From the NCBI RefSeq assembly GCF_009707545.1, contig NZ_WLYK01000005.1, positions 558,001-622,000 of the forward strand: DNA of 64,000 nt, read 5' to 3'. Below, in pieces: positions 1-64,000 of the stretch (its first letter is position 1; each line of letters begins with the position of its first letter). The notes beneath the pieces are model-generated. The model had not been told where the DNA came from, did not search any database, and worked only from the letters and a program-made list of their open reading frames with translations. The DNA comes from Nakamurella alba. Its GTDB lineage: Bacteria > Actinomycetota > Actinomycetes > Mycobacteriales > Nakamurellaceae. The position numbers and the translations under genes are program-made.

Positions 1-1759
1 AGCCGGTGCTGGTGCGTTTCATGTAGCGGCCGTTGGTGTCAACGGCCATGCAGTAGACGGCGCTCGCGCACGAGATGTCCTGCAGCGTCGTGGTGGTCGC
101 TCCGATGGTCGAAGCCGTCCAGGTGCCGCCGCTGTACCGATAGGCGGTGCGGCCGGTGCTGATCGCGACGCAGGTCGACGCGGCGCAGGAGACTTGATCG
201 ACCGTCGTCTCCCCGGCCTTGATGGCGGCGGGAGTGGTCCACGTGGTGCCGTTCCAGCGGGAGAACCGACCGTCCTTGACGCCGATGCAGAAGGTCGTCG
301 ACGAGCAGCTGATCTCGCTGAAGCCCCTGCCGAGCTGGGTGGTCCAGACGTCGCCGTTGAAGCGGAAGCTGCGTGCACCGTCGGAGGCCATACAGAAAGA
401 CACGTTGACGCAGGAGACGGTGGTCAGCTCGCCCACCGGCTTGTAGACCGGGGTCGGGGTGCCCCAGGTCGGGGTCGCCGTGGTGTCGATGTCGAGGGTG
501 GAGCCGGTGACGTCGGCGACGATGTCGATGGTGCCGCCGCTGACGTTGGTGAAGACGGTCCGGCCGCCGGCACCGATGGGCAGCAGCGAAGTGGTCGAGA
601 TGCCTTGCTTCGCCGCGAAGTTGATGATCACGGCCCGCTTGCCGGTGGCGCCGCCGGGAGCGACCGCCAGGGTGCCGCCGGCGGTCGGCGAGACGACGGT
701 GACCGCGGCGGTGACGGCGGTGATGCCGGTGCCGGGCAGGTTGCCCCGACCCGGCAGGGAGACGGTGATCGACTGCCCGGCGGCGAGCCGCGCTTTCGGT
801 GCGCCGTTGCCGGTGCGGGTGTCGAGCAGCCGGATCGGGTCGACCGGCCCGAAGGTGCCGGATCGGGCCGCGGTGCCGGCGCGGTAGTAGCCGGTGGTGT
901 CGGCGACCAGGTCGATGGTGCCCGCGCTGTTGTTGGTGAACACCACCTGACCGCCGGAGCCGATCGGCAGCATCGCGGTGCTCGAGATGCCATGTTTGGC
1001 AGCGAAGTTGATGACGACGGCGCGCTTGGTCGTGTTGCCGGCCGGAGCCACGGACAGCGTTCCGCCCGCCGATGGGTTGACCACGGTGAGCGCCGCGACG
1101 GCCGTGGAGACGCCGCTGGTCGGGATGCCGCCGCGGCCGGTGAACTTCACGGTGATCGATGTGCCGGGGGCGATGCGCGCCTTGGGTGCGCCGTTGCCGG
1201 TGCGGGTGTCGATCAGCCGGACCGGCGCGATGAGGCCGTAGGTGCCGGCCAGGGTCGGGGTGCCCGAGCGGTAGTAGCCGGTGACGTCGGCGACCAGGTC
1301 GATGGTGCCGCCGGAGACGTTGGTGAACACGACCTGCCCTGCTGAGCTCAGCGGGAGGAAGGCGGTGTTCGAGATGCCTTGTTTGGCAGCGAAATTGATG
1401 ACCACGGCGCGCTGGGTGGGCGCGTTTGCCGGGGCGATCGCCAGCGTCCCGCCGGTCGAGGGGGAGACGACGGTGAGGCTCGCGACGACCGTGGAGACCC
1501 CGGTGGTCGGGAGTCCGCCGCGGTTCAGGAACCCGACGGTGATGGATGCTCCTGGCTGCAGCCGTGCCTTCGGTGCGCCGTTGCCGGTGCGCGTGTCCAG
1601 CAGCCGGACCGGGTCCACCGATCCGAACGCCCCCGCGACACCCGGTGCAGCCTGCACCTGCGGCGTGGCAGCGGCAGTCACCGGGATCGCGAGGAGTCCG
1701 ACGGCGGCGAGGACCGCTGTCAGGTAGACAAGGACAGCGTTGCGACGGTGCAGCGACAT
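1..1759 (-). CDS. Secreted propeller-repeat protein (partial, runs off left edge)
   Basis: The reading frame starts at ATG 1759 and is still open at base 1, so the C-terminus is missing. The start MSLHRRNAVLVYLTAVLAAV is a signal peptide or anchor. Three repeats of about 130 residues follow, each opening with a (L/I)DTRTGNGAPKAR motif and ending in a VTGYY-like strand. Then come short repeats with the pattern SC-x5-C and a following G-x-W, four of them visible before the edge; these look like beta-propeller blades, each with a possible disulfide. The architecture matches the next gene (1858-4911), so the two are tandem paralogues. A cell-surface or extracellular binding role is inferred only; no catalytic motif is visible. 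Confidence 0.85.
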   Translation of the reverse strand, partial: MSLHRRNAVLVYLTAVLAAVGLLAIPVTAAATPQVQAAPGVAGAFGSVDPVRLLDTRTGNGAPKARLQPGASITVGFLNRGGLPTTGVSTVVASLTVVSPSTGGTLAIAPANAPTQRAVVINFAAKQGISNTAFLPLSSAGQVVFTNVSGGTIDLVADVTGYYRSGTPTLAGTYGLIAPVRLIDTRTGNGAPKARIAPGTSITVKFTGRGGIPTSGVSTAVAALTVVNPSAGGTLSVAPAGNTTKRAVVINFAAKHGISSTAMLPIGSGGQVVFTNNSAGTIDLVADTTGYYRAGTAARSGTFGPVDPIRLLDTRTGNGAPKARLAAGQSITVSLPGRGNLPGTGITAVTAAVTVVSPTAGGTLAVAPGGATGKRAVIINFAAKQGISTTSLLPIGAGGRTVFTNVSGGTIDIVADVTGSTLDIDTTATPTWGTPTPVYKPVGELTTVSCVNVSFCMASDGARSFRFNGDVWTTQLGRGFSEISCSSTTFCIGVKDGRFSRWNGTTWTTPAAIKAGETTVDQVSCAASTCVAISTGRTAYRYSGGTWTASTIGATTTTLQDISCASAVYCMAVDTNGRYMKRTSTG

Positions 1760-1857
1760 GGAGCCCCCAGCTCGGCGCCGCCCGGCCGACCCCGGCAGCA
1801 TCGGCGGAGCCTACATCGGGCCATCCGAGGAAAAACAGGACTCGTGGTGTCGCACCC

Positions 1858-4800
1858 CTACCGGCCGCCGCGTCGGGTGGGCGTGATGGACCCGTCGCCC
1901 ATGTTGATCATCGAGCACCGCTGATCGGAGCTGCATGACACGTCACTGTTCCCCGTTCCGGCCACGGCAGACAACCGCCAGAGGGCACCATCGAAGGAAT
2001 ACACCCCTCCATTGCCGTCGGTACCGGCACAGAACGTCGCACTCGTGCACGAGACGCGTTCGAGGCCGGCTCCGTCGGGTGTCACCATCGCGGGCGTCGT
2101 CCAGTCCGTGCCATCGAAGTAAGCCACGAATCCCGAAAGCGTTCGTGGGGTATCCCGAAGACTTCCCACAGCAGCGCAGAATGTCTGGGTCGCGCAGGAG
2201 ACTTCCCAGATGCCTCCGGACGGTGAGATCGTCGTGGCGGTGCTCCACACCTGCCCGTCGAAGACGAGAACCTCCCCGACACTGTTGAGTTGGTCAATCG
2301 CTCGAGAAGTCGTTGCCATGCACCAGTGTTCGGAGACGCACGAGACCGACGTGATCCCGCCCGCCGGGTCGATGACCTCCGGCGCGCTCCAGGTCTCGCC
2401 GTCGAACATGGTGAATCCGGTGTCGGTGATCGCCACGCAGAAGGTAGGGCCGGTACAGGACACGGAGAAGGCAGTTCCGAGGCCCGAGATCCGCACCTTC
2501 TCGGACCACTCCGCACCGTCGAAGATCCAGGCGCCCGAATTCCCCACGGCAACGCAGCGGTCCACCTCGAAGCAGTCGACGGCTGCAGCAGGCCCGGCCT
2601 CAACGGGGATCTCTGTGCTCCGGCCACCCACGACGCGGATGGTCGCCGAATCAGTCGTACTCACCATGCACAGTGCGTCGGTGCAGGACACGGTGCGCAG
2701 GCCGTTGTCGAAGTCGGCCTCGAACACTGCCGGCTCCTGGAAGACCCAGTCCTCCCACATGGTCACCCCGCGGAGTGTCCCGATGGCGCATCGGTCGGGC
2801 CGCCGACAGTCGACTGCATACCCCTGACCAGTTCCTGTGCCCCTCCACGTATCGCCGTCAAAGAGATACCCGTCGGGATATCCCGATGCCATGCAGCGAC
2901 CCGCGGTCGGGCACGAGAGGTCGGTGATCTGCTGCCCGTTCGGATCCCCGAGTTGGTCGGAGAATCGCCAGGTCGCCCCGTCGTACCGGATCACCCGTCC
3001 TCGCGAGCTGATCGCGGTGCAGAGCGATGCAGAGGAACACGAGATGACATTCAGGTTGGCGGCAACGCGGGTGGCGACCGGTGCGGACCAACTCCTTCCG
3101 TCCCAGATGAGGTACTTGCCCGTACTGGTGACGGCGGCACACCGGTTGACGGAGGAGCAGGACACATCGGTCACTTGATCGGAATAGTCAGAGCTCACGT
3201 ACATCTCGGCGCCCGCGGACCACCTGTCGGTGGAGTAGCGGTAAGCGTTGCCGGTGTCGGAGATGGCCATGCAGAAGGAGACGCCGACGCAGTCCACCGC
3301 ACCGATGATCTCGGCGGGTCTCGATGGGGGCACGATCTGCTGGAGATCCGCCCAACTCGTGCCGGTCCAGGACATGGAGGTCCGGTTGCCGAAAGCGAGA
3401 CACGCACTGCGGGACTCGCATGTCACTGCAATCTGCTCGCGACCCGGGAGCACCGGCGTCCAGGAACCGCCTGCAAAGGTGAAAGTGCGTCCGCCATCGG
3501 CGACCATGCAGAATTCGTCGTCGACGCAGGAGATGCTGTGTGGGGTACCCATGGGCTGGTAGATCGATTGTGGTGTCTGCCAGGTCGGCGTGGCAGACAG
3601 GTTCCTGTCGAGGTGGAAGCCGATGTCGTCGATGACCAGATGAATCGATGAGTTGCTGTTGTTGGTCAGTGTCAGCCGTCCACCGGAACCGACCGGAAGC
3701 AATGCAACTCCGGAGATGCTCTGGTCGGCCGCGAAGTTCAGCACCGTGGCCGACTCGGCCGGGCGCCCTGCCGGGGCGATGGAGAGAGTGCCCGAGGCGA
3801 GTGGAACGACGACGCTGACCGCAGCGATGATCCGTGACACGCCGATACCCGGTACTCCAGCGGGACCGGCCAATCCGACAGTGATCGAGCCGCCAGGGGC
3901 AATCCGGCCCTGCGAACCGCCGATGGCGGTACGGGTGTCCAGGACCCTGGAAGGGTCCACCGAGCCGTATGCGCCGGACCGGGACGGTGGTCCCGAGGTG
4001 AAATAGCCGGTCACGTCGGTCACCAGGTCGATCGTCCCTGCGCTGACGTTCGTGAACACCACCCTTCCCCCCACGCCCAGCGGAAGGAAGATTCCCGTGG
4101 AGATGCTCTCGCCGGTCCGGAAGTTCAGCACCACTGCTCCATGGTGGGCGCTTCCGGCAGGCGCTACGGCGAGGGTTCCGGATGTGCCCGGCGAGACGAC
4201 GGTGACTGCTCCGGCGATCGCTGACACGCCGCTTCGCGGGACACCCCCGCGGCCGGTCATGGTGACTGTGATCGAGCGGCCGGGAGCGAGTCGAGCCCGG
4301 GGAGTTCCGACCGCCACCCTGGAGTCGAGGAGGCGGACCGGTTCGACGACCCCGAACGCGCCGTTGGTAGCAGGGGTTCCGGAGCGGTAGAACCCCGTCG
4401 CGTCCACCACCAGGTGGACGGATCCGCGACTGTTGTTCGTCAGGACGAATGTGTCGTGAATGCCGATCGGCAGGACTGCCGTACTGGAGATGCTGTGCGG
4501 CGGCCGGAAGTTGGCGATGACTGCTCCGCGCCTGCTCGCACCTAACGGAGAGACAGCGAGAGTTCCGGCCGAGGTCGGTCCGACCACCGTCACCGAAGCC
4601 GCGATGGCCGCCGTGTTCCCTGGAGGGAATCCTTCGTTCTCCGGCAACTCGACTTCGACGGAGGCACCGGCGGCCACCTCGGCGACCGGAGCGCCGACAC
4701 CGGTCCGCGTGTCCAGGATCCGGACCTGATCGATAGCTCCGAACAGTCCGCCATCCGTCGGCTGACCTGCGGCGGCCATCTCCTTGGTGACAGATGCTGC

Positions 4801-4911
4801 CTTGACCGGAGTGGTGGCCGCGGACCTCGGCGCGGAAGTGAGCGTTGGAATGACCACAGCGACGAGGAGGATGCCGAGGCCGGAACCGACCGCTCTGCGG
4901 GTGGAGAACAC
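1858..4911 (-). CDS. Secreted protein with three DTRTG repeats and about 14 Cys-paired propeller blades
   Basis: This 1017-residue protein starts at a GTG preceded by GGGGGCG. Residues 1-30 form a signal peptide (MFSTRRAVGSGLGILLVAVV). Residues about 55-425 hold three repeats that open with ILDTRTG, LLDSRVA and VLDTRTA and close with VVDATGFY-like strands. Residues about 440-1010 carry about 14 short repeats of the form (S/D)C-x4/5-C-(M/A)-x, then a strand, G and W; most would allow one disulfide per blade. Fourteen blades would fit two seven-bladed propellers. It is a paralogue of the partial gene to its left, with more varied codon use. No enzyme motif is seen; ligand binding or adhesion on the outside of the cell is a guess. 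Confidence 0.87.
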   Translation of the reverse strand: MFSTRRAVGSGLGILLVAVVIPTLTSAPRSAATTPVKAASVTKEMAAAGQPTDGGLFGAIDQVRILDTRTGVGAPVAEVAAGASVEVELPENEGFPPGNTAAIAASVTVVGPTSAGTLAVSPLGASRRGAVIANFRPPHSISSTAVLPIGIHDTFVLTNNSRGSVHLVVDATGFYRSGTPATNGAFGVVEPVRLLDSRVAVGTPRARLAPGRSITVTMTGRGGVPRSGVSAIAGAVTVVSPGTSGTLAVAPAGSAHHGAVVLNFRTGESISTGIFLPLGVGGRVVFTNVSAGTIDLVTDVTGYFTSGPPSRSGAYGSVDPSRVLDTRTAIGGSQGRIAPGGSITVGLAGPAGVPGIGVSRIIAAVSVVVPLASGTLSIAPAGRPAESATVLNFAADQSISGVALLPVGSGGRLTLTNNSNSSIHLVIDDIGFHLDRNLSATPTWQTPQSIYQPMGTPHSISCVDDEFCMVADGGRTFTFAGGSWTPVLPGREQIAVTCESRSACLAFGNRTSMSWTGTSWADLQQIVPPSRPAEIIGAVDCVGVSFCMAISDTGNAYRYSTDRWSAGAEMYVSSDYSDQVTDVSCSSVNRCAAVTSTGKYLIWDGRSWSAPVATRVAANLNVISCSSASLCTAISSRGRVIRYDGATWRFSDQLGDPNGQQITDLSCPTAGRCMASGYPDGYLFDGDTWRGTGTGQGYAVDCRRPDRCAIGTLRGVTMWEDWVFQEPAVFEADFDNGLRTVSCTDALCMVSTTDSATIRVVGGRSTEIPVEAGPAAAVDCFEVDRCVAVGNSGAWIFDGAEWSEKVRISGLGTAFSVSCTGPTFCVAITDTGFTMFDGETWSAPEVIDPAGGITSVSCVSEHWCMATTSRAIDQLNSVGEVLVFDGQVWSTATTISPSGGIWEVSCATQTFCAAVGSLRDTPRTLSGFVAYFDGTDWTTPAMVTPDGAGLERVSCTSATFCAGTDGNGGVYSFDGALWRLSAVAGTGNSDVSCSSDQRCSMINMGDGSITPTRRGGR

Positions 4912-5023
4912 AACGCCCCCGATCCACTCGCTCCGTGGCAGAGGAGCGACGTTGGCGGAGCCTACTGCTGGAGATCTCGGGACCTACAGGTCGAATCGGG
5001 TGGTCTCGTTGGGCCTCAAGTGT

Positions 5024-5830
5024 TCAGAGCGCCTCGCCGACCACCCTGCCGACCACCCGGGTCTTGCCCTCGGACTTGATCTCCACGTCGACCATGGCGA
5101 GAGTGCGGGTGCGGGTCCGCAGCTCGGACCGGACGGTGGCGAGGCTGCCGCCGGGGACCGGGCGCGGGTAGAAGGCGTGGATCGAAGTGGCGGCGAACCG
5201 CGGGTCCAAGCCCTGCAGCAGGTGGCCGGCGCTCATCGCGATCGCGCAGAAGCCGACGCCTCCGTGCAGGTTGAACATCGGGTTCTGGATGGCCGGGACC
5301 ACCTCGAACCGCAGCTCGGCCGACTGCTCGTCGCGAACGGTGTCCTGGAGGATCAGCTGGCCTGGTAGATCGACGCCCTCAGGTGCGCGGGCAGGCAGTG
5401 GTTGGGCAGTGCGGTCGAAGTGCATGGAGCGTCCGCGCATGTGACAGGCCGCGACCTGGGTGCCCTCGGCGTCCTTGATCGTGCAGCTGGCCAGGTAGCC
5501 GTGCGAGCTCTTGTCGGCGACGCGGGCCTCGGCGACAAGGTCCGACGTGCTGTGCCGGAACGCGTCGAACACCTCCATGGTGATCTCGGTGCTGGTGGTC
5601 CACCCGCCGGGCGGTTGGGAGGCGACCATCGCGTAGCCGAGGGTGTCGTCGATCAGCACGCCGAGGGATCCGGGGCTGCGGATGCCGTCCGGACCGAGCA
5701 TCCAGTCGCCGGCGGACATGTGCCCGACCACGCCGACCCTCCCCGGCTGCACGTCGTGCACCCTGAACAGCCGCTCGGCGCCCAGCTCGCGGTACGGGAA
5801 CTCCTGGCCGCCGCTCTGCTTGTCACTCAT
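5024..5830 (-). CDS. Double hotdog-fold thioesterase-like protein (PaaI/TesB type)
   Basis: A 268-residue protein starting at ATG 5830. Two hotdog-like halves can be made out: residues about 30-130 (SPGSLGVLIDDTLGYAM, then a TTSTEITMEVF strand) and about 150-265 (NLHGGVGFCAIAMSAGHLLQ, then SIHAFYPRPVPGGSLATVRSEL and TRTLAMVDVEI). The LHGGV stretch resembles the HGG helix start of PaaI-type acyl-CoA thioesterases. It probably hydrolyses or binds an acyl-CoA in the cytosol. It stands alone, with a hairpin repeat in the divergent region upstream. The substrate cannot be told from the sequence. Confidence 0.75.
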   Translation of the reverse strand: MSDKQSGGQEFPYRELGAERLFRVHDVQPGRVGVVGHMSAGDWMLGPDGIRSPGSLGVLIDDTLGYAMVASQPPGGWTTSTEITMEVFDAFRHSTSDLVAEARVADKSSHGYLASCTIKDAEGTQVAACHMRGRSMHFDRTAQPLPARAPEGVDLPGQLILQDTVRDEQSAELRFEVVPAIQNPMFNLHGGVGFCAIAMSAGHLLQGLDPRFAATSIHAFYPRPVPGGSLATVRSELRTRTRTLAMVDVEIKSEGKTRVVGRVVGEAL

Positions 5831-5943
5831 CCCTGCAGGTAATCACGGAGCGATCTTGTGGCGGTCGCGGGGGCCCGTTTCGCTCACTGCCGGCGTTCGG
5901 TCGCTGACCAGCTGTGATTGTCGGCCGCGAGAGCGGTTGGGGT

Positions 5944-6000
5944 CTTTGGATTCTGAACATCCAGTGGCTCTGAGGGGCAGTGGATGTTCAGAATCCGAAG
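5944..6000. repeat. Dispersed long hairpin repeat, copy 1
   Basis: Arms GGATTCTGAACATCC (5948-5962) and GGATGTTCAGAATCC (5982-5996) are perfectly complementary and extend outward to 5944-6000 with one T/G mismatch. The loop is about 19 nt. This copy lies between two divergent genes (starts at 5830 and 6081), so unlike the other copies it is not at gene ends. The remaining 5831-6080 shows no other feature apart from a GGGGGAA ribosome binding site before 6081. Confidence 0.9.
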
Positions 6001-6080
6001 GCTGGACACCTCGCTGACCTGGCTGTACAACTGTCGCAGGGGAGCAGTACCGGGGTGATTTCACGTACTGGGGGAATCTG

Positions 6081-6920
6081 ATGGCGCGATGGCGCTTGTC
6101 CGTGGTGTCCACATGTCTGTCGGTGTGCGTGGTCGCGGGGGTGGTGGTCGGGTGCTCGCCCTCGGGCGATGTGCTGGAGACCACCGAGGCTCCGCTGACG
6201 CCGCGGGGGACGGTGTTTGCGCCGTCATCCGAGTCCGGTCCCGGCTCGGTCCCGGCATCTTCTGTGTCGTCATGGGTCTCTGAGACGTCCAGCTCTGCTG
6301 TGTCGTCGGAGACGAAGCCGTCCGGAGTGACTCTCGCCCCGACTTCAGCTGCGCCGACCAGCACCTCGACCGCGACGACCGGCTCGCGCGCTGCAGCGCC
6401 GCCGAGTCCGGCCGCTTCTGTGCCGCTGCCGGAGGTGGCCAGTACCAAGGCTGATGCGGGCCCGGGGAGCACTGCCGCGACCATCCCGACCGAAGGGCTC
6501 GATCCACAAGAGGCCGCGGATCGGCAAGCGGTGGCCGAGGCGTGGATCCGGTTCTGGGACGTCATCGAGGTCGTGCAAAATCGCCCTGCAGCGGAGCGGG
6601 AATCTCTGCTGAGGTCCGTGACTGGCGAGCCTCTCTACAGCAAGCTGTCGGCCTCAGTTGCAGAGAAGGAGGCTGCTGGCGAGGCGTCGTACGGAACAGT
6701 CGCGCACCGCATCTATTGGGGTCCTCCAATCGAGGGTAGGGATGTGGCGAACATCGGCGATTGCACAGACACGAGCAAGTATGGCGCCCGAAGCATTGAG
6801 GATGACAAGATTCTCACCCGCGGTCTTGAGAGGGACGACGCTCGCGGGGTTCTCCGCCGCCAGGCCTCGGGACAGTGGATCGTGACCGAGATCCGTTTCA
6901 TGCCGGAAAACACATGCTGA
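6081..6920 (+). CDS. Putative lipoprotein with low-complexity linker and C-terminal NTF2-like domain
   Basis: A 279-residue protein starting at ATG 6081 with GGGGGAA just upstream. Residues 1-25 form a lipoprotein signal ending in the lipobox VVGC. Residues about 26-145 are Ser/Thr/Pro/Ala-rich and probably span the cell wall. Residues about 148-279 (from EAADRQAVAEAWIRFWDVIEVV) form a compact domain resembling small NTF2/SnoaL-like or Mce-associated domains. Its 3' part has a lower GC content than its neighbours. It overlaps the next gene by seven bases, which implies translational coupling. Function is unknown; an envelope role is inferred. Confidence 0.75.
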   Translation: MARWRLSVVSTCLSVCVVAGVVVGCSPSGDVLETTEAPLTPRGTVFAPSSESGPGSVPASSVSSWVSETSSSAVSSETKPSGVTLAPTSAAPTSTSTATTGSRAAAPPSPAASVPLPEVASTKADAGPGSTAATIPTEGLDPQEAADRQAVAEAWIRFWDVIEVVQNRPAAERESLLRSVTGEPLYSKLSASVAEKEAAGEASYGTVAHRIYWGPPIEGRDVANIGDCTDTSKYGARSIEDDKILTRGLERDDARGVLRRQASGQWIVTEIRFMPENTC

Positions 6921-7834
6921 AGCACCTACTCGTCGGCGTTCTGATGCTCACAGTCGGCGTCATGGTCTCCCCAGACGGCGATATCGGAGTCGAGGCGTCT
7001 GGGGGCGGAGCGTCTCTCGACTTCTCGGTGTCGGTCCCTGGCAGGGATGCGAGCGACTCCCAAGGATCCGGATCGAGCACTGGTGGGAGTGGCGGCAGCG
7101 GAGGCGGTGGTGATGACGACCCGTGCCATTACGTCGACATCTCTCCGCCCGCTGGTGACTCCCGCTGGGGCGGGCACTCCGCAGCCGAAGGATCCGTCGT
7201 CGAGATCCGCTGCCCCTTCTCGACTGCGGGCGGTGCGTTCACACCCGACGGGCTGGACTGGTCGAGCCAGTTCGTCTTCGTCCCAGCCGGCGCGGCCCCG
7301 GCCCCACCACCACCACCGTCCGCTACCGAGTTGGCGTCGCGGGCGATCGGGCAGATGGTCGCGCCGACCCCGCAACTGCACCTCGGGCCGGACCCGGACA
7401 CCATCGCCGTGCAGATCCCGGTCTGGCTGTGGATCACCGACCCCGGCGAGCTGCAGGTCACCGTCGCCGCCGGCGGGCTGTCTGTCACAGCGACCGGACG
7501 TATCACCTCGACCACTTGGGACACCCACGAGCCCGTCGATCCGGCCGACCCCGCCACGTTGATGCCACCGGTCACCTGCGACGGCCTCGGCGCCCCGCCG
7601 CCGGACCCACTGCCGGAGCTGGATGTCCAGCCCGCCTGTGGTTACACCTACGCCTGGAAGTCCACCGAAGAGCGCACCGACGGCACCGGCCGCTGGCCGC
7701 TCACGGTGACGGCGAACTGGACCGTCAACTGGGTCGCGACCAACGGCGAGACGGGCACCGAGGTCCTCAGTTCCTCCACGACGGAACAGATCCTGGTCCG
7801 CGAGTACCGCACCCTCCTGGTGCCACCGGGCTGA
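6914..7834 (+). CDS. Secreted hypothetical protein, Gly/Ser-rich N-terminus
   Basis: I chose ATG 6914, nested in the end of the preceding lipoprotein gene, over upstream in-frame codons, because it gives a clean signal peptide (MLKHLLVGVLMLTVGVMVS) and typical coupling. The product is 306 residues: signal peptide, Gly/Ser-rich stretch to about residue 70, a DDPCHYV segment, then a beta-rich region (VWLWITDPGELQVTVAAGGLSVTATG; RWPLTVTANWTVNWVATNG). Several cysteines (PCHYV, IRCPF, VTCDG, PACGY) could form disulfides. Lipoprotein plus partner suggests that the two proteins act together at the cell surface. The family is not recognised. Confidence 0.75.
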   Translation: MLKHLLVGVLMLTVGVMVSPDGDIGVEASGGGASLDFSVSVPGRDASDSQGSGSSTGGSGGSGGGGDDDPCHYVDISPPAGDSRWGGHSAAEGSVVEIRCPFSTAGGAFTPDGLDWSSQFVFVPAGAAPAPPPPPSATELASRAIGQMVAPTPQLHLGPDPDTIAVQIPVWLWITDPGELQVTVAAGGLSVTATGRITSTTWDTHEPVDPADPATLMPPVTCDGLGAPPPDPLPELDVQPACGYTYAWKSTEERTDGTGRWPLTVTANWTVNWVATNGETGTEVLSSSTTEQILVREYRTLLVPPG

Positions 7835-7845
7835 GACGAGACCCG

Positions 7846-7900
7846 TTCGGATTCTGAACATCCAGTGGCTCTGAGGGGCAGCGGATGTTCAGAATCCGAA
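7846..7900. repeat. Dispersed long hairpin repeat, copy 2
   Basis: A perfect 18-bp-arm inverted repeat: GGATTCTGAACATCC at 7849-7863 and its complement at 7883-7897, extended three base pairs outward on each side, with a 19-nt loop. It sits just after the stop of the secreted protein gene (7834) and before the convergent reductase gene, so it could act as a bidirectional terminator. It is followed 27 nt later by a second hairpin (7928-7967); the same pairing occurs near 32.6 kb. Confidence 0.9.
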
Positions 7901-7927
7901 TGGGTCAACCGATCTCGAGACGGCAAG

Positions 7928-7967
7928 GTCCTGCAACCCTTGAGCTATACCTCACTGGGTGCAGGAC
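7928..7967. terminator. Second hairpin, GTCCTGCA family, overlapping reductase stop
   Basis: Arms of 17 nt beginning GTCCTGCA and ending TGCAGGAC pair at 14 of 17 positions around a six-base loop. The hairpin overlaps the stop codon of the minus-strand reductase gene (stop at 7945). A perfect version with the same arm and loop lengths occurs at 32792-32831. Confidence 0.6.
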
Positions 7968-9111
7968 GTCCGGCGCGAACCGCTTGCTCGACCTCGCCCC
8001 GCCACCGCCGCAACTCGCGCGGGGGAGTGTTGACGCAGAGGACGCCGAGCAGGCGGTCGGCGAGGTAGTAGCCGGCGACGAAGGGACCACTCCCGACAGC
8101 ACCGTCCAACACGCGCATCTCGTCGTGGCCGCGGAGGTAGCCGAACACCTGCAGCCGCAGGTCGTACTGATCGGACCAGACGTAGGGGACGGTCGAGAAG
8201 GGCGTCGGGTCGCGCTCGTCGAGCACGGCCAGCAGGTTGCGGGCGGCGGCGGTGGCCTGGAGGCCGGCGTGGGTGCGGTGTTCGATCCGCATCTCCACTC
8301 CGTAGGCCGGGTTGAACCAGCGGGCGACGTCGCCCGCGGCAAACACGAATTCGCCGGCACGGCAGAACTCATCGCACAGGACTCCGTCCCCGACCGGAAC
8401 ACCGGAACCGGAGAGCCAGTCGGTGTTGGGGATCGAGCCGATGCACACCAGCACGTCGTCGCACGGCAGTTCCCGGCCCCCAACCACCACGGACGACTCG
8501 TCGAACCGATCGACCGGCACACCGCAGAGCACCTCGACGCCGGCCGCCGCATGCACCGATCCGAGCCAGACTCCGACCTCCGAACCGAGTGCCGCGCACA
8601 TCGGCGAGGGGAGTGGGTCTATCAGCGTCACGGAGCAGCCAAGACCGACAGCTACCGCGGCGACCTCGGCGCCGAGGAACCCGGCGCCGACGACGACCAG
8701 TCGGCATCCCGGCGTCAGCCGCGACCGTAGCCGCCGGGCATCGTCCACTCCCCGGAGCACGTGACCGCCCCACGGCAGCGTCCGCGGGCGGACGCCGGTG
8801 CAGACGATCAGGCCGTCGTAACCCAGGACCGATCCGTCGACGAGCTCGACGCCCGCAGATCCCAGCCCGACCGCACCCACGCCCAGTCGCAGATCCAGAT
8901 CAAGGGCCGCGAGATCAGCCGACGGTCGCAGGGTTACCCGCGACGGATCCCACGCCCCGGAGAGGACCTGCTTGGACAACGGCGGGCGGTCGTAGGGCGC
9001 ATGCGGTTCGTCGCCGACCAGCACGACCTCGCCGGAGAACCCCTCCCGGCGCAGGGTCTCGACCGCGGCCAGACCGGCGGCCGACGCGCCGACCACGACG
9101 ATCCGCTGCAC
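7945..9111 (-). CDS. FAD-dependent NAD(P)H:ferredoxin reductase (P450 redox partner type)
   Basis: A 388-residue protein of the rhodocoxin/putidaredoxin reductase family. The N-terminal FAD motif VVVGASAAGLAA (residues about 4-15), the family signature YDRPPLSKQVL (about 39-50) and a second nucleotide motif VVVGAGFLGAEVAAV (about 157-172) are clear, and VFAAGDVARW near residue 260 is the second FAD contact. Such enzymes pass electrons from NAD(P)H to a small ferredoxin that feeds a P450 or Rieske oxygenase. The ferredoxin gene lies seven bases upstream on the same strand. No P450 gene lies in the window, so the pair may serve an oxygenase elsewhere or the Rieske enzyme at 25.4 kb. Confidence 0.92.
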   Translation of the reverse strand: MQRIVVVGASAAGLAAVETLRREGFSGEVVLVGDEPHAPYDRPPLSKQVLSGAWDPSRVTLRPSADLAALDLDLRLGVGAVGLGSAGVELVDGSVLGYDGLIVCTGVRPRTLPWGGHVLRGVDDARRLRSRLTPGCRLVVVGAGFLGAEVAAVAVGLGCSVTLIDPLPSPMCAALGSEVGVWLGSVHAAAGVEVLCGVPVDRFDESSVVVGGRELPCDDVLVCIGSIPNTDWLSGSGVPVGDGVLCDEFCRAGEFVFAAGDVARWFNPAYGVEMRIEHRTHAGLQATAAARNLLAVLDERDPTPFSTVPYVWSDQYDLRLQVFGYLRGHDEMRVLDGAVGSGPFVAGYYLADRLLGVLCVNTPPRELRRWRGEVEQAVRAGRPAPSEV

Positions 9112-9118
9112 CGGGCGC

Positions 9119-9322
9119 TCACCCGCCGACCAGCCGCAGCGCGGCCGCCGGGCAGAGCGAGACCGCCTCGCGGACCTCGTCCAGCAGCTCGTCGGGCGGA
9201 TGTTCGTCGAGCACGATCGCGATGCCGTCGTCGTCGCGTTGATCGAAGACGTCCGGCGCCGCCATCACGCACAATCCCGATGCGACGCAACGCGGCTCGT
9301 CGAGTTCGACCCGCGCGGTCAC
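9119..9322 (-). CDS. [3Fe-4S]-type ferredoxin
   Basis: I place the start at GTG 9322, with GGGG just upstream, giving 67 residues, the usual size for P450-associated ferredoxins. The cluster motif is C-x5-C (CVASGLC, residues 12-18), then a later C-P (SLCPAAAL). This is the one-cluster 3Fe-4S pattern, in which the second cysteine of a 4Fe motif is missing. The longer open frame upstream has no ferredoxin-like content. It should carry electrons from the reductase encoded immediately downstream. Confidence 0.88.
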   Translation of the reverse strand: MTARVELDEPRCVASGLCVMAAPDVFDQRDDDGIAIVLDEHPPDELLDEVREAVSLCPAAALRLVGG

Positions 9323-9647
9323 ATCGACCCCATCGACGTGACGGCAGAGAGGAACAGTGATCGCCGCCCGGGTGGGACGGGAGACGCAAGGATCTGAGCG
9401 GGCGGCTCCTCCGACTGCACGGAGCCCGACCGCGTGGTCAGACGGAGCCCGTCGCGAAAATGGTGGGCACAAGAATGGTCGCACTCCGTCCAACCCGCCC
9501 TGAACCGATGACTTGAGACTCGGAGTGCGGCAGTTCGCCAGGCCGGAGGAACGCCGGCGCGCGGACGCATCGGGGCATCGTCCGAGCTCGGCAGAGAAGA
9601 ATAGAATCCGGCCGGTCCCCACGATGGACGGCAACGACCACTGCACG
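9323..9647. other. Intergenic region, leader of ferredoxin-reductase pair
   Basis: About 325 bases without a convincing gene. The only structure seen is an inverted repeat, GCACTCCG at 9481-9488 and CGGAGTGC at 9521-9528, with a 32-base loop. This may be an operator or nothing. No good -35/-10 pair was recognised, and the regulon palindrome found elsewhere in this island is absent. Confidence 0.4.
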
Positions 9648-9947
9648 TCATGGAGCAACCAGTGAGTCGAAACCCTGCACCAAGGGCGGGTTGTCCGTCA
9701 GATCCAACGGCCCGGGAGTCCGCACCCCGGCCCCCAGCACCGCCAACACCTCGGCCGCCGGCCGGTCCAGGGAGTAGACGGCGAGGAAGCGCGGAGGCCC
9801 GTCGCCGACCAGCCGGTACCGCTGGACCCCGAGGATCCCGGACACCGAGGCCAGGATCTCCGGCAGGTGCACGTCGTCGTACCAGGCGTTGAAGTCGTCG
9901 ACGGAGGTGCCGGCGGCGGGGGAGGTCTGGACCAGCAGGACGGACAT
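9648..9947 (-). CDS. Small dimeric alpha+beta barrel (EthD/antibiotic monooxygenase-like) protein
   Basis: A 99-residue protein starting at ATG 9947, two bases after the stop of mmsA, so the two are surely cotranscribed. The motif DDFNAWYDDVHLPEILA (residues about 17-33) matches the F-x-x-W-Y-x-x-x-H-x-P helix of EthD-like and related dimeric ferredoxin-like-fold proteins. LAVYSLD and a final LVQGFDSLVAP fit the second strand pair. Relatives occur in oxidative catabolic clusters, but their chemistry is mostly unknown. Function here is unassigned. Confidence 0.75.
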   Translation of the reverse strand: MSVLLVQTSPAAGTSVDDFNAWYDDVHLPEILASVSGILGVQRYRLVGDGPPRFLAVYSLDRPAAEVLAVLGAGVRTPGPLDLTDNPPLVQGFDSLVAP

Positions 9948-9949
9948 GG

Positions 9950-11449
9950 TCAGGCGTGGGTCGGGAAGGCGAGTTCGAGCCCGCGGGACGGCGCAACTGA
10001 CGGATCCGGCCAGCGGCTGGTGACCACCTTGAGCCGGGTGAAGAACCGGACACCCTCGGCGCCGTGGGCGTGGGTGTCGCCGAACAGGGAGGACTTCCAG
10101 CCGCCGAACGAGTAGGCGGCGATCGGCACCGGGACCGGCACGTTGATGCCGATCATCCCGACCTGCACCTCCTCCTCGAACCGGCGAGCAGCCCCGCCGT
10201 CGGTGGTGAACAGTGCGACGCCGTTGCCATAAGGGCTGCTGTTCACCAGATCGACGGCCTGCTCGTAGGTCTCGACCCGCACCACCGACAGCACCGGCCC
10301 GAAGATCTCGTCGGTGTAGATGCTCATCTCCGGCGTCACCTGGTCGAACACGGTCGGCCCGAGGAAGAAGCCGTCACCCGGCACCGACACGTCCCGGCCG
10401 TCGACCACCAGCTTCGCACCGGCCTCGACCCCGGCCGTGATGTAGGAGGCGACCTTGTCGCGGTGCTCCCGGGTGATCAGCGGGCCCATGTCGCAGCCGG
10501 ACCGGCCGTCGCCGACCCTCAGCCCGGCCAGCCGGTCCTGCAGCTTGCCGATCACCGTGTCGACGATCGGCCCCACCGCGACCAGAACGCTGACCGCCAT
10601 GCATCTCTCGCCGGCGGAGCCGAAGGCGGCGTTCACCGCGGAGTCGGCGACCAGGTCGAGGTCGGCGTCCGGCAGCACCACCATGTGGTTCTTCGCACCG
10701 CCCAACGCTTGCACCCGCTTGCCGGCGGCAGAGGCCCGCTCGTACACGTAGCGGGCGATCGGGGTGGAGCCGACGAAGCTGATCGAGGCGACGTCCGGAG
10801 AGTCGAGAAGTGCATCCACGGCGACCTTGTCGCCCTGCAGCACATTGAAGACACCGTCCGGCAGCCCGGCCTCGCGCCACTGCTGCGCCATCCAGAGCGA
10901 GGCGCCCGGATCCTTCTCGCTCGGCTTGAGCACCACCGCATTGCCGGTGGCGATCGCGATCGGGAAGAACCACATCGGGACCATCGCCGGGAAGTTGAAC
11001 GGGCTGATGATGCCCACCACGCCCAGCGGCTGTCGCTTCGAGTGCACGTCGATACCCGTCGACGCCTGCTCGGAGAACTCGCCCTTCTGCAGATGACCGA
11101 TGCCGCAGGCGAACTCGACCACCTCCAGTCCGCGACTGACCTCGCCGAGCGCGTCGTCGAGGGTCTTGCCGTGTTCGGCAGTGATGATCGCGGCCAGCTC
11201 CTCCTTGCGCGCGTCCACCAGCTCGCGGAACCGGAAGAGCACCTTCGACCGGGTGGCCAGTGACGCCCGACGCCACCCGGCGGCCGCACGAACGGCGGCC
11301 GCGATCACCACCTCCGCGTCCGACCGGCCGGCGAGCAGGACACGGCCGCTCACCTCGCCGGTCGCCGGGTCGGTGACCGCGGCGGATCGCGCCGAGGTCC
11401 CGCTCCAGGCGGCGCCGTCGCACCAGTGACCGATGGTCCGCACGTCCAT
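9950..11449 (-). CDS. mmsA: Methylmalonate-semialdehyde dehydrogenase (CoA-acylating)
   Basis: A 499-residue aldehyde dehydrogenase. Residues 149-160 (SPFNFPAMVPMW) and the NHMVVLPDAD segment (about 254-263) are characteristic of the MmsA subfamily. The catalytic cysteine is Cys283 in GSAGERCMAVS, and FVGSTP precedes it as part of the NAD site. MmsA converts methylmalonate or malonate semialdehyde to propionyl- or acetyl-CoA with NAD and CoA, and serves valine, inositol and ring catabolism. It could form the exit step of the adjoining degradation pathway. It is divergent from the first double-TetR gene and followed by the EthD-like gene. Confidence 0.93.
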   Translation of the reverse strand: MDVRTIGHWCDGAAWSGTSARSAAVTDPATGEVSGRVLLAGRSDAEVVIAAAVRAAAGWRRASLATRSKVLFRFRELVDARKEELAAIITAEHGKTLDDALGEVSRGLEVVEFACGIGHLQKGEFSEQASTGIDVHSKRQPLGVVGIISPFNFPAMVPMWFFPIAIATGNAVVLKPSEKDPGASLWMAQQWREAGLPDGVFNVLQGDKVAVDALLDSPDVASISFVGSTPIARYVYERASAAGKRVQALGGAKNHMVVLPDADLDLVADSAVNAAFGSAGERCMAVSVLVAVGPIVDTVIGKLQDRLAGLRVGDGRSGCDMGPLITREHRDKVASYITAGVEAGAKLVVDGRDVSVPGDGFFLGPTVFDQVTPEMSIYTDEIFGPVLSVVRVETYEQAVDLVNSSPYGNGVALFTTDGGAARRFEEEVQVGMIGINVPVPVPIAAYSFGGWKSSLFGDTHAHGAEGVRFFTRLKVVTSRWPDPSVAPSRGLELAFPTHA

Positions 11450-11619
11450 GCCGGGGATGCTCGCAGCCGTGTCCGGACGGCGGCAATGTGCAAGGTGTCA
11501 GGATCCGGACCCCGCTCACTACAACCTGTCAGGCCGCTCACGAAGCAAACATCAGCTCACACCGCCGTATACGCTGGTCACGACACCGATCAGCAACTGA
11601 GCAGGCAGGAGAGCGTCGG

Positions 11620-12918
11620 GTGGTGAATGCGCGCTCACGCACGGCCGGGTCGGCACCTGCCCGCGCGGAGTCCGCGAGCACCCGTCGCGACGAGATCCTC
11701 GAGGCTGCTTCGGCTCTCTTCGCCGGCTCCGGCTTCTCGGCCACCTCGCTCAAGGATGTGGCCGATGCCTGCGGGATCCTGCCGGGCAGCCTGTACCACC
11801 ACTTCGAGTCCAAGGAAGCGATCGTCGTCGAGCTGCTCGACCGGTTCCACGACGACCAGGAGCGGATCGGGACCACTGCCCTCGGCCGCCTCGCGAAGGG
11901 CGAGGACCGTTCGACGCAGGACCAGCTGCGGCTCTTGGCGGTCGAGGCCGCGGCGAACTCGGTGCGGCACCGGGCGGCGATGACCCTGCTCTTCCACGAC
12001 CCGCCGCAGCGGTCCGGCGAGCGCCTGCAGCAGACGCTGCGGCGGCCGGACGGCGCCCTGGAGGACGCCTACCGCGCGGTGTTGGAGCAGGCCCGCGCGG
12101 ACGGGCTGCTCCGCCCGGAGATCGAACCGGAACTGCTCGCCGACCAGCTGCGCGAGGCCATGCTGCACACCAGCCTGACCGTGTTCTACGGCGACACCCC
12201 GCCCTCCGCTGTGGCCGACACGGTCATCCACGTCCTGCTGCACGGCATCGCCCGGGGCCCCGTCGCCGACGCCGACCTGGACGGGTCCGCGGCGATGGAG
12301 GTGGCCGTCGCAGCGGTCCGGTCCTGGGACGAGGCCGACGCCGAACCTGTTGCGGACGACCGGGTCTCGGCGCTGCTCCGGGTGGCGCGGACCGAGTTCG
12401 CGCGCCGCGGGTACGAGGGGACGACCGTCCGGCACATCGCCGCCGCGGCCGGGATCGGCACCGGCACGGTCTTCCGGCTGACCGGCTCGAAGGAGGCCAT
12501 GCTCGACTGGATCATGGCGGCCTTCCAGACGCGGATCACCGAGGGGTACGAGAAGGTGCTGGCCACCGACGCGCCGGCCGCCGCCAAGCTGGACGCGCTC
12601 GCCTGGTTCAACCTGCACGTGCGGAACCGGTTCGACGAGGAGTTCAGCATCCAGCGGTCCTGGCTGCGGCTGCGGCCGCCGCACCACACCGAGCACGGCA
12701 AATCGCTGCGGGAACGAGCCGACGCGGTGGGCCGGATGATCGGCGCCGCGGTGGCCTCCGGCGAGCTGCGCGGGCACGGCCCGGTGGAGGTGTTCGCGCG
12801 CTGCGTCTGGGACCTGCTGTGGCTCCCGCCGGACATGTACGACCGCTACGGACCGGACCGTAGTCAACGCCACTACCGCGGCACGGTGCTCCGCGGAGCC
12901 CTCGTCCACCCGGCCTGA
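11620..12918 (+). CDS. Fused double-TetR transcriptional regulator (first)
   Basis: I place the start at GTG 11620, six bases after AGGAGAG, giving 432 residues. Residues about 22-70 form a TetR DNA-binding domain (RDEILEAASALFAGSGFSATSLKDVADACGILPG then SLYHHFESKEAI). A TetR ligand-domain-like helical region follows. Residues about 247-295 form a second HTH (VARTEFARRGYEGTTVRHIAA, then TGTVFRLTGSKEAM) with its own helical C-terminus. Two complete TetR units are thus joined head to tail; TetR proteins usually have one and dimerise. A paralogue with the same build lies at 15422-16687. Both lie amid the four copies of the 17-bp palindrome and are the best candidates to bind it. Confidence 0.88.
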   Translation: MVNARSRTAGSAPARAESASTRRDEILEAASALFAGSGFSATSLKDVADACGILPGSLYHHFESKEAIVVELLDRFHDDQERIGTTALGRLAKGEDRSTQDQLRLLAVEAAANSVRHRAAMTLLFHDPPQRSGERLQQTLRRPDGALEDAYRAVLEQARADGLLRPEIEPELLADQLREAMLHTSLTVFYGDTPPSAVADTVIHVLLHGIARGPVADADLDGSAAMEVAVAAVRSWDEADAEPVADDRVSALLRVARTEFARRGYEGTTVRHIAAAAGIGTGTVFRLTGSKEAMLDWIMAAFQTRITEGYEKVLATDAPAAAKLDALAWFNLHVRNRFDEEFSIQRSWLRLRPPHHTEHGKSLRERADAVGRMIGAAVASGELRGHGPVEVFARCVWDLLWLPPDMYDRYGPDRSQRHYRGTVLRGALVHPA

Positions 12919-12958
12919 CCAGCGGTTCCACCGCAACGGACACGGCGGGACGAACTTC

Positions 12959-12987
12959 TTGCGTGCTCCGGATCACACTGCTACTGT
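12959..12987 (+). promoter_or_regulatory. Promoter for MFS gene 13270
   Basis: TTGCGT (12959-12964), a 17-bp spacer and TACTGT (12982-12987) make a plausible housekeeping-type promoter. The regulon palindrome begins at the very next base, over the expected transcription start. The leader to the GTG at 13270 is long, about 270 bases, with no convincing small ORF or riboswitch-like fold that I could recognise. Confidence 0.6.
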
Positions 12988-13004
12988 GAGCAAAGATTTG
13001 GTTC
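12988..13004. promoter_or_regulatory. Regulon palindrome, copy A
   Basis: GAGCAAAGATTTGGTTC, a 17-bp imperfect palindrome of the form GAnCnAA-n3-TTnGnTC, immediately downstream of a -10 box. A repressor bound here would block RNA polymerase. Copies B, C and D are at 16763, 20866 and 25288. Confidence 0.75.
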
Positions 13005-13269
13005 AGAAGGTGCCCGGCCACGCCGCTGACGGACACGGATCGGCCAGATCCAGCCAGATCCACCAGTACTCCGAGTGCCCCGATCCCTTCCCCGTCCGCC
13101 CGTGGTGGACCCCACCGAGCACGCCAGGGACCGGGCCGGCAACACAGGTGCCGTCGCGATCCGACGGCAGCACGACCCGTCCTGTCCCCGCGACAGCGCC
13201 GGGAATCCCGCAGGTCCCGCAACGCGGCGGGCCGGATCGTCCGCCGCCTCTTCGTCGAAGGACTTTCGA

Positions 13270-14838
13270 GTGGACTCACATCTCCCGGCGCCGAGCGTCG
13301 GCACATCCGAGAAGCAGGGCTGGACAGCGCGGATGGTCCTCACGACCATCTTCCTGGCCATGGTGCTCGAGGCGGTCGCCCTCGGCGCGGCCACCGTCGC
13401 GATCGCCCTGCCCAGCATCCTCAAGGTCTTCCCGACCACCCAGGGCGGCTGGCTGCTGTCCGCCTACTTCCTGGCCGGCGCGGTCGCCGCGCCACTGCTC
13501 GGCAAGTGCGCCGACCTGTACGGCAAGAAGAAGGTTCTCGTCATCACCATGGCGATCTCGGGAGCCGGCGCCGTCCTCTGCGCGATCGCGCCGACCTTCC
13601 TGGTGCTGCTGATCGGCCGCGCCCTGCAGGGCGTCGTGCTGGCCACGCTCGCCCTCACCTACTCGCTGCTGCGGGACATCTTCCCGCCCAAGCCCGCCGC
13701 CTTCGCGGCCAGCGCCACGGTCACCGGCATGGGCATCTTCGGCCTGGCCACCCCGCTTGCCGTCGGCTGGCTGCTGGCGAGTTTCGGCTTCCGGGGCCTG
13801 TTCTGGTTCGACGCGATCTGGACGATCGGCCTGTGCGTGCTGATCGCCTTCGTCTCGCCGGAGTCGGCGCTGCGCCGCAAGTCCCGGCCGGACGTGCTGG
13901 GCGCCGTGCTGCTGAGTATCGGGGTACTGGCCGTCCTGCTCTACGTCAGCCTCGGCCGCACCGTCGGATGGGCGTCGGGCACCGGACTCGCCCTGCTGCT
14001 CGGCGGGCTCGTCGTGCTCGCGGTGTTCTTCACCCACGCCCGGCGGGCGGCCGACCCGATCGTCAACCTGTCGCTGTTCACCCGGCGTCCGGTGGTGCTG
14101 GTGACCGTGTTCGGCGCGGTCGGCTATGCGCTCTCCGCGACCATCGGCCAGGTCATCCCGCTGCTGGCGATGACACCCCGGGAAGCCGGCGTCACCTACG
14201 GCCTCGGGCTGACCACGGTGGAGTACGCCGCGATCGAGACACCCAGGGCCCTGGCCTCTGTCGTCGTCGGCCTGCTGCTCGGCATGCTGGTCGCCCGCGG
14301 CCGCTCACCCCGGGTGTTCATGGTGCTGGGCATGGCCTGCTGGCCGCTCGCCGCGCTGTCGTTGACCTTCTTCAACACCACCGAGGTCGCGCTGATCGGC
14401 GGCGCCATCCTGGCCGGTCTCGGCGGCGGCATGGTCAACGCCTCGCTGCCGAACGTCGTCATGCAGGCGACACCGGCCGCGGACCAGGGCTCGGTGGCCG
14501 GTACGGTGCAGCTGTGCCAGACCGGGCTCGGCGCGGTCGCGCCGATCCTGATGTTCACCGTCATGGCGCCGTACGCGAATGTCACCGCGACCGGCGGCGT
14601 CATCTACGGCGAGACCGGCTTCCAGGTCTACCTTCTCGGGACCGTGGTGGTCGCCGCGATCCTGCTGGTGCTGGTCGCGACGGTGCTCCGGCCGAAGCCG
14701 ACCGACATCGTGCACAACAAGGTCGCCCCGGAGCCGGTCGGGGCGATGGCCTCCGCGGTGCCCGCCGAAGCGGTGCTGCCGGTGCAGGCCGCTCCGGTGA
14801 TCGACCGGCCGTTGGCCGGCGAGGCCTCCGGACGCTGA
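13270..14838 (+). CDS. MFS transporter, DHA2 (EmrB/QacA-like) family
   Basis: I place the start at GTG 13270, seven bases after AAGGA. The 65 in-frame codons upstream are Pro/Arg-rich and unlike a transporter. The product has 522 residues with about 14 hydrophobic segments, GKCADLYGKKKVLV (the loop 2-3 MFS motif A) and LLIGRALQGVVLA (motif B region). DHA2 proteins export drugs or move organic acids by proton coupling. In this setting, under the shared operator, substrate import or efflux of a toxic intermediate is likely. The gene at 14904 follows 65 bases later. Confidence 0.9.
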   Translation: MDSHLPAPSVGTSEKQGWTARMVLTTIFLAMVLEAVALGAATVAIALPSILKVFPTTQGGWLLSAYFLAGAVAAPLLGKCADLYGKKKVLVITMAISGAGAVLCAIAPTFLVLLIGRALQGVVLATLALTYSLLRDIFPPKPAAFAASATVTGMGIFGLATPLAVGWLLASFGFRGLFWFDAIWTIGLCVLIAFVSPESALRRKSRPDVLGAVLLSIGVLAVLLYVSLGRTVGWASGTGLALLLGGLVVLAVFFTHARRAADPIVNLSLFTRRPVVLVTVFGAVGYALSATIGQVIPLLAMTPREAGVTYGLGLTTVEYAAIETPRALASVVVGLLLGMLVARGRSPRVFMVLGMACWPLAALSLTFFNTTEVALIGGAILAGLGGGMVNASLPNVVMQATPAADQGSVAGTVQLCQTGLGAVAPILMFTVMAPYANVTATGGVIYGETGFQVYLLGTVVVAAILLVLVATVLRPKPTDIVHNKVAPEPVGAMASAVPAEAVLPVQAAPVIDRPLAGEASGR

Positions 14839-14903
14839 CGGTTCGCGCGGTGGCGGGACCCCTGACCGGGTCCCCCCACCGCTGTGTGGGAAAGGATGCG
14901 GCA

Positions 14904-15347
14904 GTGCCAACAGCGGTGGTACGGATCAGGGTGGGCGAGGTCGACCGGGAGCTGTGGTCGGCCGGCCTCGCGCAGCTGCGGGAGATCGGTCTCGACGTCC
15001 TCCCACCGCCCGACGACGGCCGGACTCCCGACGAGATCGCCTTTCTCGAAGAAGATCTCGGAACTGATCGGACCGCCGGTGACTACCAGGAGTGGTGCCG
15101 GGCGGTGTTCGACCGGCCGGTGGAGATCGGGATCGTGACCTATGTCAGCCGCGGGACCGATGACGATGCGCTTGCGGTGCTGGACAGATTCGGTGTGCAG
15201 GGCCAGGTCCTGCGGGAACACAACGGCGAGGACGAGATCGTCCTCGTCACGCTGCACCGGCACGACGGTCGGCGGGTGCCGGAGAGCCGGCTGCACACCG
15301 CCCTGGAAGCCGCGCTGAACGCCGAGGTCCGGATCCGCACGGCGTGA
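14904..15347 (+). CDS. Conserved-looking hypothetical protein, 147 residues
   Basis: Start GTG 14904 lies seven bases after AAAGGA. The sequence is acidic, soluble and without a signal peptide or cysteine-rich motif. It has two similar beta-rich halves (VVRIRVGEVDRELWSAGL and VTYVSRGTDDDALAVLDRF; later EDEIVLVTLHRHDG), which could be a small ferredoxin-like or stress-type fold. I do not recognise the family. It is probably cotranscribed with the MFS gene and convergent with the second double-TetR gene. Confidence 0.65.
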   Translation: MPTAVVRIRVGEVDRELWSAGLAQLREIGLDVLPPPDDGRTPDEIAFLEEDLGTDRTAGDYQEWCRAVFDRPVEIGIVTYVSRGTDDDALAVLDRFGVQGQVLREHNGEDEIVLVTLHRHDGRRVPESRLHTALEAALNAEVRIRTA

Positions 15348-15421
15348 GCGCGGGCACGACCGGCACATCGCCGACATGCCCGGCAGGCACAGCGATCCGG
15401 CGGAGCACCGGATTGATCACC

Positions 15422-16687
15422 TCAGACCAGGAACCCACGCAGCAGCGAGTTGCGCAGGAACTGGTGCGTTCGGGTCACCCCTGCCCGGGCGTAGTCCTGG
15501 TACGGGGTCCACAGGATGTAGCGGATCTGCGCGGCGTAGGACCCGGGGTCGCCGAGCGACCGCAGCTCGCCGGCCCGCACGCCTCCGGCGATCAGGTCTT
15601 CGAGAAGAACCAAACGACTGCGGGTCTCGGCGTGGTAGTCGGCGAGTGGCATGATCACCGGCTCGCGGTCGAAGGAGCCGAACTTCACGATGTCGGACTC
15701 CAGCCGGAAGCGGCGCTTGGCCTTGACGAAGATCAACGCCAACGCGTCCAGCTTGGCGGCGACCGAGTCGTCGGTGCCGAGCACGCTGCGCACCGCCCGG
15801 TCGAGCTGCCCGCCGTAGTCCAGCAGGATCTCGGCCAGCACCTCCTCCTTGGAGCTGATCCGCCGGTACAGCGTGCCCATCCGGACACCCGCGGCCTCGG
15901 CGATGTCCCGCACCGTCGTGGCCTGGTACCCACGCCGGGCGAACTCGCCGCGGGCGGCGATGACGATGTCGTCCCGTCCGGAGGTGCCACCGGACACCGG
16001 CGGCGACTGCCAACCGGCCGTCCCCTCCTGCGCCGCCCGCATCGCCACGGAGGCGTTCAGCGAGCGGTCATCGGGGGCTTCGATCGCCACCCCCTGCAGC
16101 AGCATCGAGCAGAGCCGGTCCGCCGCCTCGTCGGCGTCGTGCGGGGTGTCGAAGACGTTGAGGGCGGCGTTGAGCGTCAGCTGCTGCAGTGCGAACCGCA
16201 GCAGACCCACGTCCTGCCGCGGCGTGTCCGGCGTCGGCACCAGGTCGTCGACCGCTCGCTTCCACAGCTTCTGCAGTGCCGGCGCGTTGAGATGCACTGC
16301 GGAGCGGAACTTCTCGGTGGCGACGGTGGGGGCCGCGTAGGAGTACAGCCGGAGCGCGGCGCCACTGCGCAGGGACAGTGCGGTGATCTGCCGGGCCACC
16401 TCCCGCAGCTGGTCCTCCGGGGTGTCGGTGCCGAGCCGACCGCTGACCTCGCCGATCAGTCGGGTGAGGTCCTGGTCGAGTCCGGCGAGGATCCCGACTG
16501 CGATCTCTTCCTTGGACTCGAAGTGGTGGTAGAGGCTGCCGGGCAGCAGACCGACCGCGCTCGCGATGTCGCTCATGGTGGTGGCCGAGTAGCCGGACTG
16601 CTCGAACAGCTGCGCGGCGACCTGCCGGATCTCCTCGGTCCGGCTGTTCGCCGCGGGCGCGTCCACGCCCCCGTTCGCTGCCCTCAT
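15422..16687 (-). CDS. Fused double-TetR transcriptional regulator (second)
   Basis: I chose ATG 16687 (421 residues), because longer in-frame starts would run into the palindrome at 16763-16779. Residues about 17-62 carry the first HTH (AAQLFEQSGYSATTMSDIAS, then PGSLYHHFESKEEIAV). Residues about 234-280 carry the second (ARGEFARRGYQATTVRDIAEA, then GTLYRRISSKEEVLAE). Each is followed by a helical ligand-type domain. The two halves align with the two halves of the regulator at 11620-12918, so the fusion predates the duplication. The operator lies 75 bases upstream, between this gene and the divergent PucR gene, which suggests autoregulation. Confidence 0.88.
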   Translation of the reverse strand: MRAANGGVDAPAANSRTEEIRQVAAQLFEQSGYSATTMSDIASAVGLLPGSLYHHFESKEEIAVGILAGLDQDLTRLIGEVSGRLGTDTPEDQLREVARQITALSLRSGAALRLYSYAAPTVATEKFRSAVHLNAPALQKLWKRAVDDLVPTPDTPRQDVGLLRFALQQLTLNAALNVFDTPHDADEAADRLCSMLLQGVAIEAPDDRSLNASVAMRAAQEGTAGWQSPPVSGGTSGRDDIVIAARGEFARRGYQATTVRDIAEAAGVRMGTLYRRISSKEEVLAEILLDYGGQLDRAVRSVLGTDDSVAAKLDALALIFVKAKRRFRLESDIVKFGSFDREPVIMPLADYHAETRSRLVLLEDLIAGGVRAGELRSLGDPGSYAAQIRYILWTPYQDYARAGVTRTHQFLRNSLLRGFLV

Positions 16688-16762
16688 CGGAGCAGTATCC
16701 ACGCCCGTTCTGTCGATCGAAGTGATCGCGGAGCGGAGACCCCGGCCCGAAACCAGGAGTGA

Positions 16763-16779
16763 GAGCAATTATTTGGTTC
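16763..16779. promoter_or_regulatory. Regulon palindrome, copy B
   Basis: GAGCAATTATTTGGTTC, matching the consensus at both half sites. It lies almost exactly midway between the start of the second double-TetR gene (16687) and the PucR-type gene (16856), so one bound protein could control both divergent promoters. I could not assign a convincing -35/-10 pair in either direction. Confidence 0.72.
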
Positions 16780-16855
16780 GCAGCGCTTCCTTTCTGCCCG
16801 TTGACCGGGCAATACTGGAGATCGAGGACAACGGCGTCGAGTGGAAGGAGCAGTG

Positions 16856-18466
16856 ATGGCGACACCGGCACGCACTGCGACCCCGCCCGCGGCGCCCCGT
16901 CCACGGACCGTGCCGGGCCGGTTGACCGTCGCCGGCGTGCTGGCGCTGCCGGCCGCGGCCGCGGGTCGGCCGATGGTGCTCGCCGGGCGGGCGGGTCTCT
17001 CTGCGCCCGTCCGCTGGCTGCACGTCAGCGAGCTCACCGACGTCGAGGGCTTGTTCCACGGCGGGGAGCTGGTGCTGACCACCGGGCTGGCGCTGCCGGA
17101 CGATCCGGGGCAGTGCCGGGCGTACGTGGATGCGCTCGCGAAGCAGCGGGTGGTCGGGCTCGTGCTCGAACTCGGCCGCCGGCTCTCCCGGGCACCGGAC
17201 GCACTCGTCGCCGCGTGCGCGCGGGCGGTGCTGCCGCTGATCGTCATCCGGCGCGAGGTGCCGTTCGTCGATCTGGTGGAGGCGGCCCAGCGGGTGCTGC
17301 TGGACGAGCGCACGGCCGTCGAGCAGGCTGTCGCCGACGCCCGGGAACGGTTCACCGCACTCTGCCTGGCCGAGGCGTCCGTCGACGAGATCGTCTCCGC
17401 TGCTGCGGCTCTCACCGGCGGACAGGTGGTGTTCGCCGATCCGCGCCGCCGGGTGCTGGCGCTGGATGCGGACAACGGGCCGGTGGAGCTGCTGCTCGCC
17501 CGGTGGCGCCGGCGATCGGGTTCCGCCCCGGTGGACGATCGGACGACGGTCGACCCGCACACCGGCACCGTGGCGACCCCGGTGGTGGTGCGCGGCCGGA
17601 TACGCGGACAACTGCTGCTGTTCGCGGCGAGCCCGGGGCCGGCCGATGAGGAGATCCTGGAGCAGGCCGCCGCGGCGCTGACCCTCCGACTGCTCGCCGG
17701 CCGCGACGACGGTCCGGTGACCACCGCCCGGACCGCGGTGCTGGCGGACCTGCTGTCCGGTGATGTGCGTGCCACCTCGGTCGCCGTGGCCCGGGCCGCC
17801 GCCCTCGGGGTGGAACTGCGGGACCGCCGGTTCGTGCCGGTGCTGGTCGACGGGATCGGTGCCGACCCCACCGACCGCATCCACCAAGCGGCGCAGCGCT
17901 CCGGGCTCGACGTGCTGGTCGGGCCGCAGTCGGCGGCCCGGTGGGTGGTGCTGGTACTGCTCCGGCGGGACCAGGACGAGTCCGGGATCGATGTCCTGGC
18001 CGCAACTCTCCACGGGAGACGCAATGCCCGGGAGCTGGTGATCGCGGCGGGTACGGCCACCGCCGACCTCGGTGACCTGCCCGCCGCCCTCGCCGAGGCC
18101 ACCGACGTCGCGGACGCGGTCCGGCTCGGTCCACCGGGCCCGCCGCGGTGCCACCGGGTCGATGACCTCCGACTGCGCGGGGTGCTGACGCTGCTGCGTG
18201 ACGAGCCACGGCTGCGCGCCTTCGCCGCCCGCAGCCTCGGCCCGCTGCTGCAACGGGACGCCCGGGACGGCGGTGACCTGGTCGCCACCCTCGCCGGCTA
18301 CCTGGACGTCCGTGGCAACAAGGCGAGAGCGGCTCGCCTGCTGGGTATCTCGCGGCCGACGCTGTACGAGCGGCTGGCCCGGATCACCCGACTGCTCCGC
18401 GTCGACGTCGAGGATCCGGAGACCATGACCTCGTTGCACGCCGCGATCATGCTCGCCGGTCGCTGA
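16856..18466 (+). CDS. PucR-family transcriptional activator
   Basis: Start ATG 16856 follows GGAAGGAG by five bases; 536 residues. The N-terminal part (residues about 20-150: LTVAGVLALP, then GRAGLSAPVRWLHVSELTDVEGLFHGGELVLTTGLAL) is a PucR sensor domain. The C-terminus (about 475-536: LVATLAGYLDVRGNKARAARL, then GISRPTLYERLARI) is the PucR-type helix-turn-helix. Family members sense purines, amino acids or aromatic acids and activate nearby catabolic genes. It directly precedes the hydrolase/MFS pair. It probably adds substrate-dependent activation to TetR-type repression. Confidence 0.9.
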   Translation: MATPARTATPPAAPRPRTVPGRLTVAGVLALPAAAAGRPMVLAGRAGLSAPVRWLHVSELTDVEGLFHGGELVLTTGLALPDDPGQCRAYVDALAKQRVVGLVLELGRRLSRAPDALVAACARAVLPLIVIRREVPFVDLVEAAQRVLLDERTAVEQAVADARERFTALCLAEASVDEIVSAAAALTGGQVVFADPRRRVLALDADNGPVELLLARWRRRSGSAPVDDRTTVDPHTGTVATPVVVRGRIRGQLLLFAASPGPADEEILEQAAAALTLRLLAGRDDGPVTTARTAVLADLLSGDVRATSVAVARAAALGVELRDRRFVPVLVDGIGADPTDRIHQAAQRSGLDVLVGPQSAARWVVLVLLRRDQDESGIDVLAATLHGRRNARELVIAAGTATADLGDLPAALAEATDVADAVRLGPPGPPRCHRVDDLRLRGVLTLLRDEPRLRAFAARSLGPLLQRDARDGGDLVATLAGYLDVRGNKARAARLLGISRPTLYERLARITRLLRVDVEDPETMTSLHAAIMLAGR

Positions 18467-18529
18467 CCGGCTCCCTGACACGGCCGTCCCCGCCGGGACG
18501 GCGCCCCACCCTACGAGAGGCAGCACAGC

Positions 18530-19426
18530 ATGTCCCAGATCGAGATCAACGGCGGCATCGTCGAGTACGAACTGCTCGGACCGCCGGACGGCGGTCGGAC
18601 GTTGACCATCACCCCCGGCGGCCGGTTCAGCAAGGACTACCGCGGCGTCCGGCCGTTCGCGCAGGCGCTCGCCGAGGCCGGCCACCGGGTGCTGATCTGG
18701 GACCGGCCGAACACCGGCGCCTCCGACATCCAGCTGTACGGCGAGTCCGAGTCCCACATGCGCGCAGCCACTCTCGCCGGCATGGTCCGCGCCCTCGACC
18801 TCGGGCCGGTGGTGGTGATGGGTGGATCCGGCGGCGCGCGCGACTCCATCGTCTTCACCATCACCTACCCCGAGCTGGTGGAGCAGCTGATCGTCTGGTC
18901 GATCGTCGGCGGCGCGTTCAGCTCGATGAGCCTGGCCGGCGTTTATGTGATGAACGAGATCCGCACCGTCCGCCGCAAGGGCATCGACGGCATCCTGGCG
19001 CAGACCGGACCGGCCGGAAGTTGGTCCGACCTGGTCGCCGCCAACCCGCGGAACAAGCAGCGGCTGGTGGACCTGGGCGCCGAGGAGTTCGAGAAGGTGA
19101 TGTGGCGCTGGTTCGAGGCCTATGTCCCCAAGGCCAACGAGGCCATCCCCGGCGTGCCGGACCACCTCATGCGATCCATCACCGTGCCCACGCTGATCGT
19201 GCGCGGAGGCGAGAACGACATCGACCACCCCAAGCGGACGTCGTTCGAGGTGCACGCGCTGATCCGCCGATCGAGGCTGATCGACCCGCCGTGGCCGGAG
19301 GACGCCTGGGAGCGGGGACAGGCCGCCCGGGACGCCGGCACCGGCGGCATCTTCGACCCGTGGATGGACGCGGTGCCGACCTTCCTCGACTTCATCGCCG
19401 AGTACTCCGTGCGGGTGCCGGCTTGA
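18530..19426 (+). CDS. Alpha/beta-fold hydrolase
   Basis: A 298-residue cytosolic protein. The nucleophile elbow is GGSGGAR with Ser100; DRPNTGASD (about 58-66) is the usual loop near the oxyanion region. VPTLIVRGGENDIDHP (about 222-237) supplies the acid residue. Beyond it, where a catalytic His is normally found, the sequence reads IDPPWPEDAW with no His, which is odd. A His could come from elsewhere (HP in NDIDHP or EVHALIRR), or the activity may be unusual. Related proteins in catabolic clusters cleave C-C bonds of ring-opened diketones or esters. It shares a TTGA overlap with the MFS gene. Confidence 0.85.
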   Translation: MSQIEINGGIVEYELLGPPDGGRTLTITPGGRFSKDYRGVRPFAQALAEAGHRVLIWDRPNTGASDIQLYGESESHMRAATLAGMVRALDLGPVVVMGGSGGARDSIVFTITYPELVEQLIVWSIVGGAFSSMSLAGVYVMNEIRTVRRKGIDGILAQTGPAGSWSDLVAANPRNKQRLVDLGAEEFEKVMWRWFEAYVPKANEAIPGVPDHLMRSITVPTLIVRGGENDIDHPKRTSFEVHALIRRSRLIDPPWPEDAWERGQAARDAGTGGIFDPWMDAVPTFLDFIAEYSVRVPA

Positions 19427-20874
19427 CCTCGACCGCCGCCCACCCGGTCGCCGAGGCGATCGGGACCGACCGGCCGGCCCGGGGTATCCTGGCCGTGCTG
19501 GTGGTCATCTCGGTGGTGTCGGCGCTGCAGAGTTCCGTGGTGGTGCCGCTGATCTCGCACATCCCCGAGGTGTTCTCGGTCAGTGCGGCGACGGCCTCGT
19601 GGATCGTCACCGCGACCACCCTGGGCGCCTCGGTGGCAGCGCCGATCATCTCGCGGATGGCCGACCTCTACGGCAAGCGACTGATCGTCGTCTGCACCCT
19701 GCTGGTCACCGCGCTGGGCTCGCTGCTGGTCGCGGTGAGCGACGTCTTCGCGATCGCGGTGACCGGCCGCGCGCTGCAGGGCACCGCGATGGCGCTGATA
19801 CCGGTGTCCATGTCCATCGTGAAGGAGGTGCTGCCCGGCCCGAAGATCGGCAGCGGGATCGCTTTACTGGGTGGCACTCTCGGTCTCGGCACCGCGCTCG
19901 GACTGCCGGTGGCCGGCCTGCTGTACCGGTGGTGGGGCTGGCACGCGCTGTTCTGGGTGACGGTGGTGATCGCACCGCTGCTGGCCCTGGCCGCCCAGCT
20001 GGTCCTGCCCGGCCGGAGCGTGCAGCAGCGCACCGGGTTCGACGTGCTGGGCAGTGTGCTGTTCACCGTCGCCCTGGTGCCGTTCCTGCTCGCCTTGTCC
20101 CAGGGCAACGACTGGGGCTGGGCCGGTCCGGCGGTCCTCGGGCTGTTCGGTGCCGCCGTGGTCGCCGGCGGATTGTGGCTGTGGTGGGAGCGCCGGGCAC
20201 CGGATCCGTTGGTGGACATCGACATCGCTGCCGGCCGAACCGTGATGCTGACGAACCTCTCGTCCCTACTGCTGGCCGGCGGCATGTTCGCCAACATGTA
20301 CCTGGCCTCCCAGCAGCTGGCGAACCCGGCCTCGGTGCCGGGCGGTCTCGGACTGCCATCGGAGACCGTCGGACTGCTGATGATCGCGCCGGCCATGATG
20401 ATCATCGTGCTGTCACCGGTGATCGGGCCGGCGTTGCACCGGTTCGGCGGCCGGACCGTGCTGGTGGCGGCCGCGCTGGCGATGGCGGCGGCCTACCTGG
20501 CGCGGATCTGGCTGTCCGGATCACCCACCGCGGTGGTCGTCGGTGCGGTCCTGGTCGGCATCGGCATCTCCTTCGGTCTGTCGGCCCAGCCGATGATCGT
20601 CATGGCGGCCGTGCCGGCCGACCGGACGGCGTCGGCGAACGGGCTGAACCAGCTGTTCCGCACTGTCGGCACCTCCGCCTCGGTGGCCGCGGTCGCCGTG
20701 CTGACCTCGGCGACCTCGCTGACCACGACCACCGGCGAGTACGCCACCGGCTCCACTTTCCGGCTCGCCTTCATCGGGCTGGCCGCATTGATGGCGCTGG
20801 GCGCGTTGCTGGCCTTCCTGGTTCCCGGAACCGCTGGTCGGACTGGTGTTGCGGAATCGTCAGCGGAGCAATAG
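19423..20874 (+). CDS. MFS transporter, DHA2-like (second)
   Basis: The most likely start is TTG 19423, overlapping the hydrolase stop (TTGA), which gives 483 residues; a strong ribosome binding site is lacking, so coupling to the hydrolase is likely. About 14 membrane segments are visible, with RMADLYGKRLIVV (motif A) and AVTGRALQGTAMALIPVSMSI. It is related to the transporter at 13270 but diverged. It is probably the uptake or efflux system for the same pathway. Its last codons and stop form part of regulon palindrome C. Confidence 0.87.
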   Translation: MTSTAAHPVAEAIGTDRPARGILAVLVVISVVSALQSSVVVPLISHIPEVFSVSAATASWIVTATTLGASVAAPIISRMADLYGKRLIVVCTLLVTALGSLLVAVSDVFAIAVTGRALQGTAMALIPVSMSIVKEVLPGPKIGSGIALLGGTLGLGTALGLPVAGLLYRWWGWHALFWVTVVIAPLLALAAQLVLPGRSVQQRTGFDVLGSVLFTVALVPFLLALSQGNDWGWAGPAVLGLFGAAVVAGGLWLWWERRAPDPLVDIDIAAGRTVMLTNLSSLLLAGGMFANMYLASQQLANPASVPGGLGLPSETVGLLMIAPAMMIIVLSPVIGPALHRFGGRTVLVAAALAMAAAYLARIWLSGSPTAVVVGAVLVGIGISFGLSAQPMIVMAAVPADRTASANGLNQLFRTVGTSASVAAVAVLTSATSLTTTTGEYATGSTFRLAFIGLAALMALGALLAFLVPGTAGRTGVAESSAEQ

Positions 20875-20882
20875 TTTGGTCC
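20866..20882. promoter_or_regulatory. Regulon palindrome, copy C
   Basis: GAGCAATAGTTTGGTCC. It includes the stop codon of the second MFS gene and lies 58 bases before the amidohydrolase start at 20941. TTGCGG (20850-20855) is a possible -35 whose -10 would fall inside the palindrome. Confidence 0.7.
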
Positions 20883-20940
20883 GTAGCAGCTCGCCGCCGT
20901 CCCTCCCGGACCCGCCGTCCGTCACGAATCGAGCCCAGTC

Positions 20941-22020
20941 ATGAGCACAACAGTCCCCGCGTCGCCCCGGGTGGACGCCAGTGTCCACATCTTCTTCCGG
21001 TCCGACGCCGAACTCCGGCAGTACCTCGGCGAGCCGTGGGCCAGCCGCGGATTCCCGACGCCGGACACCTCCTTCACCGCGCCGCTGGGCGGCCGGTACA
21101 CCCCGGGATCACGGCCGGACCCGGCGTCGCACCCCGGGTCCGATCCGGAGCAGGTCGGCGGGATCGTCTTCGAACAGCAGGGTTTCGACCTCGCCGTGCT
21201 CCACCCGATGACCGTCGGGGTGCTGCCGGACTGGCACCTGGAGTCGGCGATCCTGGAGGCGACGAACCGGATGCTGGTGGAGCGCTGGCTGGACTCCGGC
21301 AGCTACGCCGATCGCTTCTTCGGCACCATCCGGGTCAACCCGAACGACATCGACGCCGCGGTGAAGGAGATCCGGCGCTGGACCGGCCACCCGCGGATCG
21401 TGCAGATCGGCCTGCCGATGCAGACGCAGGCCCCCTACGGCCGGCCGCACTACCGGCCGCTGTGGCGGGCGGCGGTCGATGCCGGGCTGCCGGTGGCGAT
21501 CCACTGGGAGATGGGCCAGGGCATCACCCACCCGCCGACGCCGAACGGCACCGCCCGCACCTATCAGCAGCTCGTCGGGTTCCAGCCGCTCACCTTCGTG
21601 TTCCACCTGATGAACATGATCGCGGAGGGCGTGTTCGAGGAGTTCCCGGACCTGAAGGTGGTCTTCGCCGACGGCGCCGCCGACATGCTCACCCCGATGA
21701 TCTGGCGGATGGACACCTTCGGCCGGCCGCACCTCGAGCAGACGCCGTGGTCACCGCGGATGCCGAGCGACTACCTCGCCGGTCACGTGTACTTCGTCAA
21801 CGGGATGCTCGACGGGCCCGGCGATGTCGACTACGCCTCCGAGTGGCTCCGGATGACCGGCAAGGAGGACATGCTGATGTTCGGATCCAGTTACCCGGAC
21901 TGGCAGTTCGCCACCACCGAGGCGCTGCCGTCCGGCTGGACCGGCGAGCAGCGCGCGAAGGTGCTGGGCGCCAACGCCGCTGATCTCTACCGCCTGCCCG
22001 TGCCCTCGCCCGTCGGCTGA
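20941..22020 (+). CDS. Amidohydrolase-2 family protein (ACMSD-like), first
   Basis: A 359-residue metal-dependent TIM-barrel protein of the ACMSD/amidohydrolase-2 family. The first-strand motif is DASVHIFF rather than the usual H-x-H. Later family features are VAIHWEMGQG (metal His on strand 5), FVFHLMNMIAEGVFEEFPDLKVVFADG and MLMFGSSYPDW (the terminal Asp). Members decarboxylate or hydrolyse aromatic and semialdehyde acids; the exact reaction here is unknown. It starts an operon with 22064, 23212, 23613 and 24902. The altered metal motif makes this the more doubtful enzyme of the pair. Confidence 0.87.
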   Translation: MSTTVPASPRVDASVHIFFRSDAELRQYLGEPWASRGFPTPDTSFTAPLGGRYTPGSRPDPASHPGSDPEQVGGIVFEQQGFDLAVLHPMTVGVLPDWHLESAILEATNRMLVERWLDSGSYADRFFGTIRVNPNDIDAAVKEIRRWTGHPRIVQIGLPMQTQAPYGRPHYRPLWRAAVDAGLPVAIHWEMGQGITHPPTPNGTARTYQQLVGFQPLTFVFHLMNMIAEGVFEEFPDLKVVFADGAADMLTPMIWRMDTFGRPHLEQTPWSPRMPSDYLAGHVYFVNGMLDGPGDVDYASEWLRMTGKEDMLMFGSSYPDWQFATTEALPSGWTGEQRAKVLGANAADLYRLPVPSPVG

Positions 22021-22063
22021 GCCGCCGCCCGCCGCAGCCGCCCCCAGAATCCAGGAGCCTGAC

Positions 22064-23212
22064 ATGACCCAGACCGACACCCGCGACGTCACCGCCGGGG
22101 CGATGACCCCGGTGCGTGTCGTCGACTGCGACGTGCACCCCTATGCCCGCAAGGGAGTGCTGCACCAGTACCTCGACCCGAAGTTCGTCCGCGAGCAGCG
22201 ACTGCGCGCCGACGGCGCGAACAACGGGATCTTCTACGATGCACCCGATTTCAACTTCGCGCAGGCGATGCGGGTGGATGCGTTCCCCGGCGACGGCGAG
22301 TTCGCCTGCTCCGACCCGGACATGGCGTTCCGCCAGCTGGTGCTGGACTCCGGGTCGGACGTGGTGATCCTCGGGCCGACCTCGGGCGGTGCCGGCGACA
22401 CCGACGAAGAGGTGACCGCGATGGCAGCGGCCACCAACCTGTGGCAGGACGAGCACTGGCTGGACCGCGAGAACAACTGGCACGGCCGGTTCTTCGGTTC
22501 GATCTGCGCCAACATCACCGAGCCGGCGCAGGCCGCCCGGGAGATCGAGAAGTGGGCCGGGCACCCGAAGTTCAAGCAGATCCTGATCCACGCCGAGCCG
22601 CGGCCGGCCTGGGGCCACCCGATGTACGACCCGGTGTGGGCGGCGGCGGTGAAACACGACATCCCGGTGTCCTGCCACCTCGGCCGCGGCAAGCACAACC
22701 TGCTGCCGATGAGCCCGGTCGGTTTCCTGTCCTACAACCACGACTTCATGGTCACGTACTCGATGCTTGCCGCGAACCAGATCATGAGCCTGATCTTCGA
22801 CGGGGTGTTCGAGCGGTTCCCGACGCTGAAGATCGTGCTGATCGAGCACGCCTTCAGCTGGATCCTGCCGCTGATGTGGCGGATGGACGCGATCCACGCG
22901 GCCCGCGGCAACGAGACCGGGCTGTCCAAGGAGCCCTCGCAGTACGTCAAGGACAACATCTGGCTGACCACCCAGCCGCTGGACTACCCGGAGGACAAGC
23001 TCGAGCTGACCCACGCGTTGGAGTGGATGGAGGCGGACAAGATCCTGCTCTTCTCCTCCGACTACCCGCACTGGACATTCGACGAACCCCGTTGGCTGGC
23101 CAAACATCTCCCCGAGCCGATGCGGGACGCCGTGATGTTCCGCAACGGCATCGACCTGTTCAAGCTGCCGTCCGAACTGCCGGCGCTGGCCGGGCAGGTC
23201 CGGGCCTACTGA
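22064..23212 (+). CDS. Amidohydrolase-2 family protein (ACMSD-like), second
   Basis: Start ATG 22064 after AGGAG; 382 residues. VVDCDVHPYARKG holds the D-x-H first-strand metal motif, PVSCHLGRGKH supplies the next His, and LLFSSDYPHWTFDEP the final Asp with a nearby His. It shares family and layout with the preceding gene (both have the NMIAEGVFEEFP or IMSLIFDGVFERFP helix), so the two may form a heteromer or act one after the other. In known clusters such proteins catalyse decarboxylation or hydrolytic ring opening. Its stop overlaps the Rieske start (TGATG). Confidence 0.88.
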   Translation: MTQTDTRDVTAGAMTPVRVVDCDVHPYARKGVLHQYLDPKFVREQRLRADGANNGIFYDAPDFNFAQAMRVDAFPGDGEFACSDPDMAFRQLVLDSGSDVVILGPTSGGAGDTDEEVTAMAAATNLWQDEHWLDRENNWHGRFFGSICANITEPAQAAREIEKWAGHPKFKQILIHAEPRPAWGHPMYDPVWAAAVKHDIPVSCHLGRGKHNLLPMSPVGFLSYNHDFMVTYSMLAANQIMSLIFDGVFERFPTLKIVLIEHAFSWILPLMWRMDAIHAARGNETGLSKEPSQYVKDNIWLTTQPLDYPEDKLELTHALEWMEADKILLFSSDYPHWTFDEPRWLAKHLPEPMRDAVMFRNGIDLFKLPSELPALAGQVRAY

Positions 23213-23616
23213 TGGCGCCCGAGACCGGCGCGGCGCCGGGTCCGCCCACCCTGGCCCGCGGCCGCGAGCACGTCGTCGCGCGGGTGGAGGACATCCCGCC
23301 GGGGGAGCACAAGGTGGTGCCGATCGGCCGGTACGGCGTGGGCGTCTACAACGTCCGCGGCACCTTCTACGCCATCGCCAACTACTGCCCGCACGAGGGT
23401 GGCCCGCTCTGCGTCGGCCGGACCAAGGGGCAGACCGTCGCCGACCCGGAGAAGCCGGGCGGTGCGCGCGAGGTGCGGCCCGGCGAGTTCGTCTACTGTC
23501 CCTGGCACCAATGGGGTTTCGAGCTGGCCACCGGCACCACCACGGTCAAGCCGGAGTGGAGCATCCGCACCTACCCGGTGCGCGTCCACGACGGCCAGGT
23601 CCTGGTGACGGCATGA
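23212..23616 (+). CDS. Rieske [2Fe-2S] ferredoxin-like protein
   Basis: Start ATG 23212 overlaps the amidohydrolase stop in TGATG; 134 residues. The Rieske motifs are CPHEGG and CPWHQWGF, i.e. C-x-H and C-x2-H with a 38-residue insert, longer than in most Rieske ferredoxins; the insert holds a TVADPEKPGGAREV segment. There is no catalytic iron domain, so this is an electron carrier or a small oxygenase component. The next gene encodes a NuoF-like flavoprotein, its likely partner. Confidence 0.9.
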   Translation: MAPETGAAPGPPTLARGREHVVARVEDIPPGEHKVVPIGRYGVGVYNVRGTFYAIANYCPHEGGPLCVGRTKGQTVADPEKPGGAREVRPGEFVYCPWHQWGFELATGTTTVKPEWSIRTYPVRVHDGQVLVTA

Positions 23617-24902
23617 GCACCCTGGCCTCCCGCGCGCTGCCGGTGCGCACCGGGGCGGTCGGGGTCGAGCCCCGGCTGCTGACCGTCGACGAGCGGGAGT
23701 CGGTCGACGACTACCTCGCCGGCGGTGGCTACCGGCCGCTGCGCAACCCGGAACGCCTGCTGGAGCAGGTGGCCGCCGCCGGGGTGCGCGGACGCGGCGG
23801 TGCCGCCTTCCCGATCGCCCGCAAGATGGTCACGGTGCGCAGCGGCTCCAGCGCCCCGGTGCTGGTCGCGAACGGCGAGGAGGGCGAGCCGGCGTCGGTG
23901 AAGGACAAGTGGCTGCTGCGGTTCCGGCCACACCTGGTGTTGGACGGGCTCCGGCTGGCCGCCGCGATGACGGGTGCGCAGCAGGCCTACATGTACGTCT
24001 CCGACCCGGTCTCCGCGGACAGTGTCGAACAGGCGCTGACCGAGTTCCCGGCCGAGGGCTGGAACGAGATCGACATCGCCGTGCACCGCGTCGCCCCGAC
24101 CTACGTCGCCGGCGAGGAGACGGCCGCGGTGCGGTCGATCGGCGGCGGACCGGCGCTGCCCCAGGACAAGCCGCCGCGGCCGTTCGAGGTCGGCGTGCAC
24201 GGCCGGCCGACCCAGATCAGCAATGTCGAAACCCTGGCGCATCTGCCGGTGGTCCAACGGCTCGGTGCCGACGGCTACCGGGCGGCCGGGACCGCCGACT
24301 CGTCCGGGACCTTCCTGATGACCCTCACCGGGGTGGAGCACCCACAGCTGCTGGAGGTGCCGTTCGGTATCAGCTTGCGCGAGATCCTCGTCGCTGTCGG
24401 TCATTCCGGCGATCTCCGGGGTGCCCTGATGGGTGGCTACTTCGCCGGGCTGCTGTCCGGCCGGGTGCTCGACCTGCCGCTGGATCACGGCACGATCGCC
24501 GGGGCCGGCAGCGGCCTGGGCTGCGGGGCGGTCGCGGTGCTCGACGCCGGCACCTGCCCGGTCGGCGTGGCCGCCGGGGTACTGAGCTACTTCGCCCGGG
24601 AGAACGCCGGCCAGTGCGGGTCGTGCTTCAACGGCACCGCCGCGATGGCGGCTGTGCTCGACGCGCTGTGCACGGGCGAGGCCACCGGCGCGGATGTGCA
24701 GCGGCTGCAGCGCTGGTCGACGGTGCTGCGCGGCCGCGGTGCCTGCGGCACCCTCGACGGCGCCACGAACATCGCCGCCACCGTGCTGCGCGAGTTCCCG
24801 GCCGAGATCGAGGAGCACTTGGAGAGTCGTTGCAGCAGTTGCCCTCCGCCAGCCGTGCGTCGCCGGCCCCCTTACGCCGTGCTCACCGAAGGAGGTGCCT
24901 GA
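23613..24902 (+). CDS. NuoF-like NADH-binding flavoprotein, free-standing
   Basis: Start ATG 23613 in an ATGA overlap; 429 residues. The complex I 51-kDa fold is clear: GRGGAAFPIARKM (FMN site, about 60-72), ANGEEGEPASVKDKW (NADH site, about 86-100), AGEETAAVRSIGGGPALPQDKPPRPF. The cluster region reads ENAGQCGSCFNG where NuoF has E-S-C-G-x-C-x-x-C-R-x-G, so the first cysteine is Ala; the distant cysteine (GRGACGT) remains. Two more cysteines occur in the tail (RCSSCPPP). No NuoE or NuoG is nearby. Inference: it oxidises NADH and feeds the adjacent ferredoxins and thereby the Rieske oxygenase. Confidence 0.87.
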   Translation: MSTLASRALPVRTGAVGVEPRLLTVDERESVDDYLAGGGYRPLRNPERLLEQVAAAGVRGRGGAAFPIARKMVTVRSGSSAPVLVANGEEGEPASVKDKWLLRFRPHLVLDGLRLAAAMTGAQQAYMYVSDPVSADSVEQALTEFPAEGWNEIDIAVHRVAPTYVAGEETAAVRSIGGGPALPQDKPPRPFEVGVHGRPTQISNVETLAHLPVVQRLGADGYRAAGTADSSGTFLMTLTGVEHPQLLEVPFGISLREILVAVGHSGDLRGALMGGYFAGLLSGRVLDLPLDHGTIAGAGSGLGCGAVAVLDAGTCPVGVAAGVLSYFARENAGQCGSCFNGTAAMAAVLDALCTGEATGADVQRLQRWSTVLRGRGACGTLDGATNIAATVLREFPAEIEEHLESRCSSCPPPAVRRRPPYAVLTEGGA

Positions 24903-25252
24903 TGCGGATCAAACTGGACCGGACGGTGTGTGACGGGTTCGGGACGTGCGTCGTGCACGCGCCGGACGTGTTCAGCCTCGACGACTGGGGCTACCCGTCG
25001 CTGGCCGCCGGCAACGACATCGCCGCGGCCGACGAGGCCGGCGTGCGCCGCGCCCTGCTCGACTGTCCGGCCCATGCCATCGTCGACCTCGGTGACCCGG
25101 TGCCGATGCCGGCCGGCGGTGAGCCGGGTATGGCGCGCAATCTCGGACCGGATGCGCCCTGGACCAAAGCGGCGAACGGTGCCGCTGCGTTGCCCCGGCT
25201 GGGGTCGGTGCTGGTCAGGGACCCGACGGCGGATACCGACGATGACTCGTGA
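24902..25252 (+). CDS. [3Fe-4S]-type ferredoxin with C-terminal extension
   Basis: Start ATG 24902 overlaps the preceding stop in TGATG; 116 residues. Cluster motif C-x5-C (CDGFGTC) followed by D-C-P (LLDCPAHAI), the one-cluster pattern of oxygenase ferredoxins. About 50 extra residues follow the fold (PMPAGGEPGMARNLGPDAPW onward), a tail not found in the 67-residue ferredoxin at 9119. The tail may dock onto the flavoprotein. It is the last gene of the 20941-25252 operon. Confidence 0.88.
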   Translation: MRIKLDRTVCDGFGTCVVHAPDVFSLDDWGYPSLAAGNDIAAADEAGVRRALLDCPAHAIVDLGDPVPMPAGGEPGMARNLGPDAPWTKAANGAAALPRLGSVLVRDPTADTDDDS

Positions 25253-25256
25253 AGTC

Positions 25257-25285
25257 TTGCAGGGTGGGGTGACCGGGGCTACAGT
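25257..25285 (+). promoter_or_regulatory. Promoter for Rieske oxygenase operon
   Basis: TTGCAG (25257-25262), a 17-bp spacer and TACAGT (25280-25285), two bases before palindrome D. The layout is nearly the same as at 12959-13004. The leader to the ATG at 25415 is about 120 bases. Confidence 0.62.
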
Positions 25286-25287
25286 GT

Positions 25288-25304
25288 GAGCAAATCTTAG
25301 GTTT
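25288..25304. promoter_or_regulatory. Regulon palindrome, copy D
   Basis: GAGCAAATCTTAGGTTT. The left half is perfect and the right half departs at two positions. Its place just after the -10 box matches copy A. Confidence 0.7.
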
Positions 25305-25414
25305 GCAGAAGCACAACTCCCCGCCGCAGCAACCCCGCCGCAGTACCCGGTCCGGTCCCGCCGACAGGACCGGGACCGGGATCATCCGCCCACCGCCAGG
25401 AAAGAGGATCAACG

Positions 25415-26806
25415 ATGACCTTGACCGAGAACCTGCCCGCCGCCGCGATCGAGGCGGCACTGGCCCACGGGCCGAACGGGACCGAGGTGAACTCCCGGGT
25501 CCCGTTCCACATGACCGACTGGCTGCACGTGCCGACGGAGCGGTACTACTCGCGGGAGTTCTTCGAGCTGGAGAAGCAGAAGCTGTGGACCCACGTGTGG
25601 CAGATGGCCGCCCGCGAGGAGGAGATCCCGCAGGCCGGCGACTTCGTCGAGTACGAGATCGTCGGGCAGTCGCTGCTGATCGTCCGGCAGACCGACGGCA
25701 GCGTGAAGGCACTGCACAACGCGTGCCGGCACCGCGCCACCGAGCTCGGCAAGGGTTGCGGGCGGTTCCCCGGCAACCAGATCGTCTGCCCGTTCCACGG
25801 CTGGCGGTGGCGGACCGACGGCTCGATCAGCCACGTGTTCGGCCGGGAGGGCTTCGACGCGGCGACCGTCAACCCGGACGACATCCGGCTGCGTGAGGCG
25901 AAGTGCGAGACCTGGGGCGGTCACGTCTGGGTCAACCTGGACCTGTCTGCGCCGCCGCTGCGCGAGGCGCTGTTCCCCGCGGCCGACATCCTGGAGCGCA
26001 ACGGTGTGCAGCGGATGAAGGCGAAGTGGTGGAAGGAAGCCATCATCAACTGCAACTGGAAGCTGGCCCAGGAGGCCTTCTTCGAGGGCTGGCACGTCAA
26101 GCAGACGCACCCGCAGCTGTACACCTACGTGGACGAGCCGGACAGCGAGACCAACCTGCAGAACACCGAGTACACGCCGTTCGTCAACGGCCACGGGCGT
26201 TTCCAGAGCGGCGACGCCCGCGAGGGCTACGGTGGCAAGCCGGACTTCCTGCAGGCTGCCCGGCTGAACTGGCAGGGCCAGGACGCGATGACGCTGGAGC
26301 GGGACATCACCGTCTTCGAGTCGGTGGCCGGCGGCATGGACACCCGGGACCCGGCCTACACGAAGAAGGCGATCGACGCCCTGTTCGACTTCTGGAAGGG
26401 CGCCGGCGTCCCGGCCCCGGACCGCACGCCCGAGGTGTTGCGGATGTGGGGCGGTGACATCCACCTGTTCCCGAACTACCTGATGCTGCCGATGTACGCG
26501 AACTCGCTGGCCTACCGGGTGCGGCCGTACAACGACGACCCGGACTGGTGCCGCTTCGAGGTGTGGTCGCTGACCACCTATCCCGAGGGTCACGACAACG
26601 GCCGGCTGGAGATCGCCGGCACCTTCGACAAGGACGACGCCGATCACTGGGGCCTCATCCCCCGGCAGGACTTCGCCAACCTGGAGCGGATGCAGCGCGG
26701 GATCAAGAACCAGAGCCTGACCCACACCACGCTGTCCGAGCTGTGGGAGGTCACCATCTCCAACATGCACCAGGAGCTGGACCGCCGGCTGGCCGTCGAG
26801 TACTGA
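25415..26806 (+). CDS. Rieske non-heme iron oxygenase, alpha subunit
   Basis: Start ATG 25415 after GAGGA; 463 residues. The Rieske cluster ligands are Cys104, His106, Cys125 and His128 (CRHRATEL; CPFHGWRW). The mononuclear iron motif NWKLAQEAFFEGWHVKQTH provides His227 and His232. The residue that bridges the two metal centres, normally Asp three before the first His, is Glu224, a change known from carnitine-type oxygenases such as CntA. No beta subunit is encoded nearby, so an alpha-only oligomer is likely. It is the first gene of an operon with 26810, 27114, 27481 and onward. It should hydroxylate the pathway substrate, whose identity is unknown. Confidence 0.93.
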   Translation: MTLTENLPAAAIEAALAHGPNGTEVNSRVPFHMTDWLHVPTERYYSREFFELEKQKLWTHVWQMAAREEEIPQAGDFVEYEIVGQSLLIVRQTDGSVKALHNACRHRATELGKGCGRFPGNQIVCPFHGWRWRTDGSISHVFGREGFDAATVNPDDIRLREAKCETWGGHVWVNLDLSAPPLREALFPAADILERNGVQRMKAKWWKEAIINCNWKLAQEAFFEGWHVKQTHPQLYTYVDEPDSETNLQNTEYTPFVNGHGRFQSGDAREGYGGKPDFLQAARLNWQGQDAMTLERDITVFESVAGGMDTRDPAYTKKAIDALFDFWKGAGVPAPDRTPEVLRMWGGDIHLFPNYLMLPMYANSLAYRVRPYNDDPDWCRFEVWSLTTYPEGHDNGRLEIAGTFDKDDADHWGLIPRQDFANLERMQRGIKNQSLTHTTLSELWEVTISNMHQELDRRLAVEY

Positions 26807-26809
26807 GCC

Positions 26810-27088
26810 GTGTTCACCGAGAACAACATCCAGGACGTCGAGATCACCGACGGCGCACCGTATGTGCGTGCGTTGGTGGACAAGCTGATCGACCTGGACC
26901 GGAACCGGATCAACAAGTCGGACGAACTGGTGATGCGCAAGGCGGTCTTCGGGCTGCTGGAGATCGTCGCCGAGCTCGAACGCCGGCTGGTCGCACTGGA
27001 GGACCCGATCGCCCGGTCGGAGTGGCAGGGTCGGCTCGAGACCGTCTCCACGGCACCGACTCCCGACCAGGTACGGCTCGGCGAGTGA
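26810..27088 (+). CDS. Small helical hypothetical protein next to oxygenase
   Basis: Start GTG 26810, three bases after the oxygenase stop; 92 residues. The sequence is charged and mostly helical (ALVDKLIDLDRNRINKSDELV; GLLEIVAELERRLVALED, which could form a short coiled coil). There is no cofactor motif. Its tight placement between an oxygenase and its ferredoxin suggests a small structural or regulatory subunit, but I do not recognise the family. Confidence 0.7.
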   Translation: MFTENNIQDVEITDGAPYVRALVDKLIDLDRNRINKSDELVMRKAVFGLLEIVAELERRLVALEDPIARSEWQGRLETVSTAPTPDQVRLGE

Positions 27089-27113
27089 GCCGTACGCGCG
27101 GAAGGGGAGCGTC

Positions 27114-27479
27114 ATGCCGAAGGTGAGGGTGCTGCCGGCCGGGGTCGACCTGGAAGTGCGCGAGGGCGAAGCGGTCGCCGAGGCCGCCTGGCGGCAGGGG
27201 TACGTCTGGCCGACGCAGTGCTGGGGCCAGGCGGACTGCATGAGCTGCTTCACCCGGATCGTCGACGGGGAGCTGTGCGCCGTGCCCGCGGAGGAGCTGG
27301 AGCTGGACGCGGTGCGGCTGAAGATGGCCGGCCGGATGCGGAACGACCCGCTGATCCGGCTGGCGTGCCAGTTGCGTTGCCGGGGCGAGGGTCTCGTCCT
27401 GGAGAAGAAGGGTTTCCGCCCGGCGGAGGAACGCGACCACAACATGGCCGGGGAACCGGTCGAATCAGGAAGAGCGTGA
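27114..27479 (+). CDS. Plant-type [2Fe-2S] ferredoxin
   Basis: Start ATG 27114 after GGAAGGGGAG; 121 residues. Cluster ligands Cys36, Cys42, Cys45 (CWGQADCMSC) and Cys85 (RLACQL), the C-x5-C-x2-C-xn-C pattern. The 30-residue tail beyond the fold is charged. It is the likely direct electron donor of the Rieske oxygenase two genes upstream. No FNR-type reductase is encoded nearby; candidates are the NuoF-like protein (23613) or the FAD reductase (7945). Confidence 0.9.
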   Translation: MPKVRVLPAGVDLEVREGEAVAEAAWRQGYVWPTQCWGQADCMSCFTRIVDGELCAVPAEELELDAVRLKMAGRMRNDPLIRLACQLRCRGEGLVLEKKGFRPAEERDHNMAGEPVESGRA

Positions 27480-27480
27480 G

Positions 27481-28503
27481 ATGACATCGTTGCAGGACGC
27501 CCCACCCGACAGCACCACCGCCGAATCGGTGACGAAAGAACAGTTGAGCCGGCTGTTCTCGTCCATGGCGCGGGAAGAGGCGGTGGACGTCCGCATCCGG
27601 AACGGGATCAAGCGCGGTGAGTTCGCGACGGTGATCTGGCCGTCCCGCGGGCAGGAGGCCATCTCCGCCGCCATCGGTCTGGCCCTTCGCCCGGACGACC
27701 GGCTGGTCACCACCTACCGCGGGCTGCACGACCACGTCGCCAAGGGGGTACCGCTGCCGGAGATCATCGGCGAGGTGCTGGGCACCTCCACCGGCGCCTC
27801 CCGCGGCAAGGGCGGCACCATGCACATCGCCGACCCGGACCACGGCGTGATGATGACGACCGGCATCGTCGGCTCCGGCGTCCCGGTGGCGGTCGGGCTG
27901 GCGCTGGCGGCGGTCAAGGACGGGGTCGACCGGGTGGCCGTGGTGACCTTCGGCGACGGCGCCACCAACACCGGGTCCTTCCACGAGGGCGTGAATCTCG
28001 CCGCGGTGTGGAAGCTCCCGGTGATCTTCGTCTGCCAGAACAACCTCTATGCCGAGATGACCCCGGTCGAGGAGACCATGGCGATCGAACACGTCGCCCA
28101 GCGGGCGCTCGGCCTGGGGCTGCCCGGGGTGACCGTGGACGGCAACGACCCGGTCGCGACCTACCAGGTGATCCGCGACGCGGTCGCCCTCGCCCGGGCC
28201 GGTGGGGGACCCACCCTGATCGAGGCGGTCACCTTCCGGTTCGAGGGGCACTACGCCGGGGACGGCGGCAAGTACATCCCGGCCGAGCAGTACGCCGAGG
28301 CCAAGCTGCACGACCCGATGGTCACTTTCCCGCGCTTCCTGCTCGAGAACGGCTTCACCGCAGCGGAACTCGACGAGATCCGGCAGCAGGCCGCCGACGA
28401 GGTCGAGGCCGCCGTCAAGGTGGTCGTCGCAGCCCCACCTGCGGATCTCGAGGAGATCCGCACCGATGTCTACGCCGACGGATTGGTGGTCACCCATGAC
28501 TGA
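27481..28503 (+). CDS. TPP-dependent 2-oxoacid/acetoin dehydrogenase E1 alpha
   Basis: A 340-residue E1 alpha subunit starting one base after the ferredoxin stop. The thiamine diphosphate motif runs from GDGATN (158-163) to CQNN (185-188), with RGKGGTMHIAD (109-118) as the usual phosphorylation-loop equivalent. With E1 beta it decarboxylates a 2-oxoacid, or cleaves an acetoin-like ketol, onto a lipoyl group. The E2 here is only a lipoyl domain (29487), so the final acyl acceptor is unclear. It overlaps E1 beta by eight bases. Confidence 0.92.
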   Translation: MTSLQDAPPDSTTAESVTKEQLSRLFSSMAREEAVDVRIRNGIKRGEFATVIWPSRGQEAISAAIGLALRPDDRLVTTYRGLHDHVAKGVPLPEIIGEVLGTSTGASRGKGGTMHIADPDHGVMMTTGIVGSGVPVAVGLALAAVKDGVDRVAVVTFGDGATNTGSFHEGVNLAAVWKLPVIFVCQNNLYAEMTPVEETMAIEHVAQRALGLGLPGVTVDGNDPVATYQVIRDAVALARAGGGPTLIEAVTFRFEGHYAGDGGKYIPAEQYAEAKLHDPMVTFPRFLLENGFTAAELDEIRQQAADEVEAAVKVVVAAPPADLEEIRTDVYADGLVVTHD

Positions 28504-29494
28504 GACCCAGACCCTCTCCATCCGGGAAGCGATCAACCAGGGCCTGGACGAGGCCCTGCGCCTCGACCCGAAGGTGTTCCTGCTCGGCGAGGACCTCGCC
28601 GATCCGGCGGCCGGCGTCAACGCGGTGACCCGCGGCCTGGCCACCGCGCATGGCATGGATCGCGTGATGAACACGCCGATCTCGGAGGCGGCCATCGTCG
28701 GCGCCGCGGTCGGAGCGGCCATCGAGGGCTACCGTCCGGTCGCCGAGATCATGATCATGGACTTCATCGGTATCGCGATGGACCAGATCGTCAACCACGC
28801 CGCGAAGCTCCGCTACATGTCCGGCGGGCGGACGTCCTGCCCGCTGACCGTGCGCACCGCGGTGTTCGCCGGCACCGGCTCCGGCGGCACCCACTCGCAG
28901 TCACTGGAGGCATGGTTCATGCACGTGCCCGGGCTGAAGGTGGTCTACCCGAGCAACCCGGCGGACGCGAAAGGCCTGCTGCTGTCCTCGATCTTCGACC
29001 CGGACCCGGTGCTGTTCATGGAGGCGTCCCGGCTGTACGGGGTGAAGGGCGACGTGCCGGTCGGCGACGGGTACCGGGTGCCGATCGGCAAGGCGGCGAT
29101 CGCCCGGCCGGGCACCGACCTGTCCATCATCACCTACGGGCTGGCCACCTCCGCGTCGTTGTCCGCGGCCGAAGCGCTGGCAGCGGAGGGGATCTCGGCG
29201 GAGGTGATCGACCTGCGCACCTTGCTGCCGCTGGACATCGACACCGTGGTGGAGTCGGTCGGGCGGACCCGGCGCGCGGTCATCGCACACAACGCGACCA
29301 CGGTGGCCGGGCCGGGCGCCGAGATCGCGGCGCAGGTGTCGGCCAAGCTGTTCGGTGCGCTGGACGGACCGGTGGAGCGGGTGGGTGCGCGGTTCACGCC
29401 GATCCCGGCCCGGGCATCGGAGGCCGCGGTCACGTTGAACGTGGCGGACATCCTGAGCGCCGCCCGTCGCACGCTGGGGGTCGTCGGTGTCTGA
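28496..29494 (+). CDS. TPP-dependent 2-oxoacid/acetoin dehydrogenase E1 beta
   Basis: I place the start at ATG 28496 (MTETQTLSIREAINQGLDEA), inside the end of E1 alpha; 332 residues. Family landmarks are GEDLADPAAGVNAVTRGL, NTPISEAAIVGAAVGAAIEGYRPVAEIM, HSQSLEAWFMHVPGLKVVYPSNPADAKGLL and EVIDLRTLLPLDIDTVVESVGRT. It completes the heterotetrameric E1. The order alpha, beta, lipoyl protein is as in acetoin dehydrogenase operons but without the acyltransferase core. Confidence 0.93.
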   Translation: MTETQTLSIREAINQGLDEALRLDPKVFLLGEDLADPAAGVNAVTRGLATAHGMDRVMNTPISEAAIVGAAVGAAIEGYRPVAEIMIMDFIGIAMDQIVNHAAKLRYMSGGRTSCPLTVRTAVFAGTGSGGTHSQSLEAWFMHVPGLKVVYPSNPADAKGLLLSSIFDPDPVLFMEASRLYGVKGDVPVGDGYRVPIGKAAIARPGTDLSIITYGLATSASLSAAEALAAEGISAEVIDLRTLLPLDIDTVVESVGRTRRAVIAHNATTVAGPGAEIAAQVSAKLFGALDGPVERVGARFTPIPARASEAAVTLNVADILSAARRTLGVVGV

Positions 29495-29732
29495 CCGCGT
29501 CGCGCTGTCCATCCCCAAGGTCTCCATGGGCACCGAGGAGGCCACCTTCGTCGACTGGATCGTCGGCGACGGTGATCCGGTGAGCGTGGGCGACCCGATC
29601 TACAGCGTGGAGACCGAGAAGGTCGAGACCGAGGTGGAGGCGGCGGCGTCCGGGGTGCTCCGGCACGGCGACGTCGAGGCCGACGAGACCTACCCGGTGG
29701 GCACCGAGGTCGGCTGGATCGAGACGTCATGA
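29487..29732 (+). CDS. Free-standing lipoyl (biotinyl/lipoyl) domain protein
   Basis: Start GTG 29487 within the E1 beta end; 81 residues, exactly one lipoyl domain. The lipoylated lysine is Lys45 in VETEKVETEV, between the two beta hairpins. Normally this domain is fused to a peripheral subunit-binding domain and an E2 acyltransferase. Here it ends after GTEVGWIETS and the next gene begins in an ATGA overlap. It may work as a small carrier, like GcvH, passing the group to an E2 encoded elsewhere. Confidence 0.88.
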   Translation: MSDRVALSIPKVSMGTEEATFVDWIVGDGDPVSVGDPIYSVETEKVETEVEAAASGVLRHGDVEADETYPVGTEVGWIETS

Positions 29733-31411
29733 CCGTCAGCTGGGACCACACCGTCGACGTGGTGGCGATCGGCAGCGGGGGCGGCGGCCTGCTCGCCGGG
29801 ATCGCCGCGCGGGAGGCCGGTGGCCAGGCGCTGGTGATCGAGAAGCGTGATCTGCTCGGTGGTTCCACCGCCATGTCCGGCGGTGTGGTGTGGCTGCCGA
29901 ACAACCCGCTGATGCAGCGGGACGGCATCGCGGACTCCGACGAACTGGGCATGGAGTACTTCGGGGCGACCGTCGGCGACGTCGGTGCGGCGTCGTCCGA
30001 CGAGCGGCGCCGGGCGTTCCTGACCGAGGGCCAGGCGATGATCCGGATGCTGATGCGCAAGGGCGCCCGCCTGGTCCGCTGCCCCGGGTACAGCGACTAC
30101 TACTCGAACAATCTCGGCGGCAACGCGGCCGGGCGCTCGATGGAGCCGGCTGCCTTCGACGGGTCGGAGCTGGGGGAGTGGCTGCCGCTGATCCAGTCCG
30201 GGCTCGCCAAGGGCGTCGGGATGAACGTGATGACCAACGAGCTGCGAGATCTGCAGTACTTCAACAGATCTCTGAAGTCCTTGCGGATCGCCGCCCGGGT
30301 GCAGCTGCGCACCTGGCGGGCGCAGCTGCTGCGCAGGCCGGTGCTGACCAACGGCACCGCACTGGTGGCGCGGCTGGTGCAGGCCGCGGTGGCGAGCGGT
30401 GTCGAGCTGTGGACCGGCGCTGCCTTCGACGACTTCGTGGTCGAGGACGGCCGCGTCGTCGGGGTGCGGGTGATCCGGGACGGCCGGGTGCTGCTGGTGC
30501 AGGCGCGGCGCGGGGTGGTCGTCGCCGCAGGCGGTTTCGCCCGGAACGCGGAGATGCGCGAGGAGTTCGGCGGAACCCAACGGACGGACCCGGCCTGGTC
30601 GTCGTCGAACCCCGGGGACACCGGTGATGCGCTGCGGGCGGCGATCAAGCTGGGCGCCGAGACCGATCTGATGGACGAGGCGTGGTGGCTGCCGGGGCCG
30701 TCGCCCGCCTTCGGGATGAGCACGCTGACCGCCGCGCGGAACCGGCCGAACACCATCATGGTCGACGCGGCCGGCCGGCGGTTCGTCAACGAGAGCAACT
30801 CCTACGTCGAGGTCGGCAAGGCGATGTTCGCCCGGAACCGGACGTCGACCGCCGTGCCGGCCTGGCTGGTGTTCGACGAGCACTACCGGCGGCGGTACGC
30901 GCACCGGCGCAGCCTGCTGGTCGGACGGCTGCCGAAGGAATGGCTGTCCTCCGGGCTGCTCGTGCAGGCGTCGTCGCTGGAGGAGCTCGCGTCGAAGTGT
31001 GGGATCGATCCGGCGGGGCTGGCGGATCAGGTGGCGCGCTGGAACCGGCACGCCGAGCAGGGGCGGGATCCGGAGTTCGGCCGCGGGACCTCCGCCTACA
31101 ACGACTGTCTCGGTGATCCCGGGCCGGGCGTGCCGAACCCGGCGGTCGGGCCGATCGACAAGCCGCCCTACTACGCCTTCCAGCTGTTCCCGGGTGACGT
31201 GGGGACCTGTGGTGGCGTACTGACCGATGCCCAGGCGCGGGTGCTCGGCGCGGACGGGCCCATCCCCGGGCTGTATGCGACCGGCAACGGGACGGCGACC
31301 GTGATGGGTCGGCACTACCTCGGCGCCGGCGCGAGCATCGCCTACTCCATGATCTTCGGCTACATCGGGGCGCGGCACGCGATGGCGCAGGTGCCGGCGG
31401 TGGTGGCCTGA
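29729..31411 (+). CDS. FAD-binding dehydrogenase, 3-ketosteroid-delta-dehydrogenase-like
   Basis: A 560-residue flavoprotein of the succinate dehydrogenase/fumarate reductase/KstD superfamily. The FAD motif is GSGGGGLLAG (15-24), with LGGSTAMSGGVVWLP typical of KstD-like enzymes. The C-terminal signature GRHYLGAGASIAYSMIFGYIGA resembles the YPGAGATIGPAMTFGY end of KstD, and FDEHYRRRY resembles its second tyrosine region. Such enzymes introduce a double bond next to a ring ketone. This suggests an alicyclic or steroid-like substrate, though small cyclic ketones are equally possible. It is the last gene of the oxygenase operon, before a hairpin terminator. Confidence 0.88.
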   Translation: MTVSWDHTVDVVAIGSGGGGLLAGIAAREAGGQALVIEKRDLLGGSTAMSGGVVWLPNNPLMQRDGIADSDELGMEYFGATVGDVGAASSDERRRAFLTEGQAMIRMLMRKGARLVRCPGYSDYYSNNLGGNAAGRSMEPAAFDGSELGEWLPLIQSGLAKGVGMNVMTNELRDLQYFNRSLKSLRIAARVQLRTWRAQLLRRPVLTNGTALVARLVQAAVASGVELWTGAAFDDFVVEDGRVVGVRVIRDGRVLLVQARRGVVVAAGGFARNAEMREEFGGTQRTDPAWSSSNPGDTGDALRAAIKLGAETDLMDEAWWLPGPSPAFGMSTLTAARNRPNTIMVDAAGRRFVNESNSYVEVGKAMFARNRTSTAVPAWLVFDEHYRRRYAHRRSLLVGRLPKEWLSSGLLVQASSLEELASKCGIDPAGLADQVARWNRHAEQGRDPEFGRGTSAYNDCLGDPGPGVPNPAVGPIDKPPYYAFQLFPGDVGTCGGVLTDAQARVLGADGPIPGLYATGNGTATVMGRHYLGAGASIAYSMIFGYIGARHAMAQVPAVVA

Positions 31412-31430
31412 GGCCGGCCGTGTGAGACCC

Positions 31431-31468
31431 CGGCTGCCCGGTGGTGGACTGCCGCTGCCGGGCAGCCG
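31431..31468 (+). terminator. Hairpin terminator after catabolic operon
   Basis: An 11-bp perfect stem (CGGCTGCCCGG / CCGGGCAGCCG) with a 16-base loop, 20 bases after the flavoprotein stop. There is no T-tract, as is common in Actinobacteria. It probably closes the transcript that begins near 25290. Confidence 0.6.
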
Positions 31469-31601
31469 GACACCCTTGTGTTGTCGCTCGTCGGGGGTCG
31501 CGCCAATGCGAGCACGCTCGGTCGCTGTTGCGTCTCGGATCGGCTGCGGAGGGTGCAGGCGCTCCGGGACGTGTGGACCGATCGCCGAGGCGAGGTGGAG
31601 G

Positions 31602-32540
31602 ATGACTGTTCCCGCTGTCGGATTTGAGGCCTTCGGTGGACCGGATGTGCTGCAGCCCTTGATGTTCGACCGTCCTTCGCCCGGATCTGGCGAGGCACGC
31701 GTCCGTGTCCACGCCTCGGCGGTCAACCCGACGGACACGTTGCTGCGGTCCGGGCTGACCCGGGTGGCCGCGCCGCCGACTGCTGGTGGGCCGATCGTGC
31801 CAGGGTGGGATCTCGCGGGTGTGGTGGACGCGGTCGGTCCCGGATCGCGGTGGCAGGTCGGGGACCGGGTGGCCGGGATCGTCATCCCCGGTCTGGTGCC
31901 CGGGCGCGGTGGCTACGCGCGAGAGGTGGTGGTCGCCGACGACCACGTGGTGCAGGTGCCGGACGAGGTGCCGCTGCTCGCCGCCGCGACACTGCCGCTC
32001 AACGGACTGACCGCCTGGCAGGCCCTCGACATGATCGGACCCGTTGCGACGCTGGGGGTGTCAGGCGCCGTCGGCGCGGTGGGCGGGTTCGTGGTCGCAC
32101 TCGCGGTGTCGCGGGGTGTGGTGGTGGTCGCCGACGCGGCGGAATCTGATGCGGACTTCGTGCGGGACTCCGGCGCGGTGGTGGTGCCGCGCGGGCCGGG
32201 GCTCGCGGACCGGTTCCTGGTTGCCGTCGGCCCGGTGGACGCCGTCGTCGACGCGGCGCTGATCGGACCGTCATTGGCAGGTGCCGTCCGGGACGACGGC
32301 GCTGTCGCCGCCCTGCGCCCGGTCGACTTCCCGCTGCCACGCGGCATCCGCCGCTGCGACGTGCGGGTGCCGGACGCCATGCGCCGGCCGGTGCTGGAGG
32401 AGCTGATGTCGCTGGTCGCGGTCGGTGCGCTGCCGCTCCGGGTGGCCCGAACCTGTTCTCCGGATGAGGTTGTCGAGGCGCACCGTCAGTTGGAGGCCGG
32501 TGGGGTGCGCGGGCGGATCGTCATCGACTGGGAGTCCTGA
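31602..32540 (+). CDS. Zinc-independent quinone oxidoreductase-like MDR protein
   Basis: I place the start at ATG 31602, immediately after GGTGGAG; the 60 upstream codons of the open frame look non-coding. 312 residues. The MDR fold is visible: GFEAFGGPDVLQ, HASAVNPTDTLLRSG, GWDLAGVVDAVGPG, LPLNGLTAWQAL, then a nucleotide-binding stretch GVSGAVGAVGGFVV. Zinc-binding cysteines are lacking. It probably reduces an enone or quinone with NAD(P)H. It follows the terminator at 31431, so it likely has its own promoter, although the site was not identified. Confidence 0.85.
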   Translation: MTVPAVGFEAFGGPDVLQPLMFDRPSPGSGEARVRVHASAVNPTDTLLRSGLTRVAAPPTAGGPIVPGWDLAGVVDAVGPGSRWQVGDRVAGIVIPGLVPGRGGYAREVVVADDHVVQVPDEVPLLAAATLPLNGLTAWQALDMIGPVATLGVSGAVGAVGGFVVALAVSRGVVVVADAAESDADFVRDSGAVVVPRGPGLADRFLVAVGPVDAVVDAALIGPSLAGAVRDDGAVAALRPVDFPLPRGIRRCDVRVPDAMRRPVLEELMSLVAVGALPLRVARTCSPDEVVEAHRQLEAGGVRGRIVIDWES

Positions 32541-32548
32541 TCGGCCGC

Positions 32549-32597
32549 GGATTCTGAACATCCAGGGCCTCTCAGGGCCACTGGATGTTCAGAATCT
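32549..32597. repeat. Dispersed long hairpin repeat, copy 3
   Basis: GGATTCTGAACATCC (32549-32563) pairs with GGATGTTCAGAATCT (32583-32597), with a single terminal mismatch. It begins nine bases after the MDR stop, in a convergent gap. The 27 bases that follow match those after copy 2 (including CTCGAGACGGC), showing that a longer composite element was duplicated. Confidence 0.9.
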
Positions 32598-32625
32598 GAG
32601 CGGGCCAACGCCTCTCGAGACGGCT

Positions 32626-32789
32626 AGGGCGTGTCTCTCAATCCCGGATCGTCGCGAGCGACGTCCTGTCGGGCCGGCGGCAAGGCGGTCGAGGAGCTGG
32701 GAATCCTGGTTGGCTTTCCGACGAGACCAACGACGTCGACGGTCCGACAGGGCGGTGCGCAGCAGATTCGGGGTTGGGAGACACGCCCT
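32626..32789. mobile_element. Inverted-repeat-bounded 164-bp insertion (MITE-like)
   Basis: The ends AGGGCGTGTCTC (32626-32637) and GAGACACGCCCT (32778-32789) are perfect inverted repeats, and the similarity continues about ten bases inward. The interior has no gene. At 7.9 kb the sequence CTCGAGACGGC runs almost directly into GTCCTGCAAC, but here the 164-bp segment separates them, so the 7.9 kb locus shows the empty site. A clear target duplication is not visible. It was probably mobilised by a transposase not encoded in the window. Confidence 0.7.
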
Positions 32790-32791
32790 CA

Positions 32792-32831
32792 GTCCTGCAA
32801 CCGGTGAGGTACAGCTCACCGGTTGCAGGAC
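32792..32831. terminator. Perfect 17-bp hairpin between convergent genes
   Basis: GTCCTGCAACCGGTGAG, loop GTACAG, then the exact complement. It belongs to the family seen imperfectly at 7928-7967. It lies 15 bases beyond the stop of the minus-strand gene ending at 32847 and probably terminates from both sides. Confidence 0.75.
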
Positions 32832-32846
32832 CTCAGTGTTGGTGGA

Positions 32847-33536
32847 TCAGCTGGTGGTCGGCGCGGTGCTGGTCGACGGCGCAGAAGGATCAGCCGGCGC
32901 GGACGGGGCCCCCGACGGCGGGGTCGGGGCACCGGAGGGCGGGGTGGGGGCGGTGCCGTCGGTCGGCGGGGTGGGCAGCTCGCCGCCCCCGCGTGGGCCG
33001 TGACCAGGGCCGCCACCGAAACCACCCCATCCGCCGAAGCCGGGCCCGCGACCGCCGGGGCCGCCCTCGCCCCGCTCGGGCGCGACGGAGATCGAGGTGG
33101 CGAGCAGCGAGGTGCGGTCGGTGTCGACGGTGCCCTCGGCGACGATCTTCGTGTCGACGGCGATGTCCGCGGTCAGGCCCTCGCCGTAGGTGGTGTCGGC
33201 CGTGGTGTGGATGGTCCGGCTGAAGCCCTGCCGATCGGTGATGACGATCGTCCCGTCGGTTACCGAGGTGACGGTGCCGAACAGGTGCGGGGTGCGCTCC
33301 GGCTTGTCGTCCGGCGAGGTGGTGGTCCCGTCGGAGGTACCGGTGGTCGGTGCACCCGACGTGGTCGTGCCGGAGCCGGAGGTCGTGGTGGTGTCGTCGG
33401 CCGCGGCGTAGGCGACGCCGCCGACGAGGAGGGCGCCGGCCGCGACGGCCGAGATGACCAGCCCGCGGGCGGTCCGCCGCGGCGGGGTCTCCGGGGTGGT
33501 CGGTGCGGGTGAAGGGGACGAGGAGTGCTCGGTCAC
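32847..33536 (-). CDS. Membrane-anchored DUF5666-like protein, low-complexity tails
   Basis: I chose GTG 33536 as start, 10 bases after GAAAGG; 229 residues. There is one membrane segment (GLVISAVAAGALLVGGVAYAAA), then a Thr/Ser/Gly linker, a small beta domain (LFGTVTSVTDGTIVITDRQGFSRTIHTTADTTYG, then VDTKIVAEGTVDTDRTSLLATSISV) like DUF5666, and a Gly-rich and Pro/Thr-rich tail. It is divergent from the response regulator gene, with a repeat box between them, so it is a likely target of that two-component system. Its molecular role is unknown. Confidence 0.75.
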   Translation of the reverse strand: MTEHSSSPSPAPTTPETPPRRTARGLVISAVAAGALLVGGVAYAAADDTTTTSGSGTTTSGAPTTGTSDGTTTSPDDKPERTPHLFGTVTSVTDGTIVITDRQGFSRTIHTTADTTYGEGLTADIAVDTKIVAEGTVDTDRTSLLATSISVAPERGEGGPGGRGPGFGGWGGFGGGPGHGPRGGGELPTPPTDGTAPTPPSGAPTPPSGAPSAPADPSAPSTSTAPTTS

Positions 33537-33603
33537 GGGGTCACAGCCTTTCGGAACGTGGCCCGGTGGGAGCACCGGACCTGTCACCACCCTGGGCGCC
33601 GGT

Positions 33604-33660
33604 CCTGAAGCCGACCTGAATCCACCCGACCAGGGCGAATTCCTTCAGCCCATCCTCAGG
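33604..33660. promoter_or_regulatory. Candidate OmpR-type response-regulator box
   Basis: CCTGAA occurs at 33604-33609 and 33615-33620, exactly 11 bp apart, one helical turn. The reverse motif TCAG occurs at 33645-33648 and 33656-33659, also 11 bp apart. Tandem half-sites one turn apart are how OmpR-family dimers bind. The box lies between the DUF5666-like gene and the response regulator gene. Confidence 0.5.
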
Positions 33661-33681
33661 AAACACACGCACACTCAACGG

Positions 33682-34377
33682 GTGAGCGCACCCTCCGCCA
33701 TCCGCATCCTGCTCGTCGAGGACGACGAGACCCTGCGCACGGTCGTCGCGGATGCCCTCCGCGATGCCGGCTACCTGGTGGCCGCGGTCGGGGATGGCGA
33801 CGCCGCGCTCGACCTGGCCGCGCAGCACCGCCCTGACCTGGCCGTTCTCGACGTGATGCTGCCCGGGCGGTCGGGGTTCCAGCTCGCTGCGGCGCTGCAC
33901 GAGGGGTCCGACCTGCCGGTGGTGTTCGTGACCGCGCGGGATGCCGTCGACGATCGGCTGACCGGGTTCGACCTGGGCGCCGACGACTATCTGGTCAAGC
34001 CCTTCGAGATCGCCGAGCTGCTGGCCCGGCTGCGGGCGGTGCTGCGCCGCACCGGACGGCTGAGCTCGCCGGTGGTGCAGGTCGCGGACCTGGTGATCGA
34101 CGAAGACTCCGGGATCGTGCTGCGGGACGGCCGGCCGCTCGATCTCACCGCCACCGAACTCCGATTGCTCAGCTACCTGGCTCGGCATCGCGGCCGGGTG
34201 CTGTCCAAGACGCAGATCCTCACCCAGGTGTGGGGGTACGACGCGTACGACCCGAACCTGGTCGAGGCGTTCGTCTCGGCGCTGCGGCGCAAGACCGAGC
34301 TCCACGGCGAGCGGCTGATCCACACCGTGCGCGGCATCGGCTACCGGCTCAGCGCCCCGCTGGCGGAGGCGTCGTGA
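33682..34377 (+). CDS. OmpR-family two-component response regulator
   Basis: I place the start at GTG 33682; 231 residues. The receiver domain begins IRILLVEDD; the phosphorylated residue is Asp57 (LAVLDVMLPG) and the conserved lysine is in DDYLVKPFE. The winged-helix domain (about 130-225) has LDLTATELRLLSYLARHRGRVLSKTQIL and the recognition-helix region NLVEAFVSALRRKTE. It overlaps the kinase gene by four bases (GTGA). It is likely to bind the 11-bp-spaced repeats upstream and control the DUF5666-like gene and itself. Confidence 0.93.
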   Translation: MSAPSAIRILLVEDDETLRTVVADALRDAGYLVAAVGDGDAALDLAAQHRPDLAVLDVMLPGRSGFQLAAALHEGSDLPVVFVTARDAVDDRLTGFDLGADDYLVKPFEIAELLARLRAVLRRTGRLSSPVVQVADLVIDEDSGIVLRDGRPLDLTATELRLLSYLARHRGRVLSKTQILTQVWGYDAYDPNLVEAFVSALRRKTELHGERLIHTVRGIGYRLSAPLAEAS

Positions 34378-35816
34378 GGAGCCCGCTGGTGGACAAGCCG
34401 GTCACGACGGTGTCGCTGCGGTTCCGGGTGGTCGTCTCGGTGGTCGCAGTGCTCGCGGCGGTGCTGGTGGCGCTGGGCCTGGTGGTGAGCAGCCTGCTGG
34501 GCAAGGCGCTGCGCACCGACCTGGAGCAGCGGCTCGAGGACCGGGCCGGCTATGCCGTGGTGCTGCAGGAGCGGGGGATCACCGGGCAGACGCTGGCCGA
34601 CGCGCTGACCGGGGGCGGGGTGTTCAGCACTTTCACCGCGGACGGCCGGCAGTACGTCGGCGACGAGGAGAACAACACGATCGGCCGGCCCCGTCCGGGT
34701 GGCCCGTTCGGCGCCGGTCAGCGACCGACGTTGCCGCAGCCGTCCGCCGAGCCGACGGTGTCCTTCGCCGAGGCGGACGGCATGCTGACCGCCACCGTCG
34801 AACTGCGCGACGGCACCCTCGCGCTGCAGATCGGGGAGAACGAGATCCAGCGCACGCTGTCGGTGCTCCGGACCATCGAGATCATCGCCGGTGCCATCGC
34901 TCTCGCGCTGGCTGCGGGGTTGCTGACGCTGGTCGTCGGGTTGGCGCTGCGGCCCCTGCGGACGATGACCGACCTGGCCCGGCGGATCGGTGCCGGTGAC
35001 CGCGGCCGGCGGCTGCGGCCCACCCGGCCCAACACCGAACTCGGCCGTACCGCAGCGGCTTTCGACGACATGCTGGACAGCCTGGAGTCGGCCGAACGGT
35101 CGGCGCAGCAGGCGGAGGACCGGATGCGGCACTTCCTCGCCGACGCCTCGCACGACCTGCGTACCCCGCTGGCCGGAGTGATCGCCGGCGCCGACAGCCT
35201 GCTGCGGGCCGACCAGGACACCCTGGACCGGGCCGAGCGGGAGGAGCGGCTGGTGCTGATCGTCCGGCAGGCGCGCCGGGCCGCCCGGCTGGTCGACGAC
35301 CTGCTGGTGATGGCGCGGTTGGACGGCGCGGTCGAGAACGCCACCACCACTGTCGATCTCGCGGAGCTGGCGCGGAACGAGGTGGACGCACTGGAGCTGC
35401 GCCGGCCGGACCTGCCGCCGCCGCACCTGGTCGCGGCGCCGACGCCGGTGCAAGCCGATCCCGACGAGCTGCGCCGGGCGATCACCAACCTGCTGGACAA
35501 TGCCGCCGCCGTCACCCCACCCGGTGGTCGGGTGCGGGTGTCGGTGGGCCACGACGGCCGGCAGGCCGTGGCCGTCATCGATGACGACGGGCCGGGCGTC
35601 GCGGAGGGCGACCGGGAGCGGATCTTCGACCGGTTCGTCCGGCTCACCGAATCCCGGTCGACACCGGGATCCGGCCTGGGACTACCGATCTCACGCGCCA
35701 TCGCGCGGCGGGGCGGTGGGGACCTGGTCTGTGTGGCGCGGCCGGACGGGCGGCCGGGTGCACGGTTCGAGTTCCGACTGCCGGTGGCGCCGGTGCGGGA
35801 GCTGGTCGGGGCCTGA
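34374..35816 (+). CDS. Two-component sensor histidine kinase
   Basis: Start GTG 34374 in a GTGA overlap; 480 residues. TM1 is near residues 17-40 (VVVSVVAVLAAVLVALGLVV), followed by an extracytoplasmic part of about 110 residues, TM2 near 170-190 and HAMP (ALRPLRTMTDLARRIGAGD). His260 lies in the H-box SHDLRTPLAG. The ATPase has an N-box (NLLDNAA), DDDGPGV and GSGLGL. It acts with the preceding response regulator; the signal is unknown. Confidence 0.93.
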   Translation: MRSPLVDKPVTTVSLRFRVVVSVVAVLAAVLVALGLVVSSLLGKALRTDLEQRLEDRAGYAVVLQERGITGQTLADALTGGGVFSTFTADGRQYVGDEENNTIGRPRPGGPFGAGQRPTLPQPSAEPTVSFAEADGMLTATVELRDGTLALQIGENEIQRTLSVLRTIEIIAGAIALALAAGLLTLVVGLALRPLRTMTDLARRIGAGDRGRRLRPTRPNTELGRTAAAFDDMLDSLESAERSAQQAEDRMRHFLADASHDLRTPLAGVIAGADSLLRADQDTLDRAEREERLVLIVRQARRAARLVDDLLVMARLDGAVENATTTVDLAELARNEVDALELRRPDLPPPHLVAAPTPVQADPDELRRAITNLLDNAAAVTPPGGRVRVSVGHDGRQAVAVIDDDGPGVAEGDRERIFDRFVRLTESRSTPGSGLGLPISRAIARRGGGDLVCVARPDGRPGARFEFRLPVAPVRELVGA

Positions 35817-35979
35817 TCGCCCGCAGTTCCGGCCGGGCCGCACGGTGGGGATCAGGTCGAGCACCCGGTGGTGCACGCCCTCGTCGGTGAACGAGACCGG
35901 CGTGCGGTGCTCGTCGGCGACGATCCGCTGCCGAGGAACATCGGGACGTTGCCGTGGTTCGGCAGCGGACGGACGTCGG

Positions 35980-36564
35980 TCACGCGCCTCCGGCGCGGTG
36001 CAGCATGTGCGCGCGCTCGCCGTTCTGGTCGAAGAGCATCAGCACCTCGACCGGGCCGCCGTGGGCGCCGAAGGCGTGCGGCTCCATGGTCGAGAACTCC
36101 GCCGCCTCACCGGGTTGCACCAGGATCGTGCGGTCGCCGAGCTGCAACCGGGCGGTGCCGGACAGCACGGTGAACCAGTCGCGGCCGGGGTGCACGCGGA
36201 GCTGGTCGCGGGGGATCGGCGGGCGCTCCTCGAAGCGCATCTTGACCACGCTGACCCCGCCCGGTGCGCGGTCGTTGTTCAGCTGCCAGGTGGTAGTGCC
36301 GCGGTCCTCGTCGACGGTCGGGCGGATCACCACGTCGTCGTCGCCGCCCTGCTCGACCAGTGCGTCGAGGGTGGTGCCGAGTGCCTTCGCGATCGGCACC
36401 AGCTGATCGAGCGCGATCCGCCGGTGACCGGTCTCGATCCGGCTCAGTGTCGACGGGCTCAGGAAACACCTGGCCGCCAGGGCGTCGAGCGACCAGCCGC
36501 GCGCCGCACGCAGGCCTTTGATGCGAGCACGGATCACCGCATCGAGATCTTCCTCTTGCTTCAT
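35980..36564 (-). CDS. XRE-family regulator with C-terminal cupin domain
   Basis: ATG 36564 is preferred to the TTG two codons upstream; 194 residues. Residues about 10-70 form the XRE helix-turn-helix (IKGLRAARGWSLDALAARCFL, then SPSTLSRIETG), and residues about 105-185 a cupin (PGRDWFTVLSGTARLQLGDRTI, then VQPGEAAEFSTMEPHAFGAHG). This build usually senses a small ligand and represses a nearby operon. It is divergent from the methyltransferase, 47 bases away, which may be its target. The 163 bases between its end and the kinase stop hold no clear gene. Confidence 0.9.
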   Translation of the reverse strand: MKQEEDLDAVIRARIKGLRAARGWSLDALAARCFLSPSTLSRIETGHRRIALDQLVPIAKALGTTLDALVEQGGDDDVVIRPTVDEDRGTTTWQLNNDRAPGGVSVVKMRFEERPPIPRDQLRVHPGRDWFTVLSGTARLQLGDRTILVQPGEAAEFSTMEPHAFGAHGGPVEVLMLFDQNGERAHMLHRAGGA

Positions 36565-36611
36565 GCGCAAGACTGTATGTCAGATCCGCACGGCCCGGGT
36601 AGCGTGGGGGT

Positions 36612-37484
36612 ATGCCCGAGACACGTCACCACCAGCACCAGCACAGCCACCACCAGCACGGTCAGCAGGCGCCGGAGCACAACGAGGAGCTCGCCGAGCT
36701 GCTGGACCTGGACGCCGAGGTGCTCGGCCCGTTCCTCGACCAGGAGACCGCACGCATCGCCGAGCGGGTGTCGTCGCCGGCTCGCATTCTGGATCTCGGG
36801 GCCGGCACCGGTACCGGGACCCTGGCGTTGGCCCGACGATTCCCGGGCGCCGAGATCATTGCGGTGGACACTGATCCCGGGATGGTGGCTCGGCTGCAGG
36901 AGAAGCTGAACCAGCATGGCCTGGCCGACCGGATCACTGCTCTGCAGGTCGATCTCGACACCGACTGGCCGTCGACCGGACCGCTGGACGTGGTGTGGGC
37001 GGCGCAGTCGATGCACCACATGGCCGACCCCGCGGCGGTGCTGGCTCGCGCACTCGAGTCCTTGCGTCCGGGCGGGGTGCTGGCCGTCCTGGAGCTCGAC
37101 GGTCCGCCGCGCTTCCTCCCCGAGGACCTCGGCATCGGGCGGCCGGGGCTCGAGCGACGGATGCGGGAGGTCGTCGCCGCCCGGCACCACCACCAGCTGC
37201 CGCACCTCGGGGACAACTGGACGCCGATCATCGAGGCGGCAGGTTTCACCGATGTGGTGCTGCGCGAGGTGCAGGTCGCTCTCGACCCGCCGCACCCGGA
37301 GATCATCGGCCGCTACGCATTCGGCACCCTCTCTCGGATGCGCGGGTCGGTCGGCGAGCACCTGGATCCCGACGACCGGGCGACGCTGGATGCGTTGGTC
37401 GGCGACGGTCCGGACGGGTTGGTGCGCCGGCAGGACCTGGAGGTGCGGTCGCTGCGCAGCAACTGGGTGGCCACCCGACCCTGA
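36612..37484 (+). CDS. Class I SAM-dependent methyltransferase with His-rich N-terminus
   Basis: A 290-residue protein starting at ATG 36612. The SAM-binding motif I is ILDLGAGTGTGTLALARRF (about 64-82), with EIIAVDTDPGMV after it and LDVVWAAQSMHHM for motif II. The first 20 residues contain nine histidines (RHHQHQHSHHQHG), which could bind metal. The substrate is unknown. The divergent XRE-cupin gene probably regulates it. Confidence 0.88.
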   Translation: MPETRHHQHQHSHHQHGQQAPEHNEELAELLDLDAEVLGPFLDQETARIAERVSSPARILDLGAGTGTGTLALARRFPGAEIIAVDTDPGMVARLQEKLNQHGLADRITALQVDLDTDWPSTGPLDVVWAAQSMHHMADPAAVLARALESLRPGGVLAVLELDGPPRFLPEDLGIGRPGLERRMREVVAARHHHQLPHLGDNWTPIIEAAGFTDVVLREVQVALDPPHPEIIGRYAFGTLSRMRGSVGEHLDPDDRATLDALVGDGPDGLVRRQDLEVRSLRSNWVATRP

Positions 37485-37600
37485 CCGTTCACCCGGAACA
37501 GGGATGCCGTTTCGTCCGGAATGGGCGATGATGCCGGGGGCGCCTTCCAGGCGTTACGGCCGGTCAGGGGCGGGCCGTGCGGATCCAAGGAGGCTCTCGC

Positions 37601-38926
37601 GTGCCGTTCGACAGCGATCACCGCAACGCCACCTTCACCCGACGCCGGGCCCTGCAACTCGGCGGGCTGCTCGGACTGACCGGGGTCGCGGCGGCGTGCG
37701 GCACCGATGACGCCGGAGGCCCGGCCACGTCGGCACCTCCGACCACGCCGACCCCGACGTCGTCCAGCGTTGCTTCGGTGCCCTCCAGCAGTTCGGAGTC
37801 CGCACTCCCGTCGGTGACCACCTCGTCGTCGACGTCGGCACCGGCCGGAGCGTTCGTCCTCGACGACGCGGCGATGGCCGATCTCGACGCGATCTTCACC
37901 GAGCAGTTCACGAAGAGCGGGATCGCCGGGATGGCGGCGAAGGTGTGGGTCGGCGGGAAGACCTGGGAGAAGGTCAGTGGCGTCAAGGATCTGGAGTCCG
38001 GCGCGGCTTTCGTCCCGACGGAGACCGTGCGGATCGCCAGCATCACCAAGTCGTTCTGCGCGACCGCCGTGCTGCAGCTGGTCGACGCCGGATCGGTGAA
38101 GCTCGACGACGTGCTCGAGACGTACGTCCCGGGGATCGCCAACGGCGAGGAGATCACCGTCGAACTGTTGCTGGGGATGCGCTCCGGCATCTTCGACTTC
38201 ACCTCCGACGACAAGTTTCTCGCCGATTTCGATGCCGATCCGACAATGGCGTGGAGCAATGCCGACACCGTCGCGGTGATCAAGAAGCACGACCCGCTGT
38301 TCGCGCCGGGCGAGAAGGTGTCGTACTGCGACTCCAACTACGTGCTGCTCGGGATGATCGTCGAGAAGGTCACCGGGAGGCCCGCGGGCGAGGTGATCAA
38401 CGAGTCGCTGGTCGCGGAACTGGACCTGCCGAAGACCGTCTACCCGGCCGACAGTTCGCTGCCCGAACCGCATCCCACCGGCTACGTGCCGACCGGACCC
38501 GCCGCGACCGACCCGCAGGCCACCTTCGACAACAAGAAGTACCCGCCTGTTGTCGTCAACGACGTGAACCCGGCGGTGCCGGCGACCGCCGGTGCGATGG
38601 TCTCCACCCTCGACGACCTCGCGGTGTGGGGTCGTGAGCTCGCCGAGGGTTCACTGCTGAAGCCGGAGACCCAGGCACTACGGCTGCAGGGCAACCGTTT
38701 CGACGGGGTGCCGATCAACCTCGGCTACGGCCTCGGGTGCGAGGTGCTCAACGACTTCATCGGCCACAACGGTGCTGTGCTCGGCTTCTCGTCCGTCGTC
38801 ATGCGCTACCCCGCGATGGACTTCACCGTCGCGGCGGTCGGGAACGAGTCCACCAACTTCTCCACCCCGACGTCCACCTTCGTCTACGCCGTGATCCAGA
38901 AGCTCTTCCCGGACCAGTGGAAGTGA
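37601..38926 (+). CDS. Tat-exported lipoprotein, beta-lactamase/D-Ala-carboxypeptidase-like serine hydrolase
   Basis: Start GTG 37601 follows AAGGAGG by seven bases; 441 residues. The N-terminus has a Tat motif (FTRRRALQLGG) ending in the lipobox VAAAC, then a long Ser/Thr/Pro linker. The serine hydrolase motifs are SITK (Ser147, Lys150), YCD at 242-244 (a Y-x-D form of Y-x-N) and HNGA near the C-terminus. The family includes class C beta-lactamases, D,D-carboxypeptidases and esterases. A membrane-anchored cell-wall or esterase role is inferred. Confidence 0.9.
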   Translation: MPFDSDHRNATFTRRRALQLGGLLGLTGVAAACGTDDAGGPATSAPPTTPTPTSSSVASVPSSSSESALPSVTTSSSTSAPAGAFVLDDAAMADLDAIFTEQFTKSGIAGMAAKVWVGGKTWEKVSGVKDLESGAAFVPTETVRIASITKSFCATAVLQLVDAGSVKLDDVLETYVPGIANGEEITVELLLGMRSGIFDFTSDDKFLADFDADPTMAWSNADTVAVIKKHDPLFAPGEKVSYCDSNYVLLGMIVEKVTGRPAGEVINESLVAELDLPKTVYPADSSLPEPHPTGYVPTGPAATDPQATFDNKKYPPVVVNDVNPAVPATAGAMVSTLDDLAVWGRELAEGSLLKPETQALRLQGNRFDGVPINLGYGLGCEVLNDFIGHNGAVLGFSSVVMRYPAMDFTVAAVGNESTNFSTPTSTFVYAVIQKLFPDQWK

Positions 38927-39625
38927 TCAGCTGAGGGTGCCCCGCGCGACGCTGTCGCCGGAGTGGGTGGGGTCGCCGTCGGCGGGCTCGTCGGAGATGT
39001 CGACGACCTTGTACTCGGCCATGTCGACGCCGCCGGGGACGGCGAAGGTGCCGGTGCCGTTGTGCAGGACGCCGAGGGAGAACATCCGTCCGTCGGCGCC
39101 GAGCAGCCAGACCTCGTAGTTGCCGTTGATGGACGGCAGCGACGCCTCGATCTGGAGTTCCTCGGTGCCCGGCCCACCGAGCAGCTCGGCGCGACCGAGC
39201 CCGCCGCCGCCGGCGACCGGACCGAGTTCGGCGGTGGCGCGGATGGTGGGCGTCGGGGCGTCGGACTCCCGGGTGAGCGCGAAGGTCGCGCCGACGCCGA
39301 CCGCGAGGCCGACGATCGCAGCAGCCACCGGCAGCGCAGCCCGGCGCCACCACGGCCGGGCCGGCTCGGTCACCGGCTCCGGGGTCGGCTCCGGGTCGGG
39401 GACAGCGGCGCCGAGACGGAGCTCGGAGGAGATGGCGTCCCACACCCGGGACGGCGGGTGCGCGGGGGAGGAGGCGAGGTCCTGGGTCAGCCGCTCGGCG
39501 GTCCGCCGCAGGTGAGCGACCTCGTCCAGGCAGTCCGGGCAGCCGGTGATGTGCTGCTGGGCGGCGGTGGCGACGTTCTCCCCGATCGCGTAGAGCGCGA
39601 GGTCGTCGGGATCAGGATGTGGCAC
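38927..39625 (-). CDS. RskA-family zinc anti-sigma factor
   Basis: I place the start at GTG 39625, preceded by GGGAGGTGG and inside the end of the sigma gene; 232 residues. The N-terminal zinc-binding anti-sigma motif H-x3-C-x2-C is HITGCPDC (about 29-36). A single membrane segment follows (WRRAALPVAAAIVGLAVGVGATFAL), then an extracytoplasmic RskA domain (EASLPSINGNYEVWLLGADGR; LGVLHNGTGTFAVPGGVDM). It should hold the sigma factor at the membrane until released by proteolysis. Confidence 0.9.
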   Translation of the reverse strand: MPHPDPDDLALYAIGENVATAAQQHITGCPDCLDEVAHLRRTAERLTQDLASSPAHPPSRVWDAISSELRLGAAVPDPEPTPEPVTEPARPWWRRAALPVAAAIVGLAVGVGATFALTRESDAPTPTIRATAELGPVAGGGGLGRAELLGGPGTEELQIEASLPSINGNYEVWLLGADGRMFSLGVLHNGTGTFAVPGGVDMAEYKVVDISDEPADGDPTHSGDSVARGTLS

Positions 39626-40193
39626 CGTCCACCTCCCACTCCTGACGCAGCCGGGCCAGGCCCCGCCTGATGTGACTCTTGACCGTGCCGACCGGCCACC
39701 CCGTGACGTCGGCGATCTCGACGTGGGTGAGTCCGTCGTAGAACGCCAACCTGAGGACGTGCTGTTGAACGGCGGGCAGCCGTTCGAACGACTCGTCCAT
39801 CGCGAGCCGGTCGACGAGGTGTTCGGCCGCACGGTTGTTCTCGATCGGACCAGATGTAGAGGCTACGGCCTGCACGTCACGCAGATGCCGCGACCGTTCG
39901 GCGAATCCGTCGGCGATCTGGTGGCGGGTGATCCCGAGCAGCCAGGACACGAGCGATCCGCGATCCGGGTCGAACGTGCCGCGACCCCGCCACGCCTTGA
40001 CGAACACCTGCTGGACCAGGTCCTCGGCGTCGTGGTGGTCGTGCAGCGCGAGAACCCCGATCCGGTGGATCATTCCGCCGAAGGCCCCGTACATCTCGCG
40101 CAGCGCGTCGGGGTCGCCGCGGACGAACCTCTGCTCCATCACCGGGTCTCGGACTCGGCCGGGACCCGCGGGCGATGCGGTGTCCCCGGCCAT
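39612..40193 (-). CDS. ECF RNA polymerase sigma factor (SigK-like)
   Basis: A 193-residue ECF sigma factor. Region 2 is at about 30-95 (YGAFGGMIHRIGVLALHDHHDAEDLVQQVFVKAW, RGSLVSWLLGITRHQIAD). Region 4 is at about 130-185 (LPAVQQHVLRLAFYDGLTHVEIAD, then VTGWPVGTVKSHIRRGLARLRQ). It is translationally coupled to the anti-sigma gene. It lies 31 bases after the sortase stop on the same strand, so all four genes from 41874 may form one transcript. Target promoters are not identified. Confidence 0.92.
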   Translation of the reverse strand: MAGDTASPAGPGRVRDPVMEQRFVRGDPDALREMYGAFGGMIHRIGVLALHDHHDAEDLVQQVFVKAWRGRGTFDPDRGSLVSWLLGITRHQIADGFAERSRHLRDVQAVASTSGPIENNRAAEHLVDRLAMDESFERLPAVQQHVLRLAFYDGLTHVEIADVTGWPVGTVKSHIRRGLARLRQEWEVDGATS

Positions 40194-40224
40194 CCGGTCA
40201 GCCTAATCAGCGCGCGTTCTTTCG

Positions 40225-41067
40225 CTACCGGACGGGGATCGCGGTGATCGCGATGTTGTCGAGGTAACTGCCGGCGCCGTCGGCGAAGGCGCCGCCGCAG
40301 GTGATCAGCACCAGTCGTCCCTCGCCGCTGCGGTCGAAGATCCGGTCCAGCGGCACCTCCGTTTTCGGCCACGACTCGCGGGCGACGACCTGGAACGTGC
40401 GGCCGGTGCCGTCGGCGTCGGTCACCTGGAACAGGTCCCCGGGTTCCATCGCGCCCAGTTGGGCGAAGGCGCCGGGACCCTGGTCGGCGGAGTCGACGTG
40501 CCCGGTGAGGACCGCCGACCCCGTGCTGCTGCCGGGCAGCGGCCCGAAGCGGTACCAGCCGACCGTCGCGACGTCCGCCGGCACCTCCATCTCCCCGTCG
40601 TCCCGGACCCCGACCGGGACCACCTCCGCCTCGATGCCGAGCCGGGGAAGCGCGAGGCGGACCGGCCGGGTCGGTGCCGGTGCAGTTGCCGGCGCACTGC
40701 TGGGAGCGGACGTGGGCGGTGGGGGCGATGTGGTCGGCGTCCGGGTGGGGCTGGTGGTCGGCTCTGTGGCCGACGGCGCCGCCGGCGGACTCGTGGTCGC
40801 CGGCCGCCGGGTCGCTGATGTGCTCGACCCGCCGGAGCCGTCCCGGCCCGTCGCGGCGGAGCGGGTGCTGCTCACTCCTCCCGCCGTCCCGTTGCCGGAC
40901 GGACCGGCCAGCGCCTGGGCCGCGGCGGCTCCTGCGTCCTGCACGGTCATCCCGGCCGGCTCGGGGCGGGTGAACGCGTAGAGCAGGGCCGCCGCGACGA
41001 TCAGGCACACCCCCGACGCCAGGCCGAGGACGGCCCGGCGTCGGGAGGTGTGGGTTCCGGCGGTCAA
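40225..41067 (-). CDS. Class F sortase
   Basis: A 280-residue protein: TM helix at about 12-32, a long Ser/Thr/Pro linker to about 135, then the sortase domain. His190 (LTGHVDS) and Cys257 (LITCGG) are the catalytic pair. The third catalytic residue, Arg, usually lies within about ten residues after Cys, but here there is none between Cys257 and the terminal Arg280 (FADGAGSYLDNIAITAIPVR). Activity may be altered or the Arg supplied differently. It lies three bases after the DUF4397 gene, which may be its substrate. Confidence 0.9.
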   Translation of the reverse strand: MTAGTHTSRRRAVLGLASGVCLIVAAALLYAFTRPEPAGMTVQDAGAAAAQALAGPSGNGTAGGVSSTRSAATGRDGSGGSSTSATRRPATTSPPAAPSATEPTTSPTRTPTTSPPPPTSAPSSAPATAPAPTRPVRLALPRLGIEAEVVPVGVRDDGEMEVPADVATVGWYRFGPLPGSSTGSAVLTGHVDSADQGPGAFAQLGAMEPGDLFQVTDADGTGRTFQVVARESWPKTEVPLDRIFDRSGEGRLVLITCGGAFADGAGSYLDNIAITAIPVR

Positions 41068-41070
41068 CGG

Positions 41071-41874
41071 TCAGCGGCTCCGGACCAGCCGACGGCCGCT
41101 CACCACGATCAGTCCGGCGCCCGTGGTCAGCGCCAGCACCAGCAACACGGTGGGCAGTGCCGACTCCATCGGGCCGGAACCGGCAGGAACACCGGACGGT
41201 GCGGACCCGAGACCGCTGATCGTGAAGGACACCAGGCCGAGGTCGCCGGCGTCGGCGGATCCGACTGCGTGCACGAAGGTCGCGGTGCCCTCGGCGAGGG
41301 TCAGATCGGCCGGGCCGATCGCGACGGTGTCGGTGCCGGCGAGCACGACGTCGGCGGAGATGGTGCCGGCCGGGACCTCGAGGGCGCCCTCGTTCGGGTT
41401 GGTGACGTCGGCGAGTACGACCTCACCACCGGCCCGGATGTCGACGGCCGGGGCGGCCGCGGTGTGCCGGACGACGAGTCGCGCCTGGCCTGCGGGCACG
41501 GCGGCGACATCGTTGACGAACGGGGTGAGCGCGGGTTCGCCGGCCGCCGAGAGGTGGGCGACCAGGCTGACGTTCCCGCCGTCCGGGATCGTCGCAGTGC
41601 CGGACAGCACCGGCGACGACGCGTCAGCGGCATCCGCTGCGGTGAGGGCGATCTCGTGGTCGCCGGCCGGCAGATCGATCGGGCCCTGCACGGTGAGCGG
41701 GTCGAAGTCGTCGATGGCAAGGGTGCCGTCGACGTACACGTCGACCGGGGTGTCCGGAATGCCGTGCACCACGTAGACGGCACCGGTTCCGGCGGCGGAA
41801 GCCGTTGTGGCGCCGAGCATTCCGGCGGCGGCGACCAGGGTCGCGGTGGTCAGTGCTGCGGCGAGACGTCTCAT
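41071..41874 (-). CDS. Secreted DUF4397 protein with C-terminal membrane anchor
   Basis: I place the start at ATG 41874 after GAGGAGGA; 267 residues. The signal peptide ends near TASA. Two DUF4397 modules follow (YVVHGIPDTPVDVYVDGTLAI; ARLVVRHTAAAPAVDIRAGG). The C-terminus has a hydrophobic stretch and Arg-rich tail (LVLALTTGAGLIVVSGRRLVRSR) like a sortase signal, but an LPxTG motif is missing; LPTV is the nearest match. Adjacent sortase suggests anchoring by a non-canonical motif or simple membrane retention. Confidence 0.85.
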   Translation of the reverse strand: MRRLAAALTTATLVAAAGMLGATTASAAGTGAVYVVHGIPDTPVDVYVDGTLAIDDFDPLTVQGPIDLPAGDHEIALTAADAADASSPVLSGTATIPDGGNVSLVAHLSAAGEPALTPFVNDVAAVPAGQARLVVRHTAAAPAVDIRAGGEVVLADVTNPNEGALEVPAGTISADVVLAGTDTVAIGPADLTLAEGTATFVHAVGSADAGDLGLVSFTISGLGSAPSGVPAGSGPMESALPTVLLVLALTTGAGLIVVSGRRLVRSR

Positions 41875-42285
41875 GGGTCCTCCTCGATGGCGATGCTGCT
41901 GACACCGGGTACTACCGGCGTTCTGCGGCAAGGGGATGCAGAGCGACCGGGGGATGTGCCGGTTCGTCCCGCGGCGGCACTGTTGCCCGTCCGCGCCACC
42001 GGCCGTCGTCCCGCCGACGGACCTCCGGACTTCAAACCCCGGCGGACCGGTGAATGCGGCGGCATGGTCCTCGCTGCGTTGGATACTGCGCGGGGTGCCG
42101 GGTACCGCGCGTATGAAGTGGTGGACACGCGCCTCGCCTGTCCCAAAGGCGGCATCTTTGTACGCGCCTGCGAAGTTGATCATCGCGGGAACGGGGGCGG
42201 GGGGAGGTGCGTCGCAGGTATCAACCGCGGCCAGGAGCACTCCTGGGTCCGGTCATCAGGATCCAGCAGACGAGAGAGAACTCCA
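41875..42285. other. Divergent intergenic region with possible ECF promoter
   Basis: About 410 bases without a supported gene. On the plus strand GGAAC (42188-42192) and CGTC (42210-42213) are separated by 17 bases, the form of a SigE/SigH-type ECF promoter, 73 bases before the GTG at 42286. On the minus strand GAGGAGGA serves the DUF4397 gene. Nothing else stands out. Confidence 0.35.
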
Positions 42286-42795
42286 GTGCAGCCCACCCAG
42301 CAGCAGCCGCCGTTCCAGGCCAACCCGCAGCACCAGCAGCCCGCGCCCGGTCAGCATCCCCAGCAGGGGTACCCGCAGCAGCCGGGCCAGTTCCCGTACC
42401 CGCAGCCAGGTCAGCCGCAGCCGGGTCAGGCCGGGCAGTGGCAGCCGCAGCCGGCCGCATCCTCCCAGCTGCCGATGATCGCCGGCGTGGCCGGAGTGGT
42501 GCTGCTCGCCCTCGGCATGGCGATCCCGTTCGACTCCTCGGCCGCCTGGGCCACCCAGTTGGCGTGGTCGATCTTCGCGATCGTCGCCGCCCTGCTCGCC
42601 GTTGCCGGATCGATGTTCCGCGGCAGCAACCCGCGCACGCCGTGGATGGTCACCGCCGCCGGCGGCGTCGCGGTCGTCGCGCACTGGGTCTTCGTGGTGC
42701 TGCCGGGGATCTCGACGAACCAGGGCCTGGTGATGACCCTCGGCGCCGCCGCGGTCGCGGCCGGCGTCTGGTTCTCGCCGCTGCGCCCGCGATGA
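42286..42795 (+). CDS. Small membrane protein with Pro/Gln-rich N-terminus
   Basis: Start GTG 42286 after GAGAGAGAA; 169 residues. The first 60 residues are a Q/P repeat (PQQGYPQQPGQFPYPQPG), typical of disordered cytoplasmic tails in actinobacterial membrane proteins. Four hydrophobic helices follow (MIAGVAGVVLLALGMAIPF, LAWSIFAIVAALLAVAGSMF, TAAGGVAVVAHWVFVVLPG, GLVMTLGAAAVAAGVWF). Function is unknown. It overlaps the next membrane protein gene (ATGA). Confidence 0.75.
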   Translation: MQPTQQQPPFQANPQHQQPAPGQHPQQGYPQQPGQFPYPQPGQPQPGQAGQWQPQPAASSQLPMIAGVAGVVLLALGMAIPFDSSAAWATQLAWSIFAIVAALLAVAGSMFRGSNPRTPWMVTAAGGVAVVAHWVFVVLPGISTNQGLVMTLGAAAVAAGVWFSPLRPR

Positions 42796-43286
42796 GCACC
42801 GCGTCCTTCCGGCGCGCGGTCCCTGCCCTCCGGCTCGACGACGCCCGGCTGCTCTTCGCCGGCCTCGCCGCCATGCTGCTCTCGCTCGGGCTGCCCTGGC
42901 GCAACAGCGGGCTGGACTCCGGCTTCGGCTGGGCCTGGAACCCCGGCTACTGCAGCATCAGCTGGGACGGCTACAGCTACTGCACCACCTGGGATCTCGT
43001 GCCCGACGTGCAGTACTCGGCGACCGGACCGGTGCCCGGGTTCCAGCTGCCGGTGCGCATCCTGGTGATCGGCGCGGTGCTGATCCTGCTGACCGCGTGG
43101 CGCCGGCGCAGTCCGGTGCTGGTCCGTGTCGGCCTGTTGGTCGCCGCCTTCGCGCCCTTGCTCGGCGGGGTCACCGTGACCTCCGGCCGGATGTTGTTCC
43201 TGCTCGCCGGAGTGGCCGTGGGCATCGCCCTGCACCGGTCCGGTCTGTTGCGAGTGGCCCTCACGCGCGGGCCGGTCCGCACGTAG
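42792..43286 (+). CDS. Small four-helix membrane protein
   Basis: Start ATG 42792 in an ATGA overlap; 164 residues. Helices are near 19-35, 88-102, 108-125 and 130-148. The loop after helix 1 is rich in aromatic residues and cysteine (FGWAWNPGYCSISWDGYSYC) and would lie outside, possibly with a disulfide. It is coupled to the preceding gene, so the two probably form one complex. No family is recognised. Confidence 0.72.
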   Translation: MSTASFRRAVPALRLDDARLLFAGLAAMLLSLGLPWRNSGLDSGFGWAWNPGYCSISWDGYSYCTTWDLVPDVQYSATGPVPGFQLPVRILVIGAVLILLTAWRRRSPVLVRVGLLVAAFAPLLGGVTVTSGRMLFLLAGVAVGIALHRSGLLRVALTRGPVRT

Positions 43287-43296
43287 CGTGCGGGCC

Positions 43297-43926
43297 ATGT
43301 ACATCCCGCACTTCAACGCCGTGCACGACGAGGACGCGATCCGCGGCTTCGTCGGCGACGTCGGGTCAGCCGAGCTGATCACCGTCGGACCCGACGGCTT
43401 CCCGCTCGCCACGCTGCTGCCGGTGCTCTGGCACGGCGACACGGTCATCGCGCACATGGCGAAGGCCAACCCGCAGTGGCGCACCATCGGCACCGACACC
43501 CCGGCACTGATGGTCGTCGCCGGACCGCAGGCGTACGTCTCGCCGAGCTGGTACGCGACCAAGGCCGAGCACGGACGGGTGGTGCCGACCTGGAACTACT
43601 CCGCGGTGCACCTCACGGGCACGGCGACCCTGCACACCGAGCCGGAGTGGCTGCGGCACGCCGTGACCGCGCTGACCGATCGCCACGAGGAACGCCGGGA
43701 AGCGCCGTGGTCGGTGGACGACACCCCGGCGGGATTCGTCGACAAGCAGCTGCGCGCGATCGTCGGCATCGAGCTGACCGTGGTGCGGGTCGAGGCCAAG
43801 GACAAGCTCAGCCAGAACCGCTCCGACGACGACCGGATCGGTGTGCTGCAGGGACTTTCGGAATCCGACGACCCACGGGACGTAAAGGTGGCGGAGCGGA
43901 TGGCCCGGGTGGCGCACCCGGGGTGA
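43297..43926 (+). CDS. PaiB-like FMN-binding protein
   Basis: ATG 43297 is chosen because MYIPHFNAVHDEDAIRGFV is the standard start of PaiB-type FMN-binding negative regulators; 209 residues. Other family features are LPVLWHGDTVIAHMAKANPQW, YVSPSWYATKAEHGRVVPTWNYSAVHLTG and KLSQNRSDDDR near the C-terminus. The fold is a split barrel that binds FMN. In Bacillus PaiB affects protease and sporulation genes; in most bacteria the role is unproven. Confidence 0.92.
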   Translation: MYIPHFNAVHDEDAIRGFVGDVGSAELITVGPDGFPLATLLPVLWHGDTVIAHMAKANPQWRTIGTDTPALMVVAGPQAYVSPSWYATKAEHGRVVPTWNYSAVHLTGTATLHTEPEWLRHAVTALTDRHEERREAPWSVDDTPAGFVDKQLRAIVGIELTVVRVEAKDKLSQNRSDDDRIGVLQGLSESDDPRDVKVAERMARVAHPG

Positions 43927-43948
43927 CGGTACGGCCGTCGGCCACCAG

Positions 43949-44075
43949 CATGTGTCAGTACATCGCTGACACATCTGCCGACCGCCTCCCGCATTCGATG
44001 TGTCAGTACATCGCCGACACTTCTGCCCGACCGCCTCCGGCATCGATGTGTCACTACATCGCTGACACCTCTCGG
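43949..44075. repeat. Three tandem 48-bp palindromic repeats
   Basis: ATGTGTCAGTACATCGCTGA is repeated at 43950, 43998 and 44046, with exact 48-base spacing and two or more base differences per copy. Each copy holds the palindrome GTGTCAG-n7-CTGACAC or a close variant, followed by a C-rich spacer (CGACCGCCTCC). The array lies between two plus-strand genes (43926 and 44231). It could be a multi-copy binding site or a run of terminators. The rest of the 304-base gap shows nothing. Confidence 0.85.
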
Positions 44076-44230
44076 CGCCGTGGGACGGTGGGCTTTCCAC
44101 AGTTCAACCGGCTTGGGCGACCGCTGGAGTCGGGGCGGGCGACCCTTCAACGGCGCATGCGGCGGAAGTCCGCGCCGCGGGCCACCGGGCGGTGGTCGTG
44201 CGGATCGGGACCGGGTGTAGAACGGGACGC

Positions 44231-45241
44231 ATGCGAGCCATCGAGTACACGGAGACGGGCGGACCCGAGGTCCTGAAGCTGGTGGACACCCAGATCCCCG
44301 AGCCGGCGCCCGGTCAGGTGCGGGTGAAGGTCAGCCTCTCCGGGGTCAACCCCACCGACTGGAAGGCGCGGGCCGCCACCCCGGTGCCGGAGGGTATCCA
44401 GGTCCCGCACCAGGACGGGGCCGGGATCATCGACGCGGTCGGGCAGGGCGTCGACGCCGGACGGGTCGGCGAACGGGTGTGGATCTGGGAGGCCGCATTC
44501 CAGCGGCGCTGGGGGACCGCCGCCGAATTCACGGTCGTACCGGCCGCGCAGGCCGTCCCGCTGGGCGATGCAAGCTTCGAACTCGGTGCGGCCCTGGGCA
44601 TCCCGTTCCTCACCGCGCACCGTTGCCTGACCCTCGGCGAGAACGTGCCGGAGCGGCTCGGGCCGGGCACCCTGCAGGACCGGGTGGTTCTCGTGCAGGG
44701 CGGTGCCGGTGCGGTCGGCAACGCCGCGATCCAGCTGGCCCGCTGGGCGGACGCGACGGTGATCGCGACGGTCAGCAGTCCGGCCAAGGCGGAGCTCGCG
44801 GCCGCCGCCGGTGCCGACCACGTGATCGACTACCGGAACGAGGACGTGGTGGCCGGTCTGCGGAAGATCGCGCCGCGCGGGGCGGACGTGGTGGTCGAGG
44901 TCGCGCTGGCCCAGAACGCTGCCACCGACGCGGATCTGCTCGCGTCGCACGGGACGGTGGCCAGCTACGGCGCCGACCCGGACGAGACCTTCGCGTTGCC
45001 GGTCCGGGCGCAGATGACCCTCAACTCGCAATGGCACTTCGTGCTCGTCTACACGATGCCGGCGCGCCCCAAGGAGCTCGCGGTGGCCGACGTGAGTGCT
45101 GCGGTGGCGGCAGGTGCGGTGCGGGTCGGTGAGCAGGCGGGTCTGCCGCTGCACGTACTGCCGCTGGCGTCCACCGCGGAGGCTCAGCTGGCCGTCCAGA
45201 ACTCCACCGTGGGCAAGGTTCTCGTCGACGTCACCGCCTGA
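44231..45241 (+). CDS. NADPH:quinone reductase-like MDR protein
   Basis: I place the start at ATG 44231 (MRAIEYTETGGPEVLKLVD); 336 residues. The MDR features are VSLSGVNPTDWKAR, VPHQDGAGIIDAVGQGV, ALGIPFLTAHRCL and the cofactor motif VQGGAGAVGNAAIQLAR (AxxGxxG form). No structural zinc cysteines occur. It is a likely NADPH-dependent quinone or enone reductase. It stands alone; the downstream gap holds paired palindromic repeats. Confidence 0.9.
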   Translation: MRAIEYTETGGPEVLKLVDTQIPEPAPGQVRVKVSLSGVNPTDWKARAATPVPEGIQVPHQDGAGIIDAVGQGVDAGRVGERVWIWEAAFQRRWGTAAEFTVVPAAQAVPLGDASFELGAALGIPFLTAHRCLTLGENVPERLGPGTLQDRVVLVQGGAGAVGNAAIQLARWADATVIATVSSPAKAELAAAAGADHVIDYRNEDVVAGLRKIAPRGADVVVEVALAQNAATDADLLASHGTVASYGADPDETFALPVRAQMTLNSQWHFVLVYTMPARPKELAVADVSAAVAAGAVRVGEQAGLPLHVLPLASTAEAQLAVQNSTVGKVLVDVTA

Positions 45242-45320
45242 TCGCGCCGGGGAGCCGATTCTCTTGCCGAACGGCCGGAACCTGTCGGTTCGGCGGTCGA
45301 CCTGACGTCCGTACCGCCAG

Positions 45321-45471
45321 ATCCGTTGCGTTCAGCCACGTCGGACGTGGCGGAGTGCACCGGATTGCTTCGGAATACGGATCGCTCCACCTACCGCCTG
45401 CGCCCCCAGGAACAGGGCCCGCGCAGATCCGTTGTCATGGGCCACCTTCGACGCGGCTGAGTGCAACGGAT
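45321..45471. repeat. Pair of 45-bp palindromic repeats in a convergent gap
   Basis: Copy 1 (45321-45365) and copy 2 (45427-45471) both begin ATCCGTTG and end C(A/C)(C/A)CGGAT-like, and share CAGATCCGTTG before and GAGTGCA inside. In copy 1 a nested GCCAC-n7-GTGGC adds to the fold. They lie between the convergent genes ending at 45241 and 45549 and may work as terminators. The other parts of the 307-base gap hold nothing recognisable. Confidence 0.65.
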
Positions 45472-45548
45472 CGACCTCGACCCGGTCGGACGGTCGCCGT
45501 TGTCCGATCGCCGGGAGGCCGAGTGGACGGCCCTGGCGAGGCCCGGGC

Positions 45549-45830
45549 TCAGAGCCCGTCGGGGCCGGCGTCACCGGAGGGCATCCGCGCGGTGCGGTTC
45601 TGCTGAACGGTGTTCTCGATGGCGTCGAGCAGGGCGCGCAGGTCGTCCGGGGAGGTGTAGTCGGCGGGCAGGTCCTCCCGGGTGACCACCGACAGCACCT
45701 GGTTCTGCAGGCTCAGCAGCACCGCGTGCTCGCGGTCCAGCCGGTCGACCGGGGTCTGCGTGGTGTTCTGCTGCTGGATGAGGTCCAGTGTCTGCCGGAT
45801 CTCGGCGATGTCGGGAAGGTCCTGTGCCAT
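45549..45830 (-). CDS. Small soluble hypothetical protein, 93 residues
   Basis: Start ATG 45830. An acidic, helical protein with no cofactor or membrane motif (IAEIRQTLDLIQQQNTTQTPV; LDREHAVLLSLQNQVLSVVTRED; DDLRALLDAIENTVQQNR). The family is not recognised. It has good codon bias and clean boundaries. Tandem 80-bp repeats lie upstream. Confidence 0.65.
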   Translation of the reverse strand: MAQDLPDIAEIRQTLDLIQQQNTTQTPVDRLDREHAVLLSLQNQVLSVVTREDLPADYTSPDDLRALLDAIENTVQQNRTARMPSGDAGPDGL

Positions 45831-45912
45831 CGGGCGAGGTTACACCCGGTGATCCGGCCCTCATCGGCAGCGGTGCACCCTGCGCCACGCTGCCCCCGGC
45901 GGGCCGGCGGAC

Positions 45913-46072
45913 GCCTCCGTCCGGCACGATCGCCGGCCGATGACCATCGGACCCCTGTGGTCGCCATGGGCACGTTCGCCCGCGCGGCGAGCGCCTCCGT
46001 CCGGCACGATCGCCGGCCGATGGCCATCGGACCCGGGGACCCGTGAGGTCGCCATGGGCAGGTACGCCCGGC
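45913..46072. repeat. Two tandem 80-bp repeats
   Basis: GCCTCCGTCCGGCACGATCG begins at 45913 and again at 45993, exactly 80 bases apart. The copies stay similar through CCGGCCGATG-CCATCGGACC and GTCGCCATGGGCA. A third, degenerate copy may follow to about 46150. This fills most of the 332-base gap between 45830 and 46163. A triple repeat of the same period occurs at 59.9 kb. Confidence 0.75.
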
Positions 46073-46162
46073 CGGCGGTCTGCGACGACCGACCCGGAAC
46101 CCCGCGCCGGAACGTCCCAGCGGACCGCGGGACGCCCCGGCGATCACAGGGCAACCCGAGGA

Positions 46163-47113
46163 TCAGCCGCCGACCGGCTTCGCGGTGCCGGCGTTGCCGA
46201 CCATGAAGCCGTAGTCGCCCGGCGAACAGCGGGTGTAGCCCTCGCGGGCCAGCACCAGGAAGTTCGACTCGAACGGCGCGACCAGGGTCTCCAGGGTCTC
46301 GAAGGTGTAGGGATCGACGACCTTCGCCAGCTCGGTGCCGCCCGGCACGACGGTGCCCAACTGGTCCGGCCCGTAGGACGAGAGCATCGCCCCGCCGGCG
46401 GTCGGCCGGAGGGTCACCAGCTCGTCCATCACCCAGCGATCGGTGGACAGCTCCTCGACCTCGCCCGGCAGGATCCCGATGCTGCGCATCACGTTCCGCG
46501 TCCCGGCCACCGCCTTGTCCAGGTACTCGTCGGTGAACTGACCGCCGCCGCCGAGCTCGCTGGTGAAGGACGGGATGCCGTGCCGCATCGCCCACTCGCT
46601 CGACGATCCGGGGAACGGGTCGTGCGCATACAGCAGCTTCGTGCCGAAAGCCAGTGACAGCTCGCGGGAGTCGGTCAGCATGTACGCGTAGTCGACCGTG
46701 GAGTAGAGGCCGCTCGAGTGGTAGTCGATGAAGTAGTCTCCCTGCAGGATGATCTCGGACAGCACCGCTGCCAGCTGCTCGGTCACCGAACCGGCCCGCA
46801 GTCCCGGGAAGATGCGATTGAGGTTCAGGCCGTCGTTCGGGGTGTGCCGGGTCATCGCGTCATAGGAGTAGGGATTGCAGACCGGGACACCGATCACGGT
46901 ACCGCTCATGGTCTCCGGGTCCAGCGAGCCGAGGATCCGGCGGACACCCTCGACACCCATCGCCTCGTCACCGTGGATGCCGCCGAACAACACCAGAGTG
47001 GGACCCGGTGCGCTGCCGGTGATCCGGTGCACCGTCAGTTCGAGACTGTGCCCGTTGCCGAGCCGGGTGACCGGGACGGTCTCGACGACGTGTCCGGGAA
47101 GCGCTGTGGTCAT
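46163..47113 (-). CDS. Succinylglutamate desuccinylase/aspartoacylase-family deacylase
   Basis: ATG 47113 follows GAGGAGAG; 316 residues. The zinc site is GGIHGDEAMG (H-x2-E) and DYHSSG (third ligand); the catalytic Glu is in TSELGGGGQF. LNLNRIFPG matches the family NxxRxFPG substrate-binding motif. The C-terminal part (PTAGGAMLSSYGPDQLGTVVPGGTELAKVVDP) is the small beta barrel found in AstE-like proteins. It likely removes an acyl group from an N-acyl amino acid or amine, which fits the nitrogen-compound importer of this island. It is divergent from the 2-hydroxyacid dehydrogenase. Confidence 0.9.
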   Translation of the reverse strand: MTTALPGHVVETVPVTRLGNGHSLELTVHRITGSAPGPTLVLFGGIHGDEAMGVEGVRRILGSLDPETMSGTVIGVPVCNPYSYDAMTRHTPNDGLNLNRIFPGLRAGSVTEQLAAVLSEIILQGDYFIDYHSSGLYSTVDYAYMLTDSRELSLAFGTKLLYAHDPFPGSSSEWAMRHGIPSFTSELGGGGQFTDEYLDKAVAGTRNVMRSIGILPGEVEELSTDRWVMDELVTLRPTAGGAMLSSYGPDQLGTVVPGGTELAKVVDPYTFETLETLVAPFESNFLVLAREGYTRCSPGDYGFMVGNAGTAKPVGG

Positions 47114-47261
47114 GGAACTCTCCTCGCTCTCACGCATCCTGCCGATGCGGACCGGTGACCGGCCCGACAACGGCGGGACGCTACGATGGCGACCCGGCGG
47201 TCGCCGGGTCTGCGCCGGCGGTGCCGACGCGGGGGTGGGTGGAAGGACCTGGTGAACCGTG

Positions 47262-48317
47262 ATGGCAGACGATCCCGGGAAGCAACGGGTGGTGGTGGCC
47301 ACGCCGCTGTCCGACGAGCTCTCCATGTACCTGGTGGGCGCGCTGCCGGAGTTCGACGTCGTGCACCGGCCGGATCTGCTGCCGCCGCAGCGGCACGGAG
47401 GGGACCATGCCGGCGACCCGGCGTGGAGCCGGACAGCAGACCAGGAAATGGCTTTCGAGCAGCTGCTCGACTCGGCGACGGCCTTGTTCGGCGTCCCCGG
47501 CGAGAAGCCGGCACAGCTGCGCCGCACCGTCCGATCCAATCCGGGTCTGCGCTGGGTGCACACCATGCCGGCCGGCGGCGGCAGCCAGGTCCGCGCCGCC
47601 GGGCTCACCCGCGAGGAGCTGGACCGGGTCGCCTTCAGCACCTCGGCCGGGGTGCACGCCGAACCGCTGGCCGAGTTCGCCCTGCTCGGCGCGCTCGCCG
47701 CCGCGAAAACCCTGCCACGGCTGCAGGAACAGCAGCGACAACACGACTGGGCGCCCCGCTGGACGATGGCGCTGCTGGCGCAGCAGACCGTCGTGGTGGT
47801 GGGACTCGGCCACATCGGCCGCACCACGGCAGCGAAGTTCTCCGCGCTCGGCTGCACGGTCATCGGGGTGCACCGCCGGCAGGTGGAGGCGGCGGTCGAC
47901 CGGATCGTCCCGGTGGATGCGCTGCGTGACATCGTCGCCACCGCTGATGTTCTGGTGATGACATTGCCCGGTACCGACAGCACGGAGGGCCTGTTGGACC
48001 GGTCGGTCCTGGAGGCTGCCCGGCCCGGTCTGTGTGTGATCAACATCGGCCGCGGCAGCACTGTCGACGAAGATGCGCTGGTGGAGGCCCTGCGGTCCGG
48101 ACGGGTCGGGTCCGCCGCCCTGGACGTCTTCGCCCGGGAACCGCTGCCGGCCGACAGTCCGCTCTGGGACATGCCGCAGGTGCTGATCAGCCCGCACACC
48201 GCGTCCCTGCACCCGCAGCAGGACCGGCTGATCACGGAGCTCTTCGTCCGGAACGCACGCCGGTTCCTGGCCGGGGACGAGCTGTTGAACCGGGTGAACA
48301 CCGTCGAGTTCTACTGA
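47262..48317 (+). CDS. D-isomer-specific 2-hydroxyacid dehydrogenase
   Basis: ATG 47262 (GTG 47259 is possible); 351 residues. The NAD-binding motif is VVVGLGHIGRTTA. The catalytic set is Arg (NIGRGSTVDEDAL), Glu (FAREPLP) and His (SPHTAS). It should interconvert a 2-oxoacid and a D-2-hydroxyacid. It is divergent from the deacylase and convergent with the LacI gene. No regulatory site was recognised in the 148-base divergent gap. Confidence 0.92.
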   Translation: MADDPGKQRVVVATPLSDELSMYLVGALPEFDVVHRPDLLPPQRHGGDHAGDPAWSRTADQEMAFEQLLDSATALFGVPGEKPAQLRRTVRSNPGLRWVHTMPAGGGSQVRAAGLTREELDRVAFSTSAGVHAEPLAEFALLGALAAAKTLPRLQEQQRQHDWAPRWTMALLAQQTVVVVGLGHIGRTTAAKFSALGCTVIGVHRRQVEAAVDRIVPVDALRDIVATADVLVMTLPGTDSTEGLLDRSVLEAARPGLCVINIGRGSTVDEDALVEALRSGRVGSAALDVFAREPLPADSPLWDMPQVLISPHTASLHPQQDRLITELFVRNARRFLAGDELLNRVNTVEFY

Positions 48318-48355
48318 GCAGCAACGTATCCGGGACGCGAGCACTGCGGGATTCG

Positions 48356-49399
48356 TCATGACGACGACACCTCCCGCACCGGCCCGGTGGTGCCGCGGAC
48401 GACCAACTGCGGGTGCACGACGACCGAGTGCGGACCGCCGCCGACCCCCGACAGGGCGTCCACGAGCAGGTCGGCGGCCGCCACCCCCATGTCGAAATAG
48501 GGCACCCGGATCGTGGTGAGCGGTGGCGACAGCCGGTCGACCAGTGGGATGTCGTGGTAGCCGATGACGCTGACGTCCTCCGGGCAGCGGAGCCCGGCGG
48601 CGGCCAGCGCCCGCAGGCAGCCCAGCGCCATCATGTCGTTGCCGCAGAGGATCGCGGTGGGACGGGCAGGCCCGGCGAGAACTGCTGAGGCGGCAGCGAA
48701 CCCGTCCGGCTCCTGGAACCCGGGGCAGACGACGACGTGCTGCTGCGGGACGTCCAGCCCGAGCGCCGCGGAACGGTCGCGGAAGGCCAGCAGCTTCTCG
48801 TAGCCGATCGAGGTCATCAGCGGCTGCCCGATGTAGGCGATCCGCCGGTGCCCGAGGTCGACCAGATGCTGGAGCGCCTGCTGCACCCCGACGGCCTCGT
48901 CGGCGGAGGCCGACGGCGCGGCACTGCCGCTGAACTTCCGGGAGAGCAGGACGACCGGGATCTCCTGCCCGTGCAGCACCGCCGGCATGGTGTCAGCCCG
49001 GCGGGCGGTGACCAGAATCAGACCGGAGATGCGCCAGGACAGGAACGTGGCGATGCGGGCCGACTCGGCGCCGGCGTCGTCGACCGTGTCGGCGAACAGC
49101 GTGGTGTAGCCGTGCTGGGTGAGCACCTGTTCCACGCCCTGCACCAGCGGCGGCATCGCCGGGTTGGCCATGTTCGGGATCAGCACGCCCACCGCCCGGG
49201 AGCGGCTGGTGCGCAGGGTGCGCGCGGCCTCGTCCGGCAGGTAGCCCAGTCGCTGGGCGACATCCTTGACCCGGGAACGGGTCTGCTCGTTGACCGGGCG
49301 TTTCGACGTCGGGCTGAGTGACCGGCTGGCGGTCGCTACGTCGACCCCGGCCTCCCGCGCCACATCGCGCAGCGTCGGCTTGCCCGTCTGGCTGGTCAT
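48356..49399 (-). CDS. LacI-family transcriptional regulator
   Basis: ATG 49399 with GGGGAGGGG upstream; 347 residues. The HTH is PTLRDVAREAGVDVATASRSL with hinge helix DEAARTLRTSRS. The periplasmic-binding-like sensor domain follows (VGVLIPNMANPAMPPLVQGVEQ; PVVLLSRKFSG; LVDLGHRRIAYIGQP; AILCGNDMMALGCLRAL; VSVIGYHDIPLVDRLSPPLTTIR). It overlaps the cyclic amidohydrolase gene by four bases. The palindromes at 58584 and 58695 are of LacI type and are its most likely operators. Confidence 0.93.
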   Translation of the reverse strand: MTSQTGKPTLRDVAREAGVDVATASRSLSPTSKRPVNEQTRSRVKDVAQRLGYLPDEAARTLRTSRSRAVGVLIPNMANPAMPPLVQGVEQVLTQHGYTTLFADTVDDAGAESARIATFLSWRISGLILVTARRADTMPAVLHGQEIPVVLLSRKFSGSAAPSASADEAVGVQQALQHLVDLGHRRIAYIGQPLMTSIGYEKLLAFRDRSAALGLDVPQQHVVVCPGFQEPDGFAAASAVLAGPARPTAILCGNDMMALGCLRALAAAGLRCPEDVSVIGYHDIPLVDRLSPPLTTIRVPYFDMGVAAADLLVDALSGVGGGPHSVVVHPQLVVRGTTGPVREVSSS

Positions 49400-50805
49400 G
49401 CCGACCCCTCCCCGTTCCTGCCGCGGACGAACCGGCCGCGTGCGGGGCCGATGATGTCACCGCACCGGGCGACGACGGTTCCGCCGAGCAGGGTGGCCAA
49501 CAGCCGGCCGCGCAACGTCCGGCCGTGGAAGGGGCTCCAGCCGACGAGCGAGTGCAGCCGGCTCTCGTCGACAGTCCAGGACGCGGACGGGTCGGCCAGC
49601 ACCAGATCGGCGTCGGCGCCGACGGTGATCCTGCCCTTGTGATGCAGGCCCAGGATCCGGGCCGGGGTGGTCGCGGTGAGCGCCACCAGCCGCTGCGCGG
49701 ACAGCCGTCCAGTCAGGTGCGCGTCGTAGGCGAGCGGCAGTGACGTCTCCAGCGCGGGGTAGCCGCCCGGCACCGCCCAGGCATCCTCGATGCCGGCGGC
49801 CTTCTCGACCCGGGTGTGCGGCGCATGGTCGGTGGCGATCGCATCGACGGTGCCGTCCTGCAGCGCGGCGAACCAGCGATCCCTGGAATCACCGGTGAAC
49901 ACCGTCGGCATCACCATCATGCCGAGTCGGTCCAGGTCGGCGCCCTCGTCCAGTGCCGGCACGCAGCTCTCGGCGGTCAGGAACGGTGCCGACGGCTTCG
50001 CCGCGGCGAACAGGTCCAGTGCGCGGTCGCCGTAGGCACTGAGATGCGCCAGGTGCAGCGGTGTCCCGGTGGCGACCGCGATGTCCAGCACCCGGTCCAG
50101 GGCGCCGAGATTGCCCGGGCCGCGGCCGACCTCGAGCACCGCGCGAGGATCGCGGCGCCCGGCGCCGATCAGCTGCTCCCGGTGGGCATCGGACGCTGCC
50201 TGATCCCCGACGTGGATGACGGTGGCCCAGCCGATCTCGGCGGAGACCTCCAGCACGCCGGCCACGGCGTCGACGTCCGGCGAGAACAGCTCGTCGAACC
50301 CGGGCGAGGTGGCCATGTAGATCTTGACGCCGACGGCGCCGAGCGCTGCCATCCCGCGCAGCTCCATCGGATCGCGGCCGCCGGCCCAGAGCGCGTGGTC
50401 GACGAAGGCGCGGCCCTGCCAGCCGGCGAGCTTGTGGGCGAACCGGGCCGCGGTGGTGACCTGCGGTGCGGTGCTGGGCATGTCGCACACAAGGGTGGTG
50501 CCGCCGGCCGCCGCCGCGGCGGTGCCGGTCTCCACCGTCTCCTTGTGCGTCTGGCCCGGGTCCCGCAGGTGCACGTGCAGGTCGATCGCCCCGGGCAGCA
50601 GGTCCAGCCCGGGTACCTCGACGATCCGGCCGGCGTCGAGGGTGCCGGCCGCGCCCATCGCCGCGATCCGTCCGTCGACGATCACGACATCCACCACCGC
50701 AGGGACGGTCTCGGCGGACAGGACGCGGGCACCCCGGAGTGTCCAGGGATCTCGGGCGGGGCTCTCCGGGAGCCCGGCGATAGGATCGGCCGATGTCATC
50801 GGCAT
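49396..50805 (-). CDS. Dihydroorotase/hydantoinase-family cyclic amidohydrolase
   Basis: Start ATG 50805 or 50799; 469 residues. Metal motif DLHVHLRDPG, carboxylated lysine GVKIYMATSPG, later His (VIHVGD; HLAHLSAYG) and Asp (ATDHAPHT) are all present. An FTAESCVPAL-like strand is also typical. The protein should hydrolyse a cyclic amide, imide or ureide; placement with an importer and peptidase suggests a catabolic rather than a pyrimidine-synthesis role. Its start overlaps the start of the divergent SDR gene by 13 bases. Confidence 0.9.
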   Translation of the reverse strand: MPMTSADPIAGLPESPARDPWTLRGARVLSAETVPAVVDVVIVDGRIAAMGAAGTLDAGRIVEVPGLDLLPGAIDLHVHLRDPGQTHKETVETGTAAAAAGGTTLVCDMPSTAPQVTTAARFAHKLAGWQGRAFVDHALWAGGRDPMELRGMAALGAVGVKIYMATSPGFDELFSPDVDAVAGVLEVSAEIGWATVIHVGDQAASDAHREQLIGAGRRDPRAVLEVGRGPGNLGALDRVLDIAVATGTPLHLAHLSAYGDRALDLFAAAKPSAPFLTAESCVPALDEGADLDRLGMMVMPTVFTGDSRDRWFAALQDGTVDAIATDHAPHTRVEKAAGIEDAWAVPGGYPALETSLPLAYDAHLTGRLSAQRLVALTATTPARILGLHHKGRITVGADADLVLADPSASWTVDESRLHSLVGWSPFHGRTLRGRLLATLLGGTVVARCGDIIGPARGRFVRGRNGEGSA

Positions 50806-51590
50806 CCCCCGGCGAAACCCGACCCGACGATGCGATCCCGCCCGGTGCCGCGGGCGCCGCGGCCGGTGCGGTGCTGGTCACCGGCGCGGCCTCGGGCATC
50901 GGTGCGGCCACCGCGATCCGGCTCGCCGGCGCCGGCCGCCGGGTGCTGCTGCTCGACCGCGATGCCGACGGCCTGGCCCGCACGGTGCAGGCCTGCGGTG
51001 ACACGGCCGTCGGCCGAGCGGTCGACCTGACCCGGCCAGACGAGGTGCAGACCGTGGTCCGGGAGCTGGCAGCGGTCCACGACATCGGTGCGGTCGTCAC
51101 GGTGGCCGGCGGTGTCCGGGGCGGCGACGTCATCACGACGGACGACGAGACCTGGCAGTGGAACCTGGATGTCAACGCGGCGTCGGTGTTCCACGTGTGC
51201 CGGGCGGTGCTGCCGCTGCTCGTCGCCCGGGGTAGCGGCGCGGTGGTCACCTTCGGGTCGCTGACCGCGCTGCGGCCGATGCCCGGTCGGGCGGCCTACG
51301 CGGCGGCCAAGGGCGCGGTCATTGCATTCACCCAGCAGCTCGCGCTGGAGTACGGCCCGGCCGGGATCAGCGTGAACTGCATCTGCCCCGGGGCGGTGCG
51401 AACGCCGCTGCTGGCCGCCCGGTTCGAGGTGGAGCCCGAGGCGGAAACTGCTCTGGAGCAACGCATCCCGCTGCGCCGGCTGGGCCGGCCGGAGGAGGTG
51501 GCGGAGGTGGTCGAGCTGCTGGTGTCCCGCCGGGCGCCGTACCTCACCGGGCAGACCCTGGTGATCGACGGCGGTCAGGCGCTGGGCTGA
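50793..51590 (+). CDS. Short-chain dehydrogenase/reductase (first)
   Basis: A 265-residue SDR starting at ATG 50793 with AGGA nine bases upstream. The cofactor motif is TGAASGIGAATA (after a 25-residue Ala/Gly/Pro lead), LLLDRDADG points to NAD(H), and the active site is Ser (FGSLTAL), YAAAK (Tyr and Lys). The C-terminus has YLTGQTLVIDGGQALG. It is divergent from the cyclic amidohydrolase with overlapping starts. It is related to the SDR at 53649. Confidence 0.92.
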   Translation: MSSASPGETRPDDAIPPGAAGAAAGAVLVTGAASGIGAATAIRLAGAGRRVLLLDRDADGLARTVQACGDTAVGRAVDLTRPDEVQTVVRELAAVHDIGAVVTVAGGVRGGDVITTDDETWQWNLDVNAASVFHVCRAVLPLLVARGSGAVVTFGSLTALRPMPGRAAYAAAKGAVIAFTQQLALEYGPAGISVNCICPGAVRTPLLAARFEVEPEAETALEQRIPLRRLGRPEEVAEVVELLVSRRAPYLTGQTLVIDGGQALG

Positions 51591-51601
51591 CACCGGCGGG
51601 G

Positions 51602-52588
51602 TCACAGCGGCACCTCCGCGGGCACCGGCGCCAGCAGTTGCAGGATCTCGGCCGCGTCGACGGAGCGGGGCAGGTGCGGGATCCCGGAACTGCGCAGTGC
51701 GCGGGCGGCGACCTCGTCGAAGCGGTCCGGGTCGAACCCGGCCGCGGCGAGCGTCGACGGCGCCCCGGCTGCCAGCCGCAGGTCGTCGAGCGCCTCGGTC
51801 ACCGATTCCGCGGACGCAGCCGTGCCGAGCGCGGCCGCGACCTCCGACCAGTCGGCCCGGTCGCCCCATCCGGCGGTCACCCGCGGACCGAGGATCACGT
51901 TCGGCAGGTCGTGGGTGCGCCGGTCCAGCTGCCCGGCCGGTGACGAGATCGCGTGCGCCAGACCGAGTCCGCAGGAACTGAAGGCGCCGGCGATGAACCC
52001 GGCCGCCACAAGGTCGTCGACCGGGTCGTCGTGCCGGAGCAGCCGCAGCCCGCCGGCAGCCAGCGCCCGGTCCCAGGTCGATGCCGCCGCCGACAGCAGC
52101 ACCTCCACGCCGTTGACCGAGAGGTCGGCCCGCAGCAAGGCCCGGACTTCCGCCGGTACCCGCTCGAGCAGTGATCGGTCCAGGTGCACCTGCGCGGCGC
52201 CGTAGCGGGGATCGGCGGTGCTGTGCCGCTGCCAGGCGTCGTCGTAGACGCTGGTGAACGGCGCGAAGGCGCGCCACGGCTCGGACCCGCACGGCACCAG
52301 CACGCAGGCCACTCCCAGCCCGGCGGCGGCCTGCTTGGCCACGTCCAGGGTCGAGCCGTTGCCGAAGGCGACGACCCGCTGCGCGGTGGGCCGCAGCAGC
52401 AGACCGGCGACCGCGCGATCCGTCGGCAGATCCTCGACGATCACCGGTCCATCTCCGCCGGCACCGGAGGCGCCGAGCAGGGCGGCGGAGGCGGCGTCCA
52501 GGACGACGAGGTCGGAGACCCGGAGCGCCACCGGTCCCTCGTGCACCTCGCCGGTGAACCCGACCCCGTGCGGGCGGCGGCCGCTCAC
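51602..52588 (-). CDS. Iron-containing alcohol dehydrogenase-like protein (maleylacetate reductase type)
   Basis: A 328-residue Fe-ADH superfamily protein, shorter than the usual 350-390. The nucleotide motif FGNGSTLDVAKQAA corresponds to GGGSxxDxAK; LVPCGSEPWRAFAPFTSVYD follows, and the metal region GLGLAHAISSPAGQLDRRTHDLPNVIL corresponds to the HAxAHxxG...HG pattern with several positions changed. It may be a reductase for a ketone or maleylacetate-like acid. It is the last gene of the ABC importer operon, coupled to the M24 gene by a four-base overlap. Confidence 0.8.
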   Translation of the reverse strand: MSGRRPHGVGFTGEVHEGPVALRVSDLVVLDAASAALLGASGAGGDGPVIVEDLPTDRAVAGLLLRPTAQRVVAFGNGSTLDVAKQAAAGLGVACVLVPCGSEPWRAFAPFTSVYDDAWQRHSTADPRYGAAQVHLDRSLLERVPAEVRALLRADLSVNGVEVLLSAAASTWDRALAAGGLRLLRHDDPVDDLVAAGFIAGAFSSCGLGLAHAISSPAGQLDRRTHDLPNVILGPRVTAGWGDRADWSEVAAALGTAASAESVTEALDDLRLAAGAPSTLAAAGFDPDRFDEVAARALRSSGIPHLPRSVDAAEILQLLAPVPAEVPL

Positions 52589-53661
52589 AGCACCACCACC
52601 GCAGGATCGGAGGTGGTCAGCGGCTCGCAGCCCGACTCGGTGACCAGGACGGCGTCCTCCAGCCGGGTGCCGCCGACGCCGGGCACGTACACCCCCGGCT
52701 CGATCATCACGACCATGCCGGCCTCGAGGACCGAGTCGTCGTAGGGCGAGAGCAGCGGTGCCTCGTGCTGGTCGAGACCGATGCCGTGGCCGAGGGAGTG
52801 GCGGAACCAGCGGTCCAGCCCACCGTGCCCGGCAAGGGTGCGCCGGGCCACCGCGTCGACCTGCCGGCAGGCCACGCCGGGACGCACCGCGGCCATCGCG
52901 GTGTGCTGGGCGTCGGTGACCGCTGCGTGCAGGCGCAGGTACTCGGCGGACGGCGGGCCGAGGTGGAAGGCCCGGGTGATGTCGGCCCGGTACCCGCGCA
53001 CCACCGGGGAGAAGTCGAACAGCACCGGCTCACCGTCGGCGATCAACTTGGGCGAGGCCTGCCCGTGCGGCAGCGCCGACCGCTCGCCGGACGACACCAG
53101 GATCGGCGCCGCGCTGCGCTCGGCGCCGAGAGCGCGCTGTGCTCTTTCGATCTCGCCGGCGATGGAGTTCTCCGTCCGGCCGGGGACCAGCCAGTCCGGG
53201 ATCATCGTCAGCAGCTTCTCGGCGATGCCCGCGGCGTCCCGCAGCGCCGTCAGCTCGTCGGCGTCCTTCACCCATCGCAGGCGCTCGACCAGCCCCGGGC
53301 AGTCAACGGTGCGGCCGGCGCACGGTCCGCCGGTGAGTACCTGGTACTGCTGGGCGGTCAGGTTGGCGGTGTCCAGGCCGACCTGCCCGGGGAGCCCGGC
53401 CAGGATCTCCGACACGGTGCGCCACAGCGCGGGCGGCGCGCAGTCGCCGTTCACCGGGAGGTCCGGGACCTCCGCCTCCGCCTGCCGGCCGTACCGGAAA
53501 TCGACGACCAGCACAGGATTGTCGCCGAGCAGGAGCACGCCCGCGGTGCCGGTGAAGCCGGTCAGGTAGCGGATGTGGGTCAGCTTCGAGACGACCAGGA
53601 GATCGGCGCCGGCATCATGGACGGCTTGCAGGGCACGCGCCCGCCGGGTCAGGAATTCCAC
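52585..53661 (-). CDS. M24 metallopeptidase (Xaa-Pro dipeptidase-like)
   Basis: I place the start at GTG 53661 with GGGAGGTG upstream, inside the end of the SDR gene; 358 residues. The N-terminal creatinase-like domain spans about 1-125 (LLVVSKLTHIRYLTGFTGTAG). The pita-bread catalytic domain keeps all metal ligands: Asp (FDFSPV), Asp (YRADITR), His (HSLGHGIGLDQHE), Glu (VMIEPGVY) and Glu (TRLEDAV). With these it should be a metal-dependent peptidase or amidase rather than a creatinase, which lacks the metal. Confidence 0.92.
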   Translation of the reverse strand: MEFLTRRARALQAVHDAGADLLVVSKLTHIRYLTGFTGTAGVLLLGDNPVLVVDFRYGRQAEAEVPDLPVNGDCAPPALWRTVSEILAGLPGQVGLDTANLTAQQYQVLTGGPCAGRTVDCPGLVERLRWVKDADELTALRDAAGIAEKLLTMIPDWLVPGRTENSIAGEIERAQRALGAERSAAPILVSSGERSALPHGQASPKLIADGEPVLFDFSPVVRGYRADITRAFHLGPPSAEYLRLHAAVTDAQHTAMAAVRPGVACRQVDAVARRTLAGHGGLDRWFRHSLGHGIGLDQHEAPLLSPYDDSVLEAGMVVMIEPGVYVPGVGGTRLEDAVLVTESGCEPLTTSDPAVVVL

Positions 53662-54413
53662 GAGACACCTCCCGACGAGTAGCCGCCGTCGACGACCAGC
53701 GGGGCGCCGGTGATCGTGGCGGCGCGCGGGGAGCAGACGAACGCGATGGTGTCGGCGATCTCCTCCGGCCGGGACAGCCGGCCGATCGGCTGCAACCGGG
53801 CATGTGCGGCTTCGGCGGCCGCCGGATCCTCCGCGTGCTGATATCCCTGGCGCACCAACGGGGTCAGCGTCGCGCCGGGGGTCACCGGCACCACCCGGAT
53901 GCCGTCGCCGGCGAACTCGATGGCCAGGGTGCGGGCCAGACCGATGACGCCGGCCTTGGACGCCGCGTAGGCGGCGCGGCCGGGCAGGCCCATCAGCGCC
54001 GTGGTCGACGCGACGGTGACCACCACCCCGCCGCCCTGCCGCTGCAACTCCGGCAGCACCTCCCGGCACCAGTAGAACGTCCCGGACAGGTTGACCGCGA
54101 TGGTGTCGGACCACAGTTCGTCACCGGTCCCGGCCAGCGGGACGACATCACCGACCCCGGCGCAGGTCACCAGCGCGCCGAGCGGACCGCCACCGGCGAT
54201 GATCCCGGCCGCGGTGGCGGCGACGGCAGCGGGATCCCGGATGTCGCAGCCGAAGGCCCGGGCGCCGGGGAGCTCGGCGGTCAGACCGTCCAGGGCATCG
54301 GTGGAGCGGTCGACGAGGGCGAGGTCCCAGCCGTCCTTCGCCAGCGCCCGTGCGGTCGCGGCGCCGATACCGCCTGCGGCGCCGGTGATCACGGCGACCT
54401 TCGGTGCGCTCAT
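53649..54413 (-). CDS. Short-chain dehydrogenase/reductase (second)
   Basis: A 254-residue SDR. Cofactor motif TGAAGGIGAATA, LALVDRST (NAD-type Asp), CAGVGDVVPL, then Ser in VASTTALMG and YAASK for the active site. PVTPGATLTPLV and TITGAPLVVDGGYSSGG complete the fold. It overlaps the permease gene start/stop (ATGA) upstream and the M24 gene downstream, so it belongs to the importer operon. It probably oxidises or reduces the imported compound or its product. Confidence 0.92.
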   Translation of the reverse strand: MSAPKVAVITGAAGGIGAATARALAKDGWDLALVDRSTDALDGLTAELPGARAFGCDIRDPAAVAATAAGIIAGGGPLGALVTCAGVGDVVPLAGTGDELWSDTIAVNLSGTFYWCREVLPELQRQGGGVVVTVASTTALMGLPGRAAYAASKAGVIGLARTLAIEFAGDGIRVVPVTPGATLTPLVRQGYQHAEDPAAAEAAHARLQPIGRLSRPEEIADTIAFVCSPRAATITGAPLVVDGGYSSGGVSWNS

Positions 54414-55216
54414 CGGGCCGCGCCGCCGCCCAGGCCGGCGACGATGGTGGTGCGGGCCCGGCTGACCAGGACGACGACCAGCAGGGTGCTGAGCGCGATC
54501 AGGATGGTGGACAACGCGGCGACGGTGGGGTCCTGGTACTGCTGCATGTACTGGTACATCCAGACCGGCAGGGTGTCCTGGTTCGGCGCGACGACGAAGA
54601 CGGTGGCGTCGACCTCGTCGAAGCTGATCATGAAGCAGAGCGCGAACGCGGCGCCCAGCGAGGTGCGCAGCTGCGGCAGGGTGGCCAGCACGAACGCCCG
54701 CACCGGCCCGGCGCCCAGGTCGCGGGCGGCCTGTTCGTAGACCCGTGGGATCCGGACCAGCGCACCGCCGATGATGTTGATGGCGAACGGGATCAGCAGG
54801 ATCACGTGCAGCCCGACGAGCGGGAACATCTGCCCGTAGCCGCCGGCCTTGAGGATCAGGATGAACGCGCCGAGGCCGATCGCCACCTTAGGCACGATCA
54901 GCGGCGCCATCAGCAGTGCGTCGACGAGACCGCGCCCGGGGTAACGGAAACGGGTCAGCGAGACCGCCGCCGCGGTGCCGACGGCGAGCGCGATCGCGGC
55001 GGCCAGGGCGGCGATCCACAGGCTGGCCAGGGCGGCGGGCAGCAGGCCGTCCTGCTCGAAGAGCCGGCGGTACCAGCGGAGTCCGAAACCGGGCGGCGGC
55101 CAGGCGCCGTACGAGGAGTCGTTGAAGGAGTTGATCACCACGAAGACCAGCGGGGCGGCGAGGAACACCAGCCCGAGGGTGAGCACGGTGATGGTGAAGG
55201 GACGGTTACGGGTCAT
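54410..55216 (-). CDS. ABC importer permease, PotC-like
   Basis: I place the start at ATG 55216 in an ATGA overlap with the other permease; 268 residues. Six membrane helices are expected. The EAA loop, which binds the ATPase, is EQAARDLGAGPVRAFVLATLPQLR. The phrase FNDSSYGAWPPPGFGLRWY is typical of PotC-type polyamine permeases. With the other three subunits it forms a polyamine/spermidine-type importer; the true ligand may differ. Confidence 0.92.
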   Translation of the reverse strand: MTRNRPFTITVLTLGLVFLAAPLVFVVINSFNDSSYGAWPPPGFGLRWYRRLFEQDGLLPAALASLWIAALAAAIALAVGTAAAVSLTRFRYPGRGLVDALLMAPLIVPKVAIGLGAFILILKAGGYGQMFPLVGLHVILLIPFAINIIGGALVRIPRVYEQAARDLGAGPVRAFVLATLPQLRTSLGAAFALCFMISFDEVDATVFVVAPNQDTLPVWMYQYMQQYQDPTVAALSTILIALSTLLVVVLVSRARTTIVAGLGGGAAR

Positions 55217-56139
55217 GCCATCGCCCGCCGGCGCCGGGTGAGCACGTTGACCAGCGCCACCATCACCAGGGCGACCAGCAGCAGCACGAAGGACTGCACG
55301 GCCGCCATCGGCCAGTCGACGGCACCGACATTGGTGTAGACCAGACCGCTCAGCACCTGGACCCGTCCGCCGCCGAGCAGGGCCGGGGTGGCGAACGCGC
55401 TGATGGTCAGTGCGAAGCAGAGCTGCAGGGTGAGCACCACGCCGTGCGAGGTGAGCGGCAGGATCACCCGGCGGAAGGTGTACCAGCGGGACGCGCCGAG
55501 ATCCTCTGCGGCCTCGAGGACGTCGCGGTGCACGTGCTGGATCACGCCCATCAGCGGGAAGATCGCGAACGGCAGCATGACGTGCACCATCGCGATCACC
55601 ACCGCCTGGTACTCGTACATGATCCGCAGCGGGCGGTCGACGAGGTCCAGCGAGAGCAGCAGCCGGTTGATCACGCCGCCGTCGCCGAGCAGCACGTTCC
55701 AGCCGTAGGCGCGCACGACGACGCTGGTGAACAGCGGGGCGAAGATCAGCGTGATGGCGATCGACCGGCCCCACCGGCTCGTCATCCGGCCGAGGGCCAA
55801 CGCCATCGGATAGGCGATCACCACCGTGATGACAGCGCACACCACCCCCAGCACCACCGTGTCCAGCAGGACCTGCCAGCTGTACGCGTCCGCGCCGAAC
55901 CGTCGGATGTTGTCGAAGGTGACGCCGGTGCCGATGGTGCCGTTCGCGTACGGTCGCAGCGCGAGATCGCCGAGCTGGACCAGGCTCCCGATGAAGATGA
56001 CGGCCATCAGCAGCACCGCCGGCGCGACCAGCAGCCAGCGGGCGAACGGCGCCTCGGCGGTGCGCCGCCGGGTCGGCCGGCCGGGCGGCGGGTCGGCCGC
56101 CGGTGGTGCGCCCGGCGGTGCGGTGATGGTGTCGCTCAT
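55213..56139 (-). CDS. ABC importer permease, PotB-like
   Basis: I place the start at ATG 56139; 308 residues. About 35 Pro/Arg-rich residues precede the first membrane helix (WLLVAPAVLLMAVIFIGSLV). The EAA loop is LEAAEDLGASRWYTFRRVILP. It lies 10 bases after the binding-protein gene and overlaps the PotC-like gene by four bases. It is the partner permease of the importer. Confidence 0.92.
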   Translation of the reverse strand: MSDTITAPPGAPPAADPPPGRPTRRRTAEAPFARWLLVAPAVLLMAVIFIGSLVQLGDLALRPYANGTIGTGVTFDNIRRFGADAYSWQVLLDTVVLGVVCAVITVVIAYPMALALGRMTSRWGRSIAITLIFAPLFTSVVVRAYGWNVLLGDGGVINRLLLSLDLVDRPLRIMYEYQAVVIAMVHVMLPFAIFPLMGVIQHVHRDVLEAAEDLGASRWYTFRRVILPLTSHGVVLTLQLCFALTISAFATPALLGGGRVQVLSGLVYTNVGAVDWPMAAVQSFVLLLVALVMVALVNVLTRRRRAMA

Positions 56140-56149
56140 GTCAGCCCGA

Positions 56150-57340
56150 TCAGATGTTGGCCTTGATGTCCGCGTCCCAGCGCGCCCGCCAGTCCGCGTT
56201 GTTCGCCGCGACCAGGCCCCAGTCGATGGAGATGAGCTTGTCCACGTTCTCCGGCAGGAAGCCGGGCAGGTCCTTGAGGTCGGCCGGCAGCTCGACGGTG
56301 CTGTTCGCCGGGGTCTGCACCGCGGTCTCCGCCCACATCTGGTCCCACTGCGGGGACAGCATCTCGTTGAGGATGTCCAGGCAGATCTCCTGCTGGTTGT
56401 CGGAGTTGCCGGCCAGCGTCTGCAGGTAGACCGGCACCGCGATGGCACCCTCGGTCGGCACCACGTAGTCGACCGGCGCCCCGTCGGCCTTGAACTGCAG
56501 CCCGGTGCCGTTCCAGCAGCTGGTCAGGTCGGAGGTGCCGTTGCTCATCACCTGCTGCCACTCGGGGTTGGCGGTGACGATGGTCCGCACGTTCGGTGCG
56601 TTCTCCCGCCAGATGTCCCATCCCGCATCCATGTTCGACAGGTCACCGCCGTTCACCTTCGCCGCCATGAAGACCACGTACCACCAGTAGTCCCAGAGGC
56701 TCAGCCGGCCGGCGAACTGCTCGTCCTCCCACAGCGCGGTCCAGCTGGTCGGCGGGGTGCTGACGGCATCGGTGTTGTAGAGCAGGCCGATCTGGTCGGC
56801 GCCGACGCCGATGCCGTTCATGTTGGGCCGGCGGAAGGTGTCGCTGATGTCCGCGGCGTTGCTCAGCGCGGCGTAGTCCAGCTTGTTCCAGGTGCCGTCC
56901 AGGTCGCCCTGTGCGGAGATCTGCGAGTTGAAGAATCCCATGTTCACCAGCGGTGTCGCGGTGGGGTCGGCCTGCTTCGCGGCCAGGATCTTCGGGTAGC
57001 CGTTGGCGTTGCTGTCCTCGTAGATCTCGATCTCGACGTTGCTGTGCCGGCTCATGTAGTCCTGCGCGAACGCCTTCGGCATGTCGGCTAACCGGTTGCC
57101 GAGGAAGGCGAAGATGGTGATCTTCTCCTTCGTCCCGCCGCCACTGCTGCTCCCGGCGGTGGCGCTGCCGGTCGCGCTGCCGGCGCTGCTGCCGGGGGAG
57201 GCCGGGGTGCTACCGGCGGTGCTGCCGGCCGCGGTCGTGGTGGTGCCGGTGGAGATGTCACCTCCGCAGGCGGCGAGCAGGGGTGCGGAGGCGAGCGCGG
57301 CCGCGCCGGTCAGGAATGCACGACGATTGATGGTGGACAT
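56150..57340 (-). CDS. ABC importer substrate-binding lipoprotein, PotD-like
   Basis: A 396-residue protein with a twin-arginine-like start (INRRAFLTGAAAL) and lipobox LLAAC at about residue 25, then a Gly/Ser/Thr linker to about 72. The type II binding-protein fold starts at KITIFAFLGNRLADMPKAF and includes NANGYPKILAAKQADPTATPLV, GVGADQIGLLYNTD and DYVVPTEGAIAVPVYLQTLAG. It should deliver a small organic cation or amino-acid-like compound to the permease. Confidence 0.92.
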   Translation of the reverse strand: MSTINRRAFLTGAAALASAPLLAACGGDISTGTTTTAAGSTAGSTPASPGSSAGSATGSATAGSSSGGGTKEKITIFAFLGNRLADMPKAFAQDYMSRHSNVEIEIYEDSNANGYPKILAAKQADPTATPLVNMGFFNSQISAQGDLDGTWNKLDYAALSNAADISDTFRRPNMNGIGVGADQIGLLYNTDAVSTPPTSWTALWEDEQFAGRLSLWDYWWYVVFMAAKVNGGDLSNMDAGWDIWRENAPNVRTIVTANPEWQQVMSNGTSDLTSCWNGTGLQFKADGAPVDYVVPTEGAIAVPVYLQTLAGNSDNQQEICLDILNEMLSPQWDQMWAETAVQTPANSTVELPADLKDLPGFLPENVDKLISIDWGLVAANNADWRARWDADIKANI

Positions 57341-57458
57341 ACCGTTTCCTTCGGTTTCTCGTCTGCTGGCTGTGGGAACGGCGGCACTGCCGGGTGTCTC
57401 GGATGTCGCTGGTGTCTCGGTGGCGCTGGGGGTGCCGGACGGAGCGGTGCGGGCCGGA

Positions 57459-58529
57459 TCAGGAGGCGAGGACGACGGCGTCGTCCGGGTGCCAGCCGGC
57501 GGTGACCTGGTCGCCGATCGCCAGCCGCCGGGCCGACGGGGGGCGGACGGCCCGGAGCACCCGGGCGCCCTCGGTGAGCAGTTCGTAGCGGATGTTGGTG
57601 CCGAGATACGTCGCGCCGGTGACGGTGGCAGGCAGGCCGGGACCGGCGGCGCCCGAGTCGATCTCGCCGGTCGGGGTCAGCACGACGTCCTCCGGCCGGA
57701 CCATCAGGGCGGTGCCGGACCGGCTGCCGCTCGCCGCCACCCGGACCCCGTCGACCATCGCGGCGCCGGCGTCGACCTGAGCGGTGATGATGTTCGCGTC
57801 GCCGACGAAGTTCGCCACGAACAGGTTGTCGGGGGACCGGTACAGCTGCTCCGCGGTGCCCACCTGGCAGAGCTTCCCGTCCTGCATGACCCCGAGCCGG
57901 TCGGAGAGCACCATCGCCTCGGACTGGTCGTGGGTGACGAACAGGAACGTGGTGTCGGAGGTGCGCTGCAGGTCCTTGAGCACCTCGTGCATCTGCTGGC
58001 GGAGCTTGAGATCCAGTGCGGCCAGCGGCTCGTCGAGCAGCAGCACGGCCGGGCGATTGACCAGGGCGCGGGCGATCGCGACCCGCTGCTGCTGGCCGCC
58101 GGAGAGCTGGGCGGGCTTGCGGTCGTCGAAACCGTGCAGCTCGACCATCTCCAGCGCCTCGCCGACGATCCGCTTCCGTTCGGCGGTCCCGGTCTTCGCG
58201 ATGCGGAGCCCGAAGGCGACGTTCTCGGTCACCGTCAGGTGCGGGAACAGGCCGAGGTGCTGGAAGACCATGTTGGTCGGCCGGCGGTTGGCCGGCCGGG
58301 TGCCCATGTCCTGGCCGGCGATGACGACGGTCCCGGCCGACTGCTTCTCGAACCCGCCGACGATCCGCAGCAGGGTGCTCTTCCCGCAGCCGCTCGGGCC
58401 GAGGAGCGAGAAGAACTCGCCCGGGCGGAGGTCGAGGGTCACGTCGTCGACCGCCGGGACGGACGCGCCGGGGTAGGTCTTGCTGACGTGGTCGATCGAC
58501 GCGATGGCGGTGTCGGTCACGACGGTCAC
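57459..58529 (-). CDS. ABC importer ATPase, PotA-like
   Basis: Start GTG 58529 preceded by GGAGGGAG; 356 residues. Walker A GPSGCGKST, Q-loop VFQHLGLFPHL, signature LSGGQQQR, Walker B VLLLDEP, H-loop VTHD. A C-terminal TOBE domain follows (LMVRPEDVVLTP, ATVTGATYLGTNIRYEL). It is the first gene of a seven-gene operon (58529 to 51602). Two LacI-type palindromes lie upstream. 118 bases separate it from the binding-protein gene. Confidence 0.95.
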   Translation of the reverse strand: MTVVTDTAIASIDHVSKTYPGASVPAVDDVTLDLRPGEFFSLLGPSGCGKSTLLRIVGGFEKQSAGTVVIAGQDMGTRPANRRPTNMVFQHLGLFPHLTVTENVAFGLRIAKTGTAERKRIVGEALEMVELHGFDDRKPAQLSGGQQQRVAIARALVNRPAVLLLDEPLAALDLKLRQQMHEVLKDLQRTSDTTFLFVTHDQSEAMVLSDRLGVMQDGKLCQVGTAEQLYRSPDNLFVANFVGDANIITAQVDAGAAMVDGVRVAASGSRSGTALMVRPEDVVLTPTGEIDSGAAGPGLPATVTGATYLGTNIRYELLTEGARVLRAVRPPSARRLAIGDQVTAGWHPDDAVVLAS

Positions 58530-58583
58530 GGCGACTCCCTCCGGCAGAACTTTCAGGCATGGGGTGCGGTGCGATCTCGAGTT

Positions 58584-58708
58584 GCCAATCGATTGGCGCG
58601 ATGGCGGCGACTCTGCCGCAACTTCAGCCGACGGTCAAGATGCTGCACCCTGATCGCTGCAGGTCAATCGGGTGGAACCTGGCGGTAACATCGTGGCAAT
58701 CGTTTGAC
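58584..58708. promoter_or_regulatory. Two LacI-type operators before the importer operon
   Basis: GCCAATCGATTGGC (58584-58597) is a perfect 14-bp palindrome with a central CG, the form bound by LacI-family proteins. A second site, GGCAATCGTTTGAC (58695-58708), fits the shared form GnCAATCGnTTGnC. They are 111 bp apart. On the minus strand TTGACC, 17 bases, CAGAGT lies between them and could be the promoter. The LacI gene at 48356-49399 is the obvious candidate. Confidence 0.65.
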
Positions 58709-58777
58709 GGTTCAACCCGGATTTGGTCCTTACGGTCGCAGGGACGGGCCCGCGCCGGCCTCTGCAGCCGAGTGGAG

Positions 58778-59452
58778 TCAGGACCGCAACAGATCACCGA
58801 TGGGCCCGGAGCGCCACTGCGCCAGCAGGTCGGTGGGATCGCGTAGCACCACCGAGGCCCCGGCCTCCAGCAGTTCGGACTCCGAGATCCCGCCGGAGAG
58901 CACGCCGACCGCAGTGACCCCGACCTTCGCCGCCGCGCGCGAGTCCCAGGTCGCATCGCCGACCATCACCGCCCGGTCGGGATCCACCCCGGCACGGTCG
59001 AGGGCCACCTCGACGACGTCCGGCGCGGGTTTGGCGGTGTCGACGTCATCGGCACTGGTGATGTGTGTGATCCAGCGATCCGCGTCCAGCACCTCGAGGA
59101 GGTGTTGCAGCTCTTCCTCCGGGGCCGAGGTGGCGAGCACGACCTGCAGGTCCGCGCCGGCCAGGTCCGTCAGCAGCGCGCGGGCATCGCGGAACGGCCG
59201 CAAGCGTGGTGCGAGGCGGGCATAGCGCCTGCTGTGCGCCTCCTTCGCGGCGTCCCCGTCCGACTCCACCGCATCGCCCAGCAGTGCGTCGAGCAGCTTC
59301 GCCGAGTCCATGCCGATGGCGCGATGGATCCGCCAGGTGTCGACGTCGTGCCCGATCTCCTCCATGGCCTCGGACCAGGCCTGGACGTGCAGGTAGGTGG
59401 AGTCGACCAGGGTGCCGTCGATGTCGAGCAGTACCGCGGGGCGTTCCGGCAT
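58778..59452 (-). CDS. HAD-superfamily hydrolase (phosphatase)
   Basis: I place the start at ATG 59452 after GGGAGGA; 224 residues. HAD motif I is DIDGTLVDST (nucleophile Asp), motif II VLATSAP, motif III Lys in TAKPAPD and motif IV MVGDATWDSRAA. The cap is helical (HVQAWSEAMEEIGHDVDTWRIHRAIG), as in phosphoglycolate or beta-phosphoglucomutase-type enzymes. The substrate is unknown. It lies upstream of the importer operon on the same strand but with 248 bases between. Confidence 0.9.
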   Translation of the reverse strand: MPERPAVLLDIDGTLVDSTYLHVQAWSEAMEEIGHDVDTWRIHRAIGMDSAKLLDALLGDAVESDGDAAKEAHSRRYARLAPRLRPFRDARALLTDLAGADLQVVLATSAPEEELQHLLEVLDADRWITHITSADDVDTAKPAPDVVEVALDRAGVDPDRAVMVGDATWDSRAAAKVGVTAVGVLSGGISESELLEAGASVVLRDPTDLLAQWRSGPIGDLLRS

Positions 59453-59668
59453 GGGTCCTCCCGGAGATGTGTCGTCGGTCGGGGCGCCGGTACCCATCCG
59501 GCGGGATCCCACCCATGACCGGCGGCCCGCGCGGGAGGCGCTGTCGGGGAACGGATGTCACGCGACAGGAGTAGTGGTGCGGAGACCCGGGTACTACCCG
59601 TGAGCCGCAGCGATGCCGCCGCGGCCCGTCCCGCGTCACTCGCGGGACAGCGGTGAGGAGAGGTAGCA

Positions 59669-59827
59669 ATGCAGAGCAGGCAGCAACCGGTCGGAACCGA
59701 GTCCTCGGTGGTCGAGGCGGATCGGGCACCACAGCACGTCAACCCGTACACCCCGGACAGCGGGTTCCCGCCGGTCCTCGACGAGTCGCTCGAGATGGAT
59801 CTCTCCGAGCCGCTGCGGGCCGGCTGA
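59669..59827 (+). CDS. Small 52-residue hypothetical protein
   Basis: ATG 59669 follows GAGGAGAGG by five bases, a strong ribosome binding site. The 52-residue product is acidic and polar (starts MQSRQQPVGTESSVVEAD, ends MDLSEPLRAG), with no cysteine, membrane segment or known motif. It is followed by tandem repeats and hairpin copy 4. It may be a real small protein or a peptide precursor; without homologues I cannot choose. It is unlike known RiPP leaders that I can recall. Confidence 0.45.
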   Translation: MQSRQQPVGTESSVVEADRAPQHVNPYTPDSGFPPVLDESLEMDLSEPLRAG

Positions 59828-59910
59828 ATCCGGGAACCCCAGGGCCCCGGTTGTCTGTCGGACAGCCGCAGGCGTCGGCCGACGACGAGGTACGCCGTCC
59901 ATCCGGTCCG

Positions 59911-60160
59911 TCCGGGATGTCGACATCGGCGGGGGGCCGATCGGTGCCGTTGCCCCGCGGATGCCGCGGTCGGGCGGCACGGATGGCACCGGGAAGTCGA
60001 CATCGGCGGGAGGCTGCCGATCGGTGCCGTTGCCCCGCGGATCCCGCGGTCGGACGACACGGATGGCACCGGGTGTGGCCGCCGGCGGGGGGTTGCCGAT
60101 TGGTGCCGTTGCGCAGCGGATCCCGCGGTCGGACGGCACGGATCGCACCGGGATGTGGAC
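59911..60160. repeat. Three tandem repeats of about 80 bp
   Basis: CGGTGCCGTTGCCCCGCGGA recurs at about 59942, 60022 and 60101 (spacing 80 and 79). Each unit has GGTGCC...GGCACC or a near match as outer arms around CCGCGGATnCCGCGG, so each can fold into a nested hairpin. The array occupies the middle of the 457-base gap after 59827; the part before it shows nothing, and hairpin copy 4 follows it. Confidence 0.8.
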
Positions 60161-60201
60161 GTCCGCTCCGCGGGTGTGGCCCCGGGCCAGGACGAAAGCC
60201 G

Positions 60202-60258
60202 CTTCGGATTCTGAACATCCGCTGCGCCGAGCGGGCCTCGGATGTTCAGAATCCGAAG
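60202..60258. repeat. Dispersed long hairpin repeat, copy 4
   Basis: GGATTCTGAACATCC (60206-60220) and its exact complement (60240-60254), extended four base pairs outward (CTTC / GAAG), with a 19-base loop that differs from the other copies. It lies 27 bases beyond the stop of the minus-strand membrane protein gene and probably terminates it. Confidence 0.9.
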
Positions 60259-60284
60259 AGGTCACCGGGTCCCGGACGAGCAGG

Positions 60285-61361
60285 TCAGACGAGCACACCT
60301 TCGGGGGAGGGTTTGCCGGCGGCGCGGCGGTGCATCAGGGTCGAGGCGCCGAGTGCGACGAGAGCGCCTGCCACCGCCCAGATCCCGATGACCAGCAGGT
60401 TGCCGCCGACGCCCTCGGCGCCGAAGTACACGATCTTGCGGACCGCTGCCGTGCCGGCGCCGTTGGGGATCGCACCGCCGATCACCCGCCAGAAGGTGGG
60501 CAGCAGTTCCAGTGCATACGCACCGCCGGCACTGGGATTGCCCAGGATGACGAACACCAGCACTGTCAGCCCGATCCCGAGCACGCCGAGCAGCACCTGG
60601 AAGGCCATGGTCACCGCGGCAGCGGCGAAGACGATCAGCGCACCCAGCCACCAGAGCGCCATGGTGTGCCCGGTCAACGCACCCAGCACCGGGCCGACGA
60701 CGATCGCCCCGCCGAGCCCGGACAGGATCGCGTACGGTACCACCGAGGCGAGCCGGATCACCGCACGCCGCGGGTTCGCCGGTCGTGCACCCTTCGCCAC
60801 GCCCAACAGGGACGCCACCAGGTAGCCGCCGACCGTCCAGCCGATGACCAGGTAGAAGCCGGTGAGGCCGCGGTTGTCGCCGGGCTGCGTCGGCAGCACG
60901 TCGTCGACGGTGACGGTGCGGCTCTGCGCGGCCTCGGCCTGGGTGATCACCGACTGGATCGCCGTGGCCTTGGAGGCACCGCCCGCGGAGGCGACCAGCA
61001 GCGTGTCCTGGGTGCCGGAGCCGCTGACCACGAGCACCGCGTTCGTCGACCCATCGGTCAACGCTGCCCGGGCAACCGCCTCGTCGGTGGTCGCGGTGGC
61101 GGTCAGCGGAGTGCCGGGCAGGGCGCTCAGCTGCTCGGCGACCTGCGCGGGACCGACCACGGTGACACCGATCTCGTGCGGCGTGGGTTCGTGGAACGCA
61201 CCCACGTAGGACAGCACGAAGCCGAGCTGCAGCAGCAGGACGCCGATCACCAGCGACACCGTGCGCAGCGAGACGGCGTCCTTGAGTTCGGTCCAGAAGC
61301 CGGGCCCGGGTCCGGCCGGTTCCTCGGGGCTCTCGTGCCGCCCGCGCGCCGACTCCGTCAT
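60285..61361 (-). CDS. Integral membrane protein, YhgE/Pip or ABC-2-like
   Basis: ATG 61361 after GGAGGA; 358 residues. TM1 at about 35-55 (LVIGVLLLQLGFVLSYVGAF), an extracytoplasmic region of about 110 residues (HEIGVTVVGPAQVAEQLSAL, ALTDGSTNAVLVVSGSG), then five or six helices. This matches the build of DUF3533/YhgE-Pip and ABC-2-type membrane proteins linked to export or stress. It is divergent from a TetR gene with two palindromes between them, so it is very likely repressed by that TetR. Confidence 0.82.
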   Translation of the reverse strand: MTESARGRHESPEEPAGPGPGFWTELKDAVSLRTVSLVIGVLLLQLGFVLSYVGAFHEPTPHEIGVTVVGPAQVAEQLSALPGTPLTATATTDEAVARAALTDGSTNAVLVVSGSGTQDTLLVASAGGASKATAIQSVITQAEAAQSRTVTVDDVLPTQPGDNRGLTGFYLVIGWTVGGYLVASLLGVAKGARPANPRRAVIRLASVVPYAILSGLGGAIVVGPVLGALTGHTMALWWLGALIVFAAAAVTMAFQVLLGVLGIGLTVLVFVILGNPSAGGAYALELLPTFWRVIGGAIPNGAGTAAVRKIVYFGAEGVGGNLLVIGIWAVAGALVALGASTLMHRRAAGKPSPEGVLV

Positions 61362-61424
61362 GTCCGGTCCTCCTGCGATGGTCCTGCTCGTCCGCCACTG
61401 GTCTGTTCCCGGTGACCAACTATT

Positions 61425-61457
61425 GATACGCTGGCGTATCCGATACGTCAATGTATC
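61425..61457. promoter_or_regulatory. Double TetR-type operator
   Basis: GATACG-CTGG-CGTATC (61425-61440) and GATACG-TCAAT-GTATC (61442-61457) are two adjacent palindromes, one base apart, in the divergent region between the membrane protein (start 61361) and TetR (start 61497). Two palindromes side by side suggest cooperative binding of two dimers. Confidence 0.75.
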
Positions 61458-61496
61458 GAAACGGTGGTGACTCGCAGGTCACAGCAAGGAGGAGCG

Positions 61497-62096
61497 ATGT
61501 CGGCATCGGCACGTCCGCCCTCCGCGCGCCGGCTGCGGACGCGGGAGCGGCTGATCGACGCCGCGGCGATGGTCTTCGCCCGGCGCGGGATCGGCCGGGC
61601 GAGCATCGAGGAGATCTGCGAGGCAGCAGGTTTCACCCGCGGCGCCTTCTACTCGAACTTCGCCGACCTGGACGAGCTGTTCCTCGCGCTCTACACCCAG
61701 CGCGCCTCCCGGGCGGCGGAGCAGATCGCCGGAGCGCTGCGGGAACAGCGGGAGTCGACGATCCCGGCACTGGTCGACCGGGTGCTGGACGCGCTCACCG
61801 TCGACCGCGACTGGCTGCTGGTCCGCACCGAGTACTTCCTGCACGCCGCCAGGGATCCCGTCGCCGCGGCCGTGCTCGCCGCCCACCGGGAGGCGATGGT
61901 GGAGACCTTGGCGCCGGCACTGGCCGAGGTGGTGGACCGGGAGGCGCTGCCCGCCGAACTGCGGTCGCCACGGGAGTTGGCCCGCGCGGTGGTGGCCGTG
62001 CACGACGGGACGACGACCGAACTGCTGCTCGACGACGATCCCGGGGCGCATCGCGCCTGGCTGCGAGAACTGTTGCTGTTGCTGCTCGATCGCTGA
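61497..62096 (+). CDS. TetR-family transcriptional regulator
   Basis: ATG 61497 after AAGGAGGAG; 199 residues. The HTH is at about 15-62 (RLIDAAAMVFARRGIGRASIEEICEAAG, then FTRGAFYSNFADLDELFLALY). The FYSNF motif is common in this TetR subfamily. The C-terminal ligand domain is helical. It is an ordinary one-unit TetR, in contrast to the fused regulators at 11.6 and 15.4 kb. It probably represses the divergent membrane protein gene and itself. Confidence 0.93.
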   Translation: MSASARPPSARRLRTRERLIDAAAMVFARRGIGRASIEEICEAAGFTRGAFYSNFADLDELFLALYTQRASRAAEQIAGALREQRESTIPALVDRVLDALTVDRDWLLVRTEYFLHAARDPVAAAVLAAHREAMVETLAPALAEVVDREALPAELRSPRELARAVVAVHDGTTTELLLDDDPGAHRAWLRELLLLLLDR

Positions 62097-62225
62097 CCCG
62101 GCCCGTCGGCGGGACGAGGCTGTGGATGGCCGCGGGGAAGGGTCATCGCCCGGCGGGCCGTTTCCACGGCTCTCGGGCGGCGACCCGGGCGCCCAGCTCG
62201 GTGCGCACTCCTGCGGAGTACGCGC

Positions 62226-63371
62226 TCAGGTGGTGGAGCCCATCCGGTAGTGGGCGAGCACTGTGGCGGCCGGCAGGGCCTGGTTGGCCGACGCGGCGCT
62301 ACCGTAGTAGATCGCCACCGCGGAGAGCGACCCGACGAGTGTGTAGGGGTTCGCGCCGCCGAGCACCTGGGCGGTGCCGACCGCGGGGTCCGTGCTCGAC
62401 CTCCCCTGGATGCACTGCACCCGCCACTTGCCGGTCCCGTAGGCCACGGCAGCCGCGGCGCTGGTCTGGTAGCTGACCGCGGCCACGCCGTCCACGTAGA
62501 GGGTGAGCACCGCCGGATAGGGCGACCCGGCCGGCGGTGCAGGATTCGGCTGGACCGTGGCGACCAGGTGGTGCCAGGCGCCGTCCCGGATCGCTGTCGG
62601 GCTGGTGAGGGTGGTGTAGACGGCGCCGCCGCGGGTGGCAACGGCGACGTTGGCGGCCGGGGTGCCGGCGGACAGTCCGGGCGTGTTGACGGCGAAGGCT
62701 GGCAGCCCGGCGGGTGTGAGGTAGAGGGTGCGGTCGGCGGCGGAGGTGGTGGTCTCCTGCGACGGTGCGTAGCCGAGCACCAGCCCCCCGTTCAGACTGT
62801 TGGTGCTCACCCAGGCCTCCAGGGTCAACGCCACCGGAGCGGGGGCGTTCCACACCGCCGCCCCCGAGACCTGGTTGTTGGTCCCGCTGGTGGCCGGCGG
62901 CCGCATGCAGGTGCCGCCGAAGTTGAACGTCGTGCCGTAGGAGGGGGTCGGGTGGATGCCCGGCGGACCGGCGACCTGGAAGTTCGCGGCCGCCGGTTGC
63001 AGCAGGCCGAGCAACCCGTTGCACAGCAGCGTCAGCAGTTGGCCACCGTTGAGGGTGCAGTTCGGGGGTGCCGCGATCGCATAGTCGTGGCTGTTCCCGG
63101 AGATGTCGCCGACCCCGGTGGTGGTGGCGGTGTTCGCCGGCGCGGCGTCGGACATCGGCAGGTAGAGCGCCGGCGCATCGGCCAGCACGGCCTGTTGGTA
63201 GGTCGCGAAGGCGAAGGTGTTGCCGTTGTTCCGGGTGGTGGAGGTGAACACGGCACCGGTACCCGACCAGAGCAGCATCGGCACCAACGCCAGGGCGACC
63301 GTGAGCACCGCCGGCCAGGCGGCCCGCCGCAGCACGGACCGCCGGGCCGGGAGCTCAGCGTGGCGCGACAT
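62226..63371 (-). CDS. Secreted LamG-like protein with SipW-type signal peptide
   Basis: ATG 63371 lies within the end of the signal peptidase gene; 381 residues. The signal region (VLTVALALVPMLLWSGTGAVFTST, then TRNNGNTFAFA) matches the TasA/SipW type, with a G-AVFT-x-T...GNTF cleavage region. The mature part looks like a concanavalin/LamG domain: LTLEAWVSTN, GAWHHLVATVQ, LTLYVDGVAA, and GSLSAVAIYYGSA. It probably binds carbohydrate or forms surface structures. It is surely processed by the coupled peptidase. Confidence 0.85.
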   Translation of the reverse strand: MSRHAELPARRSVLRRAAWPAVLTVALALVPMLLWSGTGAVFTSTTRNNGNTFAFATYQQAVLADAPALYLPMSDAAPANTATTTGVGDISGNSHDYAIAAPPNCTLNGGQLLTLLCNGLLGLLQPAAANFQVAGPPGIHPTPSYGTTFNFGGTCMRPPATSGTNNQVSGAAVWNAPAPVALTLEAWVSTNSLNGGLVLGYAPSQETTTSAADRTLYLTPAGLPAFAVNTPGLSAGTPAANVAVATRGGAVYTTLTSPTAIRDGAWHHLVATVQPNPAPPAGSPYPAVLTLYVDGVAAVSYQTSAAAAVAYGTGKWRVQCIQGRSSTDPAVGTAQVLGGANPYTLVGSLSAVAIYYGSAASANQALPAATVLAHYRMGSTT

Positions 63372-63933
63372 GCCGTCCGCCCTTGGACAGCTCCGGGTCG
63401 GACCGCCAGACCACCAGCGCCAGCAGCACACTGGCCCAGAACACTCCCAGCGGCACCCAGTGCCGCTGCTGCGCCCAGACCATCGGCAGACCGATCCACG
63501 GGACGAGAATGCGCCCGGTACCGATGATGTCGGCGCGGGTGATCTCCAGCGGGTCGGCCACCGAGTTGGCGTCGCCCTTCGTGGTGATCCGTCCGTCGAC
63601 ATCGGCGGAGATCCGGTGGGTGGTGACGGCCCCGGCCAGATCGGGGTTGTGGAAGGTGACGACCTGGCCCTTGCTGTAGTCGTCGCGTGCTTGCACGATC
63701 ACCACGTCACCGACCTCGATCTTCGGTGCCATCGAACCGGACCGCACCACGAAGGTGCTCCAGCCCGGCAGCAGGCCGACCAGGGTGACCAGCAGGGTCG
63801 CGCCGATCAGGAAGCACAGGTACAGCCGGGCAAGCTGGGACAGGGCGAACCGGAACCACCACGACGGCGGGAAGCGCAGTGTGCCATCGGGTGTCGGCTC
63901 GTCGATCGGGCGGCGCTGGGTGGGCAGGACCAC
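63355..63933 (-). CDS. SipW-type signal peptidase I (start may lie beyond right edge)
   Basis: The catalytic Ser is in RSGSMAPKIEVGDVV, and the general base is His (VTTHRIS) rather than Lys, which is the ER/SipW-type pattern. Two or three membrane helices are present (LCFLIGATLLVTLVGLLPG; WVPLGVFWASVLLALVVW). The GTG at 63933 has no ribosome binding site and the frame stays open to base 64000, so the true start may be upstream. It overlaps the substrate gene by 17 bases. Confidence 0.88.
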   Translation of the reverse strand: MVLPTQRRPIDEPTPDGTLRFPPSWWFRFALSQLARLYLCFLIGATLLVTLVGLLPGWSTFVVRSGSMAPKIEVGDVVIVQARDDYSKGQVVTFHNPDLAGAVTTHRISADVDGRITTKGDANSVADPLEITRADIIGTGRILVPWIGLPMVWAQQRHWVPLGVFWASVLLALVVWRSDPELSKGGRHVAPR

Positions 63934-64000
63934 CCGTGGTGCCGGCCGGTCGTCGGCCGGGCGCCGTGGTCGGGCGGGTGCCGGTTGCAGCAGGTCCAGG

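Follow-up and report, generated by a model that had tools for sequence, protein, structure and literature searches.

Gene content of the island

The genes, sites and promoter-like elements of the island are listed in Table 1, with positions counted in the window, that is, the whole stretch of 64,000 nucleotides of Nakamurella alba DNA that was analysed. Two of the genes code for regulators with two TetR stretches each, TetR2_1 and TetR2_2. The two PF04909 proteins, AmH1 and AmH2, had been described in an earlier note on this DNA as amidohydrolases forming an operon with a NuoF gene. A site does stand before that operon, but judging from their sequences and best structural matches (8sm7, 8sm6, 8sm8 and 6m1w) the two proteins look like an amidohydrolase-related dinuclear oxygenase pair. 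In the alignments, the elements DxDxH, H, EH and SDYPH are kept in AmH2, while several of them are missing in AmH1.

Table 1. Genes, predicted operators and promoter-like elements of the island
Feature	Position	Strand	Remarks
Aldehyde dehydrogenase (ALDH), CoA-acylating methylmalonate-semialdehyde type	9950..11449	-	Pfam Aldedh; NCBIfam TIGR01722 above cut-off
Double-TetR regulator 1 (TetR2_1)	11488..12918	+	Two TetR_N stretches; real start perhaps 11620-11623
Fifth, weaker predicted operator, GAGCTGATGTTTGCTTC	11542..11558	-	Between ALDH (-) and TetR2_1 (+)
Promoter-like TTGCGT-17-TACTGT	12959..12987	+	Ends directly at operator A
Predicted operator A, GAGCAAAGATTTGGTTC	12988..13004	+	Before MFS1; rank 2 in window with de novo 17-column matrix
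MFS transporter 1 (MFS1)	13075..14838	+	Pfam MFS_1; real start perhaps GTG 13270
Double-TetR regulator 2 (TetR2_2)	15422..16768	-	Two TetR_N stretches; real start perhaps ATG 16687
Predicted operator B, GAGCAATTATTTGGTTC	16763..16779	+	Divergent gap between TetR2_2 (-) and pucR (+)
PucR-family regulator	16841..18466	+	Pfam PucR, HTH_30; probable ATG 16856, AAGGAG before it
Alpha/beta hydrolase	18530..19426	+	Pfam matches just under curated cut-offs
MFS transporter 2 (MFS2)	19021..20874	+	Pfam MFS_1, domain from residue 161; real start downstream of ORF start
Predicted operator C, GAGCAATAGTTTGGTCC	20866..20882	+	Before AmH1; overlaps MFS2 stop codon
AmH1, PF04909	20941..22020	+	Probable non-catalytic partner of amidohydrolase-related oxygenase
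AmH2, PF04909	22064..23212	+	Probable catalytic dinuclear oxygenase subunit
NuoF-like flavoprotein with Fe-S domain	23511..24902	+	
ORF with 4Fe-4S ferredoxin domain (residues 334-391)	23909..25252	+	Only 3' part likely the gene
Promoter-like TTGCAG-17-TACAGT	25257..25285	+	2 bp before operator D
Predicted operator D, GAGCAAATCTTAGGTTT	25288..25304	+	Before Rieske operon
Rieske oxygenase alpha subunit	25415..26806	+	
2Fe-2S ferredoxin	27114..27479	+	
2-oxoacid dehydrogenase E1 alpha and beta	27481..29494	+	
FAD dehydrogenase, 3-ketosteroid dehydrogenase type	29729..31411	+	

Sites and promoter-like elements

The letters of the four sites that the earlier note had reported (A to D) were confirmed at their positions. 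The copies have 0, 0, 1 and 2 mismatches to the consensus GAGCAANNNTTTGGTTC, which at up to 3 mismatches is found at 6 places in the window (shuffle mean, 1.14). The palindrome proposed for them, GAnCnAA-n3-TTnGnTC, is complete in copy A and has one mismatch in copy B, but copies C and D do not fit it within one mismatch, and at that tolerance it also occurs at window places 4623 and 6488. The sites have a better axis of symmetry, shifted by half a base from the one chosen then, and they are directional.

The sites had been thought to occur nowhere else in the window. With a de novo matrix A to D do take ranks 1 to 4, but the fifth rank falls on a further, weaker site at 11542-11558, which scores 16.5 bits against 10.8 for the next window match with 17 columns and 14.8 against 12.0 bits with 20 columns. 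With three matrices it is the best place in the window after A to D (reverse-strand readings of the same sites set aside), and its modest score, taken alone, was exceeded in 2 of 40 simulated 64-kb sequences (matrix from 12 training sites). The ALDH start lies 93 bases from the edge of this site (94 in Kribbella), and through it ALDH probably joins the regulon. Copy C overlaps the MFS2 stop codon (the ORF ends at 20874, inside the copy) and so precedes the amidohydrolase operon, not MFS2, which belongs to the gene run beginning at copy B.

Both hexamer pairs described at copies A and D, with their 17-bp spacers, are present as written. A layout of TTG-N3, N16-18 and TA-N3-T ending 0 to 5 bp before the site was found at 7 of 25 sites, with a shuffle mean of 0.033 and no shuffle out of 2000 reaching seven; this pattern was composed with the upstream letters already in view, and a single genus (G040, G049, G057) supplies three of its five Rieske promoters. 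A generic standard sigma-70 scan gave no promoter in 11000-26000, although the TTG/TA arrangement is conserved. Relative to the promoter-like elements, the sites stand at two geometries.

Specificity and conservation of the motif

In the whole 6.05-Mb genome, GAGCAAnnnTTTGGTTC at up to 2 mismatches matches exactly the four sites, all in the island, so that the random scatter named as evidence against a regulon was not seen; the reversed-pattern control gave 2 matches in the whole genome. Outside this genome, with 1 mismatch allowed, the pattern occurs at 11 places, compared with 10 for the reversed control, so the pattern alone is not enriched; 3 of the 11 are close to a double-TetR gene. A relaxed consensus is unspecific at up to 1 mismatch (42 matches in G000 vs 26 for the control). 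At 0 mismatches the island holds 4/4 of the matches in G629 and 1/2 in G678, and in G681 one place among the matches listed lies outside any AmH island.

Conservation before orthologous operons, whose absence had likewise been named as evidence against a regulon, was found in other actinobacterial islands, by contrast with the diverged flanking DNA: orthologous sites are 78% identical (185/238) and their flanks 29% (487/1680). Operator A has an ortholog before MFS1 in G629, operator B a counterpart at the same position in Kribbella, operator C orthologs in L057, L050 and L056, and operator D orthologs in L057, L083, L084 and L086. Dropped before counting were one L050 reverse-strand reading, an intragenic L058 match, the L046/L047 duplicates and L051-L055 from the 3-mismatch search of relatives, and one L064 match from the Kribbella-locus search. 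The matrix of 12 training sites is not independent, since these sites came from the window consensus; unseeded motif discovery, run on 20 upstream regions of relatives with the window left out, recovered the motif in 15 of them. A switch sequence conserved before the same genes in distant bacteria makes the island look like a real co-regulated unit.

Seven positions (A2, C4, A5, A6, T11, G13 and T15) are invariant in 16/16 sites. Position 3 is G in 13/16 sites of TetR2_2-type islands, among them all four window sites, and in 0/19 distinct sites of other loci. These column counts leave aside the tandem copy L063:15262, L087 (14.1 bits) and L091:10494 (14.6 bits).

The Rieske gene was found at E 1e-60 in 4 of 396 genomes, the distant two of which (L048 and L049) lack a site even when 3 mismatches are allowed. 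The Mycobacterium AmH islands (L051-L055) have no double-TetR match in the fetched DNA, and 0/5 reach 13 bits (their 13 weak 3-mismatch matches were dropped). TetR2_2 is present at E 1e-70 in two of 396 phylum genomes, G000 and G629, and AmH1 at E 1e-90 in one of the 249 genomes of the family of G629, G629 itself. Plasmid carriage was considered and rejected: the plasmid collection gave no TetR2_2 match at E 1e-30, and AmH1 matches only below 60% identity.

Double-TetR proteins as the candidate regulators

The two recognition helices of the double-TetR proteins are non-identical (PGSLYHHF vs RMGTLYRR). The AlphaFold2 model of TetR2_2 (pTM 0.86) has DNA-bound Mce3R (9b7y) as its best PDB match (TM 0.67/0.72, with a Foldseek rmsd of 7.1 over the full length), and the chain is predicted to fold as an asymmetric pseudo-dimer. 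G629, G678 and G679, motif islands found through AmH1 or Rieske, have one double-TetR each, 51 to 54% identical to TetR2_2, and no second one at E 1e-20. Among the double-TetR loci without a training site, 5/6 have a site of at least 18.5 bits and the sixth one of 14.1, while 2 Mb of simulated DNA gave 4 matches of at least 13 bits with a maximum of 17.3. This co-occurrence is partly due to selection, since G049, G057, G040 and G016 were fetched for their double-TetR, and the counts overstate independence, as several loci are close relatives. The double-TetR alignment covers 18 of 21 ORFs (L062, L075 and L081 were left out).

Considering this co-occurrence, the likeness to the KstR2 operator described below and the Mce3R-like predicted fold, the view of the sites as TetR operators, and with it the interpretation in the earlier note, is supported, with the corrections given above. 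We predict that A to D are operators of a double-TetR repressor, most likely TetR2_2 (probability about 0.8). As the two double-TetRs of this genome have near-identical N-terminal recognition helices, G(I/L)LPGSLYHHF, TetR2_1 might instead own the four sites or share them with TetR2_2. In L083, L084 and L086 the double-TetR resembles TetR2_1 (44 to 46%) more than TetR2_2 (about 33%), and the sites there have an almost unchanged consensus. We consider this reading rather unlikely, however, given the TetR2_2-type G at position 3 of the window sites, the TetR2_2 type of the sole double-TetR at E 1e-20 in G629, G678 and G679, and the location of operator B next to TetR2_2.

It is much less probable that the sites are bound by the PucR-family protein acting as a substrate-induced activator. 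Its gene adjoins operator B, the TetR2_2/pucR pair is also found in Kribbella, and TTTGGTT, which we take to resemble the Bacillus PucR box, could be counted for this reading. Nevertheless, a site of at least 13 bits was found in 0/29 other PucR-homolog loci (about 4.6 kb each, 38 to 43% identical), six of the eight motif islands show no pucR match in the DNA fetched for them (13 to 36 kb each), Kribbella being the only other motif island with one, and seven sites lie just 3' of a -10-like element, which is unusual for an activator. In the loci examined the motif goes with double-TetR genes and not with PucR, which disfavours PucR as the binder.

A promoter element or a single-strand transcribed RNA element, instead of a protein operator, seems a shade less credible still. 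By our reading, 17/17 sites before a single downstream gene have the same orientation, but the invariant bases mirror each other across one axis and agree with a published TetR operator, the sites take two geometries relative to the promoter-like elements, and the mycobacterial site L092:3520 has the opposite orientation; an RNA element was rejected, as Rfam gave no match in 8000-36000. That the likeness arose by chance or from common descent of the DNA around the sites can practically be dismissed: relatives do carry homologous genes and, taken together, other genomes show no enrichment of the pattern over the control, but the sites are far more conserved than their flanks, the four of them are exclusive to the island in their own genome, and the motif was rediscovered without the window.

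Comparison with Mce3R and KstR2

According to the available text on Mce3R of Mycobacterium tuberculosis (PMC11667970), it is a double-TetR repressor with an asymmetric operator, a lipid/catabolic regulon and autoregulation (PDB 9b7y), and in 2024 its authors described it as the first double-TFR repressor of known structure. Its operator regions, about 25 bp long, are not palindromic and, by that text, differ from KstR2 operators. Mce3R and the window double-TetRs have in common two TetR units per chain with two non-identical HTHs, and Mce3R is the best full-length structural match to the predicted TetR2_2 model. However, identity over the structural match is about 20%, the Mce3R recognition residues printed in that text differ, and the window operator is quasi-palindromic and KstR2-like, which the Mce3R operator, as described there, is not. 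These three differences rule out TetR2_2 as an Mce3R ortholog.

The recognition helix of KstR2 (PDB 4w1u, 4w97), GILSGSLYHHF, is close to the N-terminal ones of TetR2_1 (GILPGSLYHHF) and TetR2_2 (GLLPGSLYHHF). In the part of PMC3068626 available, the KstR2 operator is the palindrome AnCAAGnnCTTGnT, and its core AnCAA....TTGnT has letters and spacing in common with the island sites; the invariant positions of the motif keep this spacing. The eight outer core positions average 7.69/8 over the 16 sites. The central G/C of the KstR2 operator gives way to mostly A/T in the island sites, which are directional: the central G (position 7) is found in 1/16 sites and the central C (position 10) in 0/16. 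The regulator is therefore not KstR2 itself, which has one TetR domain instead of two and whose operator is not matched at the centre.

Proposed regulation

In the mechanism that we propose, a single TetR2_2 polypeptide would form a pseudo-dimer whose two helix-turn-helix domains are not identical, and would bind the quasi-palindrome cGGARCAAnnnTTnGGTTCg, with the core AnCAAnnnnTTGnT. Since the predicted operators overlap the core promoter or follow it closely, the bound repressor would block RNA polymerase. This block would act at the divergent promoter that TetR2_2 shares with pucR-hydrolase-MFS2, at MFS1 and at the AmH1/AmH2/NuoF/ferredoxin and Rieske/ferredoxin/E1/FAD operons (with extents as predicted), with a weaker effect at ALDH/TetR2_1. 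The ligand that releases the repressor may be a catabolic intermediate.

As for the origin of the site, we would tentatively suggest that KstR2-like ancestors gave rise to single-chain actinobacterial TetRs in which an invariant N-terminal HTH reads TTnGnT, while the C-terminal HTH, which varies, recognises GARCAA and determines position 3 (G vs A). The fusion would have turned a symmetric operator into a directional one, and one code would serve a wide double-TetR clade in different catabolic islands.

The double-TetR kind of repressor is already known; the proposed regulon and its predicted operator are new. Among the matches listed from the open-licence literature no account of either was found, a weak indication that they are novel. 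A compact conserved operator for a double-TFR clade would allow one to test how a site is shared out between two unequal HTHs, and a regulon defined from sequence tells what inducer and substrate to look for. Within it, a Rieske oxygenase and a likely dinuclear oxygenase would belong to one unexplored degradation pathway together with a 2-oxoacid dehydrogenase E1. Like AibH1H2 and related dinuclear oxygenases in the available texts (PMC7782822, PMC10401708, PMC10811679), AmH1/AmH2 stand beside flavoprotein and ferredoxin genes, although the electron donors of this pair would be the NuoF-like and 4Fe-4S proteins, not AibF/AibG. The structure closest to the pair, 8sm7, is itself that of a candidate oxygenase in the available part of PMC10811679.

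Gene content of the island

The gene runs of the island and the predicted operators before them are collected in the table. The earlier note spoke of an amidohydrolase/NuoF operon: the gene run preceded by a site is there, but its two PF04909 proteins (AmH1 and AmH2) rather resemble an AibH1H2-type dinuclear oxygenase pair. Their best matches are amidohydrolase-related dinuclear oxygenases of solved structure and candidates for this kind (8sm6-8sm9, AibH1H2), with 8sm7, 8sm6, 8sm8 and 6m1w at the top of the PDB matches. AmH2 keeps the typical metal-binding stretches DxDxH, H, EH and SDYPH; several of them are missing in AmH1, as expected for a partner subunit. Together with the NuoF-like flavoprotein and the ferredoxin, AmH1/AmH2 may form a multicomponent oxygenase, which the island would have in addition to the Rieske oxygenase.

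Genes and predicted operators of the island, with mismatches of sites A to D to GAGCAANNNTTTGGTTC
Feature	Coordinates	Strand	Mismatches	Description
ALDH (aldehyde dehydrogenase)		-		methylmalonate-semialdehyde type; first in island order
TetR2_1 (double-TetR 1)	11488-12918	+		two TetR_N stretches; after ALDH
Candidate fifth site	11542-11558	-		before ALDH; weaker
Site A	12988-13004	+	0	precedes MFS1
MFS1 (transporter)		+
TetR2_2 (double-TetR 2)	15422-16768	-		two TetR_N stretches; after MFS1
Site B	16763-16779	+	0	precedes the pucR run
pucR, alpha/beta hydrolase, MFS2 (transporter)		+
Site C	20866-20882	+	1	precedes the AmH1 run; overlaps stop codon of MFS2
AmH1, AmH2, NuoF-like, ferredoxin	20941-23212 (AmH1 and AmH2)	+
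Site D	25288-25304	+	2	precedes the Rieske run
Rieske oxygenase, 2Fe-2S ferredoxin, E1 alpha, E1 beta, FAD protein, ADH	 	+		FAD protein of 3-ketosteroid dehydrogenase type

Conservation of the predicted operator

Sites A to D are present where the earlier note had placed them, and its proposed genome scan for scattered matches found none: at up to two mismatches, GAGCAANNNTTTGGTTC occurs at four places in the whole genome (6.05 Mb in 29 contigs, window included), every one inside the island, and the reversed control pattern at two. Conservation before orthologous genes, the other check proposed, was found in seven related islands, where sites precede AmH1, Rieske, MFS1, ALDH, E1, hydrolase or ferredoxin-reductase units or occupy the gap of the double-TetR gene; the set differs among islands, and not every position is occupied in each. 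Islands in G629 (L057/L058; Rieske 78% identical to that of the window), an Arthrobacter MAG (L050, genome G678) and Kribbella (L056/L063, genome G679) were reached through Rieske or AmH1, while those in G049 (L083), G057 (L084), G040 (L086) and G016 (L085, same genus as the window) were chosen for a double-TetR gene already found there. Over 14 pairwise comparisons in 7 gene sets, orthologous sites were identical at 185/238 positions, a value favoured by the selection of the pairs by motif, versus 487/1680 in the 60-bp flanks, which indicates that the surrounding DNA has diverged. Kinship among loci inflates counts of this kind. In Kribbella, the TetR2_2/pucR gap (L063:15262-15302) holds two tandem predicted operators with a distance of 24 bp, which score 16.5 and 22.7 bits.

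The motif was also recovered by unseeded expectation-maximisation on 20 regions upstream of AmH1, Rieske, ALDH and hydrolase orthologs, with the window left out and 500 random starts per width. The 17-column result was GAGCAAATGTTTGGTTC, and the 20-column result was the reverse complement of that motif, which was placed in 15 of the 20 regions. The five regions without it lie before the AmH1 gene of L085 and before the hydrolase genes of L056, L083, L084 and L086; in L083, L084, L085 and L086, the loci looked at for this, the gene comes behind another same-strand island gene. With the 17-column matrix, sites A to D took the first four ranks in the window (26.1, 24.4, 21.6 and 18.6 bits), followed by 11542-11558 on the reverse strand at 16.5, with the sixth place at 10.8; with 20 columns the top five were unchanged (fifth 14.8, sixth 12.0). 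The earlier note, which had found no further copy in the window, missed this weaker, operator-like site before ALDH. By score alone this candidate is modest: it reaches 14.4 bits with a 12-site consensus-seeded matrix, exceeded in 2 of 40 simulated 64-kb sequences, and 16.4 with a 15-site matrix, for which two places in 2 Mb of simulated DNA scored at least 15. Its location counts in its favour: the distance from the site edge to the start of ALDH is 93 bases, and in Kribbella the site before ALDH is 94 from its gene.

The probable cognate regulator

The matrix of 15 sites from the unseeded run was applied to double-TetR loci and controls. Among the matches listed, 15 double-TetR places lie in other genomes, and 20-kb stretches were taken at 10 of these. 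Six of these loci (L087-L092) had contributed no training site; five carry sites of at least 18.5 bits (L087 reaches 14.1), amounting to fewer than five independent cases because the L088, L089 and L092 sites are homologous. At 13 bits, none of 29 PucR-homolog loci and none of five Mycobacterium AmH islands (L051-L055) had a site, while 2 Mb of simulated DNA gave four places (maximum 17.3). A PucR match is missing in the examined DNA of six of eight motif islands. G629, G678 and G679 each have one double-TetR at E 1e-20, 51-54% identical to TetR2_2; as to the Mycobacterium AmH islands, a more distant double-TetR is encoded elsewhere in the genome of L053, and at E 1e-20 the L051 genome has none. 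We infer that TetR2_2, rather than TetR2_1, probably owns the predicted operators. The double-TetR loci L088-L092, from family f7 (probably the one to which Mycolicibacterium rhodesiae belongs), have the same operator class; in L092 the neighbours of the sites are CbbQ/NorQ-type ATPase, VWA and periplasmic-binding-protein genes, and here a related regulator goes with another gene set.

An AlphaFold2 model of TetR2_2 from an 18-row alignment (pLDDT 86.8, pTM 0.86) had DNA-bound Mce3R as its top Foldseek match (E 3.7e-9, TM 0.67/0.72, rmsd 7.1, 20% identity) and KstR2 as its second. The N-terminal recognition helix reads GLLPGSLYHHF in TetR2_2 and GILPGSLYHHF in TetR2_1, compared with GILSGSLYHHF in KstR2. 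Mce3R is described in PMC11667970 as an asymmetric one-chain TetR acting on an asymmetric operator. On these grounds TetR2_2 belongs to the double-TetR-family-regulator kind and would work like Mce3R; it is no ortholog of Mce3R, and its predicted operator is of KstR2 type.

Anatomy of the predicted operator and its promoters

Invariant in 16 sites of TetR2_2-type islands are A2, C4, A5, A6, T11, G13 and T15, of which A2/T15, C4/G13 and A6/T11 are pairs whose axis of symmetry falls between bases 8 and 9. This axis is shifted by half a base from that of the imperfect palindrome in the earlier note; when all complementary pairs are counted the two registers are nearly equal (0.57 versus 0.52), so the choice of axis rests on the invariant columns. 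The core has the same letters and spacing as the KstR2 operator, given as AnCAAGnnCTTGnT in PMC3068626, but differs from it at the central G and C. Position 3 is G in 13/16 TetR2_2-type sites and A in 19/19 distinct sites of other double-TetR loci; the N-terminal helix motif GSLYHHF is invariant in all 18 aligned double-TetRs, while the C-terminal recognition helix varies between types. From position 3 and this helix comparison, the C-terminal helix-turn-helix would read the GARCAA half. In our reading that half lies upstream in 17/17 sites preceding a single downstream gene, a count omitting the L088-L092 sites and eight in divergent or unclear gaps, one of which (L050:7159) scores slightly better in the opposite orientation (15.2 versus 14.0). 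The site at L092:3520 is oriented against its neighbour gene.

A generic sigma-70 scan found no promoter in 11000-26000. The layout TTG-N3, N16-18, TA-N3-T, with its end 0-5 bp ahead of the site, was found at 7 of 25 sites, including the two MFS1 promoters and every one of the five Rieske promoters; shuffled upstream DNA gave a mean of 0.033, and none of 2000 shuffles reached seven, for a pattern composed after the letters were seen and with three Rieske promoters sharing one genus. Three of seven AmH1 sites are preceded by a TTGC element whose end lies 11 bp away; the -10 would then fall within the predicted operator. Both geometries are compatible with steric repression.

Specificity in other genomes

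Across 61 genomes, the pattern at up to one mismatch occurred at 11 places outside the own genome versus 10 for the reversed control, so that by itself it is not enriched there. Three of the 11 (L005, L006 and L010) lie 5.4-8.9 kb from a separately found double-TetR gene; the other eight (L007-L009, L011-L015) have no known double-TetR close by, and the L012 site also matches on the reverse strand at two mismatches. The relaxed consensus GARCAANNNTTNGNTNC, composed once the G629 sites had been seen, gave at zero mismatches, among the matches listed (which include no rows from G679 or G000), four places in G629, none of them outside the island, two in G678, one of them in the island, and one in G681, in no AmH island; at up to one mismatch it was unspecific in five of five genomes (G000: 42 versus 26 for the control). 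Upstream, the motif-less Mycobacterium AmH islands have other strings in common, for example GAGCAAACACTTGGCTACTTAGGTTCTTCTCA, slightly varied, in four of five, possibly another operator.
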